Shown here: in pieces, positions 1-64,000 of the stretch
Layout of the letters: each line of letters opens with the position of its first letter
Position numbering within the stretch: position 1 is the first letter of the stretch
Source: Lunularia cruciata
Lineage: Eukaryota; Streptophyta; Marchantiopsida; Lunulariales; Lunulariaceae
Assembly: GCA_948567375.1 (NCBI GenBank)
Contig: OX419758.1
Span: 39,695,473 to 39,759,472, forward strand
Direction of reading: 5' to 3'
Length of the DNA stretch: 64,000 nucleotides
Notes under the pieces: generated by a model
Database searches by the model: none
Seen by the model: only the letters and a program-made list of their open reading frames with translations
Told to the model about the DNA's origin: nothing
Translations under genes and position numbers: made by a program

Positions 1-185
1 GTACTACTCTCACTCTACCATCCTCCTATACACGCAAAAGGTGTCTGCACTCCAATCTAAACTAGCTTGCTAAAGAACACAATCTCTCTCCTTGGCCCCA
101 ACTATACCAATGCAAAGATAGTCCATCATTAAGACGTCTCCTTGAATGGCTCACTGAACTATACCAATATCTTCACTCTTTGGAT

Positions 186-1860
186 CTATGACCTCAATAA
201 CCCCTCTTGTATGTGCTTAGAGAGATAGCACCAAAGCATCAAAAAATATACACAAAAGGCCAATGCATGCCACCTTGGCACCATCTCCTCATCTGTCTCA
301 CCATGCCAACTTGCTCCGGTTTGATCTTGCTGGCTGGGACATGGGTTTCTATTCAATTCATCTGCATCACGGTTCACCTCTCCAGATCTGTAGACAACCG
401 TGCAATCATACTTACATAAAATCAGAGCCCATCATGCAAGCTTCCCTGAAAGCTTGTCGGACTCCATCAACCACTTCAACGGCTGATGATCATTGATGAG
501 AGTGAAGGGTTACCAAATAGGTAACATAAAAAATGTGCTACTGCCCAAACTACTGCCAAACACTCTCTCTCATATGAACTATACTTTGTCTCCACTAAAT
601 TGTTGGAGCAACTAGCATAGGTAGCCACAAACTTCTTCCCCTCATCATCATACTGGGTGAGCACTGCTCCAAGCCCCAACATATTCTAATCAGTATGAAT
701 CTGAAATGGTCATCCTCTGATCGGTCTCCTCAAAATAAGAGAAGATGTCAACCTCTCCTTGAGCTCTACAAAAGCTCTCTCTTGCTCATCTCCCCAACAC
801 CACTCTTGTGTAAGCTTGGTCAGCTTTGTCAAGGCCTTGACACTAAATCCTCTAACATAACGGTGATATAAGTTTGCCAACCCAAGGAATGCTTGCACTC
901 TGCTCACATCTATAGGCCAAGGAATACGTGAAATAGCCTCCACCTTGGTCTACTAAACACCAAGTCCTCTAGGGTAGATAGTGTGACCCAAATACTCAAC
1001 CTACTTGTGGAAGAACCTACACTTCCCAAGATGTAATTTGAGTCCATGAGATCTCAACCTCTCAAACACCTCCAACAATTGTCTCTCATGCTCCTCCACA
1101 ATAGTGCTATAGACTAAAATATCATCAATATAGCACCGAGCAAAAACCAATCCAGCTAGGATCCTATCCATATTCATGACCCTCTAGAACTCAATAGGTA
1201 ATTCTTTTAACCATTCTTTAACCCAGATGGTAAGAACCTCCACTGATATAACACATCCTTGCCGTGAGGATTGATAGCCCAAAATGCTATCTTAGACTTA
1301 TCCTCCTCTCGGATTGGCAACTGATGATATCCCGCTCAAAGATACAAATCACTGAAGACCTTTGCATGCCGAATCACATCAAAAATCTCCTCCAATGTAG
1401 GCATGGCATACCAATCAGCCCTAGTCTATCAGTTGATAGGACGGTAATCTCCACACATCTTCCTATTTGTGTAGTTTCCATGCATATCCTTCTTGGCTGG
1501 CATCACTGTAGCTAATGCATACTCTTCATGTTAGATCTCCACCAAACCAACCTCAAAAAGGTCTCTAGTCCGGCTCTGAATCAATGTCCTCTTCACTATA
1601 GCAATAAGGACGTCAGAACACTGGTGTATTGCTAGTAAGCTAAATCCGTATACTAGGTCCCTTTAGAGCACCCAAATCCTTCATACTGAAGGCAAAACAA
1701 CTTGTGTAGCTCCTCAAGAATCTCCAAACTCTCCGTCTTTCCTCTCTTGTAAGCTTGGGTCCAAGATCTAGCTCCCAAGTATCCTCTGTAATTGTTGTAG
1801 GAGTGGAAGACGTATTGACTAGCTGCTACATAGGGCCCTTGGGAGCAGTAGTGTCATGCC
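186..1860 (-). pseudogene. pol: DNMT-gypsy copy 1 reverse transcriptase and RNase H (decayed)
   Basis: Minus-strand pieces match Ty3/gypsy RT and RNase H. The catalytic YIDD box is encoded at 1121-1132. The thumb/connection region (VQAFLGLANLYHRYVRG) lies at 710-943. An RNase H stretch with a conserved Glu-Cys-Leu-Ala core is at 476-682. Residues after RNase H (CPSQQDQTG, about 300-350) still have Gln where the plus-strand copy has TAG. Stops and frameshifts between these blocks rule out a working enzyme. Confidence 0.85.
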
Positions 1861-2109
1861 CCCAACTACTAGAGGTCCAAACCTCTATGTGAAAACTCCC
1901 TTCACTCTGGCTACAAGCTCTACATGTTCTCTAGTTGCATCCCAAGTGGACCAAGAGTGTAATCCAAGTAGCCTATGCCCACTTGGATGGACTCCAAGTA
2001 GACCACTCTCCCTAGTAGCTACTTGTTGTGTCCCAAGAATACCATGTCCACTCGGTCCATCACCCCTAGCATGGGCCTAAATAGTCTCAATAGGCACAAG
2101 GCTCACAAG

Positions 2110-3106
2110 TGTCAGAGTGGTGATGCCTATCAAGTGCATCCTATGCTGCTCTACCAAGCCAAGGCTCACAATCCAAGTCAAACAGTTTAGGTCCATAGCC
2201 TGACCTAACACCTGATGCCTGGATGCCTCTAACACTATTGGAATAGCAGTAATATTGGTGCAAAAACCCATCACCCGCTCTCTCTCATCGGCGTTGGGCT
2301 CCACCAACTGTTGTAACAATGAGTCCCAAACAAGTCCTTGTCCTCCCTCTCAAAAAGCATGAGAGCCTAGGAGACTCATGAGTGTGGGAAATGCAGCTCT
2401 AGGCTATCCAACTAGGTTTACCACTACTATAGGTGACCTATCCGCCACTACCACTATCTGAGACTGCCGCCCAACATCCAAGATATCATCGACAAGGATG
2501 TGGTCTAGTTGTTGAATCCCATCATATGCATGTTGTAGAACCTCCTTGGGTAAGAGGTTTGTCCACCAAAGACAAAAACGATGAGCCCATGATCCTAGTC
2601 TGGCTGCATCTAACAATACAATAGGTCCCATCCAAGAATGGACTTGATGTGTACTTGCCACCACTCTAGTGCAAGAATCACCCATCAAAGGAACATTCTC
2701 CAAAAGGTAAGTTGGAGAAACAGATTGATGAACCTAAAGATGTTGTGGTATCCGTAACATCTCCTAAAACACACCAAAACAAGGATCCTGAAGACCCAAA
2801 CCTTAGCCAACACATGCATGTCCCTAACATGGCAATCTAGAAATCACCAAGTGAACAGGTCCATGTTGCTCCAAATCATGCGCCCCCAATAAAGAAATGT
2901 ATACTGGTAAGGCCCTTTGGTAACCTCTTACCGTTGACATTGGTAATAAATCTGGATACCAATAGGCCAAGTGTGTCATATGATGTAGAGAGACTCACCT
3001 AGCAATCTCATCTCTCTCCATATACAAGTAGCTTTGTACTTGTATACTTGCCTATAATACCGTAGCTAGTCCAATGCTAATCCCACCAAACAACTCCAAT
3101 AGACAT
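2110..3106 (-). pseudogene. C5-cytosine DNA methyltransferase domain inside gypsy pol (copy 1, decayed)
   Basis: Read on the minus strand, this segment holds C5 DNA methyltransferase motifs in canonical order: motif I (LLELFGGISIG, about 3070-3102), motif IV with the catalytic Cys codon at 2827-2829 after Pro, motif VI (ENVPLMGDS, about 2674-2700), a motif VIII-like block (about 2560-2620) and a motif IX/X-like C-terminus (ADERERVMGF to QAMDLNCLTWIVSLG, about 2160-2290). The codon after the catalytic Cys is TAG here but CAG in the plus-strand copy. C5 methyltransferases move a methyl group from S-adenosylmethionine to cytosine through that Cys. The canonical order looks more like DNMT3 than plant DRM enzymes, whose motifs are rearranged. 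Broken copy. Confidence 0.85.
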
Positions 3107-3690
3107 ACTCCCTCTATTGGATATTGCCAAACAATGAGTGTGGTATCCAAAGGTATCAAGGTAATCAACTCTGGAGGCTCATCCTCATACTCATCTCCTA
3201 GTGGTACAAAGGCTCCACTCCAAGCTTGTTGCACCAACTGATCTGCATGCTATTGCAATGCCTCCTTTGAACTCCACAATTCCAAGGTGGATGGAACAAT
3301 CCCACTCGTACTCCAAATCTAAGTGATCTCTTTTGGTACTGGAGTATCCTCTACATGGGCGTTCATCTCCAACAAATCACCAAGCCAAGTAACTACACCA
3401 CTGAAATTTAAAAATGATGCTACCATAGTCTTGGACTATAGTGAGCCAAGATTGCCACTACTAAAGTGTATTGGTAGGCGACATACACGTCCCTCGCCAG
3501 ACTGCCAACTTGGTCTATAGGAGGTTGTCTCCTCCCAATAGTCAATACTGAAACCCGTGAGGTATAACACTACTCCTCAAACTAGCACATCATATGACTC
3601 AACTATTGTTGCAATAGCTTGAGCTCTCACCATTGAGCTATCAATCGGATGACCAGGCTACACCTGGATAACAAGCTCCCTACATGTGAT
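3107..3690 (-). pseudogene. Conserved unknown domain between protease and DNMT (copy 1)
   Basis: This stretch aligns with plus-strand positions 44569-45087 and lies directly upstream of DNMT motif I. Its C-terminal part (3130-3237) keeps an acidic stretch just before the DNMT. I do not recognise the fold. It is a separate conserved block, not a known gag or protease part, and could be an N-terminal or target-recognition extension of the methyltransferase. Confidence 0.6.
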
Positions 3691-3699
3691 GTACTGTAT

Positions 3700-3835
3700 C
3701 AAACCACCACCTAGAGATGTCTGGATCTAAAATAGACCTCTCCACATTGGTCCTCTGTAACTCCAGACTGACTAGTATAGCCTTCCCCAACATAAGGGGC
3801 TACGCACCGGAGTCTAACAAGACTCTTTGTGGTGT
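3700..3835 (-). pseudogene. Retroviral-type aspartic protease (copy 1)
   Basis: The minus strand encodes LLDSGA with Asp-Ser-Gly-Ala at 3804-3815, the active-site signature of retropepsins, followed by PLMLGK. A TAG sits after the Ala where Gln is expected. The plus-strand copy has the Ser and Ala of this motif changed (LLDFGV). The protease would process the Gag-Pol precursor. Confidence 0.75.
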
Positions 3836-3957
3836 ATAGACCTTCCTTGAAGGTCCTACCAAACGGAAAATCCCCCTCTAGTTATCCAATAGGACAACAC
3901 CTGGTGTGAACCGTGCTCTCTCAAAGGCTGGTCTAGATGGCAACTCCTCTAGTCTAG

Positions 3958-4697
3958 TGTAATACTCCGAGGACAAGAGAAGAGAGAAAACATAGATTGC
4001 ACACTCAAACATTCAATGCTCCAAGGGAGCACCTTTTCTTTATTATATAGACAAAGAGGATCTCCTCCAAGGAAGCTCCACCATAGGATTAGGAACACAG
4101 ATAGGTGGCATGTCGGCAAGCTCCACCCTTGGATTCCTCACTTGGATGGGTGACATGTCTGGTCTAGGGCCTATCTGGTTGGTCAAACAAGCTTTGACCG
4201 GAGGGAATCTTTTAGGGAATCTTCCTGTAGGAATCTCAAAATCACGTGAGTAAGGTACCATTGGAAAGCTCTCGACAAGACAAAGCAAGGGGGAGGGAAG
4301 GCCAGCCTGTCCTTTATTGGGGGGGGGGGTTTGCACATTTTCGAGGCCTAATTCATCCGTTTAGGCCTCCAAAATTACCTTCAAAGATTTCAGGCATATT
4401 TTGGTTCCTACTCTATTAGTAGAAGTCCCCTTTTGGTGATACCTCTTTCTGATCTGTTTAGTCCATCATATGTAACATCCTTCCATATGTTACCAAACCA
4501 GTTCTCACCTTTAAATCATATGTCTAGCTATTGGTTCTAAGGTTCTCCAATCTATTTCGGTTTCTGCCCTATTAGTAGAAGTACTCTTTTAGTGATACTT
4601 CTATCTTATCTATTTTGACCATCATGTATAACATCATTCTAGATGTTATCAAACCAAATTTCACATCTAAAGCATATGGCTAGCTCTTGGTATTACA
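3958..4697 (-). mobile_element. Solo LTR of the chromovirus family (740 bp) with 5-bp target duplication
   Basis: The sequence begins TGTAATACTCC and ends GGTATTACA, and is flanked by perfect TCTAG duplications at 3953-3957 and 4698-4702. It is homologous to the LTRs at 62670-63407 and 63693-64000, in the same minus orientation. Removing it joins the two halves of the DNMT-gypsy gag/protease region as in the plus-strand copy (44240-44290). A single LTR with intact duplications indicates insertion followed by LTR-LTR recombination. Confidence 0.93.
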
Positions 4698-6720
4698 TCT
4701 AGCCGCTATTGCCTGCCATAAACCACTGGTCATTGAATGGATCCCATGCTCCTCAACCAAGTCAGCTCCACTACCAACCACCTCTACTTTAGTAGTAGGA
4801 ACCGCATCATCCCTACTCTCACAAAGCATGGCAGCCAACCGGAACATTGGGGCTGGGTCAACTCCCAATGTAAACATGTCAATGGCTAAAAATAAAGAGC
4901 ACCGCATAATCAGCTGAGCCGCTCCCAACATTGTGCTATACTCAGTCTATGTAGTAGTAGGTGGCTGACTAGTAGGTAGTTCATCATGCACTCCATCACC
5001 ACCTACCACACTTGCATTGGGACATCTAGGAGCCATGGATGTTATCTACAATGCCTCAAATAGCATGAAAGACTAGGGAAGTCTGACCTGTCTCCCAACC
5101 TCTCCTCTCTGTGGGTCCAACTCCACTAATGCTCCTCTAGGCTCTGGAGCACGTACTGCACTCCTAGTCACTACTGTAGATGCATCCACTTGAGCTGCTC
5201 TGCACATGAAGTCCAAAGTATCTCTATCACCAACATTTGAGGTGGAAGCCTCAACACCCGAATCTGATCTCCTCTGAGCAATAGCTATACTAGCCAATGT
5301 CTACTCCAACTACTCAATCCGAGTAGCCATAGTTGTATCAAAAGTAAGGGCAGGTACTGCATCTACTAGGTGTAGATCCTCTACCACCTTGTCATCCATG
5401 AACTGGAGCTCCTCTACTACTTGATATAGTAGCCCTACCACTCCGTAACTCCGGGTGTAGGTCAAAGCACCGGTCACTAGTATGACCAAATCTGTGGCAA
5501 TGCTCACATTGCCTCTGTGCTTGCTATGATGCACCAAAGGTATCAGGTCCGCTGCCCTAAGTACACTCTCTCCTATGGTGAGGTCCATCACAAGTCCAAC
5601 AAGCAACACTACCACTCATTGGCTACTATTGACCCAAAAATGAAGGTAAGGGTCTAAATCCACTAGGCCCTTCACTCGCTCCATAAGATCTAGGCTGTCC
5701 ACCCTGTCCTCAAAAACCAACTAGGTGTGGTGCACTCTACTACACTTTAGAAGAAGTAACAGTTGTGGATGAGGTCTCCCTACCAAATCCAGATGTCACA
5801 ACTCTCTCCTCCACCATGTTGAGCTCAATACGCTCAGCCAAACCAAAGACCACTGCCAAAGTAGACGAAGTAGCCTGTAACAACGTAGCATAATGAACTC
5901 TATGTTGCAACTCCTTGTCCAATACCCCATACCAAAACTGGACTGCTTGGGCCTTAGTAACTCCCTGAGTGAAATTGATCAGCAGCCTCATGCAAGTATA
6001 TGCCTCGCATAGGCTCTCTCTAACCTTTTGTTGGAACTCCTACAAGCTCCTCAGCTTGTCAGTCCGCACTCCCTAGTAGTTCTGCCCCAAACACTAGAAG
6101 AACTCCATCATGTGGTTAAACCCTGGTACCACACCACCTCCTCCAATGGTACCTCCACTTGTGGTAACACTATCTCTAGCTAGTGCACATCCACTAGCTC
6201 CACCAACACTACTCGAGCTAGAACTCGTGGGTACAACCGATCTACTCTTGGCAATTGAGCTTGAAGTGATAGAGACATAGTTTGGAGACCAATACTTTCT
6301 CCATAACTCAATCTCCTCCAAATGAGCTCTCCTGAATTCATGGTAGTCATCCATTGGTGTATCCTCCAAGTGCTGAAACAACCCCTTCCATGCCATGAAG
6401 GGCGTAAACAAAGTTGGGTTCCGCATTTGATGCAAATCATACCAACTATCAAACTCTTGGATGAAGTCATCCAACTTAATGGTACCCACTGTACGAGAGT
6501 AACACCTAGGGCCTTTGGAGGCCCTATAAATCTCGTCCATGTCCCACAACAACGGTGCGGACACACCAAGTGCACTCTCAACTGAATCAACTCCTGTGTT
6601 GAACTCCAACTTAGAGTCAGTTTCCTCCCTCCTTGGGACCTAAGATACAAGTTGATATCAAGCACCACTCCAAGTAAACCCACTACGTACTGTAGGGCTA
6701 ACCCCTCTGGAATCCCCAAA
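4698..6720 (-). pseudogene. gag: DNMT-gypsy gag with two CCHC zinc knuckles (copy 1)
   Basis: Minus-strand pieces encode a Gag polyprotein: N-terminal part at 6094-6719 (171 codons open), a capsid-like segment at 5740-5991, then two zinc knuckles. The first, at 5563-5601, reads CWTCDGPHHRREC (C-x2-C-x3-H-x4-C). The second, at 5467-5508, reads CEHCHRFGHTSDRC (C-x2-C-x4-H-x4-C). Zinc knuckles bind the element RNA. A Ser-rich linker precedes the capsid-like part. Downstream (4698-4930) lies the stretch leading into protease. The frame is interrupted several times. Confidence 0.82.
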
Positions 6721-6799
6721 GAACTCTATCGTGACACGGTAACCACAACTGCAATTGCAACCACAAACAGGAACCACCAAATGCAACCGCAAACCGCAA

Positions 6800-6925
6800 C
6801 CGCAAGTACTCCACCAAGTGCAAACACCACCAAGTGCAAACACCAACCAAGCACTACCAAGTGCCAACACCAACCGAGCACTACCAAGTGCCAACACCAA
6901 CCAAGCACCACCAAGTGCCAAAACT
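6800..6925. repeat. 27-bp minisatellite in the retroelement leader
   Basis: About four tandem copies of a 27-bp unit close to ACCAAGTGCCAACACCAACC plus AAGCACT, with earlier copies shorter and more diverged and a CAACCGCAA-rich stretch at 6740-6810 before them. It lies between the 5' LTR and gag of copy 1. The other leader copy at 56380-56460 has only a degenerate version. Confidence 0.85.
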
Positions 6926-6940
6926 AACGGAACACTACCC

Positions 6941-7240
6941 ACTAATGTAACTCTAACTGAGACAACTAGACTAGGGGCAAGGGTGACCTATAACCTGCCA
7001 TCACAACACGCATTCTCACGGTCTGTAGTCCATCACTTCTTACCTCACCGGAGAGAAACAAAGATAGTCTGATTGGTCATCATTCCAACCTCACTACCGA
7101 GAGCACACCAGAGCACCAACGTTCAAAATTCAAGGCACCTCACACAAACATGGTGCACAAACAAGAAGTAGAGAATGGAGGTGGTCCAATCACAAGAATG
7201 CTAAACAAAAACCCTCCATCTCATAAATCAACATGGGACT
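6941..7240 (-). other. Untranslated leader of DNMT-gypsy copy 1
   Basis: No coding region is recognisable. The same sequence recurs at 56470-56765 upstream of the LTR of another copy, so it is the family's conserved 5' leader between the primer binding site and gag. Confidence 0.7.
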
Positions 7241-7253
7241 GACTCTGCCACCA
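7241..7253 (-). other. Primer-binding-site-like motif
   Basis: Two bases inside the LTR, the minus strand reads TGGTGGCAGAGTC, starting with the TGG that pairs with a tRNA CCA end. The equivalent in the copy at 56776 is TGGTGGCAAAGTT. I cannot assign the tRNA; it is not the initiator-Met consensus TGGTATCAGAGC. Confidence 0.5.
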
Positions 7254-7255
7254 TT

Positions 7256-8223
7256 TGACATTTGATATAATTGGAGTATCTATCTACTTCTTGAGCTACG
7301 ATGATCACCAAGGATCACCGAGGATCGGATCAATGTTCTTCTCACCAAAATCTGACATAATTCCTTCACAAAATTTGATGTAAAATGTGACATAAATTCG
7401 ACATAAATCCGTAAAGATGGCCTAAAATGGTTGATCGCTAAATCCTCCACTAAATCCTCTACTAACTCTTCATTCAAGCCAAATTGGAAAAATATGTTTC
7501 ATCTAATCTTTAATTCATGAGGATATGCTCCCAACTCCACCTTCAATTTCAGTTTCTGAGCTCAACTCGCAACAAATTGGTCATGAGCTCAAAATCACAA
7601 CTACCACTTGAAAATTGCTTCTTCCTTGGCTCCAAATTTTGCCAACTCTTTCGCACACACACTCTCTCAATGAAATCTGAACTACTCGATCGAGATACCA
7701 TGATCCACCAAGCTTGGATATACCACCAACACTCGTAGTTCATGCACCCAATTTCCCCCTGACTCACTTCTCTAATGTAATCAGATGGTTTACAACTCGA
7801 ATCAACTGAACTCAGATCAATACTTGATCTGATCTTAAACAACTTGTCAATAACAGTGCATTGATTACCATCAAGCCACACCTACTCTAGCTAAGAGACT
7901 CCAGGTGACGCTCACCGGCTTTTTGTCCACTCTAGCTAGGAACTCGAAAGCGCAACATCAGAGAAGTGAGCTTTCTAGAGCTGCACTTCCAGGGTATACT
8001 CCTAATTTCTACCTAAGCCTCGTCCCAACGGTCCCGCTGATGGCATACCTGATTGTGCGGACTATGCAAGTGACGGTGTGCCTCACCATGAAGTCAAAAC
8101 ACTAAATACAAAATCTGACCGTTGGAAAATAGTCCATAAGTAACTGCCAAAATACCTCTAACTATTATCATTAGAATTCCAATGTCCGAGCAATCTAAAT
8201 GAGACACTACAAATGGCGTGACA
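7256..8223 (-). repeat. 5' LTR of DNMT-gypsy copy 1 (968 bp)
   Basis: In the sense direction it starts TGTCACGCC at 8223 and ends ATCAAATGTCA at 7256. It is homologous to 56776-57719 over its whole length, and partly to 49775-50217 and about 24300-24660. The TG...CA termini and the primer-binding-like site beside its inner end define it. Confidence 0.85.
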
Positions 8224-9933
8224 TATTCGTTGTAGGTTAAAGAAGCAAGTCATTTCAATAAGAAATCATTGCTTCATAGTGAAAAAATATTTAGTAATAT
8301 GTATCTACTAGCAAATCATAGTTTCTTCCTTCTTTAGATCCTCCATATTGTTAACAAGATTAAACTGACTACTTTGAAATGTACTTCGAATATATTTAGA
8401 ATTTTATATATTCCTAGTAGCTTGCATCATAACTCAACTTCTCATATAAACTTGTTTTTGGAAAGAATGTGATTATAACTATAAGCTACATATGATTAAA
8501 AGACTATTGGATTTAAAATATCCAATACTACATCTGAATCTGTAAAAACTAGATCCAATAAAAATCTCGTAGAAAACGTTTTTGAAGCCCCTTAATGCAT
8601 ACGGGTGGGTTTAGTGAGGGCTTGGCATGATGGCGGCCGTGCAGATCATCAATCAAATTACAGTTAATATAAAACAAATTTATAAAGTTTGTCAGCAGGA
8701 CACGTGTCCTACTAGTTACCCTGTAATACAATTAACGTAATAGAAGGTCGGTGGGCGTTCACTTATCTCTCTCCCCGAAACTTGGTTTTCTCTCCACTAA
8801 AAATAAAATACAGAATTTCTAGTCGATACCTAATTATTGCATGCTTCCTAGGTGTGAATTTATTTATTATTATTCATGGAATTATGAAAAGCGTGGACAC
8901 ACTTGGTTTTAGTCCTTGGAGAACCGGCAACAATGGTCGTGATTAGTGCTAGCTGCCAGTTTGATTTCCACCCGAGCTTGTATGAGAAGCAACTCCCGTA
9001 GTTCCCGCCTCGTCGCTACCGAATCTTCCTGGATACGAATTCAAAGCCGAACCTCCCGATTCTGCAATGGAGGGGGATCACGCTGTCTCCCGCAAGGCGT
9101 AGTCTTCATTTAGTTTGAATGTCAGCTGAATTTCAACAGATGATACAGATTGGAGAGTACACGAAATTAAGCTCCCGAACAGGCGTGGACCTCGATTTCA
9201 GCGAATGTTAGGCTTAGATGAGTGAGCCATGCGGGCTCCTCAACTGCAGAGTTCTATGGTTTTCCGGAAGTACTGGCAACAGGTCTGAAGAATTCGGGTG
9301 GATTATATGCCAAAGGATGAGTAGTTTATATGGTAGAGTTTGAAATTGCGAGTATTACACACAGCGAAGATGAGCTGATCTTCGTCACGCGATCGAGTTA
9401 ATTGGCATCAGGTAGTTTTTACATTGGTGTCGGATTCGGAAGTTTATGATCCTTGTACGTAAGCTACACTCACCAATTGGAGCCAATTCGGAGTTGGCTT
9501 GCGGCAAAGCGCCTAAGATCTTTCCCTGATAGTTTGTATTGTTTCAGCTTCAGATTCCGGAATTTGCCGTGCGATTCCGGGAGTTGGTTAGATTTACAGT
9601 TGGCAAATTGCAAATCAATTTTGGTTTTGTGCTTCAAGGACATCAACTAAAATCCGGACGACTGTTTTAGTTGACGTCAATTTGCGAAGCCTATCCCTGA
9701 ATTCAAATTGTTTCCGTTTCGGAATCTGAAGGGGACTGTACCCCTGTTCAGATTCATAGGGCTTAAATATGTCCTTAGTTTAAAGATATGCACTGGTAGA
9801 CTGAGAACAGTTCATCAATTCATGATGTGATATTAGGAGTCAACTAGAAAGTTGAGATTTATTCTGTTCACTCATATAACAGGATATGTGGCTTTGCTGA
9901 TGCCCACTCTCAGGTTGTACCAGCTGGTCATCG
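8224..9933. other. Intergenic and upstream region of the helicase gene
   Basis: No protein-coding gene is recognisable. The base composition changes from LTR-like to host-like sequence after 8224. An in-frame stop lies just before the ATG at 9934. The last part probably holds promoter and 5' UTR, perhaps with a UTR intron, but no TATA box or start site can be named with confidence. Confidence 0.5.
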
Positions 9934-12900
9934 ATGGATGAATTCAAAATTTCGCAAAAGCAGATCACAGATCAGCAAAGAGAGCGCATCACTAATAATT
10001 TCAGAGCAGCAAAGGCCATCAGAGATAGAAAGCGCTGTCAATTGTTTCATACTCCAACTTCGCCTTCCTCAATATGGCCAGTCCATCTTGGGACAGGCCG
10101 GATGTCTCCTGATAGCTGCAGCACCTCCGGTTCTGAATTCAGGTCTGCCAATCCGCCCATTGTGTTCTCAGCATACAAACTTCAAAAGTATTACCTTGCT
10201 AATCGCAGCTTAAAAGTTTAATATGGTTTCCAGGATAAATTGCTCTCTTGGTTTACTGGAGTTTAACTATCACATCATTCCAACTGATGACCCCAAATTA
10301 TGTCCGGTCATCAGTTGGTGTTTGTAACTTATAATTCATCCTGTTCGTTTGCAACATCTAAAATTCTTGACATGGTCTATAAATTTCGGTTTATTCACCT
10401 TAACCATGAAGTCGATTTGCAGGAGTCCATCGACTTTTCGAGATAAGAAGAAGACACACACTGAAACAAACCCGGGAGGTATTCAGAGGACGCCCTTGAG
10501 TGAAATTAAAGCTAACAGTTGTTACAGCTTAGAAAAGTCTCAGGATATGAAGAATGTCACTCCCAAACAAGTTACGCCATCGAGTGACAATGCTCATAAT
10601 GACGTTGGACACGCCACAGTACAACGTATATACAATAATTTTCAAAGTCCGCCTGAAGCAAATGTACAGGTGTATAAAACTCCAACCTGCACGACCGGAG
10701 TACTCGATGATGATTTTGACGAAACGTTATTACAAGCGATCGATGTTTTATGCGGGGATAGGATTACGTCAAGGGGTAGACCCTGGAATCCAGTTGACAC
10801 GAAACATTTGAATAGCAAAGCGGAAAATATAGAGGATCCCATACTGTTAGTTCACGATGGATCAACCGACTCGAATGGACCAGGAGACAACCCGGACACT
10901 GCAGGAAGCTCAAAGGGGTTTAAGGAGGAGAAAATTTTGGGTTTCCTTTCAGCTGTATTTCGAGGCAAGCAAGATGAAAACGTTCAGACCATTTTACCAA
11001 TGCCACCTAAAACTGGCGCAGTTGTCCGCCAGAGTGAATGCACCGCACTTGCTGGGGTTTGTCAAAGCACAATTATAGTACCAAAAGTTGCCACTCCCGA
11101 TGCAACGGGACAAGTTGCAGCCACGGTAGAAGTAGACGAGCACGGAGCTTGTAATGCTGACCCTGTGGAAACTATTGAGCTATCCTCTGCTTTACTCCCT
11201 TGTCAGATGAAAACGCCGATGCCTTCTACAGAGACAGATCTGCTAAGGAACGAAGAGATTTTGTCCACGGATTCATCTACCAATTTCGGATTGTCTGAGA
11301 GATGTAGTTCTGATGTGGTGAATATTATGGTGGCGAGAGAGGCTGGTCAATGTGGGGAGCCAGGGGCACATCAGGGAGTACCAGCGTATCTTGAGAAGTT
11401 GAACTTGTCTCAAAGAGAAGCAGCTACGAGTGACACCACGAAGCCATTACTAATTCTTGCTGGCCCTGGAAGTGGAAAGGTGCACATTTCTCGAACTCTC
11501 AAGTAGCTTGTTGTTGGTCAACCACAAGTGTCTGGTCTGCATTGCCTAAGCTTTGGCCTAAGTTCTACTTCTGTTAGGTTGGAAGAAGTAGAAGGCTGAC
11601 TAACGTCTTCTGGGGTTTTTCAGACCGCAACTATGGTGGCGCGTTTGATACACCTGTTGCAGGAGGTTTGCGCAGAACTTCTCCTATGGATTTATACATC
11701 AGATATAAATGCCTGCTCAATGTATTCCTACTTATAAACGACTTTATCCAAGGACTGACAAGTGTGGTGAAATCAGGGGACAGAGCCTAAAAATATATTG
11801 GCCATGACCTTCACAACTGCAGCTGCTACTGAAATGAGGGAAAGGGTTGGAATCGCCGTTGGAAAAGCAGTATCTAAGGAGTTGGCCATCAACACCTTTC
11901 ATTCGTTTTGCTTGCAACTGTGTCGTTTACATGCTGAAAAGTAAGCTCCTTGTTGTTCGGAACGGGAGCCACCCCCATTTGCTGTGTTTTTTGAAACTAA
12001 TTTTGTTAGACTGGTGTGACAGGTAATGGAACATCTGTACAATGAAGAGCACATCAGTTATGTTCATCCATTAGACTCTTAGTTTATCTAACTGACATAG
12101 GTTAGTGAAGAGTCATGTAATTGACATACTAATCAGTCCTGTCAATCACCACAGCTCTTGAACTTCTGGAGCGTGCCTATGTACCTATTTCATCCTATTC
12201 AGTGACTATTAGAAGCTAAGCATTTAGTCTACTTCATTTTACCCTTTTTTCCCTTTGTTTCTCACCTGGTATCAGAGTTCTGAAGGCGTTGCAATTTTCA
12301 GTAGTTGCTAGGGGATGTCTTAGCACACAATTCAAAATTTCTGAGGGATTTGATCTTCTTACACATCAGTGTATCTGGAAACAAGGACCTTTTGTTTAGG
12401 GTTCGTTTCTCGTCTCTGGATTTTGGGAGAGATTTTCTCCACTATCTGTGAATCAAACCTCTTTGATGCCTCTGAAATCTCTGATTTCTTTTTCTTCATA
12501 CTTCCGTCATCATGGTTGCTATTGCTCCTGATTATACAAATGTTCCATTACGTTTTACACTAATCTAACACCACTTCTTACTGGAATTAGGTAATCTAAA
12601 AATTATCCTTCATCTATCTTCCTAGTGCATAAGTAAATTCATCACAGAAGTCCTGCATCAATTCTTGTGTGAAGATATCAGCAATATTATTTTTGCTATG
12701 AACACCCGGAAAACAAGCAAAGACAATATTCCAGAAATCTTCACACAAGGAATTGGTATGATAAATTTATTAATGCAATAAAAGTTATAGATAAAAGATA
12801 ATATTTCAGATTACGAAATGTCCATTAAGAAGGGGTGTTAAACTAGTGTAAAAGCTAATAGAACATTTATACATTCAAGAAGAGCACATTAGTTATGCTC

Positions 12901-15900
12901 ATCCACTAGACTCTTAGTTTATCTAACTGACATAGGTTGGTGAAGTGTAATATAACTGACATGCCAATCAGTCATATCAATCAATCATGTCAATCAGGCA
13001 GAGCTCTGGCATCAGTTATGCTCATCCATTAGATTCTCAGTTATCTAACTGACATAGGTTAGTGAAGAGTCATATAACTGACATGCCAATCAGTCATATC
13101 AATCAATCATGTCAATCAAGCAGAGCTCTGGCATCAGTTATGCTCATCCATTAGACTCTCAGTTTATCTAACTAACATAGGTTGGTGAAGAGTCATATAA
13201 CTGACATGCCAATCAGTCATGTCAATCAGGCAGAGCTCTGGAGCTCGCCTACACACCTATTTAATCGCTGTTCAGGGATTATTAGAAGCTAATCTTTTAG
13301 TCTACTTCATTTCCTCACAAATTTTGACGTTCATTGAGCAAGTAAGTGCATCTAGCACTTGATGTAAGTCATAGGAATTTGAATCGCTTGATGGTGGCAA
13401 AAATAAAGAACGGATATCAGTTTGACATTTAAATCATGCTGACAGTCAACGGGTTTATAATACTTGAGGACTCTGGTATCAATCATGATACCTTGGTACA
13501 AATCTACCGACGTTAATTCAACAGGGGTTCGACAGGATATGGGGATTGTTTCGCCTCAAGGGGAGCTCAAGCATGCTCTTACTACTCCCGGATATTTGCT
13601 CACAGGTTATGGCGCACTCCTGATTTTCTGGTGTATGGCAACGGACAACAAAGAAAAGCTGTGATTGAGGCCACCAGAATCGCACTTTCAGACAACGAAG
13701 GTGCTCAAATGTCTGGATTGGATTCTCTAAAGGGCTTTACGGATGCAAACTGTGAAAGTAAGAACCCCTCACTATGGAGAGAGCAAGCGAGAAAGTGGCA
13801 GCAGTTCGTAACCCAGGTGAGAACCTTTGAGCATCAACACGAATGGGTGGCCTCGTAAACCTCACAGCATTCGCGGTCAAATGTCCTCCCTGAGCTGTTC
13901 CGGTTTCTTGTACATAAATAAGCACATAAATGCAAGTAGAAAGCTCTCATTATCTTTCAAAAACGTATTTTAAAAGCCACTTGTTGGTCATTTTCCTTAT
14001 TTCTCCATTTAGGAGTACTAAGATTGATGTTGCTGCCTGACTAAATTCACGGCATGGGCTCTTCTGGAGATGCTCAGGCAAAATGCGCAGGTAGGACCTC
14101 CACAGACTACGAGAAGATAGGGAACACCCTCGGGGTAAGTCGTCCTGGGAATCCTGTCTGGGGGCAAATCTTCGTGAATTTCTAAAACCAAGATCTTTCT
14201 GTTGTACAAGCTACACATGCTGCAGTTATCGGGTTTGTGTTCGGAGAATTTCAAGAATTATTTTCCTCCATACAGGCTGCTATTATGAGGAACTATGCGA
14301 AGACGTTGGCAACGTGCAATGCTCTTGACTATCACGATTTTATCAGCTGTGCGGCCAGTCTTCTTGAGGAGCATCAGGAAGGTAGGACTAGAAGGTTACA
14401 ATCCTTAATAGAACTCGAGCACTTAGGCTAGGATGAAGTCTTTGATGATTGAAATTGTGTCTTTCGCGAACTTGATTAGCCCGCATATTCCGGGGCTGCT
14501 ACACTGCAATTTACGTACAGCTGTTGTTCAGCCTCATCTTACTGGTCTTTCTCAGCTGGGAGAGCTAAGGCCTTCACGCATTTGGCCTGACATAACAATC
14601 GAGGTGTTCTGATGGCAGTTCTAGATGAGTGTCAAAAGGCATGGTGCTGCATACTTGTAGATGAGTTTCAAGACACAAGCGCCATGCAGTACAAATTCTT
14701 GCACCTGCTTGCTTCTCACCGGAGAATCACTGTAGTTGGCGATGACGATCAGGTAAACCAGCATCGGAAGGGAACTGCGAGACTCTCACGAAAGCCATAT
14801 TTCTCCTTGCGCATCAAGATCCAAATACATCCTACAGATGTTTGAGGCTTCCCAGTTTCTGTTGTATTTTTAGTGGTTTGATTAGGCTCCATAAAATGCG
14901 TCACTCAAACTGAAGTGTGGGTGTAATATAAATCTTTGTTCTGTAATAAAGGTTCACCTCATGTACATCTTACAATGATCCGTCAGAAACGCAATACCAA
15001 GTACTTACTCTAAGTAATTTGCAGTCGATCTTTGGATTTAATGGAGCGAACTCAACCGGCTTTCTATCATTCAGGAAAGATTTTCCTGAACTCAAAGAGG
15101 TATCTGTCTAGAGAGAGTTTGACAAAGTCGACGCAATTGCTCTTTGACGCTTTCTCAAATCTTCCTTTTGGTTACGCGACTTCAGGATAGCACTGCCCGG
15201 CTGGTAACGTTATTGTGCTCTAAACTGCCTTCAGGTGAGACTACATCAAAACTATCGTTCGACACGTTGTATTGTTGAAGCTGCATCTGCCCTCATTAAG
15301 AACAACAACAAGCGTTGCCAAAGAAATCAGGTCGTCACAGAGAATCTACTCGGAGACAGAGTATCCTTGATATATGTACTAAAGCACTCACTTCAGCGTT
15401 ATATCTTTCGTGCCCCAATTGGCAAATTTGTTCAAATTTGTTCTGGTCTGTATTTAACCTTAACAGGTGTCAGATAGAAGTTAGAGAATGTCGGAATGAG
15501 TCTGCACAATGTGCATTTGTTGCGGATGCTATCCTGATGGCCACATCAGCAACAGACTCTAAGTTTGGCTCCACCGCTGTTCTTTATCGTCGTCAGGCAA
15601 GTGCAACTGTTGATTTTACAAAAAAAATAAAAAAAATACTAGTGAAAGAAGCTTTCTTTCTATGTTTCTTGTTGCTGTTGGATAGTCATGAATATGCAAC
15701 TCTCATCGGGTGGATACAAGTTGGAGTCAGGTCCCAGACTAGTTTTCAGCACCTTGCTAAACGTCCCTGTACCATGCATTTCGGATTTGGACTTCCGACG
15801 AGAGCTCCTCCCGGTTATTACGTGCTAAACTATGAGTTTTATGGTTGATCGCTGAAGCAGGTGACTGGAAAGCTATTCCAATCAACATTCCGTGCTCGGA

Positions 15901-18900
15901 AAATTCCGTTTAATCTACATGGAGTTGCATTCTATCGCAAAAAAGTAAGTGTCAGCATTTTGTTTTCAACTGAGAAGCTGTTTGCGAAGGAAGCCTATAT
16001 ATCCTGAATTGAATGTATCATTTTCCACACCTTGTACTGCCTGCCCTCGTTATATGTACAGTTTAACCTTATATGCCATTTTGCCCACTCGCCCAATAAC
16101 AATCTTTGAGTCTGATTATGCAATGCTTCTCGCTCTTACTAACATCATTCACCTACAATGCTTCCTCTGCTACCCGGATCACTACACTCTACCTGCAGGT
16201 TTTGCGTTTATATTACTTTCTATTCATCACATTTACTTCGCATACTTGTGGTTGTTCCTTCTTTTTCTGGTTTTCAATTACATTCGTCATCCTCAAGGCA
16301 TATATAAAATATGTTCTTCAGTTCTGGCCCTATAGGTGATTCCTAGGTCAGTTACTCACTCTTACCCTTCCACCTTGCCACACGACGCTGGGTTTTCCTC
16401 TCTTGCCGTTCTGGTGTTCTACGCACCAGATAATAAATGTTTTCTGCTTCTCTGGTTAACAGAAGGCTACAGCTAATACTGACCTCCCTATCCCCTCATC
16501 TTTTCGATTGTTTGTCTGAGCACCACTTTCAGGAAGAACCGAGTTTGCCTTGGCACTAATGAACAAAAGAACAGAAACTCGAGACTGGAATTGCATCCAG
16601 GTATCTTGGACACCCCGCAGATCACTGATGATGTCGTGGGTGTTTTCGTGCAGACTTACTATGAGAAGACTGCTTCTTCCTTAGTTTTGTTTTGTAGTGT
16701 TGACAGACTCATGCTGATATAGATCCCAGTCCTCATACACTCGCTCCGGTGCACTAACATTTTCATACAGTCACTTAGCCATGCTTCGCTCTCAGGATTA
16801 CACTTGCTCACACTCACAATGTGCTGCAGGTACCGGTGTATCACAAACATCATACTAACCCCTGTATGCAGACTTACGTATGCTTACTTCTCTTTATAAT
16901 TAGTTATGATGACCTTTACTTGGTTACCATCATATTTCGGAGTCAGAGTCAGTCCTGTCAGATGTGGGTACGGGTACGGAACCGGGTTGTTTACAACAGA
17001 TTCTGTATTCCGTTACACACTATATTCTCTATACGCGCTTCGCTCCAACCCAACCAAGATATCATCCACTCTCTCACTTCACTCCACTCCACCATTCTCC
17101 ACTAAATCTATGTTTTGCCCAGTCGCTCTATGTCTTTTACTTTCGGTTGGATCTTCCTACTCGCTTGATAATTCTCCTCTGCTTCCAAATTCAGATGCTT
17201 AATCTGTTGCTGCTGTTGTCTCTTGTTTTTCCTTCAGGATGAATACTAGTTCACTGCAGGTGCTACTTATGCAATGTACAATTTCCGTTCTTGCTTTCTA
17301 TCACTTTCGCTGATTTTCAGTTAACACTGACGAGATTGCATTAAATGCTCGACCATTCATAGCACCTTTATGTAATAGTTGTTACCAATTTGTCCATGTC
17401 CGACGGAAATCTCAGATGTGAACGTCTCTCTAATCTTGAGCAGATTATAAAACATATAACAGCTTTATTTTGGACCGGTAAGTTGCCAATTTGTCCATGT
17501 CCGAAGGAAATCTCAGATTTGAACGTCTCCCTAATCCTGAGCAGATTATAAAAAATATGACAGCTTTATTTTGGACCGCCTTACCGGGAGGCAAGGATAT
17601 TTTCTCGCGAAGAGTATTCAGAGCTCTTTATGGGGGAGATAAATCCGAGGCAAAGAAGGTAGGATTGGATGCCCTTCCAAGTAAGGTGGGATAATTCCTT
17701 TGAATTGATAGCTCTTTTCCAAAAATCTTCGCAGTCATAATATCTAAAAGTCGTGAGGTTTGCTTAATAGGACATGACTTCAACGCGCTGTTCAAACTTG
17801 CAATTAAAACTAGGAACTTAAAAGCTAAAGTCACTACTTCTTCAAACTTGCAACTGTTCTGCATCCTCGCTTGGTTGGTCTGAGTTGTTAGGTGGTGTTT
17901 GTCGTCTGAGTCTCCTTTCCGTGGGGACGCTACTGGGTGAAAGCAGAGATCGCTGAACTTGTGTTAATCTATTGTCGTTATAATAGGCTGTGGAGTACGT
18001 TGAGAAGATTTCAAAATGTAAAAATTGTAACTTTATAGACGCTGCAGCGGAGATCTATACAGCCAAAGTTTCAGGCACTTTTACAAGGTTTTTCCAATTG
18101 AAGCAATCAGCTATCAGATTACCTGTCACGTTCTCTCCTCGGTGACATGCAGACAAATTGTAGACAGACAGAGTCTTAAATGTGGCAGAAGGACAATTAA
18201 TTTTCCTTTTAAGCTTGATATTGCAGAGATCGAAGTAGCAAGTTACACTTTTGATTTAGATGGGACAGAGCCCTCTTTCTTCGTTGTTGTTGTTTGTGCT
18301 ATTATGGAAAGGTTTTGCTTATTGTGCTCATGCTGCTAACTTGTTCTAATTAACAGGCGCCAACTGGGCATGGGAAAGAAAGTTTTGAGTTCTATTAACA
18401 CAATCAAGCATCTGATTTACAAGGTAACACTAGTTCCACACTTCATGATATATTGCTTCTCCATTGTAACAAGATCACAGTGTCAGTCATGTCCTGTCCA
18501 TGCATGCTTACATGGGTATGAAACCACGTTCAGGTGACGAGTTTTTCATTCCATCATCAAAGCGTCTCCATTTCCTTTTATGCGTATGCACAGTATTCAA
18601 CATTATAGAGGTTCAGCAGTTCTTCTGCTTACTATGAGAATATTACGGTTTATCTACATCTTTTTCCACTTCATAGGACACCTTTGAAAGGACTCATGAT
18701 TACACCTTCTTTCTGATTGATCGAATGAACTGGATTGCTAGGAACGATCACTATCAGCCGTTATCTCTGCAGCCGCAAATCTGTTGCCTCAGGTAAACGC
18801 TTCGTTTCCACTATTTTGATCAATTGTGTTGTAAGATGGACACGATGAGTACGGATAATATGGGAGCCTATACCATTGCTCATTTCTAACTAATCTAAGA

Positions 18901-21900
18901 GAATGTTGCGTCAAATCTATGCTTTCTATGACTTATCGATAAAGCGTAGCCTATCATGCTATTTAGATTCTGTATATTCTCAACGGAGAGAATAGTCAAC
19001 TTGATAGGCTTCCGAGCCATGAACAATTTCAAGATGTTCTGTTTACAAGGCTGAGGGATGTCTTGTGGACGAGCAGAGGTCCATCTTTGATAGTAGGGCT
19101 GTAGTGACTGAAGATGGACGAAAATTGCTAAATGAAGACGAAGACCCGCGCACAGTAAGTTTGAGGATTTTGCACTCTGGACGCAAAGAGATTTGTCAAA
19201 TCTTTCAAGAGAAATTCCTTTCGTCTTTCGTTTTTGTATGATATTGGATGATAGTTTGGAGTGACTTAATGAGAACGCTTCATCCTCTTCACGAGCATGT
19301 GGATATGACCCAGGTTTTGGAATTCTTGCTTGATGATGTAAACGAATTCCTCGGGAATCACTACGATCCTGAAGCTGAAGGTCTTAAAGAAGCTGAGCTG
19401 AAGGGTGCTGGATGCTCGACGATGTTGAAGGCTTTTCTGGATTATCTCTCCTCAAGAGAAGAAGAAAACTTTCGGTGTCGTAAAGAGGATAATAACAATT
19501 CAGTGACACTGACAACAATGCATCAGGTAGTAAACACGAAACACTCCACCTTGTATTTCTTAACTGCATGAGTAGGATCTGATAGTGTTTCTCTTAATCG
19601 TCCACTTCGGAATTGAGCGAGTTAACGCTCTACCCTGACAAGACAAGCTTCTGTCTACAAATCATCACTATACTTATTCATGGGTCTGGGCGATGCAGTC
19701 TAAAGGCTTGGAGTGGGATACGGTTTTTATTGTGAAGGTACGACGTGAAAGTTTGATTTACGTTAAATCGTCTATTTTCAAAGGTTCTTGCGATTGAGAT
19801 TGAGATTGATTACGGTAAACGACAACGGTACATACAAAGGTCCGATGGCCAACGTAGTTCTCTCATTACTTGAGCTGATAGTTAAGCTCAAGCTCGTTGT
19901 CAAGATCAAAGAACGGATGCCTTCCGATTCAGATGATCTTCATTATCTTACTTTTTAAGAAATGCATCACTTCAAGTTGGCCTGACTTCTCCACTTTGTC
20001 TACTTTTTTCTCAAGGCCAATGATACAGAAACACCATTACTCCACGAAGGAATGGGCTGCGTAGACGAGAGTTCCCTTTCTCTTGAGGTGATAGCCTTGT
20101 GTACAAACTCTCACCTTAAGAAACAATCAAACCTTGCAAGCAACACGTGAATATCTAAGAAAGTAGGTCTCATATTCTTCTATTGACTTTTTCTTCACTT
20201 GCAGGAAGAACGGAGGTTATTTTATGTTGCGATGACACGTGCCAGGAGGAAGATTTGCATAAGTTATATAGTCGTTGATTCTAATCGCCAGGTTTGTAGC
20301 TACTGCAGTAATATCAGCTTAATTGTCTAAGCTCTACGAAAGGTTCATCTCTAGACTTTTGAATACCTGAGAGTCCAATTGATTCTTATTTTTGTGCGAA
20401 CGTAACTCCTCGACTGGACATTTTGCTGAGTTGCAGATTCTCCAGCCAACTCGATTTTTGAGGGAACTGCCTCGTCACCTTTTGGACTTTCAGGTCCAGC
20501 CTCGTTGCGTGTCTGGTGTTGTTCTCCATGCATTTCACATACTACGAGTTACGACTTGGTTTAAATGTGATTAGTAATTACCACGTACGTCAATATGGAT
20601 TCATGATTATTATATCTATGCATTTTAAAGCAGTGATTTCATTGCAGGAGGGCATGTGTCAGACGAAGCCAAGTACACCAATTTCGAACGGCAGCCACCC
20701 TTCACATACGAGCCTTAGGGAAGTGATATCTGTAGATAAAGGTTTATATAGTGCTGATTTAGAAACCTCAGAGCTTTTTTCGAATGTCGGAACTCTGGCC
20801 CAAAAGGGGGAAGGCTTACATGTAGCTCACGAGAGAACTGGTATGGGAATGCCTAAGGACAGTCACGAAGAAACCTGTGATGCAGCAGCAGTCCAAACTT
20901 GCTTACGCACTAATGGTTTTCTAAAGGGGTACGCCGGTCTAGCCTCTTTGTTTGATGATATTTAGATAATCAGAAACTATTTCTCCAGAGAAGGTCTTGG
21001 TTATAAGCATGAAGCTGACGATATTCGCATCTACAAGGATCAAATGTCTACCCATTGACTCAAGCAATCTCTCATAAACCATTAGATTAACTAGTGCTCT
21101 CATATCTGCAGGTTTAATGTTGAGGCGAGGTCTGTGGTGGCGGTGCTTTTTCATACATGGGCCAAGAAGCCTTCTTTTCAAGACGCACGGCGTCTTCTCA
21201 GCAAGGCAGAAGATCGAAAACCTTTGGGACCTTCGAATTTAATGTCTATAAACACGAACCAGTCAAATTACAGTATGAGTTGACCCAATACAGAGGCTAC
21301 AGCATGCACTAACCTGCGAGTATATCTGCTTTCTCGGTCTTCAATATTGCGCGGTCAGGTTGGCTTAGCTGACCAGGTCTTCCTTGTTTCACTGAATGTA
21401 GGTCGGATTCATTGTTGACGAACGACTCCGAAGCAAAAGAACAAGAAACAAAGTAAGCTACCCAGTTTGATTATCTTAAGCTCATTTTTGCAAAATCTCA
21501 ATTAAAGCAATATCTTTACATGTACAATTTATTCTTTAGTGATGGTAGTCAAGATGGGCTATTGATACGTCGGAGTGTTCATGGTGTCCAGCATGTTCCA
21601 CCCTATATCACACGGGATCCAGGAGATTTGTCTGGAAAAGTTTTGAAGATAAACTGGTAGAATCAAGGACATGAATAACATTACATATTAGATAAATTAG
21701 AATTATAAATTATAAATTAGATATTCAAGTTCTGAGAAAGGCGAGTGACTGAAATGTGCCGTAATGACTCTTTTAAACCTCTTAAATTTCTACTTTGCAG
21801 GATTACTACTAGTTGTTTGCAAAACTACTGGTTTACTCTTATCAAGAAGATTCGCTGATTGCAGGAGGTGCTTATCAATCTTAAGCTCGCATTAAGTCAA

Positions 21901-22630
21901 GAAGCTGCCCTCTCGTATGCGCAGCATGTACTGCTCGACCTTTCACACAACTGTCTGAATTGATTGACTTAAAATTTGAGAGTTGAACATGCGTGTGTAA
22001 AATGCTACTTATGCACACGTACAGCAGACCCCGGAATGTCTTCTAGTGGATAATTTTATATAGCTACCGGAACAACTTTGTATTGAAGAGAGTTCAACAT
22101 ATATTGACACCAATAAATTCAGCTTTGCAACCTCACTCTCCCGTGGTATGGGTGCTTACTGTGGGTAGGTACTCGAATGGGAGAAGCTTCCCATTGAAGA
22201 GAGAGCAGTCCTTCAAGTCGAGCGACAGGTACCTTATGGATTATCGCTGAAAGAACTTGCAAATTTTTAGTCATGATGGATTCCCTTGTGGACCGACTCT
22301 CAACTCTGTAGATACATCGTTCTGCTCAGGAGCACTTTCAGATGCAGAATAGTGAGCGGTCACAAGCTGCTGCTATTGCCACACCGAAACAGGTGCGTCT
22401 TAGTTATATTGGAGAGATGTTCAACTTGTAGTGTAGGCTTCAACTTCTAAAGCATCCAACCGGGTTCGGTGAAGTAAGTGCCCAATTTTAGGGCTTAATC
22501 ATCTTTCTGCAACTGACACGTGCATTTTTACTTCATCCAGATATCATACTTGCGAAGCTTAGGCTGCACAGTGGATCCATCATCTCGGCTCCATGCCTCT
22601 CGCTTGATTGAGAAATACAAAACACTTTGA
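9934..22630 (+). CDS. SRS2-like UvrD/REP-family ATP-dependent DNA helicase (29 exons, 1316 aa)
   Basis: Superfamily 1 3'-5' DNA helicase of the plant SRS2-like type, expected to act in nuclear recombination and repair. Exons: 9934-10142, 10423-11479, 11624-11665, 11777-11940, 13606-13816, 14070-14090, 14276-14381, 14619-14752, 15025-15099, 15235-15360, 15474-15596, 15861-15944, 17545-17658, 17987-18087, 18357-18423, 18742-18792, 19077-19154, 19314-19526, 19699-19737, 20016-20087, 20205-20291, 20437-20493, 20648-20928, 21112-21205, 21402-21452, 21865-21927, 22169-22228, 22312-22392, 22541-22630. All junctions keep phase; 3951 nt. Motifs: Walker A GPGSGK (417-422), Ia AMTFTTAA, Walker B DEFQDT (618-623), [34 protein letters not shown] (991-999), [18 protein letters not shown] (1030-1045). 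Residues 1-390 are low in conservation. The C-terminus ends [15 protein letters not shown], as I recall for the plant family. The start follows an in-frame stop. Two introns appear to be GC-AG. Apparently intact; an extra small exon between exons 5 and 6 is possible. Confidence 0.93.
12004..13319 (+). mobile_element. TRIM-like LTR retroelement in helicase intron 4
   Basis: Two LTRs (12004-12264 and 12836-13319) both start TGTTA(G/A)ACT and share their sequence. Perfect AATTT duplications flank the element at 11999-12003 and 13320-13324. After LTR 1 lies TGGTATCAGAGTT (12267-12279), an initiator-Met primer binding site, and before LTR 2 a purine tract AAGAAGGGG (12827-12835). The roughly 570-bp interior has no gag or pol. 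This is the structure of a terminal-repeat retrotransposon in miniature. It lies wholly in the intron and leaves the splice sites at 11941 and 13605 untouched. Confidence 0.9.
12887..13243 (+). repeat. Three tandem copies of a ~122-bp unit inside the TRIM 3' LTR
   Basis: Units starting CAT(T/C)AGTTATGCTCATCC begin at 12887, 13010 and 13132. The 5' LTR has one such unit (from about 12049). The 3' LTR is therefore longer because of internal tandem duplication. Confidence 0.88.
17381..17578 (+). repeat. 101-bp tandem duplication spanning an exon 13 splice acceptor
   Basis: Positions 17381-17477 and 17482-17578 are near-identical at an offset of 101 bp. Both contain the polypyrimidine stretch, the AG acceptor and the first 34 nt of exon 13 (ATTATAAAA...TTTTGGACCG). 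The downstream copy is read into the real exon (17545-17658). The upstream copy (17444-17477) is followed by GGTAAGT, a donor-like site. Confidence 0.9.
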
Positions 22631-23780
22631 CAAGACAAGTTTATAGGAGAGTTACGAGCACTCTGTTTAGTTTATACGTGCATTTTCTTCTTAAGATGTT
22701 TTATATTCCTGACGTATAAAGTTAGTGGATTTCTTGTGTTCTTAGCATTTCCTTTCAGGACATGGTGACCTTCGGGAAATGTAACAACGATAGCGGTAAG
22801 TTCATTAGTAAGTTTCTAGATCTTGTAAACAAAACTCCAAAACTACCCATCCGATCACTTTCATCGATATCTCGTTTTAAAGCTATACGGGTCTAAATGT
22901 GCATAGTAAAAATTCAGGTTGAAATAATTTTCTTCAAAGCTAGGAGAAACCCATGAAATTCTTTAGTTAACTCTCTGAAAAACGTTCCGATAAAAATGTT
23001 CCAAAATTCTTCTAACAATTTTAATTCCAAAATATGTGTCAAATAATGTTGCAAAACAAGCCCGTAACTTTGTCATGAGCGTCAGCAAGTATGAATAAAT
23101 CCATTAGTATGTTCTAGAACAATAACTCATTCACAAAGTTCTCATCAGAAAATTCTCTAGAGTTATTACAGCTACAGAATTGCCCTTACGAGGAATGCTC
23201 CAAGGAGCAGAAAGTTCATCAAGGTTTTTGACAAGTACTTTTGGTGAGTATCGATCACAGGAACATCTTTCATTTTAGAATCTCTTGTCCGCGTGAGAGT
23301 TCTAGAAGTAGTCGAGGAAACCGTAAAGTTTACCGTAAAGTTTCAACAGAGTAGAATCAAGTGACTGAAATCAGTTATTCTAAGCAGTAATACATAAATT
23401 AAAATTCCGGAAAATTCTTGCTTCTTGTATATAAACGATGCTTTCATATAAACGTATTATATATCATAATTTTGTTTACATTGAACATACTTTATAACTG
23501 ACTGGTTTCGTTGATATCAGGTAAGAAGAAGTGTTGTTCATATATTCATTACATATGTATACATATATATATTCTTGTCAACTTCATATCCTTTAGAGGT
23601 ATAACACATAAAAAGTCATACATCAACTGTAAAATACTATGATAGGAAGATTGATAAAAAAAACTATAACTTCAACTCAATACATAAATTATATCATCCC
23701 ATCCAAAAGTCACATCCAATCTAACTCAGGAAATCTGTATTGCATATACTAACTTTAGTACACCATAGCCAAGAGTTAAA
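22631..23780. other. Downstream flank of the helicase gene, AT-rich
   Basis: It contains the presumed 3' UTR. No gene, RNA or repeat is recognisable. Short AT runs occur at 23560-23580. No clear AATAAA lies near the stop codon. Confidence 0.5.
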
Positions 23781-24043
23781 AAGTTTGACGCAAAAGAAGT
23801 GAGCTCTTTGAAACTAAACTTTAAATACATTTTCCAGAATGGCCAAATTTTTTAGCAATAATGACACCCAACAATGCATCTAGTGGTATTGACAGTATAG
23901 CTTTAATGAAACAATCAAGAACACTAATGTAATTTTTGGCTGCCACTAAATAGTTTTTGAGTAGCTATGGATATAATTATGATTGTAAACACTCACTCTA
24001 GTGTCTTAGAAAACTAGCTTTGGTGCCACTAATATTGTGATAG

Positions 24044-24125
<82 letters not shown>

Positions 24126-24770
24126 TTTGCTACATTACATATATAGTTATCAAGATAATAAACTATAGAAGCACAACTCATATAAGAAGTCAAACACCAA
24201 CTCTGAAGTACCACCATCACTTGTATATACATTGCCACACAACCAAGACATCAATTGATCACAACTCAAATCAGGTCTCAAACTTGACATGCAACACTCA
24301 ATATACATTGCAAATATCCTAACCACATGGCCAAGCCACACCCACTCTAGCTAAGAGAATAAAAATGATGCTCGCTGGCCTCTATCCATCATAGCCAAGA
24401 ACTCAAAGGCTCAACATAGAAGAAATGAACTCTTTACAGTTTCACTTTGAAGTATACCTCCCTAGAGTTGCCAAGAATCCAACCCTAATGGCAGATTGAT
24501 GGTGCAAATGGTAATTGCAGTGGTGTGATCAATAGACCTAATACCATGTCTAGCCACCACTAAGTAGTCATTATGCAATTATTAATAAAACTATGATGGC
24601 CAAGACTAACACTCTACTGTCCTAGCAAAATAATATTGGCATTGAAAATGTTATGATAACTATTATGTATATATACATTACTACAAAACATATGTTGCTA
24701 TCAATATCATACACTATAGAAGCACAACTTGTATAAAAAGTCAACATGAACTCTAAAGTGCCATAAATTG
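23780..24770 (-). repeat. Decayed 3' end of DNMT-gypsy copy 2 with a duplicated LTR/3'-UTR unit
   Basis: On the minus strand, a ~105-bp 3'-UTR block (about 24770-24665) is followed by LTR sequence (about 24660-24300, containing the motif matching 7878-8000), then a second diverged 105-bp block (about 24240-24130) and LTR sequence again (about 24040-23780). The plus-strand copy shows the same 105-bp/LTR/105-bp order at 49669-50323. Confidence 0.65.
24049..24123. repeat. (TA)n microsatellite
   Basis: About 37 uninterrupted TA dinucleotides within the decayed LTR. The apparent Tyr-Ile repeat reading frame across it is an artefact. Confidence 0.98.
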
Positions 24771-24932
24771 GCCCTAGTTGGTGGTTACGTCCCTCTTACT
24801 CTAGATGGCCATCTACTCCAAGTATGTGATATGTCATATGGTGTGCAAGATCAGGAGGCCAATTGCTATTGAGCCTCATTATTAGTGAACTTTTTGCAAT
24901 CTATACCACATAAGAGTGAACTAACTATAGTG

Positions 24933-25038
24933 TCAAGTACATCAAGGACATAACCACTATCTTCGAGGAATCACCGTGAGGGAAGGAGTCAAACATGCCA
25001 TATGCCATCCTCTCAAACAACTATCACACATCATAAGC
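24933..25038 (-). pseudogene. PHD-finger remnant at the end of integrase (copy 2)
   Basis: The minus strand encodes MMCDSCLRGWHMACLTPS, then a Val-Ile-Pro stretch, Trp-Leu-Cys-Pro, and a terminal Cys-Thr-stop at 24933-24935. It matches the PHD finger at 49357-49497, including the stop position. About 48 nt with the first Cys pair are deleted, and two codons are stops (TAG before Trp; TGA where the plus copy has Arg). Confidence 0.85.
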
Positions 25039-25069
25039 CTGCATGTACCATTGCCAAGCTTGGGTCCAT

Positions 25070-26210
25070 CAAACCATCAATATTTGAGAGGTGGCATTGT
25101 ACACAATTGCACATGTAATCTTTCCACAAAACACCATCATTTCCTTCTAACATAAGGATTTTAAAAGGCCAAACCTTATGCACTCTCAAGATAGTTCAAC
25201 TTATAGTCACATCAAGAGTTATCAATGAAGTTTATTGTAGATAGACATAATCAATTGTATGGAATTGATGGCACCAAGGGTCTATACTTTCCACTAGAAA
25301 TAGTCGTATAATATAAAGTATCTCTATGTTGAGCAATTGTTAAGTTCTCAAAGGCCATTGGCATCACTCTTCAAAAGATCTCTGTATGTTGGGAATGTAC
25401 ACTCATCCATACATCCGGATCATCCAAGTCCAAAACTACAATCGGATCACAATGAATAGCTGACGTAAATTTAGATCTTGTCTATAGAATGAGAAGTAGG
25501 GACAGAAGGATGCTAAGGAGGATCACTATGAATGGTTATAGGTAAATTTGGATCTTGTCCATAGAGTGAGAAGTAGAGAAAGAAGGATGCTAAGGAGGCT
25601 TGCTGACTAAAACAAATAGCCCATAGGCAGACCATAGACTAAGGTAACCAAGGAAGATCCCAATCTCCCAAATATCCTCTCTACAAGCCATACTTATGCA
25701 ATTTTCTTTTCATCATCTAAATCACTCTCTTTGCTAAACCATTTGCTTTAGTGATCTCAAGAGGTAGTACAATGATCAATCAAGACCTTGTTACAAAAGA
25801 CTTGAAACTCTTCTAAGAATTTTGTACCCTAATCAATCAAGACCTTAGCTACTGTAACAAAATGATGAAGATATTTGATCCAAGAGTAAGTATGTTGCTC
25901 CTTTAGTGGACTTGTCAAGAAGGGTCAGCAACTCAATTCACTTAGACAAGTGCTCCACCATAACAAAAACATATTGATGTTATCTCACAATCAATGGTAA
26001 AGGTCAAGCAAAGTCCAAACTCTACTAGTTACACAACTCCATGATAAGTTATGGGTCTAACTATGGCGTAAGAGCATTCAATAATGCTCTAACTTGTTCA
26101 CAAACCACAAATCTAGCAATAAACTACTATAAATTGATTTGCATGCTACACCACCAATAATGACTTTGAAGTAGCTATTATTAAGTGTAGAACATGATTA
26201 ATTACAAGAA
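25070..26210 (-). pseudogene. pol: Integrase of DNMT-gypsy copy 2 (decayed)
   Basis: The nucleotide sequence aligns in reverse with plus-strand positions 48440-49340, including the C-terminal module just upstream of the PHD (25080-25200). No open frame of useful length remains. Confidence 0.7.
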
Positions 26211-26211
26211 T

Positions 26212-27130
26212 ACACTAAGGGAATGTTGAAGAGTCAATAAAAGAACATATCTTCATATTACAAGATTTTATTTATGGGAGTGAATAGAAAGATAGTTCAC
26301 ATTGAGATCCATATCTATGTGAATACAAAAAACAAGAGGTAAACCTTATCTTGGTGGAAGCCTCTTCTCAAGGGCTTTCCATACACATCAAGATCATGGA
26401 AAATAGAACTATAGAAAAGAAGTTAGGATAGAACTCAAGATGCTCACTTGAATTCAAGATATATGTGTCTTGTAGGAGCTACAAGATTCTATTGCGGGAG
26501 CTATGGGACCTACATGATGGTTGCGGGACATATGAGAATGGTTCTTAAGGGCATGGCTACAAGACCTATGGGCATGAGACTTGTGGGAAGGCTACAAGCA
26601 TGGTCTCTACTTGTGGAATTGAGTGAGGTGATGTGTATCAATTGGTACCAAAGAATCTAGGGTTTAGATAGAGGATCAATTTGCACCACATGTTCCAAAA
26701 CTAAGGAATGCTGAAGAGTTTGTAAAGGAACAAATCTTCATATTACAAGATTCTATTTCTAGGAGTAAATAGAAAGATAATTCATGTTGTGACCCATATC
26801 TATGTGAATACAATGCAAATGAGGCAACCTTATCTTGTTGGAAGCCTCTTCTCAAAGGCTTTCCATACACATCAAGATCATAGAAAATAGAGAATTTATG
26901 TTCACTTGAAGTTCAAGACAAATGTGTTTGGCGTGAGCTATTAGACCTATGGGATGGTTGCAAGACATATGAGAATGACACTTATGGGCATGGGACTTGT
27001 AGGAAGGCTACAAGCATGGTCTCTACTTGTGGAATTGGGTGAGGTGATGTGTATCAATTGGTACCAAAGAATCTAGGACCCTATATTCTTTGGTAATTAG
27101 ATACAAGATCAATTTGCACCACATGTTCCA
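26212..27130 (+). repeat. Tandem ~486-bp direct repeat with LTR-like features
   Basis: Two direct copies start with TG(T/C)TGAAGAG at 26223 and 26709 and share about 420 bp ending GATGTGTATCA (26640 and 27056). Each is followed by ATTGGTACCAAAGAATCTAGG, which resembles a primer binding site, and then by GATCAATTTGCACCACATGTTCC. This is LTR-interior-LTR-interior, as expected if a TRIM recombined into a tandem array. No coding capacity. It interrupts the copy 2 integrase/linker region. Confidence 0.65.
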
Positions 27131-27626
27131 AAATTAGATAAAGGTTTCCAAGTGCAATTGTATATATAGTTTAAGTATTGGTACTTTGTGTGACTTTTGA
27201 CAATTTCTTGATCAACAATTTAAGAATAAATAAAAATACCATGCAATTATGGATGTATGTACACTTTGGCAGAACCATATGAAATTTGGTGTAATTTCTA
27301 TGCATGCTTTTCTTGACTAGATTGATGAATAATTTTTACTCTATTGCATAGCCAGATTTGGATTTTAGCTACTCTCTTAAATTCCTAGTTTCATCTTTTC
27401 TCCTAACAAATATATGTCTACTTTGCTCCAAAATGTCCTTGCTTCTCATAAGCATGTCATACCAATTGTGGTCTTTGAGATGGAAGGGATACTACTTGCA
27501 CCTTACCATCTTCCAATACTCAAAGAAAATGTCTACCTTCCAACCTAAATTGACTAGCTTGTTGAAGGACACTTCCTCTCTCTTTAGCACTAATTATGTC
27601 ACCTATAATACCAATGCAAAGATAGT
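27131..27626 (-). pseudogene. RNase H-integrase linker of DNMT-gypsy copy 2
   Basis: Positions 27400-27621 align in reverse with 48070-48300 and with the left edge of the window. 27131-27400 is diverged, with no other feature seen. The stretch ends at the target duplication ATAGT (27622-27626) of element A. Confidence 0.6.
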
Positions 27627-28445
27627 TGTGGTACCCACAATTTTTTTTGGTTTTGGATAGTTTCAAGGCAATTTTGAAGAAGAAGTAGGTTAGTAAAGCC
27701 TAAGAAGGGCTAAACAAGAAAGAAATAAGAAGAAGCATGTGTTTGGAGCCAAACCTAAAGTCAACCTCGGGTCAAGACCAAAGGACCCGGGATGGACAAA
27801 AGAGGAAGACAAAGAAGGGGACTTTGTATCAAGTGAGGTAGTCTAATCCAAAGAACCTGTAACAAACTTCTTCGGAGTTGGAAAATCAAGAAAGTACAAA
27901 GGAAGAAAGTCATGACCTCGGGATCAAGAAGTTCTTGATAGTGACAAGAAACAACCCCACAAAATTGGTGATTGGAGCAGAGAAACAACTGAAGAATGAC
28001 CAATCAGCGCAAGACAATAAAATCAAGCGTTTTGCAAGGAAGCAGCACAATGTCCAGATGCTACCATGTTCCTATTCAGAGTTGACCCAAAGCAATGCAA
28101 ATTGCAAATCCGCAGGAAGACGAGTGGGTTAGGATCTTGGGACTTCCACAAGAAGAGGGTGAGGAAACACACAATGGTCCCAAAAGTGAGTAAGCAGCGT
28201 GCAGTGAGAGGACTTGCAATTTGTAGATTAGAAGTAGTAGCGCAGATCAAAGCCTTGGCAAGACTTTGTATCACGTTCTTGGCCTGGAACTATAACTTTA
28301 GTTTTCTAGGTTTCATGGTAGAAATTGCAATGAGTAATTGCAAGGATGGGCGGAAGCACAAGGAGAAGAGAGGAAATCCAACTCAATGGACTGAGTCAGA
28401 TTGGAGAATAGTCTTAGGGAGAGAAGTAGGAGAGGAAGGAAGTAC

Positions 28446-29136
28446 TGTAACACCCATTTGTGCATGTGTGTGGTATTGTGATATTTAGCTTGGTATTACA
28501 AGTACTTAAGAGATATTATTTATATAAAGATAAAGGATGGTTCTATATTAGTCATGGTTAGCTAAAGTTAGTCATAGCTAAGGTAGAGTGGACCTTACTT
28601 TAGAGGAAGTAGAAAAGATGAGCACCACTATTTTGGATTTTAGTGTGTTGACTTGGTATTATTCCTAGGTGTTTGGCTTTGAGGAAAGAGTTGAGAACTC
28701 TTGGGCCCGCAAGCCTTTTTGTTTTGGATTCTTCTTTAGTCCAAGGATAGCCCATGTGAAGGAATCCTTGACTTAGTGGTTGGGTCAAGATAAGACCACA
28801 TGCTTAGGGGAATATGCCCATGTGAATGGATATTCCTTTCTACTTTTTGACTTTACTTGACTTTTAGTCTAGTAACTTGAGTTACTATGGTAATTAGTAA
28901 CTTTGGTACGTAACTATTTCACAAGTATATAAACAAGGGGTGAGGAGGTACTCATCACCCTTTCATTTTCAACTATCTCTCTCTCATTGAGTTCTCTAGT
29001 GAGCAATGTCTTGAGTCTTGGAGTGTTAGCCTTGGAGGAGTATGATAGAGTTGGGGTTGCTTGCCTTCTTAGTCCATGGTGCGCTACCATAATAGCCATC
29101 AGAGGTTCATGCTAAGTGAGAGACGAGCTGGCTCAT
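28446..29136 (+). mobile_element. Solo LTR-C (~691 bp) inserted in element A
   Basis: It starts TGTAACACCC and ends GAGCTGGCTCA(T). AGTAC duplications lie at 28441-28445 and 29137-29141. Removing it restores reading-frame alignment of element A with 40500-40600. It is homologous in reverse to 43502-44101 and about 55789-56283. Confidence 0.87.
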
Positions 29137-30292
29137 AGTACCACCTTCTATCAAATGTGTGATGCTTCATAAGAGACTGCCGAGGTGAGAAACTCGTTCA
29201 ATCAACCTCGCACCAAGAATGGGTATAAGGTGGATAGTTAGAGAGATCCCGAGAAGAGAAGGATTGTAAGCATGATGATGGAAATGTTCAAGCCGGAGCA
29301 AACCACCTATGTTACAATGAAATAGGCGGTGTTCTTTCACCAAATGTTTGCAGGAGAGGCAATAGATTGGGCAAAATGTCTGCATCAACGAGTAGGGCAA
29401 ATGATTTTGGGTTGGAGAATAGATATGCCTCCGAATTATTTTGTGCCCATTTGTAGCTCATTTTTATTTTGGGTTGAACTTGCTGACTTTGGAAGAAAGA
29501 AACCAACTGCACTCACACTTTCAAATGCGCTCAGATTTGTGGAAAGAGGTGGATGCAGATGAACAATATTATATGGAGAGGGTGCAAGATGGGGATGAAT
29601 ACTACAAGAAAAGTGGGAAGGAGAGAATTGTAGCAATTGACATCCCAAGGGCCAGAAAGAGAACTAAGCCTAAAAGTCACCTTAAGATAGTTCAGCCACA
29701 GAAGGTGTAGAAGCTTAACCTAACGGCAGTGATGGTGAAAATGAAGGAATCAATGCCAAAATCCAAAGAAGAGTATGAAGGGGAAACCAGATTGAAGGGA
29801 GAAGCATTGGGAAGAAGAAGAAGAGTTCACCCTACAAAGTGAAGAATTGAGTAGTGATAGTGAAGGCAAGGTAGAGGTTTAGCAAACCCAAAGGCAAATG
29901 ATGGATATAGGGAAGCCGAGCCCAAAAGTCTCTACAATTGAACAGGGAGGTGAGAAGAAGAAGGAAGAAGAAGTCTTGGCACAACCACAAACTGCTAGAG
30001 GGAAAAACAATATGCAAGCAGCCAAGATGGGGCCCAGTAAAGTTGTCATGGAAGAGGAGGAGAGCTTGGATGGGGAAATCTTGAGAGTACAAAGATCATG
30101 CCTTTGGAGTAAGGTGTAAGAAGGAGTGTTGCCTAAAGAGGAAGATGAAGGCCGAGCCAATGACAAGAAATATGACAGAGTGGAGTATCTATCAAAAGTA
30201 GTGTGTCCACTATTGACATTCCTACAGTAGAAGAAAGTAGAGATGGTGAGTGCTAATCTCGATGTGCAAGATGAGTTGGCAGTAGTAAAGAA

Positions 30293-31293
30293 GTGGAGTG
30301 TAGAACCTTGTTGTCAAGAAGTAAGCTAACAAGAGTGGAGATGGAAGCCAAAGAACTTTGGGTTGAGGAGATTCCTTGGACTAAGCACTCTGAAGTAATG
30401 AGGGAGGATTTAGTAAAGTGTCAAGAAGAGGCAAAGGAGATGATAGCATCGGTTGCAGTGCTGAAGGGAGAAATTGCTGATACGCAAGTAGAGTTAATAT
30501 ACTCGGAGGCAAGTATAGCGGTAATGGAGCAGAAGTTAGAAAATCTCAAGAAGAAGGCCGTTGAGAAAGATCAAGCCTAGCAGAAGGAGTTAGCCGAGCA
30601 TGGTAGAGAAGAAGATTGGTTACACGGATTGGTGAAGGTGGCAGAAGAGCAGATTAATGTAAATCAAAAGGAGAAGGAGGCGATGAAGGCTGAATTTGAA
30701 GATGAGCTCCAGATTATCAAAATGAATTGGAGGAAGAAAGGAAGAGTGAGAGGCTCAAGATTGCAAGAGAAGCCAATGATGTAGTTGGCATGGTAAATGA
30801 AATCAAGGCAATGTTGAGCACGGAGGTTGAAGGTAAATTGGAAGAAGCCAGATTGCATGAGTTGAAATTGTTGGTGCAGGAGACATGCAAGAGAAAGGTG
30901 AAGGACATGGAGTTAAATAATTTATTGATTTGTCTACGAGAACAAGTAGATAGGAAGATGTTAGAAGTGGGAGACAATGTGTGTCTCAGATTGGATCTTG
31001 TTAGGACTGAGTCAAAAAAACTTTGTAGTGAAGTACAAGAAGTTAGAAGACCCAAAGTAGCCAAAGTAGGAGTGTAGGTGTCTTTGGAATTGTCATTTGA
31101 GACATTAAAGAAGAATGGGGTGGAGGATAAAAAATTAGATAAGATACCCACTAGTGCAATCATAGTTTGTAGTGAAGACATTGTAGAAATAGAAGAGTTA
31201 GGAGTAGAATTAAATAGACCCAAAGAAGGGGAAATTCTTGAGAGATCATCGGGTTTGGAGGCCAAAGTTGAGGTTGACATTACATTGGAGTAG
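30293..31293 (+). pseudogene. Coiled-coil C-terminal part of the element A protein (copy 1)
   Basis: Glu/Lys/Leu-rich open stretches at 30293-30580, 30727-31077 and 31078-31293 align with the coiled-coil and C-terminal parts of the protein at 41600-42640, including a matching HELKLLVQET block. Stops at their junctions break the frame. Confidence 0.7.
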
Positions 31294-32115
31294 TAACAAT
31301 TTTGAGATATGAAGAGGCAAATATAAAGAGGTGCATTGCCAATTTGGAGCTGCAGATAGAAAATTTGTTGTAGAACGGTATGGTTGTTAGTACATATCAA
31401 TTGCTTTACTATTTAAAGGAGAGCATTTGCAGTCATATGTTGTTTAGTATTCATAATTTATGAAGATAAAGAAAGTGAAGTGCTGATTTTAGTACTCGTT
31501 GCTTGAGCTTGATTCCGAGTATCAACTCTATGTTTGTGTTTGTGAGTGTGTGAAGAATTTTGAAGTACAAATTAGTGTGCTTGTTGGATGTTAGATTCCA
31601 CAGTCTTGATCTTCATTCTGTGTGTTTGATCTTGAAAGAAGTGAAATTGGTGCAGTGCCTTGACAAATCTAAGAGGAATTGTAGTGTTGGTAGTATTATA
31701 TAGTTGTGAGTGCAATGCAATGTTGATGTGAAGCAATTTTGATTGAGGACGTTGTGCTTTCAATGGAGGGGTAGAACACAATTCTGAAGCAAAGTTGTTT
31801 TGTAGTGAAGTGCTGTCTTCAAGAGAATCTGAATAATCACAATCAAGATTTGTTTGGATAGAATTTGTTATATTGTGATTTCATAATCACAATATGTGTG
31901 AATTTGTGTGTGTGTGAATTTGTGACAAGTTGTCAAGATTAGGTGCTTGTTACTCTCTTCTAGGTGTGGTTTCTACCTGAGAGATTAAAGACGCAACCAA
32001 GAAGAACTAAAATTGTTACTTTTCTTTGTATTTGACTAATTCTGAATCGTATATCTACGGGAACAAACTTTACTTACTTGATTACCACAAAAGTGATATT
32101 TGCCAGGTTGTCACA

Positions 32116-33308
32116 ATAGTTCATCATCATGACATCATCTCTTTGATTTGTACCAATATCTCAACAACTCATCCTATCTATAATGAGATAGATACCACCA
32201 TAGCCCCTTGTCAATATACACAAAAAGGTAGATGCATGCTAACCTAACACCATCTCTTTATCCGTCACACCATGCAAGTATGCTCTTGTCTAATGATGCT
32301 TGTTGGTACATGTGTTTCTACTCAACTCATCTACATCATGGTTCACCATTCCAAGTATATAAAAAACCATGAAATTATACTCTTGTAAAATCAAAGCACA
32401 TTATGCAAGTTTTCTTGAAAGCTTATTGAACTTTATCAACCATTTTAGTGGTTTATGATCAATGATGAGAGTGAAAGGATTCCCAAACAAGTAACATAAA
32501 AGATGTGCTACTACACATATTGCAACTAAACACTCTTCTTCATAGGAACTATAATTTACTTCCATTGGACTGTTGGAGCCAATCCCAAAAGGCAACCACA
32601 AACTCCTTTCTCTCATCATCCTACTAGGTGAGCATTACTCTAACCGCCAATGAATATGAACCTAGAATGAACATCCTCTAATCAATCCCTTAAGAATATA
32701 ATAAGATGTCAACCTCTCCTTGAGCTTTATAAAGTTATCTCTTGCCCATCTCTTCAACACCACCCTTGTGTAAGCTTAGTCAACTTCATCAAGGCTTTGC
32801 AATTGCACTAAATCTTCTAACATATTGATGATAGAACTTCATAAACCCAAGGAATACTTGCATTTACCAACATTTGTAGGCCAAGAAATATGTGCAATAG
32901 CCTCCACCTTGGTTTGCTGAACACCAAGTCCACCAAGGTAGATAGTGTGTTCTATATACTCAACTTGCTGTTGGAAGAATTTCACTTTCTTGGATGTAAT
33001 TTGAGTATATGAGTTCTCAATTTCTCAAACATCTCCAATAAATATCTCTCATGCTCCTCTATAGTAGGTTATAGACTAAAATATTGTCAATATAGCACCA
33101 AGAAAAATCCAATCCCACTAGGGTCTTGTCCATGGCCCTTTGGAACTTGGTAGGAATGTTCTATAATCCCAATAGTAAGAACCACCATTGATAGAATGCA
33201 TCTTTACTATGAGAATCAATAATACAAAATGCTATCTTGGACTTATTCTCCTTCCTTGTCAACAATTGATGATATCCTATTGAAAGATCTAAAGTATTGA
33301 AGACCTTT
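32116..33308 (-). pseudogene. pol: RNase H and RT fragment of DNMT-gypsy copy 2
   Basis: A minus-strand RNase H piece is at about 32401-32619 (LIIDHKPLKWL), with RT sequence at 32640-33300 matching 47000-47600 in reverse. It is bounded on both sides by element A insertions with their target duplications. Confidence 0.75.
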
Positions 33309-35147
33309 TGTGACAACCCGACAAATATCACTTTTGTGGTAATCAGGTAAGTAAAGTTTGTTCAAGTAGAGATACTAGTCAAAGTTGGTCAAATATAAAG
33401 CAAAGTAACAATTTCAGTTCTTCTTGGGTTCCTCTTTAATCTCTCAAGTAAAAACCACAACCAAAAGGGAGTAACAAGCTCACAATCTTGACAACTTGTC
33501 ATGAATTCACACACCCATAATCACAACATAGCAAATTCTTTCCAAAAAAATCTTGATTGTGATGATTTAGATTCTCCCAAAGACAACATTTCAATACAAA
33601 ATGACTTTGCCTCAAAATTGTGTTCCACCCCTCCATTGAAGGCACAACTTTCTTGAATCAAAATTTCTTCACATCAACACTGCGCTACACTCACAAATCC
33701 AGAATACTACCAACACTACAATTCCTCTCAAATCTATCAAGGCATTGCTCCGATTGCACTTTACTCAAGATCAAACACACATAATGAAGATCAAGGCTAC
33801 GGGATCTAACATCCAACAAGCAAACTGAATTGCACTTCAAAATTCTCCATACACTTACAAACACAAACACAACATTAATACTTGAAATCAAGCTCAAGCG
33901 ACGAGCATTAAAATCGGCACTTTGCTCTATCTATCTTCAAAAATTATGAATATTGAACAACATTTTACTATGAATGTCTCCTTTAAATAGTGAAGCAATA
34001 GATAGTTAACTAACAACTATATTGTTCTACAACAACTCTTCTAACCTGCAGATCTAAAATGACAAACCACATCTTCATATCTACCTCTTCAAATCTCAAA
34101 ACAATTTCTAATCCAATCCAATGTCAATCTCTTCATCGGCTTCCAAACCCGGTAATCTTCCTATTACTTCTCCTTCTTTGGGTATATCTGGTTCTACCAA
34201 ATCCTTCACTATTTCTACAACTTCTTCACTAGGAACTACAATTGAGGTCATGGGTAACCTTTCTATCTCTTTATATCCTAACCGTCTCTTCTCTAATGTC
34301 TCAAATGACAACTCCAAAGACACATGTACTCCTACCTCTACAACTTCGGGTCTAACTACTATCAATTCCATTGCTAATTCTACTATATCCTCATGGGTAC
34401 ACTATCTATGACTTCAATTTGTAACCAACTTTCCCTTAATCTCTCATGTAATTGACCCGAAGACACTTACTGTTTGATTTTGCACTTTGGGTTCATTCAC
34501 TACTACTATTTCTCTTCTAATTCTATCCTATCTTCAATCAAAACTGAAATTGAAGTCATGGGTATCGTAAATATTTCTTTCTTTATCCTAACTATTTTAG
34601 ACGCTTCAAATATTTGATTCGAAGATTCCTACATCCGATGTTTGACTACCTCAGGTTGAATCATATTTGTCTTGAGGTGAAGTCTTTAGACCCAAAGTCG
34701 TGTAAACCCGAAGTCCAAAGTCGTATAAATCCGAAGTTGTATAGACCCAAAGACACCAACCCAAAGACACTCAACTACTCTATACATCTACTCCCAAAAC
34801 TTCAAATGCTTGTCACTTCTATTGCAAAGCTACAAACTTTATGATTTTGGTGGCAATGGAAAGCCCTAAACAAGACACTTCCAACGAGATATAGCATGAT
34901 TTTGACATGTGGTCATTGAGATATGGCCCCCGTAGTAATCTAGACCTACAACCTTCATTCCGATGCAAAGAAACCCTCTTGCGGCATCTTACCTCCTTCT
35001 TCCTCTTCCTCTGACACAAAGTCGATTTCTTTGGGTTGAATCAAAATACATGCTTCTCATCATTTCTTCTCCATTTGGGTTCAATTTGGTTTCAATAATG
35101 CATTTCTTCTTTAAAACTCGTCCAAAATGAAAAATGTGTGTACCACA
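33309..35147 (-). mobile_element. Element A, copy 2 (1839 bp, internally deleted)
   Basis: In sense (minus) direction it starts TGTGGTACACACA at 35147 and ends GGGTTGTCACA at 33309. CCTTT duplications flank it at 33304-33308 and 35148-35152, within the RT region of DNMT-gypsy copy 2 (GAAGACCTTTGCAT in copy 1). It keeps both ends and the last part of the ORF (34108-34371) but has lost most of the coding part. Confidence 0.9.
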
Positions 35148-35899
35148 CCTTTGCATACCCAATCACATCAAAAATCTCTTCTAGTGTAAGTCTTAGTCTA
35201 TTGATTGATAGGAGAGTAATCTCCACACATTTTCATATCTGAGTAGTTGGCTGGATATCCTTCTTGGCTGGCATCATTGTAGCTAAAGAGCATACTCTCC
35301 ATGTTAAATCTCTACCAAACTAGCCTCAAAAAATCTCTACTCTAGCTTTAAATCAATATTATCTCCATATCATTATACTATAAGGACATAAAATGCTGAT
35401 ATATCACTAGTTAGCTCAATCCAAATACCAAGTCCTTTTAAAGCACTTAAATCCTTCAAACTAAAGTCAAAACAACTTGTGTAGCTCCTCAAGAACTTCT
35501 GAACTTCTATATTTCCCCTCTTGTGAGCTTAGGTCTAATGTTTGGCTCCAAAGTGTTTGCTTTATAAGTGTTGTGGAGGTAGAAGGTGCATTGATTGGTT
35601 GTTATACCTAGACTTGAGGAGCAATATTGTCATGCAACCAATTGCTAGAGTCCTCAACCTTGGAGAAAAAACTCCCTCTATTCTAACTACAAGCTCTACA
35701 TGTCATGTAGCTACATCCCAAATAGAATAAGAGTGTAATCCAAGTAGACCATGCTCACTTGGATGTAGTCTCACTAGTAGTCAATGATTGTGGCCCAAGA
35801 ATACCATGTACATTCAACTTGTCCCTCCCAACATGTGCTTGAATATTTTCTACAAGCAAAGAGCTGATAAGTATTCAAGTGGTGATGCTTCTTAAGTAT

Positions 35900-38100
35900 T
35901 GTTGTGTTGCGGTTTGTGTAGCCCATGAAAAAATAAACTAGTGTGGTTTATCTTTGTAAAGATGGAGTAGGTTGTATGATAGATCCCATGGTTAAACTAT
36001 TGCCATGTGAGTAATCTATGTGTATTTAAATTGCTGGCCATATGGAATATGATCTTATCCTTTTCAAGGACCTTGATGTATATAAGTCATGGAGAATTGA
36101 GAGAAAGGAGGGTGTTTTTAGTTTTAGGAGTCTTGAGTGGGAGGAGGACGTTGAGAGTGAGAGTTGAGCAGAACATGGATGCCAAAGCATCAGAGGAAGT
36201 ATTTGAGCAAGAGATGTCCCATGCTCCTTATTTGCCACTCCCAAATCCTTTCTCATCAGGCTTCAAATTCTACACCGTGACAACTTACGAGATTGGATGG
36301 TGGTATATTTTGGAGCAACATTCATGGAGTCAATGATGAAAACCCAAATCCTATTGTCCTTCCAATGGTTAATTATGAGCAAGTTTGGAATTTAAAAGTT
36401 TATGTGCTCTTATAGGAGAGGAAGGATTTAAATTTTTTCATGAGCTTCAAGGTGGAGTTGTGGGGTCCATTTGTCAAAAAGTGAAGAGGCTAAATGACAA
36501 ATTTGCAAGATTTTGGGTCCTAATATGAGAAGCCTAGACTTCTTTGGGAAATGAAGGAGCTACAAGAGTGCATTCAAGGAGGGGAGACCATGGGGAGACC
36601 ATAGAAGAGCTAACAAGTTATAATTGAGAGACAAAAACCAAGGGAATTGAGTAGATTTTGAGTGGATTAGGGTCAACTGAAGTAGGGGTGTCAAATTCTC
36701 ACTCAAATGAGAAAACAAGAAAATTCCAAGAGTTGTGTCATACCTTTTCATGATTTGATAAAGTTCTCACTATATTAAGCTCAATAAATTCTACTTTTGA
36801 GTCAATCTCAAATTAGAGATGATCATTTGAACTTGGAGCATTGCAAATCAAATTGTTGAGGAGAAGATTATGATCAGGTTTGGAGATGATTGATTCTTAG
36901 ACTATGGTTTGAATTGAGGTATAAAAATTTTCAACATTGTTGGAGGTTAGGTCTTTCATCTCTATAAAATGGTTTCATGTGAATTTGTCAGCTAGAGAAC
37001 TTAGTGTATTTGATCAAGCATACCTATGTCTATAGAGCTCACAAGTTAGCCCAGCTCAGGAATTGCTCCATATCTAGGGATTGGAATTAGATTGAGCCAT
37101 AAAAATTTATAATAATTTAGACAAGAGTAAAAATAGCTATTTGTAGAAAATTTTGTTGGCTCAAGATTCATAGAGTGTAAGAAATGTTGCTATAAGCTCC
37201 ACTAAAAATACTATAGTAAGCTCAATAGGAGCATTTTTATCTTCAATCAATACTAAATGCCAACTCTTCCATTTCTATGACCATGATTGAAGACTTTAGG
37301 TTCTTGGACTGAATTTGAGGACTATATGTATTTTTTGATATAGAAATGTTATGGGAATTTCCAAGACGCAAGAGCAAACCCTCACTTAGAGATTTTGAAA
37401 TTAGAGAGAAAATCTACAAAAAGTTGACCAAATTGGAGACATTGTCAAGAGAGCTTTAGTAGTGGAATTTGGCTTATTTCACATCATTGGAAAGATTATC
37501 TTACTAGCTTTTCATTGAATCTTAGAACACTTGAATCCAAGTCATGAAGAAAAATTTATATCCATATGAATTGCACAAAGTTTTCCATATCAAAAGATAT
37601 AGATTTTCATACTTGGATTAGAAATTGGTTGAAATTTGAAGTACATATTGGAGCAATTTTGGAGTACAGATTGAAATTAGCTTGAGGATAGAGCAAGAAA
37701 GCTTTGAAGCTTATTTTTGACAAAAAACACAAAGAGTTGTTGAATTCTTGTGATTGGATCCTCTTTGTGCTTGCATAGTTGTTTGTACACCTAGCTGGCT
37801 TGGATTGGTGTGTGGAATTTATGCTTAGGTACCTTCCTTCTAGGTGTGCTTTGTTTTTCTCCTTGGTAATGTTGGAAGTAATGACTAATAGACCAAGAGT
37901 GTGTGGTGATGACAAGTTAGGTGATCTATTACTCCTCTACTGAATAGAAGGAATACTAGAACCAAGAGTAAAAGATTCCAATGATCAGGCAACATGTGTG
38001 CTCAGACTAGTAGTGACAAATCTATGCACAATCTTTGATCCATAAAATCTACAACTAGGCACCCAATGTGTTCCCAAAGAGAGAAAGGCAAAGTACAACA
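35900..38100 (+). mobile_element. Solo LTR-B (~2.2 kb)
   Basis: It starts TGTTGTGTTGCGG and ends AAAGTACAACA. The flanks are DNMT sequence that is continuous in copy 1 (2110-2160). Target duplications are diverged: AGTAT on the left and AATGC on the right, both one or two transitions from the unbroken AGTGC. It is homologous in reverse to 52533-54746 and 50324-52102. No ORF above background. Confidence 0.82.
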
Positions 38101-39130
38101 ATGCATCTTATGCTACTCAACCAATCAAAAGCTCACAATCTAGGTCAAAAAATTTAGATCCATGACCTAACCCAACACTTGACACTTAGATGCCTTTGAT
38201 ATTGTTGAAATGGTAGTGATACTACAACAGAAATCCATTTCTTGCTCTTTCTCTCATAAGCATTGAGCTCCACCAATTCTTGTAACTATGAGTCCTAAAC
38301 AAGTCCAAGATCTCCCTCTCAATAAGCATGGGATGTTAAGAAACTCAAGAGTGTAGGTAAAGAAACTATAGGCTTCCCAAGAAGGTTCACCATTGCAATA
38401 GATGACTATCAACAAATCCCACTATTTGAGATTAGCATCCAACATCCAAGATATCATCAACAATAGGTGAGATGGTCAATACCTACCATCATAAGCATGT
38501 TATAAAACCTCTCCATGTAAGAGGTTTGTCCATCAAAGAAAAATATGATTAGCTTTTGATCCAACTCTAGCTACATCCAACAACACAACAAGTCCAATCC
38601 AAGACCAAACTTGATGTATTTGTGTCACGACTCGTGTGCAAGAATCACACATTGAAGCGATATTTTCCAAAATGTATGCTAGAAAAACTGCTTGATGATT
38701 TTGGAGATGTTGTAATATATAGAATCTCCCAAAACAAGCAAATTTCACCACATATCTCTCTAGATCCATATCTCTCTAGAGATATGGATCTAGAGAGAAA
38801 TATTTGATAGTATGGTTTCTTGGTAACCCTTGACTATTGATATGGGCAATAACTTAGGATATCAATAAGCCAAGTGTGTCACATGATGCAGAGAGACTCA
38901 TCTAGTAGTCTCATCTCTCTCCACATTCAAATACCTCTAAACATGTATGCTTGCTTGCAAGATTGAAACTAGTCCAATATTGATCCCACCAAACAAATTA
39001 AATAAGTATACTCCTTCATTGGATATTGCCAAGAAATAGGGGTGGTTTCCAAAGGTATTAAGGTAATAAAATTTGGAGGATCCTCCTCAAATTGGTCCAT
39101 TGGTGGTACGAAGGCTCCACTCCAAGCTTA
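38101..39130 (-). pseudogene. DNMT domain and upstream unknown domain, DNMT-gypsy copy 2
   Basis: The minus strand keeps motif VI as YILENIASM (ENI at 38659-38667) and the following VLLDVARVGS block (38560-38600). Motif I lies near 38960-39010 and the unknown upstream domain continues past 39130. Stops and frameshifts are numerous. Confidence 0.78.
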
Positions 39131-40171
39131 TTATACCAATTGATATGCACATTGCTACAACTTCACATTTGAACTCCACAACGCAATATCCAATGTGGAT
39201 GGAACAATTGTACTTGTACTCTAAATCCAAGTGATCTCTTATGGTAATGAGGTATCCTTTATATGGACATTCCCCTCCAATAACCATTGAAAGTTAAGAT
39301 TGATACCATGGTCTTTGACTATAGTGAGCTAAGACTACCACTACTAAGGCACATTGGTAGGAAATATACACATCTCTCACCTGATTGCCAACTTGGCCTA
39401 TAGCGAGTTGTCTCCTCCTAATAGTCAATACTAAAACCCATGGAGTATAACATTGCTCCTCCCACTAACACATAATATGACTTTGTTATTGTTGCAATGG
39501 CTTGAGCTCTCACGATAGAACTATCAATAAGATGAACTTGGACGATGATCTCCTCACATGTGATGTATTGTGTGGAACTACCCCTAGAGATGTCTTAATT
39601 TGAAATGGACACCTCTCAATACAAGTCTTTCATAGCCCAAGACCAAGAGTTTTAGCCTTTGTTAACATAAAGGACTAAGCACCAAAGTCTAATAAAATGC
39701 TATATGGTGTATAGACCTTCTTTGACTATCCAACCAAACTGAAAATATTACTCTGGTTATCCAATAAGACAACCCCAAATATAAACATAGTTTGCTAAAA
39801 TGCAAGTACAATAAGTAACTCTTCTAATCTAGCAATTGTTGCCTGCCACAAGCCACTAGTAGAAAAATGGATTCCATGATCATCAACCAAGCTGGCTCTA
39901 CCATCAACCACTTCTGCACTAGAAATAAGAACCACACCATCCCTACTCTCATAAAGGGTGGCAGCCAATTGGAATTCTAGAGCATTGTCAACTCCCAATG
40001 TCAACATGGTGTTGGTTGAGAGCAAAGGAGACTGCATAATCAATTGAGCCACTCGCAACAACTTGCTAGATAAAATTTTGGTCAAAGTAGGTAGCTAATT
40101 AGTATCTAGTCCTTCCTACACTCCATCACTACCTACTACACTTGCATTAAGACATCTAGGAGACATAGATG
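39131..40171 (-). pseudogene. Protease and end of gag, DNMT-gypsy copy 2
   Basis: Minus-strand sequence aligns with 3240-3950 and 4698-5040 of copy 1. A 96-codon stretch at 39795-40085 matches the region between zinc knuckles and protease. It has no solo LTR at the place where copy 1 has one. Similarity to DNMT-gypsy ends at about 40171. Confidence 0.7.
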
Positions 40172-40208
40172 CCAAGGGGATTGGGGAAAGGGGAATAGAG
40201 TTGGACTC

Positions 40209-42647
40209 GTGTTAGTGCGCAAGGGCAAAGTCGCGAGAGTGAAATTGAGAGAAAGTGAGAAAGTAGAAGAGATGGGAGGAGGGAAGAAGAACTCCAAATT
40301 TGCAGTGAGAAATCATGCGATTCGGAGATTAGATGTGATAGCGAGGATCGAAGTCTTGAGCCAACTTCGGATCACATTTCTGGCATGGAACTGGAACGTG
40401 AGTTTTCCAGGATTCATGACAGAAATCATCAAGAGTAAGTGTCTCGATGGACCCGAGGAAGAAGGGAAGAGAGGAAATCCGGCTCGCTGGACAGAGTCAG
40501 ATTGGAGACACGTACTCGGGAAGGAGGTAGGCTTGGAGCAGGGAGCCAAGTTCTTGGGGAAAGGAGAGATAGCCCAAGAGACGCAGGAGGTGAGAGATGC
40601 CTTCTTGTCGAAAAGAACAAAGAATGGATACAAAGTTGAGAGTTACAAGGATCCAGTGAAGAGAGGGATCATGAGTGCTCTCATGGCAATCTTGAAGCCG
40701 GAGAGAACGACTTATGTGATGAAACACCAAGCGGTGTTCTTCCATAAGTTTTTTGCAGGAAAACCTATCAATTGGGCGAGGTGTTTTCACAGGAGAACAA
40801 GGCAGATGGTGTGGAATTTGTGGGATAAGTCGCCTCCACACTACATTGTGCCATTTGCAGCACACTTCTACCTCGGGCTCAATTTACCGACCTCGGCGGA
40901 GCGGACTCAGATGGTGTCACACTTCCATCCTGATGTGCGAAAGGAGGTGGATGTCGAGGAGCAGTAGTACATTCTCCAAATCCGGAGCACCAACGACTAC
41001 TACGCGAAGACAGGAAAGAACGTGGAGGTCGTAGTGAGTACCCCGATGAAGAAGAGGAGTCGGCAAGGAGAAGCCGAAGACAGCAAGAAACCTCGGAAGA
41101 TGTAGAGAAGTAACCCAAGGCAAAGTATGGTGGTAATTGAGTCGGAAGATGAAGACTCAGAAGGTGAGGCCGAGCTCAAGACGGAGGACTCAGAACATGA
41201 GGAGGAACCTGAGCTGACATTGCAGAGTGGAGATACAAGCAGTGACAGTGAAGAAGGAGGAGAGATGACATCGTTGCCAACGGCTAACGAAGAAGAAGAA
41301 GAAGAAGTGCAAGCCGAGTTGGAGGCCGAAGACAACTCACCATTGGAAGACAAAGTTCCGGTGCCCGAGGAAAGGAAGATCGTAGTGCAGCAAGGGGTGC
41401 GCTCAAGACATAAGGCAAAGTGTGAAGCAGGGCCGAGTAACGTGAAGAAAGAGGTAGAAGAAAGCTCGAGTAGTGAGGCATCAATCCCAATACGAAGACT
41501 CCATAGAAGAAGGCAAGTATCAGGAGAACACGAGGAGAGAAGAGAGACCACTCCGCGGGCGGAAGTAGTTGCCAGTGATGGAGTCAATTACCTGCAAGAG
41601 GTGGTGTGTCCTCTGTTGGTGAAATTGGAGTACAAGAAGAAGGAGATGCAGTTGACTTGTCCAGAGGTGAAGACTGTTTTGCAGGTCTTATCGAGATTAG
41701 AAGAAGAGAACTCGGAGTTGAAGAGAAGTATAACCCGAGGTGAGGAGGAGAGAGAAGTACTGCAAGCGGAAGCAGTAGAGAGAAGTCAGGTAATTGAAGA
41801 CCTGAAGAGAGAAGTAAATTATCGAGAGGATCTTGTGAAGAAAAGTGACATAGCAAGAGAGAGACAGGTAGCTGAATTCAAAATCTTGAAGCAGCAGTTT
41901 GTTGATTCAAGAGTAGAAGTAATCCATGCTATGGCGAGGGTAGCAACAAAGGATCAAGAGCTTGATAGAGTGATGGAGATTATGGAGGAGAAGAAGCAAC
42001 TCTGGCAAAGAGAGTTGGCTGCGCGGTATAGAGAAGAAGAAAGATTACAAGAGTTACTTCGTAATCAAGAAGAAAAAGTTGTACAGAAGGAGAAGGAGAA
42101 GGAGACGGTGAAAGCCGAGTTTGAGGCAGAGTTGGCAATGTACCGAGAGGAATGGCTTGCAGATCGGGAACGAGAAAGGAAGACAAGATTGGAGCCATTG
42201 AAGGAGATAGTCCTCAGGGTGAACGCGATGTTAAGTACAGAAGCCAGCGTTCAAATTGAAGAAGCACGACTACACGAGTTAAAGCTGTTGGTGCAGGAGA
42301 CAAGGCGCAGACAAGCGAAAGACACCAAGATGAATGCCTTGTTAATAAAACTAAGAACTCGTGTAGACAGAAAGGTTTTAGAGGTAGAGGATAACATTTC
42401 AATTAGATTAGACTTAGTGAAAATAGAGTTAGAAAAACTTTGGAAGGATGTTAGAGCAAAACCCAAAGTAGATAACATAGGAGTCCAAATGTCTTTGGAG
42501 TTACCATCAGAGACATTAGAGAAGAGTGGATCGGGAGATAAGGAGTTAGATAGATTACCCATTAGTGATATTTCAGATCAGGAAAGAGAATTGCTAGATC
42601 TGGTAGAAGAAGTAGAAGATCTAAAACCCGAGGAAAAGATAGTATGA
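40209..42647 (+). CDS. Element A protein: N-terminal globular domain, acidic linker, long coiled coil (two in-frame TAGs)
   Basis: One frame of about 813 codons, interrupted only by TAG at 40965-40967 and 41103-41105. The first 250 residues look globular (RITFLAWNWNVSFPGFMTEI and KHQAVFFHKFFAGKPINWAR are the best conserved stretches against 28140-29560). Then come a Glu/Asp-rich segment (41140-41350) and about 280 residues of Glu/Lys/Leu-rich coiled coil (41600-42450). No RT, integrase, transposase, zinc finger or nuclease motif is seen. I do not recognise the family. Recurrence in three copies with shared ends shows it belongs to a mobile element and not to the host. G+C looks higher than in the surrounding decayed DNA, suggesting a younger copy. 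Confidence 0.65.
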
Positions 42648-42649
42648 AG

Positions 42650-43501
42650 GAAGATTACTTCGGGTTCAGGTTTGAAAGCCGAGGAAGAAGTAGACATCGG
42701 ATCGGATAATAACAGATTTGAGATTTGAAGAGGCAGATATGAAGAGGTGTATTGTCATTTTGGATCTGCAGGTTAGAAGAGTTTTTGTAGAACGGTATAG
42801 TTGTTAGAACTGTCGGTTGCTTCAGTATTTAAGAGTGGCATTCGCAGTCAAATGTTGTTCAGTGCTCATTATTTCTGAGAATAGATAAAGCGAAGTGTTG
42901 TGAAGTAGTGCTCATTGCTTGAGCTTGATTTCGAGTATCAACTTTGTATCTATGTTTGTGAGTGTTTGAAGAAATTTGAAGTGCAAGTCAAGGTGCTTGT
43001 TGGCTGTGGGATTCCATAGCCTTGATCTTCATTTTGTGTATTTGATCCTAAGTGAAGTGCAATCAAAGCAATGCCTTGACAGATCTGAGAGGAATTGTAG
43101 TGTTGGTAGTATTTTGCATTTGTGAGTGCAGTGCAAAGTTGATGTGAAGCAATTTTGATCGAGGAAGTTGTGCCTTCAATGGAGGGGTGGAGCACAATTC
43201 TGAGGCGAAGTTGTTTTGCAGTGAAGTGCCATTTTTGGGAGAGCCTGAATCATCACAATCAAAATTGTTTGGAAAGATTTGATGGAGTTGTGATTAAGAA
43301 GTGTGAATTTGTGACAAGACTGCAAATCAGTGCTTGTTACTCTCTTCTGGGTGTGGTTTCTACCTGAGAGATTAAAGACGCAACCAAGAAGAACTAAATT
43401 GTTACTTTGCTTTGTATTTGACCAATTCTGACTTGTATCTCTACGGGAACGAACTTTACTTACCCGATTACCGCAAAAGTGATATTTGCCGGGTTGTCAC
43501 A
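42650..43501 (+). repeat. 3' non-coding part of element A
   Basis: The same ~800 bp is present at 31290-32115 and, in reverse, at 33309-34100. It contains TATTTAAGAG (near 42830), then a conserved tract ending in GATATTTGCCGGGTTGTCACA. The TATA-like box followed by several hundred bases to a CA end resembles the R-U5 half of an LTR. Confidence 0.65.
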
Positions 43502-44101
43502 ATCATACTCCTCCAAGGCTAACACCCCAAGACTAAAGACATTGCTCACTAGAGAACTCACTAAGAGAGAGATAGTTGCAAATGAAAGGATGTTGAGTAC
43601 CTCCTCACCCTTTGTTTATATACTTGTGAAATAGTTACGTACCAAAGTTACTAATTACCGTAGTAACTCAAGTTACTAGACTAAAGTCAAATAAAGTCAA
43701 AAAGTAGAAAGGAATATCCATTCACATGGGCATATTCCCCTAAGCATGTGGTCTTATCTTGACCCAACCACTAAGTCAAGGATTCCTTCACATGGACTAT
43801 CCTTGGACTAAAGAAGAATCCAAAACAAAAAGGCTTGCCGGCCCAAGAGTTCTCAACTCTTTTCTCAAAGCCAAACACCTAGGAATAATATCAAGTCAAC
43901 ACACTAAAATCCAAAATAGTGGTGCTCATCTTTTCTACTTCCTCTAAAGTAAGGTCCCCTCTATCTTAGCTATGACTAAATTTAGCTAACCATGACTAAT
44001 ATAGAACCATCCTTTATCTCTATATAAATAATATCTCTTAAGTACTTGTAATACCAAGCTAAATATCACAATACCACACACATGCACAAATGGGTGTTAC
44101 A
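43502..44101 (-). mobile_element. LTR-C fragment (600 bp)
   Basis: In sense (minus) direction it starts TGTAACACCC at 44101 and matches 28446-29040. Its 3' end is replaced at 43502 by the end of element A. The right flank continues directly into plus-strand DNMT-gypsy. Confidence 0.85.
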
Positions 44102-44339
44102 ATTCTGGTTGGCTGCCACACTTTGTGAGAGTAGGGATGATGCGGTTCCTACTACTAGGGCAGAGGTGGTTGATAGTGGAGCTGACTTAGTTGAGGAGCA
44201 TGGGATTCATTCAGCGACCAATGGTTTATGGCAGGCAGCAGCGGCTAGACTGGAGGAGTTGCCAGCTAGACTGGCCTTTGGGAGAGCATGGTTCACACCT
44301 GGTGTTGTCCTATTGGATAACCAGAGGGGGATTTTTTTG

Positions 44340-44540
44340 TTTGGAGGGACCTTCAAGGAAGGTCAATACACCACAGAGAGTCTTGTTAGACTTTGGTGTG
44401 CAGCTCCTTATGTTGGGGAAGGCTGCAATTGTCGGTCTGGAGTTACAAAAGACCGATGTAGAGAGGTGTCCATTTCAGATCCAGACATCTCTAGGTGGTG
44501 GTTCGACATAGTACATCACACGTGGAGAGCTTGTTGTCTA
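44340..44540 (+). pseudogene. Aspartic protease (plus copy)
   Basis: VLLDFGVQLLMLGK at about 44380-44420 matches the LLDSGA box of copy 1, with Ser and Ala changed. It is followed by LELQKTDVERCPF. The substituted active-site triplet would make it inactive. Confidence 0.7.
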
Positions 44541-44568
44541 GGTTCAGCCTGGTCATCCGATTGATAGC

Positions 44569-45087
44569 TTGGTGGTGAGAGCTCAGGCTATTGCAACAAT
44601 AGCTGAGTCATATGATGTGCTAGTTGGGGGAGCAATGTTATATCCCATGGGTTTCAACATTGACTATTGGGAGGAGATAGCCTCTTATAGACCTGGTTGG
44701 CAGTCTGGTGAGGGACGGGTATGTTGCCTACTAGTATGCTTCAGTAATGGCAGTCTTGGCTCACTACAGTCCGGGACCATGGCAACATCAATTTTAGCTT
44801 TTAGTGGTGCAGTTACTTGGCCTGGTGACTTGTTGGAGTGGAACGCCCATGCAAAGGATACTCCAGTACCAAGGAAGATCACTCGGCTTTGGAGTACAAG
44901 TGGGGTTGTTCCATCCACCTTGGATGTTCCATTGTGGAGTTCAGAGGAGGTGTTGCAGCAGCATGCAAATCATTTGGTGCAGCAAGCTTGGAGTGGAGCC
45001 TTTGTACCATTAGGAGATGAGGATGAGGATGAGCCTCCAGAGGCAACTGCTTTGACACCTTTGGATACCACACTCATTGCTTGGTAG
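44569..45087 (+). pseudogene. Conserved domain of unknown function upstream of DNMT (172 open codons)
   Basis: An open stretch that includes GFNIDYWEEIASYRPGWQSG and an acidic tail just before DNMT motif I. The same block is in copies 1, 2 and 3 (3107-3690, about 39010-39250, about 52103-52532). It is in frame with the DNMT after one TAG at 45087. I do not recognise it. Its constant place suggests it works with the methyltransferase, or is the C-terminal end of the protease module. Confidence 0.7.
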
Positions 45088-45108
45088 TATCCAATAGAGG
45101 AGATATGT

Positions 45109-46110
45109 CTATTGGAGTTGTTCAGTGGGATTAGCACCGGACTAGTTGCGGTGTTATAGGTGGGTATACAAGTACAGAGGTACTTGTATGTAGAGAGAGA
45201 TGAGACTGCTAGGCAAGTCTCTCTACATCATGTGGCACACTTGGCCTATCAGTATCCGGAGTTATTACCGATGTCAGCAATCAAAGGTTACCAGAAGGTC
45301 CTACCAGCAGACATTTCCTTACTGGGGGCGCATGACCTAGAGAGACATGGGCCTATTCACTTGTGATTTTTGGATGGCCATGTCAGGGACATACATGTGC
45401 GGGCCGCAGTTTGGGCTTTAGGATCCTCGTTCTGGTGTGTTTTGGGAGATGCTACGGATACTACAACATCTCCAGGTTCATCAGTCCGTTTCTCCAGCTT
45501 ACCTTTTGGAGAACGTGCCTTTGATGGGTGATTCTCGCACCATAGTGGTGGCAAGTACACATCAGGTCCATTCTTGGATAGGACTTGCTGTATTGTTAGA
45601 TGCAGCCAGAGTGGGATCACGAGCTCATTGTCTTCGTCTTTGGTGGATAAATCTCTTACCCAGAAAGGTTTTACAACGTGCTTATGATGGGATTTAGCAA
45701 CTTGACCTCATCCTTGTTGATGACATCTTGTGATGTCAAGCGTCAATCTCAAATGGTGGTAGTGGCTGATAGGTCACCTACGGCAATGGTGAACCTAGTA
45801 GGACAGCCTAGAGCTGCATTTCCCACACTCATGAGTTTCCCAGGCTCTCATGCGTTTTGAGAGTGAGGACCTGGACTTGTTTGGGACTCATAATTATAGT
45901 AGTTGGTGGAGCCCAACGCTGATGAGAAAGAGCGGGCGATGGGTTTTTGCACCGGTATTACCGCTATTCCAGCAAAGTTAGAGGCATCCATGCGTTAGGT
46001 GTTAGGTCAGGCTATGGACCTGAATTGTTTGACCTGGATTGTGAGCCTTGGCTTGGTAGAGCAGCATAGGATGCACTTGATAGGCATCACCACTTGGACA
46101 CTTGTGAGCA
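45109..46110 (+). pseudogene. C5-cytosine DNA methyltransferase domain, DNMT3-like motif order (plus copy)
   Basis: Motif I LLELFSGISTG starts at 45109. Motif IV is FGWPCQGHTCAG, with the catalytic Cys codon at 45381-45383 and Gln after it, followed after a one-base deletion by DPRSGVFWEML. Motif VI is LLENVPLMGDS, with ENV at 45509-45517. The motif VIII-like block VLLDAARVGSRAH lies at about 45594-45632. The C-terminal part (NADEKERAMGF, then QAMDLNCLTWIVSLG) corresponds to motifs IX/X. Length of about 330 codons fits a complete catalytic domain. Motifs are in canonical order, unlike plant DRM. Stops such as TAG at 45158-45160 and frameshifts make this copy non-functional. It is sandwiched between protease and RT of the same element. 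Confidence 0.9.
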
Positions 46111-46412
46111 CTATGCCTATCAAGACAATTCAGGCACATGTTGGGGGCGATGGACCGAGTGGACTTGGTATTCTTGGGACATAGCCAGTAGCTACTAGGG
46201 AAGGTGGTCTACTTGGAGTCCATCTAGGTGAGCATGGGCTACTTTGATTACATCCTTGCTCCACTTGGGATGCAGCTAGAGGATGTATGGAGCTTGCAGC
46301 CAAAGTGGAGGGAGTTTTTCACACAAAGGTTGGGACCTCTAGTGGTCGGAGGCATGACACTATTGCTCCCAAGGGCCTAGTGTAGTAGCCAGTTAGTACC
46401 TCTTCCACTCAT

Positions 46413-47495
46413 ATGACAGTTACAAAGGATACTTGGGAGCAAAATCTTGGACCTAAGCTTATTGGAGAGGAAAGACGGAGGGTTTTGAGGTTCTTGAGGA
46501 GTCACACGAGTTGTTTTGCCTTCAGTATGAAGGATTTGGGTGCTCTGGAGGGACCTAGTATACATATTGAGCTGACTAGCGATACACTAGTTTTTTGACG
46601 TCCTTATCGCTATAGTGACATGGAGAGGACATTGATTCAGAGCCGGAGTAGTGACCTTTTTGAGGCTGGTTTGGTAGAGATTTCACATGGGGAGTATGCA
46701 TCAGCGACAATGATGCCAACCAAGAAGGATTTGCATGGCAACTATACAGATAGGTAGATGTGTGGAGATTACCATCCTATCAACTGACATACCAGGGCTG
46801 ATTGGTATGCCATGCCTACAACGGAGGAGATTTTTGATGCGATTGGGCATGCAAAGGTCTTTAGTACTTTGGATCTTTGAGCTAGATATCATCAATTGCC
46901 AATCAGGGAGGAGGATAAGTCCAAGACATCATTTTGGGCTATTGATCCTCACGGCAAGGATGTGTTATCTTAGTGGAGGTTCTTACCATTTGAGTTGAAG
47001 AACGCTCTTGCTGAGTTCTAGAGGGTCATGGATAAGATCCTAGCTGGATTGGATTTTGCTCGGTGTTATATTGATGACATTTTGGTCTATAGCACTACTG
47101 TGGAGGAGCATGAGAGATAGTTAATGGAGGTGTTTGAGAGGTTGAGATCTCATGGACTTAAATTACATCTTGGGAAGTGTAGGTTCTTTCACGAGCAGGT
47201 TGAGTATTTAGGTCACACTATCTACCCCGGAGGACTTGGTGTTTAGCAGACCAAGGTGGAGGCTATTGCATGTATTTCCCGGCCTACGGATGTGAGCAGA
47301 GTGCAAGCATTCCTTGGGTTGGCAAACTTCTATCGCCGCTATGTTAGAGGATTTAGTGCCATTGCCAAGGCCTTGACGAAGCTGACCAAGCTTACACAGG
47401 AGTGGTGTTGGGGAGATGAGCAGGAGAGAGCTTTTGTAGAGCTCAAGGAGAGGTTGACATGTGCTCCTATTTTGAGGAGACCGATCAAAGGATGA
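46413..47495 (+). pseudogene. pol: Reverse transcriptase (plus copy)
   Basis: Ty3/gypsy RT: an N-terminal segment at 46413-46600, a fingers/palm region, YIDD catalytic box at 47067-47078, LGHTIYPGG at about 47210-47235 and the connection VQAFLGLANFYRRYVRG at 47296-47346. In-frame TAGs lie at 46971-46973, 47019-47021, 47118-47120 and 47244-47246. Confidence 0.9.
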
Positions 47496-47499
47496 CCAT

Positions 47500-47880
47500 T
47501 TCAGGTTCATACTGATTGGAGTATGTTGGGGCTTGGAGTGGTGCTCACCTAGCATGATGATGAGAGGAAGGAGTTTGTGGTGGCCTATGCTAGTTGCTCC
47601 AACAATTCAGTGGAGGCAAAGTATAGTTCATATGAGGGAGAGTGCTTGGTAGCAGTTTGGGCAGTAGCACATTTCAAATGTTACCTATTTGGTAACTCCT
47701 TCACTCTCATCACTGATCATCAGCCATTGAAGTGGTTGATGGAATCTGACAAGCTTTCAGGGAAGCTTGCACGATGGGCTCTGATTTTATAGGAGTATGA
47801 TTTCACGGTTGTTCATAGACTTGGAGTGGTGAACCATGATGCAGATGTGTTGAGTAGAAACCCATGTCCCAGCCTGTAGG
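47500..47880 (+). pseudogene. pol: RNase H (plus copy)
   Basis: HTDWSMLGLGVVL (Asp of the first motif), a GECLVAVWAVAHF block with its Glu, and LITDHQPLKWL follow RT in order. TAGs at 47550-47552 and 47790-47792 replace Gln; at the first, copy 1 keeps CAG. Confidence 0.85.
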
Positions 47881-48229
47881 ATCAGACCGGACCACATTGG
47901 CATGGTGAGACAAATGAGGAGATGGTGCCAAGTTGGCATGCATCGGCCTTTCTGTGTATATTTCAAAGGCTTTGGTGGTATCTCTTTCAGTGCACACAAG
48001 AGGAGTTATTGAGGTCACAGATCCAAAGAGTGAAGATATTGGTATAGTTCAGCGAGACATTCATGATGATGTCTTAGTGATGGACTATCTTCGTACTAGT
48101 GTTGTGGGTGGCACAGTTAGGGCCAAGGAGAAAGACCGTGTTCTTCAGTGAGCCAGACGGTTTAGATTGGAGGGCAGACACCTTTTGCGTGTATGGGAGG
48201 ATGGTAGAGTGCAAGTAGTACCACTTCCA

Positions 48230-49300
48230 GCATAAAGACCATAGTTGGTCCGTCATGCTCATGAAGAGCTAGGACATTTTGGAGTAAAGCGTACATATAG
48301 CTTACTCTAGAGTCATTATTGGTGGTGCGGTATGCAGACCAAGGTACAACAGTTTGTTGCTAGATGTGTGGTTTGTGACCGAGTCAGAGCATCATTCAAT
48401 GCTCCTACGCCACAATTACACCCATTACCTATCATGGGATTGGGTTACCGTTGGAGCTTGGACTTTGCTGGACCTTTACTGTTGACTGGGAGACATCATT
48501 GGTATGTTTTGGTGATGGTGGAGCACTTCTCCAAGTGGATTGAGTTGGTGGCACTTCTTGACAAGTCTAGTGAAGGGATAGCTTACTTGTTCTCGGATTG
48601 AGTTCTTAGTCATTTTGGTGCACCAGTTGAGGTTTTGACTGATCAGGGTACAGAGTTCTTGGGAGAGTTTTAGGTCTTGTGTGACAAGGCTTTGATTGAT
48701 CACCGTACTACCTCCGAGATCACCCTGAGGCAGATGGCTTAGAAGAGAGAGTGGTTCAGATGGTGAAGAGAGGATTGCAAAAGTATAGTTTGCAGAGAGG
48801 CCACTTGGGAGATTGGGATCTCCAGTTACCTTGGTTGGCCATGGACTATCAGTTCAGCCGGCAAGCCTCCTTAGCATCCTTCTCTCCGTACTTTCTACTC
48901 TATGGACGAGATCCAAATTTACCTACAGCCATTCGTCGAGATGCTACTATAGTTTTGGACTTAGATGACCTAGATGTATGGATGAGCGTATGTTCTCAGC
49001 GGGCAGAGATCTTTCAAAGAGTGATGCCGATGGCCTTTGAGAACTTGGCGATTGCTCAGCATAGAGATACTTTATGCTATGCTACTATTTGAGGAGGAGG
49101 TTATAGACCCTCAATCCATCAATTTCATCTAGGAGACTATGTATATCTACAATAGACAGCACCGACAACACTTGATGTTTTGACAAGCCGCACTATCTTG
49201 AGAGTGCGTGAGGTTTTGCCATTTGGAGTCCTTGTGTTAGAAGGACGTGATGGTGTTGTTTGGAAGGACCATGTGCGCAATTGTGCGCCATGCCACCTCC
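48230..49300 (+). pseudogene. pol: Integrase core and C-terminal module (plus copy)
   Basis: An HHCC zinc-binding region starts at HEELGHFGVKRTY (about 48260) and ends CVVCDRVRASF (about 48370-48400). The core has SLDFAGP (first Asp, about 48460), TDQGTEF (second Asp, about 48640) and a Glu-Arg-Val-Val-Gln block (about 48745), the D,D-35-E arrangement. A C-terminal module (LRVREVLPFGVLVLEGRDGV, then WKDHVRNCAPCHLP) ends just before the PHD. Several stops and frameshifts. Confidence 0.87.
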
Positions 49301-49356
49301 CAAACATTGATGGTACTATGGACCTTAGCTTGGCACTTGTACATGCAAGCTTGAGG

Positions 49357-49497
49357 TGTATGTTATGTGGCTCTTCTAGTAGAGCTGCTACTATGTTAAT
49401 GTGTGATAGCTGTTCAAGAGGATGGCATATAGCATGTATGACTCCTCCCCTCACGTTGGTTCCTCAAGGACAGTGGTTATGTCCTAGATGTACTTGA
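49357..49497 (+). pseudogene. C-terminal PHD finger fused to gypsy integrase
   Basis: In the same open frame as the end of integrase (open from 49180 to 49497) is a C4HC3 finger with spacing C-x2-C-x11-C-x2-C-x4-H-x2-C-x14-C-x2-C. It includes MLMCDSCSRGWHIACM and the conserved Trp two residues before the last Cys pair (WLCPRC). The stop TGA at 49495-49497 follows one residue after the last Cys. PHD fingers usually bind histone H3 tails, modified or not at Lys4. Here it sits where chromoviruses carry a chromodomain, suggesting integration targeting. All eight zinc ligands are intact, although other parts of the element are decayed. A remnant in the same place in copy 2 shows it is a family feature. 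Confidence 0.93.
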
Positions 49498-49774
49498 CCT
49501 ATAGCTAGTTCATTCTTTATATGGTATAGATTGCAGACAGGCAACTAACAATGGGGCTCCATAGCACTCGGCTTCCTGATCTTTGCTCATCATAGGGTAT
49601 ACCATATACTTAGAGTAGATGGCTATTTGGAATTAGAGGTGACCTAACCGCCAGCTAGGAGGGCGATTATGGCACTTGAGAGTCTATGTATGACTTATGT
49701 GTGAGTTGTGCTTCTATTGTGTATGATGTTGACAACGATGTATGTTGTGTAGCGATGTATATATGCATGATAGT
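49498..49774 (+). other. 3' untranslated region of DNMT-gypsy
   Basis: No coding sequence. Its last 106 bp (49669-49774) recur at 50218-50323. It matches 24665-24930 in reverse. Confidence 0.7.
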
Positions 49775-50217
49775 TGTCAAGCCATTAGTAGTTTTGCATC
49801 TAGATGCTCGGACACTGGAGTTCTAGTGATAGTAGTTACAGGCATTTTGGCCATTACTCATAGACTACTTTCCGACAGTCAGATTTCAGGTTTAGGGTAC
49901 TGACTTCATGGTGGGACCCACCATCACTTGCACCGTCCACACCATTGGTTGTGCCATCAGCAGGACTGTTGGGAGGAGACCTAGGTCAAAATCAGGGGTA
50001 TACCCTAGCAGTGCAGCTCTAGAGAGCTCACTTCTCTGATGTTGAGCCTTTGAGTTCCTAGCTAGAGTGGACAGAAAGCCGGTGAGCATTACTTGGAGTC
50101 TCTATGCTAGAGTGGGTGTGGCTTGACTGTAATCAGTGCACTATTGTTGGCAAGTTGTTGAGGATCAGACCAAATATTGATCCGAGTTTGATTGATTTGA
50201 GTGGTAAACAATCTGAT
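49775..50217 (+). repeat. Partial LTR of DNMT-gypsy (443 bp)
   Basis: It starts TGTCAAGCCATTAGTAG and matches the first half of the LTR at 7256-8223 in reverse. Similarity stops at CTGATTA, where a second copy of the 3'-UTR block begins. Confidence 0.78.
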
Positions 50218-50323
50218 TATTATGGCACTTGAGAGTCTATGTATGACTTATGTGTGAGTTGTGCTTCTATTGTGTATGATGTTGACAGCAATGTATGTTG
50301 TGTAGCAATGTATATACGCATGA
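50218..50323 (+). repeat. Second copy of the 106-bp 3'-UTR block
   Basis: Almost identical to 49669-49774, in direct orientation. The differences are few and mostly transitions. It ends where LTR-B homology begins. Confidence 0.9.
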
Positions 50324-52102
50324 CAACCTGTACTCCAAGCTTCCTCTAATATGTACTTCAGCCTTCAACCAATTTGTACTTCAATTGGGGTAATTCTATG
50401 TTTTTTGACAAGGAAAACTCTATGTAACTTAGATAGGTATACCTTTCACTATACGACTTGTATTTCAATGTTGTAGAACTCAATGAAAGCATGTGAAATA
50501 ATATTTTCAATCATATAAAATATGCCATAATCTGATCACTACAACTTCCTTGACGAGCTCTCAATTTGGTAAGTTTTCTATAGTTTTCACCCTAATTTTG
50601 AAATCCCTAATTTAAGGTTTGCTCTTGGTTTTGGGTAGCTTTCCCTAGATTTTTGGATCAATGGTGCACTTAATCCTCAAAAACACTCCAGCTACCTAAA
50701 ATTGTCAATCATAGACATACAAATAGGAGAATTGACACTTAATCATGATAAAAGATAGAAATGCTCTATCGAGGTCATGATAGTATTTTCAATAGAGTTT
50801 GTTGCATTAGCTCTCACTCTCCATGGACCCAAAGTCAACCAAAATTTCACAATAGCTGGTTGCACCCTTGTCTAAACCTATATAAATTTTAGTACTCTAA
50901 TCCAACCCTAAATGTTACATATGGATCAATTCCTAAGCTGGGCTAACTTGTAAGTTGTGCAGACTGAGGTATGCTTGACCCAAGACCTTGAATTGTCTAT
51001 TTGAGGAATTCACATGAAACCTTTGCATAGAAGTGAAAACCCTAGCGACCAACAATACTGGAAATTTTCACAAGGTGATTCAGACCACAACTTTAGGAGT
51101 GACCAAATCTTCAAACCTGATCAGCATCTCATCTCCAACTCCTCAGTTTCCAAAGTTCCAACTTCAATTGGCCAAATCCGATTTGAGATTCATCAAACCC
51201 CTAAAATCTCTTGATCTCACCAATACAAGCGCTCTATCAACTCTCCAACCCAATTGATAGATTCTTGAAGATGTCTCATGAAGCTCTCTAAATCACCTAT
51301 TTTGTGCTCATGGGTATGAATTTTACCCCCTTGATTCAGTTGATCATATCTCCCAAAGAATTGGCTCAAATCACTCAATTTTAGTCTCTTAATTATAGCC
51401 CGTCAGCTCCTCTCTCCAATTGTGGTTTTCTATCTTTGAATGCCCTTCCAAAACTCCTTTGATGATCTAAAAACTTCCAACTTCCTCTCTTGGGACCCAA
51501 TCTCTTGCAATTTTGTCATTCACTCTCTTTACTTTTTGACAAGTGGACCCCACAACTCCACCTTGAAGCTCATGAGTTAAATTGAGCCATTTTCCATCTA
51601 CAAGAGCACATGGATTGTCAAGCCCTAGAATTGCTTGTAAGTAAGCACCAGAAGAACAATATGATCTGGGTTTTCCATCATCAACTTCGTGAATACTGCC
51701 CCAAAATGTTCCACCATTTGATCTCATAAGCTGTTGTGGTGTAAAATCTGAAGCCTAATGAGAAAAGGATTTGAGAGTGGCAAATTGGGAGCATGGGACA
51801 TCTCTTACTCAATTGACCTCTCTAATGCTTGGCCTCCATGCTCTGCTACAACTTTCACTCTCAATGTCTTCCTCTTGCTTGAGACTCCTCTAACTAAAAC
51901 ACACTTCCTTCCCAACTCTCCACCATCTATATACATAAGAGCCTTCAAAGAAAACAAGACCATAATCCATGTGGCCAACTGTATACATGTACATAGATTG
52001 CTCACATGGCAATAGCTCAACCGTGTGATCCATCATTCAACCTATTTCATCTTTACAAAGATAAATCACATCTTCGTAGGCTACACAAAACACAACACAA
52101 CA
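50324..52102 (-). mobile_element. LTR-B, truncated (1.8 kb)
   Basis: Homologous to 52960-54746 throughout. The sense start (right end, ...CACAACA) is present, but about 430 bp corresponding to 52533-52960 is missing at the left, where it abuts the 106-bp block. Confidence 0.82.
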
Positions 52103-52532
52103 CCACTTGTAATAGCACAACTAGTTTAATGTTGATCTCACCAATCAACTCCAATAGACATACTCCCTCTACTAAATATTGCCAAGACATGAGTGTGGTA
52201 TCTAAAGGTGACAATGTGATCAACTCCAAAGACTCATCCTCACACTAGACTCCTGGCGGTACAAAGGCTCCACTCCAAGCCTACTACACCAATTGATCTG
52301 CATGTTGCAATGCCTCCTCTAAACTCCATAATGAAACATCCAAGGTGAATGGCATGATCCCATTCAAACTCACAATCTAAGTGATCTCCTTTGGTATTGG
52401 AGTATCTTTTGCATGGATTTTTCTCCTCCAATAAGTTACCAAGCCAAGAAACAAAAAAGTTGGAAGTTGAAATTGATGTTGCCATGGTCCTTGAATATAC
52501 TAAGCCAAGACTACCACTACTAAAGCATATGG
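52103..52532 (-). pseudogene. DNMT-gypsy copy 3 fragment: unknown domain and start of DNMT
   Basis: It aligns with 3061-3480 of copy 1 on the same strand. Motif I is only weakly readable near 52125-52170. It lies between two LTR-B copies. Confidence 0.75.
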
Positions 52533-54746
52533 TGTCGTACTTTCTTTTCTCTCTTTGGGAATACACAAAGTGCCTAGCTGTGGAGACTACAGATCAAAGG
52601 CTTGAGGTAAACATGTAATGAATTGACTGAACACGCGTGTGACCCTATTGCCTCCTTTCCCATAACTAATATTCTTGCTATCGAGAAGGGTAGTACCGGG
52701 TAACCTAACATGTCATCACAACACGCACTCTTGGTCTGTTGGCTATCACTTCAAGCATAACCAAGGAGAAATACACAGCACTCCTAGAAGGAAATAATCT
52801 AAGCGCAACGCCCACACACCAATCCAAGCCAATTGGGCGTACAAACAAGCATACAAGCACAAAGAGGATCCAATCACAAGAATAAGGCAACAACTCTTTG
52901 TAGTTTTTGTCAGAAAAGAGCTTTAGAGCCTTCTTGCTCTATCATCAAGATCATTTCAACCTGTGCTCCAAGCCTCCTCCAATCTGTACTTCAAAGCTCA
53001 ACAAATTTCTACTCCATGTGGGGATTTTCTAAGTCTTTTTGATAGGGAAAACTCTGCACAGCTCATATGAAAATAACTATTTTTGTATATCTTGGATTCA
53101 AGTGTTCTAGGATTTAATGGAAAGCATGTGAGATATTATTTCCAATAATATAAAATACACTTCAATCAGATCACTATAACTTGCCTGAAAAGCTTTCAAA
53201 GTTGGCCAGGGTTTTGCAACTTTCACCCTAATTTCAAAATCCCATTTTTAGGGTTTGCTCCTGGTTCTTGGCAAATTTTCCCCAGATTTCTGATTCAAAA
53301 ATACAATTGATCCTCACAAACACTCTGGCAACCTGAAACTCTCAATCAAAGTCATAAGTTAAGAGAATTGATATCCAATCCAAAGATGAAAGATAAAATT
53401 GCTCTACCGAGCTTATGATAGTATCTTCAACCAAATTTTTTGCATCAGATCTCACTCTTCATAGATCTAAAACCAACCAAATTCTCAAAAATAGCTAATT
53501 GTGCTATTTTCTAAACTCTTGCAAATTTTGGTAGCCTAATCTAACCCCAGTCCCTAGATGTAGATCAATTCTTGGGTTGGGCTAACTTGTGAGCTCTACA
53601 AACCCAGGTATACTTGATCCAAGACTTTGATTTCTCTATTTAAAGAGTTCACATGAAAACTTTACACAAAGGTGAAAACTCTATCCACCAACAAATCTGG
53701 AAATTTTAATAAGGAAATTTGAACCACAACTTGGGAAGTGACCAAAACTCCAAACCTGATCATTAGCTCTTCTCCAACACCTTACATCCCATAAGCTTCA
53801 ACTTCAATCAATTAAATATGATTTGAGATGGACCCAAAACTAGAATTTATTTCACTTAGTATTGTAAGCACTTTATCTACTTTTGATCCCACTAACAGAT
53901 AGTGAAAATGTCTCAAGATCCCTCAATTGACTACTTTGTGCTCTTGGGTATGAATTTAACCCCCCTTGACTCAGTTGATCATATCCCTCTCATATTCAGA
54001 GCATATTGTGTGATTTCTATCTCCAGATTGTAGCCGGTCATCTCTTCTTTCCAACCATCTCCTTCTTTCGCCAAATGACCTCCCCAAACTCCCTTGATGG
54101 TCAAAAAACTCCAGACTTCTCTCTTGGGACCCAAGCTCTTGCACATTTGTCCTTTAGTCTTTTTACTTTTTGACAAATGGACCCCACAACTCCACCTTGA
54201 AGCTTATGAGCAAAAATTTAGTCATTCCCCAACTATAGAAGGACATATATTGTCAAGTCCCAGACATTTTCATATGTAAGCACAGGAAGGACAATAGGAT
54301 CCGGATTTCCCATCACCGACTCCACAAACACCACCCCAAAACGTGCTACCAACCAATCCCGTAAGTTGTCACGGTGTAAAATCTGAAGCCTGATGAGAAA
54401 GGATTCAGGAGTGGCAGATAGGGAGCATGGGACATCTCATGCTCAAATGCTTCCTCCAATGCTCTAACACTCACTCTTTGCTACAACTCTCACTCCCAAC
54501 GTCCTTCTCCCCTCAAGACTCTCCAAACTAAAACACACCCATCTCTCCACTTGCCCTCATCTTTATTCATCAGAGCCCTCAAACATGATAAGATTGTAAC
54601 CCACGTGGCCAATCACATACATGTACATAGATGGCTCACATGGCAACATCTCATCCGTCAGATCTAGCATACAACCTACCCCACTAACATGGAGATAAAC
54701 TATGATAAGTCACTTTTTTATAGCCTACGCAAACCACAACACGACA
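52533..54746 (-). mobile_element. Solo LTR-B (2214 bp)
   Basis: On the plus strand it begins TGTCGTACTTTC and ends CACAACACGACA. The flanks (CATATGG on the left, ACGGGTAGGCG on the right) fit a diverged 5-bp duplication of the ATTGG found unbroken in copy 1 near 3470. No convincing ORF. Confidence 0.83.
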
Positions 54747-55788
54747 ACGGGTAGGCGACATACCCATCCCTCACCTGACTGCCAACTTGGTCTATAAGAG
54801 GTTGTCTCCTCTCAATAGTCAATATTGAAACCCATGGGGTATAATACTACTCCACCAACTAGCACATCATGTGACTCAACTATCATTGCAATAACCTAAG
54901 CTCTCACCACAAAGCTATTAGTTGGATGAGTAGGTTGAATCTAGATGACAAGCTCTCCACATGTGATGTACTATGTAGAACTACTCCCTAGAGATGTTTG
55001 GATCTGAAATGGACACCTCTCCACATTGGTCTTTCATAGCTTCAGACCAACAACTACAGCCTTCCCCAACATAAGGGGTTGCATACCAAAGTCTAGTACA
55101 ACCCTCTATAGTATATAGACCTTCCTTGAAAGTCCCACCAAATGGGCAATCCCCCTCTAATTATCCAACAAGACAACCCAAGTGTGAACCGCATTCACTC
55201 AAAAGCAAGTCTAGTTGGTAACTCTTCCAATCCCATTGTTGATGCCTACCATAACCCATTGGTCATTGAGCAGATCCCTTGCTCCTCAACCAAGTCAACT
55301 CCACTATTAACCACTTCTACTCTAGAAGCAAGGGCCACATCATCCCTACTCGCATAAAGTGTGATAGCCAATAGGAACACTGGAGCTGGATCAACTCCCA
55401 ATGTAAACATGTCATTGGTTGAGAACAAAGGAAAGCGCATAATCAACTGAGCCATCCTCAACATCAAGCTAGACTCAATCAATGTAGTAGCAGTGGCTGA
55501 CTAGCAAGAAGTCAATCATGAATCTCATTACCACCTACTACACTTGCACTGGGACGTATAGGAGCCATGGATGTTTTTTGTAGTGCCTTAGAGAGTATAA
55601 AAGACTAGGGGAGTTTGGCTTGTCTACCAACCTCTCCTCTCTATGGGTCCAACTCCACTAATGTTCCTCTAGGCTCTAGAGCACGTATTGCATTCCTAGT
55701 CATTATGGCAAAGGCATCTACCTATGCTGCTCCGCTCATGAAGACAAAGACATCTTTATCACCTGCATAAGAAGACAAGGAACCCAAC
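54747..55788 (-). pseudogene. DNMT-gypsy copy 3 fragment: protease and end of gag
   Basis: It aligns with 3475-3957 and 4698-5250 of copy 1, without the solo LTR found there. A 78-codon stretch (55246-55482) matches the pre-protease region. Confidence 0.75.
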
Positions 55789-56283
55789 TCCATCATACTC
55801 CTCCAAGGCTAACACTCCAAGTCTCAAACCATTGCTCACTAGAGAACTCAATGAGAGAGAGATAGTTACAAATGATGAGTACCTCTTCACCCCTAGTTTA
55901 TATACTTGTTTATTCACCAAAGTTACTAATTATTGAAGTAACTCAAGTTACTAGGCTAAAACTCAAATAAAATCAAAAGTCTAAAGGAATATCCATACTC
56001 ATGGGAATATTCTCCCAAGCATTTAGTCTTATCTTGACCTAACCATTAAGTCAAGGATTCTTTTACAAGAGTTATCCTTGGACTATAGAAGAATTCAAAA
56101 CAAAAAAGCTTATGGATCCAAGAGTTCTCTACTTGTTCCTCAAAGCCAAACACCTAGGAATAATACCAAGTCAATACACTAGAATCTAAAATAGTGGTGC
56201 TCATCTTTTCCACCTCCTCTAAAGTAAGGTACCATATATCTTAGCTATAGCTAACTTTAGCTAATCATGACTAATATAGAAAC
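55789..56283 (-). mobile_element. LTR-C fragment (~495 bp)
   Basis: It matches 43502-44020 on the same strand, including the block after GTTAGCCTTGGAGGAGTATG. Its sense start is missing: similarity ends at about 56283. Confidence 0.78.
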
Positions 56284-57719
56284 ATCTTTGATATTCATGT
56301 CAATCCATTGCATAGTGCAATGGATTGAAATGACTATCTTCTCCGGAATCCCCCAAGAACTCTATTGTGACAATGTAACCGGAAACTGCAAACCTCAATT
56401 GTAACTACCACAAGTACTCGACCAAGAATCATCAACTGCCACCACCAACCAAACACCACCCACTAATGTAACTCTAATTACAACTACTACACTAGGAGTA
56501 AGTGTAACATGTAATCTTCCATCACAACATGAACTCTCATGGTCTATAGGTCATCACTTCCTTCTCATCGGAGAGAAACATATATAGTTTGATTGGTCAT
56601 CACTCTTGCTTCACTATTAAGAGCACACTAGAGCACCAATCCTCTAAAGTCACAACACCTCACACAAATATGGTGCATAAACAAGAAGCAAAGAATGGAG
56701 GGGGTCCAATCATAAGAAGACTAAACAAAAACCCTCCATCTCATAAATCAACACTTGACTAACTTTGCCACCATTTGGCATTTGACATAATTGGAGTATC
56801 TATCTACCTACCTCCTAAGCTATGAGGATCACCAAGAATGGGATCAAACTTCTTCTGGCCAAAATCTGACATAGAACCTCCTTGAAATCTAATATAAAAT
56901 TTGACATAAAATTTGGCACAAATCCCTAGAATTGGTTGACTGCCAAATCCTCTACTAAATCTCTACTTGAGCCAAATTGAAAGGATGGGGATCTTCAAAT
57001 CTCTAATTTGTGGGAATGGGTTCTCAACTTCACCTTAAATTTTACCTTTTGAGCTCAATTTGCACCAACTTGGTCCTACTTTCACCTCTTGAGCTCAAAA
57101 TGAACACTACCACTTGAAATTGACTTTATTCTCAAGGAAATTTGGCTAGTACTTCTGCACATAATCACTCTAAAGGAAATCCAAATTACAATCCAAGTAT
57201 CAATGATCTACCAAGTTTGGCAATACCACCAACACCCTCAATTCCTACACTTAATTTCCCCTAACTCTCACTTCTTTGATGTAATCAATTCTTCATCCAC
57301 TCGAATTAACTCAAATCAAATCAATACTTGATCTTTCACTCAACAATCTGCCAACAACTAAGCATTGATTACAATCAAGCCACACCCACTCTAGCTAAGA
57401 TACTCCATGTGACGCTCGACGGCTCCATAGCCAAGAACTCAAAAGCTTAACATCAAAGAAGTAGCTCTCTAAGGTTACACCTCCAAGGCATACCCTTAAT
57501 TTTGACTTGCATCTTGAACCCTAATTGTCCCGTTGATTGCACACTTGATGGTGCAAACGGTGCAAGTGATGATGTACCTCACCATTTATTCATTACTCTA
57601 AATACAAAATCTGACCATCAACAAGTAGCATATGAGTAATTGCCAAAATACTTCTAACTACTAATACTACTACTCTAGCATCTGAGCAATCTAGGTGCAA
57701 TACTACAAATGGTGTGATA
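56284..57719 (-). mobile_element. DNMT-gypsy copy 3: leader and LTR
   Basis: The leader (56340-56775) matches 6711-7255. The LTR at 56776-57719 matches 7256-8223, with ends TGGCA... and ...GGTGTGATA, decayed from TGACA and TGACA. Most of gag is missing. The right end abuts a truncated chromovirus LTR. Confidence 0.8.
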
Positions 57720-57834
57720 ACTCTTTTGGTGATACCTATCTCTGATCTACCTAGACCATCATACTTAACATCCTTCTTGATATTACCAAGTCAATTTTCA
57801 CCTCTAAATAATATATCTAGCTATTAATATTACA
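57720..57834 (-). repeat. Truncated 3' LTR of the chromovirus
   Basis: In sense direction it begins TGTAATATTAATAGC at 57834 and matches the start of the LTR at 63290-63407. It is cut at 57720, where a DNMT-gypsy LTR end is joined. Confidence 0.8.
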
Positions 57835-57862
57835 AACTCCTCCCTCCTCCCTCTCTTTTAAG
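57835..57862 (-). other. Polypurine tract
   Basis: The minus strand reads AAAAGAGAGGGAGGAGGG and further purines directly before the 3' LTR, the expected primer for plus-strand synthesis. Confidence 0.85.
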
Positions 57863-57869
57863 ACGCAAT

Positions 57870-57990
57870 GTCCTTGTTGCAAAGTTGTTGCTCAAAATAT
57901 TTCACTAACATTGATGCATTGGTCATGTTTGCTCTCATGTTGCCTCATACAATGGATACCCTTTCCAATATACAAGATATTCCATACTAG
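57870..57990 (-). pseudogene. Chromodomain at the chromovirus C-terminus
   Basis: The minus strand encodes EYLVYWKGYPLYEAT (57936-57985), the chromodomain core, then a one-base frame change and MTNASMLVKYFEQQL before the final stop. Chromodomains guide chromovirus integration towards marked histones. Confidence 0.85.
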
Positions 57991-58260
57991 GACGGCAAGT
58001 ACCATGCATTTTTGGAGAATGTGTTTGACTTCATATTCCTTGGTGTCATCAATGAGTGTTGGACAAGGTCAAATTTCTTGTATGGAAGAGAAGTGGAGAG
58101 ATCAAGATGCATATTTATGTAGTAAGGAAACATGGAATATTAGATGGATCTTCATGTGTGGCGGTAGCTCAAGTTGATAAGCCACTGCTCCAATTCAACA
58201 AAGGATGGGAAAGGTCCAATAAAATGAAGGTTGAGCTTGCAAGGGCCAACTAATGTGAGG

Positions 58261-59228
58261 TTAGTTATTGATAACCAAACTTGATCCCCAACATTGAACT
58301 CTACGTGCCAGTAGTGTGCATCTACATACTATTTTTATCAAGTTTGGGTGATATACAACCTGTGTTTGGCATTCTTCACTCCTTGATGGATTTTGGAAAC
58401 CAAATTGTTGATTGCATCCACCTTGGTATCCACCGAGTGGATCTTTATCAAGCTCAAAGGTGTGAAAGGATACTCTCCATACATGATGAAGATTGGTGTG
58501 ACCTGTGTGGATGCATTCATTGAATTGTTGCATGCAAATTCCACTAATGGGAGTAAGGTGTCTCACCTTTCTTGCTCCTCTAGGATGAAGCCCTAGAGCA
58601 TGTCTTAAATAGTGTAATTAGCCTGCTCTATTTGTCCATTGGTCTATAGATGGTAAGCCATGGACATGGCTCATCTGGTTTTGAAGAAACCAAAGAGTGT
58701 TCTCCAAATCAAGATGGTGAATTGAGTGCCTTTATCAATGATGAGCACTTGAGACAATCCATGATGAGAAAAGACTACATCTAAGTATAATTGAGCTAAT
58801 TATGGAGTAGTCACGTCCTTGGTAGTAGGATGCACATGAATCATTTTGCTAAGTCAATCAACAAAGACTATGATAGAATCAAACCTTGAGGTGGTCTTGG
58901 GCAATTTCCAAACTAGATCCATGCTTACTTGTTCTCAATGTTGTGTAGGAGTAAGAGAGGTTGAAGGAGCCCCACAAGAGCTTGATTAGAAGCTTTATTT
59001 TGTCGATAAAGTAGGTAGCTTCAAACATACTCTATCATATCATTGCTCATCTTGGACCAATACTAATGGCATTTGGCTATATCCAAAGTCTTGTCTATGT
59101 CAATATGACATGCAATGGCAAAATCATGACATTCCACTAGGATGGTGGTTCTAATGTCCGTATCATCCGGATCCATAACCGATTATCACAAAAAGTGAGT
59201 CCTTGGGTATTGGTGATGCCATTGGATA
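58261..59228 (-). pseudogene. pol: Integrase of the chromovirus (decayed)
   Basis: C-terminal core pieces at 58338-58544 (EFACNNSMNASTQVTPIFIM) and a C-terminal module with FIGPFP near 58180-58220 match plant gypsy integrases. Blocks for the Glu region and upstream core occur at 58560-58900. No open frame. Confidence 0.78.
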
Positions 59229-60820
59229 TCAAGCTCCTACAATGTGTGGATTAGTTTTTGTAGCAACAAGAATCCTTGGCCAAAATTTAAGGTTCATCTT
59301 GACCTCTACCACCGGATTTTTTTCCATAAGCATTTGGATAAATGCATCTTCTAGTTGCTTCTTGCCTTCCACATATGTGATTGTCATGTTGAACCTTTGT
59401 CTCCACTCCACCTAACAAATTTTTCAACAAGATAGATCTTTTATGTCTTGAGGTAGACTAAAGGTTTGTACTTTGTCTCCACTACAAATGCCTTCTCACT
59501 AAGATAGTGCTTCCAATGCTTGGTTGCAAGGACAATGGCTAACTCTTCTCATTTGGTGGTGTGATAGTTTCATTTTTGCCGGTCATAGCTTTCAAGAGAA
59601 ATATGCAACTAGGTGCCATCCATTATGCCACTTTTGTTGTATGACTACTCCTATTTTTACACCCGATGTATCTATAGCTAACTTGATTAGCCATTTTGGG
59701 TCATACCATTTCAAGATTGGTGCATGTAGTAATGCATCTTTCAATTCTTGAAGGACCAATTACTATGTAGTTCTCCACATCCACTTCTTCCCCTTGCAAA
59801 GTGGTGCCGTTAGAGGCGGTTCAACCTTGGAAAATTCCTTGAAAAATTGATAATAAAACCTTTTCAATCCTAAGAAACTCTTGAGTTAAGTCTAGTCCTT
59901 TGAAATGTTCCATTTTTTAATAACCTCTATTTCGTCTATTAATGTTGGGTTACCTTCTACACTTACTCTATGCCCTAAGTCATCTAATTTAGACTTGCCA
60001 AACTTGCACTTAAGATTTTGGCATACAATTGATTCTATCATAGAATCTAGAGGACTTCTTTTAGATGTTGCTTGTGTTCCATCATTCTCTTATTATAGAC
60101 AAAGATATCATCTAGGAAAATCATAATAGATTTATCCAAGTATGGATGAAATATGTCATTCATCAAACTCATGAAAGTAGTTGGTGCATTGGTGAGGCCA
60201 AATGGCATCACCAGGTACTCAAAGTAGCCATACTTTGTTTGAAAGGCAATTTTGTGGATGTTTTCTTTTGCAATCCAAATTTAATTGTACTTGCTCCATA
60301 GATCAAGTTTAGTGAAGTGTCTTGCTCCTTTGAGTTGATCAAACAAGTCATCCATGCAAAGTAAGGGGTATTTGTTTTTCATTGTTTGTTGATTTAGACC
60401 CCAATAGTCAATACACGTGCACATTGTACTGTCTTTTTTCTTCACAAACAAGACCGGAGCTTCATATGGTGATATGCTAGGTTGGATAAACTGTTTTTGC
60501 AGCATATCCTTGATTTGAGCCTTACACTCCTCCAACTCATGAGGTGATAGCCGATTGAGGCCTTACAAGGAGGTATCTTTTCCAAGAATTATCTCAATTT
60601 TATGATCTATTCTCATTTTTGGTGATAATCCTAAGGGTAGGTCATGCAAGAAGACATCTTGAAACTCATTGACCACGTCTTTCAATTTCTCAAGAACTTT
60701 TCCATCGAGTTGTGCACTTTGGACATCACTTATTGGGCCCATGAAACATCTATCTATCTTATAAATAGTTATTCTCCCTATGACATAAAGAGGTAATTTG
60801 TGCTCTCTCTTTAACCCCAA
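59229..60820 (-). pseudogene. pol: Reverse transcriptase and RNase H of the chromovirus (decayed)
   Basis: The RT N-terminal part (60563-60820) includes DLPLGLSPKMRIDHKIEI. The palm (60281-60535) contains [18 protein letters not shown] and [19 protein letters not shown]. The catalytic box FLDD is at 60107-60118. RNase H ends with QRFNMTITYVEGKKQLEDAF at 59330-59411. Confidence 0.87.
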
Positions 60821-60899
60821 TGATCTTCTATTGGTAAGTTCTAACTACTTTCTTCCTCCAATTGATTGTAAGGTTGTAGTGCTCCATCCACTACATACC

Positions 60900-62669
60900 T
60901 TAGATTGCATCATAACAAGCTAATTATATCACTCACCACTCAATTGTTTCCTGATACTCTCCTACATAGAGTGCTGCCTTTCTAGGTAATGACTCAATCC
61001 TTTCTATTTTCCCATTAGGTAATTATACTTCTTCATTCTCATCCTTCTCTAGATCTATCTCCAACCTTATTGCAATAGAGTGAGACAATAAGTTCTTTAT
61101 TGCTCCAGGGTCTATCAACAATTTTACCTGATTGTCCTCTAGGATTCCATTTATGACAATCAATTATGATTTTGTCTTCCTCACTCTCTACTACGCACTT
61201 GTCATCTTCCTTTCCCCACTATTTTGCTTCTCCATTGAGCCAATAAGACCACAAGGTACATTTACTGGCAATCTTCATTTTTTGATGTGATCTCCACATC
61301 CTCTTCTTCAATTTGTCTCTCCATGTTGTTCAAAGATCACCTGTATGGAGGCCAAGGGCCTTTAGAAAAATGAGTATTACTACTGATGGCTAGGTGCTCA
61401 ACTTGGACACAATTGTAATAAAAATGTTGTTTTTACTTGAGTCCCTTCTCCTCATGGGACCCCATCTCTTCTTTCTTCAAGTCATCCATGTTCTCATTGG
61501 AGTGGTCATGCTCCTTATTCTTGGAACCAAATGTTACCCAATTCCTTAAGAACAAGTCTACCAAAGTGTTGCATTTTGGCCCAATAATGTTGAGTTTGGA
61601 CTACTCCTTCACCTCTCCCAAGTGCCCTACTATTCTCTGAGCATAAGAAATGGATTCAAAAATTGTGCAAGGGTTTTGTACCATTACTTCTAGGCAAATT
61701 TGCTCTTTAACACTCATTTGAAATTGTCCAAAGCTTTTACTAGACTCATGTTGGTTCTTGTAACTTGTAGATTGAGGAATGCCTCCATGTACTCTTATAC
61801 AATATTATTTTGCTTCAACTCCCATAGTTAGATGTAGGCCATCTGCACAGAATCCACAAAAAGGTCTCTAGTAGCCCTTCTTGCATGGCCGTCCAAGTGA
61901 CCTCTCTTCCTTCTACCAACATTGATCTTTCCCAAGCATTGTACCATGTGAGGGTTTTATCAATCAAGTACCCACATGCAAATATGCCTATGGAATGATT
62001 GATGATTTTAGTAATGAAAAATCAAAAGTATCAATTCATTCTTGAAATCCAATTCTCCACTACTCCCATAGACCATTATCCCTTATAAGGGTCAATATTG
62101 CATGTCATCTTCATCCATAGTAACAATGAGGCCTCATTGTTGATTGAGGTTGGTACAAGCATGAGGGTCTCCATGTACTTTGGCCGTTGGTATTGGGTTT
62201 TGGGATGACTTCCCTTTGTGCATTGCTTGATCATTCTTGAAGGTATGTACTTGACTTTGCAATGCCTCTATAGTCATCTTGATCTCCCAAAACTCATTCA
62301 ACATCCCATGCATTCCTTGCATCAACTCCTACAACTATGGATCCATGATTCCTACACAAAGCAATTTCTCAATTGCTACTTCCTACTTCAACAGAGAGTT
62401 AATATGATCACTTGAGAGGGGCATGGCATATTGGTACTACCATTGGAAATTTAGAGGCTATCACTCATTGATAATATTCCTCATTGAAATTGTGGACTAC
62501 AAATTCTCTAAACATTACTTTTGATTCAACCACATAATGGATTTCTACTTGAGTGTTAAAAGGGAGAGTATTTGGTATATTCAGATCCATCACAATAGAA
62601 TGTAGATTTTCAAGTGCCACTCTCTATCATAGATCACCATAGACAAAATCACCAAGTTTGGTGAATTCA
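60900..62669 (-). pseudogene. gag: Gag and protease region of the chromovirus (decayed)
   Basis: Only short minus-strand stretches survive. One at 62134-62325 has an amphipathic region (MHGMLNEFWEIKMTIEALQS). Near 61390-61430 is a possible degraded zinc knuckle (YYNCVQVEHL). Position between leader and RT supports gag/protease; sequence support is weak. Confidence 0.55.
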
Positions 62670-63407
62670 TGTAATATTCCGTGGATAGTAGAGAAACATA
62701 GAAGAGAAAACACAAGTTTCACACTCAAACTCCGATGCCCCAAAGGAGCACCTTAGCTTTATTATATAGCAAAGTAGAGACACTCAACATAAGCATAAGC
62801 CTTGCATCATATACATGGATTTGTGACATGTCATTGATCTCCACCTCAGATTAGATGCATGCATGGGTGACATGTTGGATCTTGTCATTATTTGGTTGGT
62901 CAAACTAGTGTTGATCAGAGAGACATTTTAGGGAATCTTCTTGTAAGAATCTCCAAATTATATGGATGAGGTACTGTTAGAAAGCTCTTGATGAGACAAA
63001 CAAGGGAGGAGGAAGGCCAACCTTCCTTCTTGTGGGGGGAATCTGCACATTTTTTAGGCCTAATTCATCTGTTTAGGCCCTCAAAATTGCCTCTAAATAT
63101 TTTTGGCATATTTTGATTTTGTCTTATTAGTAGAAGTACCCTTTTGGTGATACTTCTTTTTGATCTATTTACTTTATCATATATAACATCTTTCCAGATG
63201 TTAGAAAACTAAATTTCACCTTTAGATCATATGTCTAGCTATTGGTTCTAAGGTTTTCAAGTCTATTTTGGTTTCTACTCTATTAGTAGAAGTACTCTTT
63301 TGGTGATATATCTATCTGATCTATTTATTCCATCATCTATAACATCCTTCCAGATATAACCAAACTAAATTCACCTCTAGATCATATGTCTAGCTATTGG
63401 TGTTACA
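62670..63407 (-). mobile_element. Solo LTR of the chromovirus family (738 bp)
   Basis: Plus-strand ends are TGTAATATTCC and GGTGTTACA. Perfect ATTCA duplications lie at 62665-62669 and 63408-63412. It has an internal tandem duplication (about 63120-63260 and 63270-63400) of the LTR start region. It is inserted within the gag/leader of the chromovirus. Confidence 0.92.
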
Positions 63408-63412
63408 ATTCA

Positions 63413-63677
63413 TCACTATATCCATGAACTTTGCTCCAAAATAGAAACGAGATATACTCTTACTTGCTCACGTTAGATGTACATAATGTTGATATGGAAC
63501 GGATTCAAGAATGGGAAGCAAGGTGCCAGATATTGTCCTCTTGGATCCTTCATCCTATCCTCTCTCTAACCCACTCCTAATCTATCTACTGCACTAAGGT
63601 CTCTCTCGTCAAAATTACTCCATCTTAGTAGCTCAAGTTCTTCCAAGAGTGTGATCCACTCTCTTGGATAGAAACAC
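63413..63677 (-). other. Chromovirus leader segment
   Basis: Non-coding sequence between the primer binding site and the solo LTR insertion. Nothing else is recognisable. Confidence 0.5.
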
Positions 63678-63691
63678 CTGCTCTCATACCA
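63678..63691 (-). other. Initiator-Met primer binding site
   Basis: The minus strand reads TGGTATGAGAGCAG one base from the LTR end, one mismatch from the plant initiator-Met site TGGTATCAGAGC. Confidence 0.85.
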
Positions 63692-63692
63692 T

Positions 63693-64000
63693 TGTAATCT
63701 TTTTCAAATAAGAGACCTTAAGGGAAACAAAGGAGAAGAAACGCAAGCTTCACACTCAATATTGTGATGCCCCAAAGGAGCACCTTGACTTATTTTATAG
63801 CAAAGAGGATTCCCTCAAAGGAAGCTCCACCTTTGGATCAGTTACATGGATAGGTGACCTGATAGGGAGCTCTACCCTTAGATTAGTTGCATGCTTAGAT
63901 GACCTTTCGGTTCTGATCCTATCTGGTTGGTCAACCAAGCTTTGACTGAAGATAATATTTAGGGAATCTTATTGTAGGAATCTCAAAATCACATGGGTGA
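63693..64000 (-). repeat. 5' LTR of the chromovirus (partial)
   Basis: The plus strand starts TGTAATC and matches the first ~300 bp of 3958-4697 and 62670-63407. It continues beyond the window. Confidence 0.88.

What the first reader, a model, noticed from the sequence alone, without database searches (positions are those of the whole stretch)
45109..46110. Cytosine DNA methyltransferase embedded in the pol of a plant Ty3/gypsy retrotransposon
Seen: C5 methyltransferase motifs I, IV (PCQ), VI (ENV), VIII and IX/X in canonical order over ~330 codons, placed between protease and RT. The same arrangement is in copy 1 (2110-3106) and copy 2 (38101-39010), with motif I region in copy 3. Known: retrotransposon-borne DNMTs have been reported in dinoflagellates and charophyte algae (de Mendoza and colleagues 2018, recalled from memory). 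I know of no standard description in land-plant gypsy elements. Inference: the element could methylate its own or neighbouring DNA. Canonical motif order argues against capture of a plant DRM and points to a DNMT3-like source.
Basis: partly seen in the sequence, partly recalled or inferred. Interest (0 to 1): 0.95.

Follow-up and report, generated by a model that had tools for sequence, protein, structure and literature searches.

The report
Liverwort retrotransposons carrying DNA methyltransferase
A liverwort-like genome holds many young jumping elements that carry a gene of DNA-methyltransferase type, placed so that it is probably made together with the coat protein rather than with the copying enzymes; similar elements have been reported from algae.

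Summary
Window 45088-46064 is a decayed C5 DNA methyltransferase (DNMT) between protease and reverse transcriptase of a Ty3/gypsy element; other copies in the window carry it too. The host is a liverwort-like 566-Mb genome with many young copies. All 16 copies read carry the DNMT, including 8 of 8 picked by their far end only. It is DNMT3-like by motif order, profile and predicted fold (of a relative), and constrained: dN/dS 0.33-0.44 in three old copies, 0.84-1.01 in the adjoining spacer. The DNMT thus ends a gag-protease-DNMT frame and is probably made at Gag level. The elements also have a C-terminal PHD finger, DIRS-like split direct repeats, TG..CA ends and 4-bp target duplications. Related element proteins occur in Marchantia, Riccia, Calypogeia and Sphagnum; in a green alga and metagenomes the DNMT follows RNase H instead. 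Closest published case: KnitGypsy-Dnmt3 of Klebsormidium. New variant of a known kind. Enzyme activity and readthrough are inferred, not shown.

The parts
44244..44748 (+). Main copy: aspartic protease (PR) region, decayed
   Evidence: tblastn with L013 PR, 80-85% identity. The protease label rests on the LLDSGAQ and DVLVG motifs (recalled) and on precomputed Pfam PF13650/PF13975 in related proteins; Pfam gave no hit for the window pieces
45088..46064 (+). Main copy: DNMT3-like C5 methyltransferase domain, decayed, with frame changes
46068..46382 (+). Main copy: fast-evolving spacer between DNMT and the stop
46383..46391 (+). Main copy: site of the leaky-type stop, now TAG TAG CCA (TAG CAG CCA in most young copies)
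46611..47390 (+). Main copy: reverse transcriptase
   Evidence: domain by Pfam on L013
47409..47810 (+). Main copy: RNase H
48185..49338 (+). Main copy: integrase and its C-terminal part
49339..49494 (+). Main copy: C-terminal PHD finger, followed by a stop
   Evidence: Pfam PHD 5.1e-6 on the window piece; 2.2e-10 on L013
49666..49770 (+). Main copy: repeat A of the split direct repeats
   Evidence: D20
49775..50219 (+). Main copy: repeat B2
50219..50325 (+). Main copy: terminal repeat A prime
2146..3123 (-). Copy 1: DNMT domain, one frame with 8 stop codons
1820..1828 (-). Copy 1: stop context TAG CAG CTA, read on the minus strand from 1828
396..1825 (-). Copy 1: pre-RT, RT and RNase H
3457..3958 (-). 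Copy 1: protease region
5467..6846 (-). Copy 1: gag-like and CCHC region
7778..8223 (-). Copy 1: left repeat B1
38116..39017 (-). Copy 2: DNMT domain (older subfamily)
39352..39833 (-). Copy 2: protease region
35602..35604 (-). Copy 2: homologous stop, here TAA followed by CAA CCA
   Evidence: placed by eye
24936..27519 (-). Fourth copy: integrase to PHD end, interrupted
52103..57717 (-). Fifth copy: B1, leader, protease, linker and motif I end of DNMT, interrupted by other sequence

Best explanation
These are remnants of a young, high-copy Ty3/gypsy family in a liverwort-like plant. Shown: the order is B1 repeat, gag-like part, CCHC, PR, DNMT, in-frame UAG, RT, RNase H, INT, PHD, then A, B2 and A prime. 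Inferred: most ribosomes stop at the UAG and make Gag-PR-DNMT, and a few read through to add RT, RNase H, integrase and PHD. The DNMT would then be packaged at Gag level and would methylate the element's own cDNA in the particle before integration, or host DNA near it. The ends are integrated by the DDE integrase, leaving 4-bp duplications; the PHD finger may guide integration to chromatin carrying a particular histone mark.
For: DNMT present in 16 of 16 genomic copies read; 8 of these were picked by a 100-aa INT/PHD end only. Catalytic PCQ kept in 16 of 16, ENV in 14 of 16, WWTN in 16 of 16. dN/dS of DNMT 0.44, 0.36, 0.33 in the three old window copies, like PR (0.49, 0.32, 0.28), while the spacer beside it gives 0.93, 1.01, 0.84; pooled over 15 young copies DNMT 0.42, RT 0.30, spacer 0.65. 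UAG CAR YYA in 16 of 16 copies, in window copy 1, and as UAG CAA UCA in L041, whose matched domains are 45-75% identical. CAR YYA is named as essential for TMV readthrough (passage of PMC2754532). PHD by Pfam. 4-bp duplications, read by eye, in 8 of 10 copies examined. Predicted fold of relative P0001 matches DNMT3A/3B best.
Against: No activity, RNA or protein data. The Klebsormidium element's DNMT gave no methylation in yeast, which its authors call inconclusive (PMC5890265, section 10). The C-to-T decay at CG and CHG is shared by other repeats of the window, so it is no trace of self-methylation. No RNA structure common to the two stop sites folded. The 16 young copies are closely related, so their shared stop counts as few independent observations. 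PHD in the main window copy gave dN/dS 0.72 and in the fourth copy 1.91, on 52 and 31 codons, so its constraint is unsure despite 0.20 pooled over young copies.
Confidence: 0.6

Rival explanations
1. The DNMT is a passenger kept by linkage, without a present role for the element.
For: No function shown; stops in DNMT occur in 4 of 16 copies read, all 4 among the 8 not picked by DNMT.
Against: dN/dS well below that of the flanking spacer in three old copies and like PR; kept in 29 relatives at 32-42% identity and there at another position in the polyprotein.
Confidence: 0.1
2. The DNMT acts for self-restraint or for hiding: it lets new copies be methylated and silenced early, lowering harm to the host.
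For: Copies carry the C-to-T decay expected from CG and CHG methylation. de Mendoza and colleagues list this kind of option (PMC5890265, section 11).
Against: Other repeats in the window decay in the same way; the young burst (150 of 150 scored matches at 99-100% identity) does not look restrained.
Confidence: 0.25
3. The UAG is an ordinary stop, and RT-RNase H-INT-PHD is made in another way, such as splicing or internal initiation.
For: No ribosome data; 6 deposited bryophyte gene models (P0128, P0131, P0133, P0136, P0138, P0151) join DNMT to later pol domains in one protein; no shared RNA structure.
Against: Same frame on both sides in L041 and UAG CAR YYA kept there at 45-75% protein identity.
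Confidence: 0.15
4. Assembly or contamination artefact.
For: L041, the distant relative, lies in a cyanobacterial bin and is probably misplaced.
Against: The window lies on a 69-Mb contig with a UvrD-type helicase gene; matches lie on eight contigs and insertions have 4-bp duplications.
Confidence: 0.02

Closest known systems
KnitGypsy-Dnmt3 of Klebsormidium nitens (de Mendoza et al. 2018, PMC5890265)
   Same: DNMT3-type domain in a gypsy element, without introns, under purifying selection, with DIRS-like repeat structure (section 9 with legend read).
   Different: Described there as within the Pol polyprotein ORF; here it lies in a gag-PR-DNMT frame before a leaky-type stop, in a land plant. 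Its sequence was not compared here.
SymbioDIRS-Dnmt3 / SymbioLINE-Dnmt of Symbiodinium
   Same: Retroelement-borne DNMT; SymbioDIRS-Dnmt3 is shown to methylate CG in yeast.
   Different: Different element classes; the authors call the acquisitions independent.
RIRE2, rice gypsy element named as a readthrough candidate (Ohtsubo 1999, cited in PMC2754532)
   Same: Plant gypsy element with a proposed leaky stop (passage read).
   Different: No DNMT or PHD known to me (recalled; its paper was not read).
DIRS/Ngaro/PAT split-direct-repeat elements
   Same: A1..B1A2B2 order of repeats (recalled definition; our repeats).
   Different: Those use a tyrosine recombinase (recalled); here a DDE integrase with 4-bp duplications.

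Membership tests
DNMT3-type C5 DNA methyltransferase | Motifs I, IV (PCQ), VI (ENV), VIII, IX/X in unpermuted order | tested here: met
   (motif numbers recalled)
DNMT3-type C5 DNA methyltransferase | Closer to DNMT3 than to DNMT1/CMT, DRM or bacterial enzymes | tested here: met
DNMT3-type C5 DNA methyltransferase | Methylates cytosine | not testable with these tools
   needs an assay
DRM (plant) | Circularly permuted motif order | tested here: not met
   Unpermuted in the window copies and relatives aligned; the host's own DRM at L002 is permuted
Ty3/gypsy LTR retrotransposon | PR-RT-RNase H-INT order with a DDE integrase | tested here: met
Ty3/gypsy LTR retrotransposon | Two equal long terminal repeats | tested here: not met
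   Left end has B only; right end has A, B, A
DIRS/Ngaro-type tyrosine-recombinase element | Tyrosine recombinase instead of DDE integrase, no target duplication (recalled) | tested here: not met
   rve integrase; 4-bp duplications in 8 of 10 copies
KnitGypsy-Dnmt3 lineage | Gypsy with DNMT3 and DIRS-like repeats | tested here: met
KnitGypsy-Dnmt3 lineage | Common descent of DNMT and RT sequences | not tested
   No protein named as Klebsormidium was among the 120 of 194 listed or the 86
Tobamovirus-type leaky stop | UAG CAR YYA with the frame open downstream | tested here: met
   Context in 16 of 16 copies and in L041
Tobamovirus-type leaky stop | Measured readthrough | not testable with these tools
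   needs a reporter assay

The most novel reading that the evidence does not exclude
A distinct lineage of retroelements, joining split direct repeats with a DDE integrase and a terminal PHD reader, captured a DNMT3 once. It then moved the enzyme from the RNase H-integrase junction (algal type) to the end of the Gag-protease frame (bryophyte type), so that the methyltransferase is made in Gag amounts before a leaky UAG and writes methylation on the element's cDNA inside its particle.
Probability: 0.35. Interest if true: 0.88.

Novelty: new variant of a known kind. Interest (0 to 1): 0.8.

Why it matters
[quoted passage not shown] This genome and deposited Marchantia, Riccia, Calypogeia and Sphagnum proteins show them in bryophytes; I saw no tracheophyte among the named hits listed. 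Young copies in a liverwort make the open question, what a transposon gains from carrying a silencing enzyme, directly testable in plants where CG, CHG and CHH methylation can be measured.

Tried and rejected
Chance reading: rejected by 194 homologs. DRM capture: rejected by motif order. Chance insertion in few copies: rejected, 16 of 16. Special methylation decay of this family: first seen as C-to-T excess at CG and CHG, then found in other repeats too, so not used as evidence. RNA structure after the stop: L013 z 0.02, L041 z -2.7, not consistent. Viral collection: 6 loci, partial matches at 33-42% identity; one of them (L035) looked at, with only a DNMT stretch. Genome collection: 2 loci; L041 useful, L042 only a short DNMT match. 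A rooted test of one capture against two was not done for RT (too few outgroups).

No chain named DNMT1 or CMT was listed, and no DRM or DNMT1 entry in the 50 rows; absence from that list of 50 excludes nothing.

Full report
1. The observation. The DNMT described at 45109-46110 is there, broken by stops and frame changes. Measured with the domains of a young copy, it spans 45088-46064 (+), between protease (44244-44748) and RT (46611-47390); further copies lie at 3123-2146 (-) and 39017-38116 (-), and a motif I end near 52179-52103 (-). Single stop-free pieces gave no Pfam DNA_methylase hit, 0 of 4. With X at stops and joints the main copy hits PF00145 at 3.1e-8; copy 1 does not. PDB's best match is DNMT3A, 2.2e-6. 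A protein search gave 194 proteins, 120 of them listed, the first 67% identical.

2. The genome. The window is C7:39695473-39759472 of a 565.8-Mb genome in 74 contigs. It has DNMT3-like, DRM-like and CMT-like sequences of its own at L001-L003 (named by motif and order, recalled). Its DRM is closest to three Riccia sorocarpa proteins, 63-74%, then Sphagnum, 54%, so I take the host to be a liverwort (inference; no name was given). Pfam DNA_methylase has 123 scored matches among 2161 candidates; at least 4 of these (L001-L004) are host-type sequences. A 100-aa integrase/PHD end has 150 scored matches, all at 99-100% identity, among 9151 candidates. These are lower bounds.

3. Architecture. All 16 have PR, DNMT, RT, RNase H, INT and PHD in that order. 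CCHC was found in 15; not in L016, where another gypsy-like frame lies upstream. In L013, RVT_1, RNase H, H2C2, rve and PHD are over Pfam's cut-offs; the gag label is weak (0.078, under the cut-off). In 10 of 16 copies the DNMT is free of stops with all five motifs checked intact, but 8 of these 10 were picked for long frames and only 2 of the other 8 qualify; 2 of 16 have a frame change in it and 4 of 16 have stops.

4. The stop. Between the DNMT frame and RT there is a TAG followed by CAG and CCA, TCA or CTA: UAG CAR YYA in 16 of 16. Copy 1 in the window has TAG CAG CTA; copy 2 has TAA CAA CCA; the main copy has decayed to TAG TAG CCA. L041, a 9285-bp contig in a cyanobacterial bin whose matched domains are 45-75% identical to ours, has TAG CAA TCA between the same two frames. 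CAR YYA after UAG is named as essential for TMV readthrough, and gypsy elements of rice are named as readthrough candidates (PMC2754532, two passages). I infer that the DNMT belongs to the Gag-level product.

5. Constraint. Against L013, dN/dS of the DNMT is 0.44, 0.36 and 0.33 for the three old window copies; PR 0.49, 0.32, 0.28; RT 0.28, 0.35, 0.52 (the last on 74 codons); the 106-aa spacer after the DNMT 0.93, 1.01, 0.84; PHD 0.72 in the main copy (52 codons) and 1.91 in the fourth (31 codons). Pooled pN/pS over 15 young copies: DNMT 0.42, PR 0.44, RT 0.30, RNase H 0.61, INT 0.64, PHD 0.20, spacer 0.65, linker before the DNMT 1.31, pre-RT 1.65. Dead copies inflate these values. The contrast with the spacer is strong in the old copies and weaker in the young ones.

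6. Ends. The left end has repeat B (about 449 bp); the right end has A (about 107), B, A. Element ends are TGTCACG and CACGACA; the inner A-B junction mostly reads GACAGCTGTC, the two ends joined by GC. Four-base duplications, read by eye, flank 8 of 10 copies examined; L018 and L024 could not be judged. B1-B2 identity runs from 94.0 to 99.1% in those eight. This is the repeat order of DIRS-like elements (recalled) with a gypsy integrase; the legend on KnitGypsy-Dnmt3 says the same of that element.

7. Relatives. Of the 86 proteins, 42 show RNase H before the DNMT (29 with RT-RNase H-DNMT-INT-PHD), 32 show PR before the DNMT (26 without RT or later domains), 10 show only DNMT before INT, 1 only DNMT, and 1 (P0206) DNMT before RT without a PR match. 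Element proteins with further domains are named from Marchantia polymorpha, Calypogeia fissa, Sphagnum fallax and, for RNase H before DNMT, the green alga Monoraphidium neglectum (P0205, a short DNMT match); the Riccia sorocarpa protein P0073 runs from DNMT into sequence like the start of our RT (by eye). DNMT pieces are also named from M. paleacea and S. troendelagicum. 'Bryophyte type' and 'algal type' are my labels; most members are unnamed metagenome proteins. In a tree of 75 rows the retroelement DNMTs stand apart from host DNMT3, DNMT3A and DRM with 100/98 support; the bryophyte type, with the long-branched P0206 inside, has 100/99; the algal type is not one clade there, weakly. The three reference rows fill under half of the columns and the DRM row is very long, so rooting is unsure. 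One capture with a move fits; two captures are not excluded.

9. Decay. Between L013 and the window copies C-to-T is 0.25 and 0.36 at CG, 0.21 and 0.28 at CHG, 0.04 and 0.06 at CHH for main and copy 1. Four pairs of other repeats of the window, not polarised, show higher rates at CG and CHG than at CHH too, 0.10-0.29, 0.17-0.37 and 0.02-0.23. It tells of methylated repeats generally.

10. What is known. I read sections 9-11 of de Mendoza 2018 and passages of PMC6338049, PMC10952607, PMC12344493, PMC8616336, PMC2754532, PMC8226279 and PMC5009743. In the listings (titles and abstract starts) I saw no land-plant DNMT-gypsy, no PHD-gypsy of this kind and no split repeats with a gypsy integrase beyond the Klebsormidium paper; the library lacks most subscription journals, so this is weak evidence of absence.

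Noticed in passing
window 10328-20300 (+): A host UvrD-type helicase gene (SRS2-like by recalled motifs; Pfam 3.7e-4 on one exon, under the cut-off), with pieces carrying motifs I, Ia, II/III, IV, V and VI separated by gaps of up to several kb.
   Followed up: partly
window 41106-42644 (+) and 29973-31161 (+): A 513-aa open frame, acidic and coiled-coil-like to the eye, without a Pfam match, with a diverged relative in the same window.
   Followed up: partly
window 49339-49494 (+); L013, L041: The elements end in a PHD finger after the integrase, also in the algal-type relatives.
   Followed up: yes
L041: A large part of a DNMT-gypsy element is a contig with repeated ends in a cyanobacterial bin, probably eukaryotic contamination of the bin.
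   Followed up: yes
L004: A second host DNMT3-like piece with a stop, perhaps a pseudogene or another gene.
   Followed up: no
window 50851-52107 and 53489-54741: A direct repeat of about 1.2 kb, copies about 2.6 kb apart, interrupts the fifth copy of the element.
   Followed up: no
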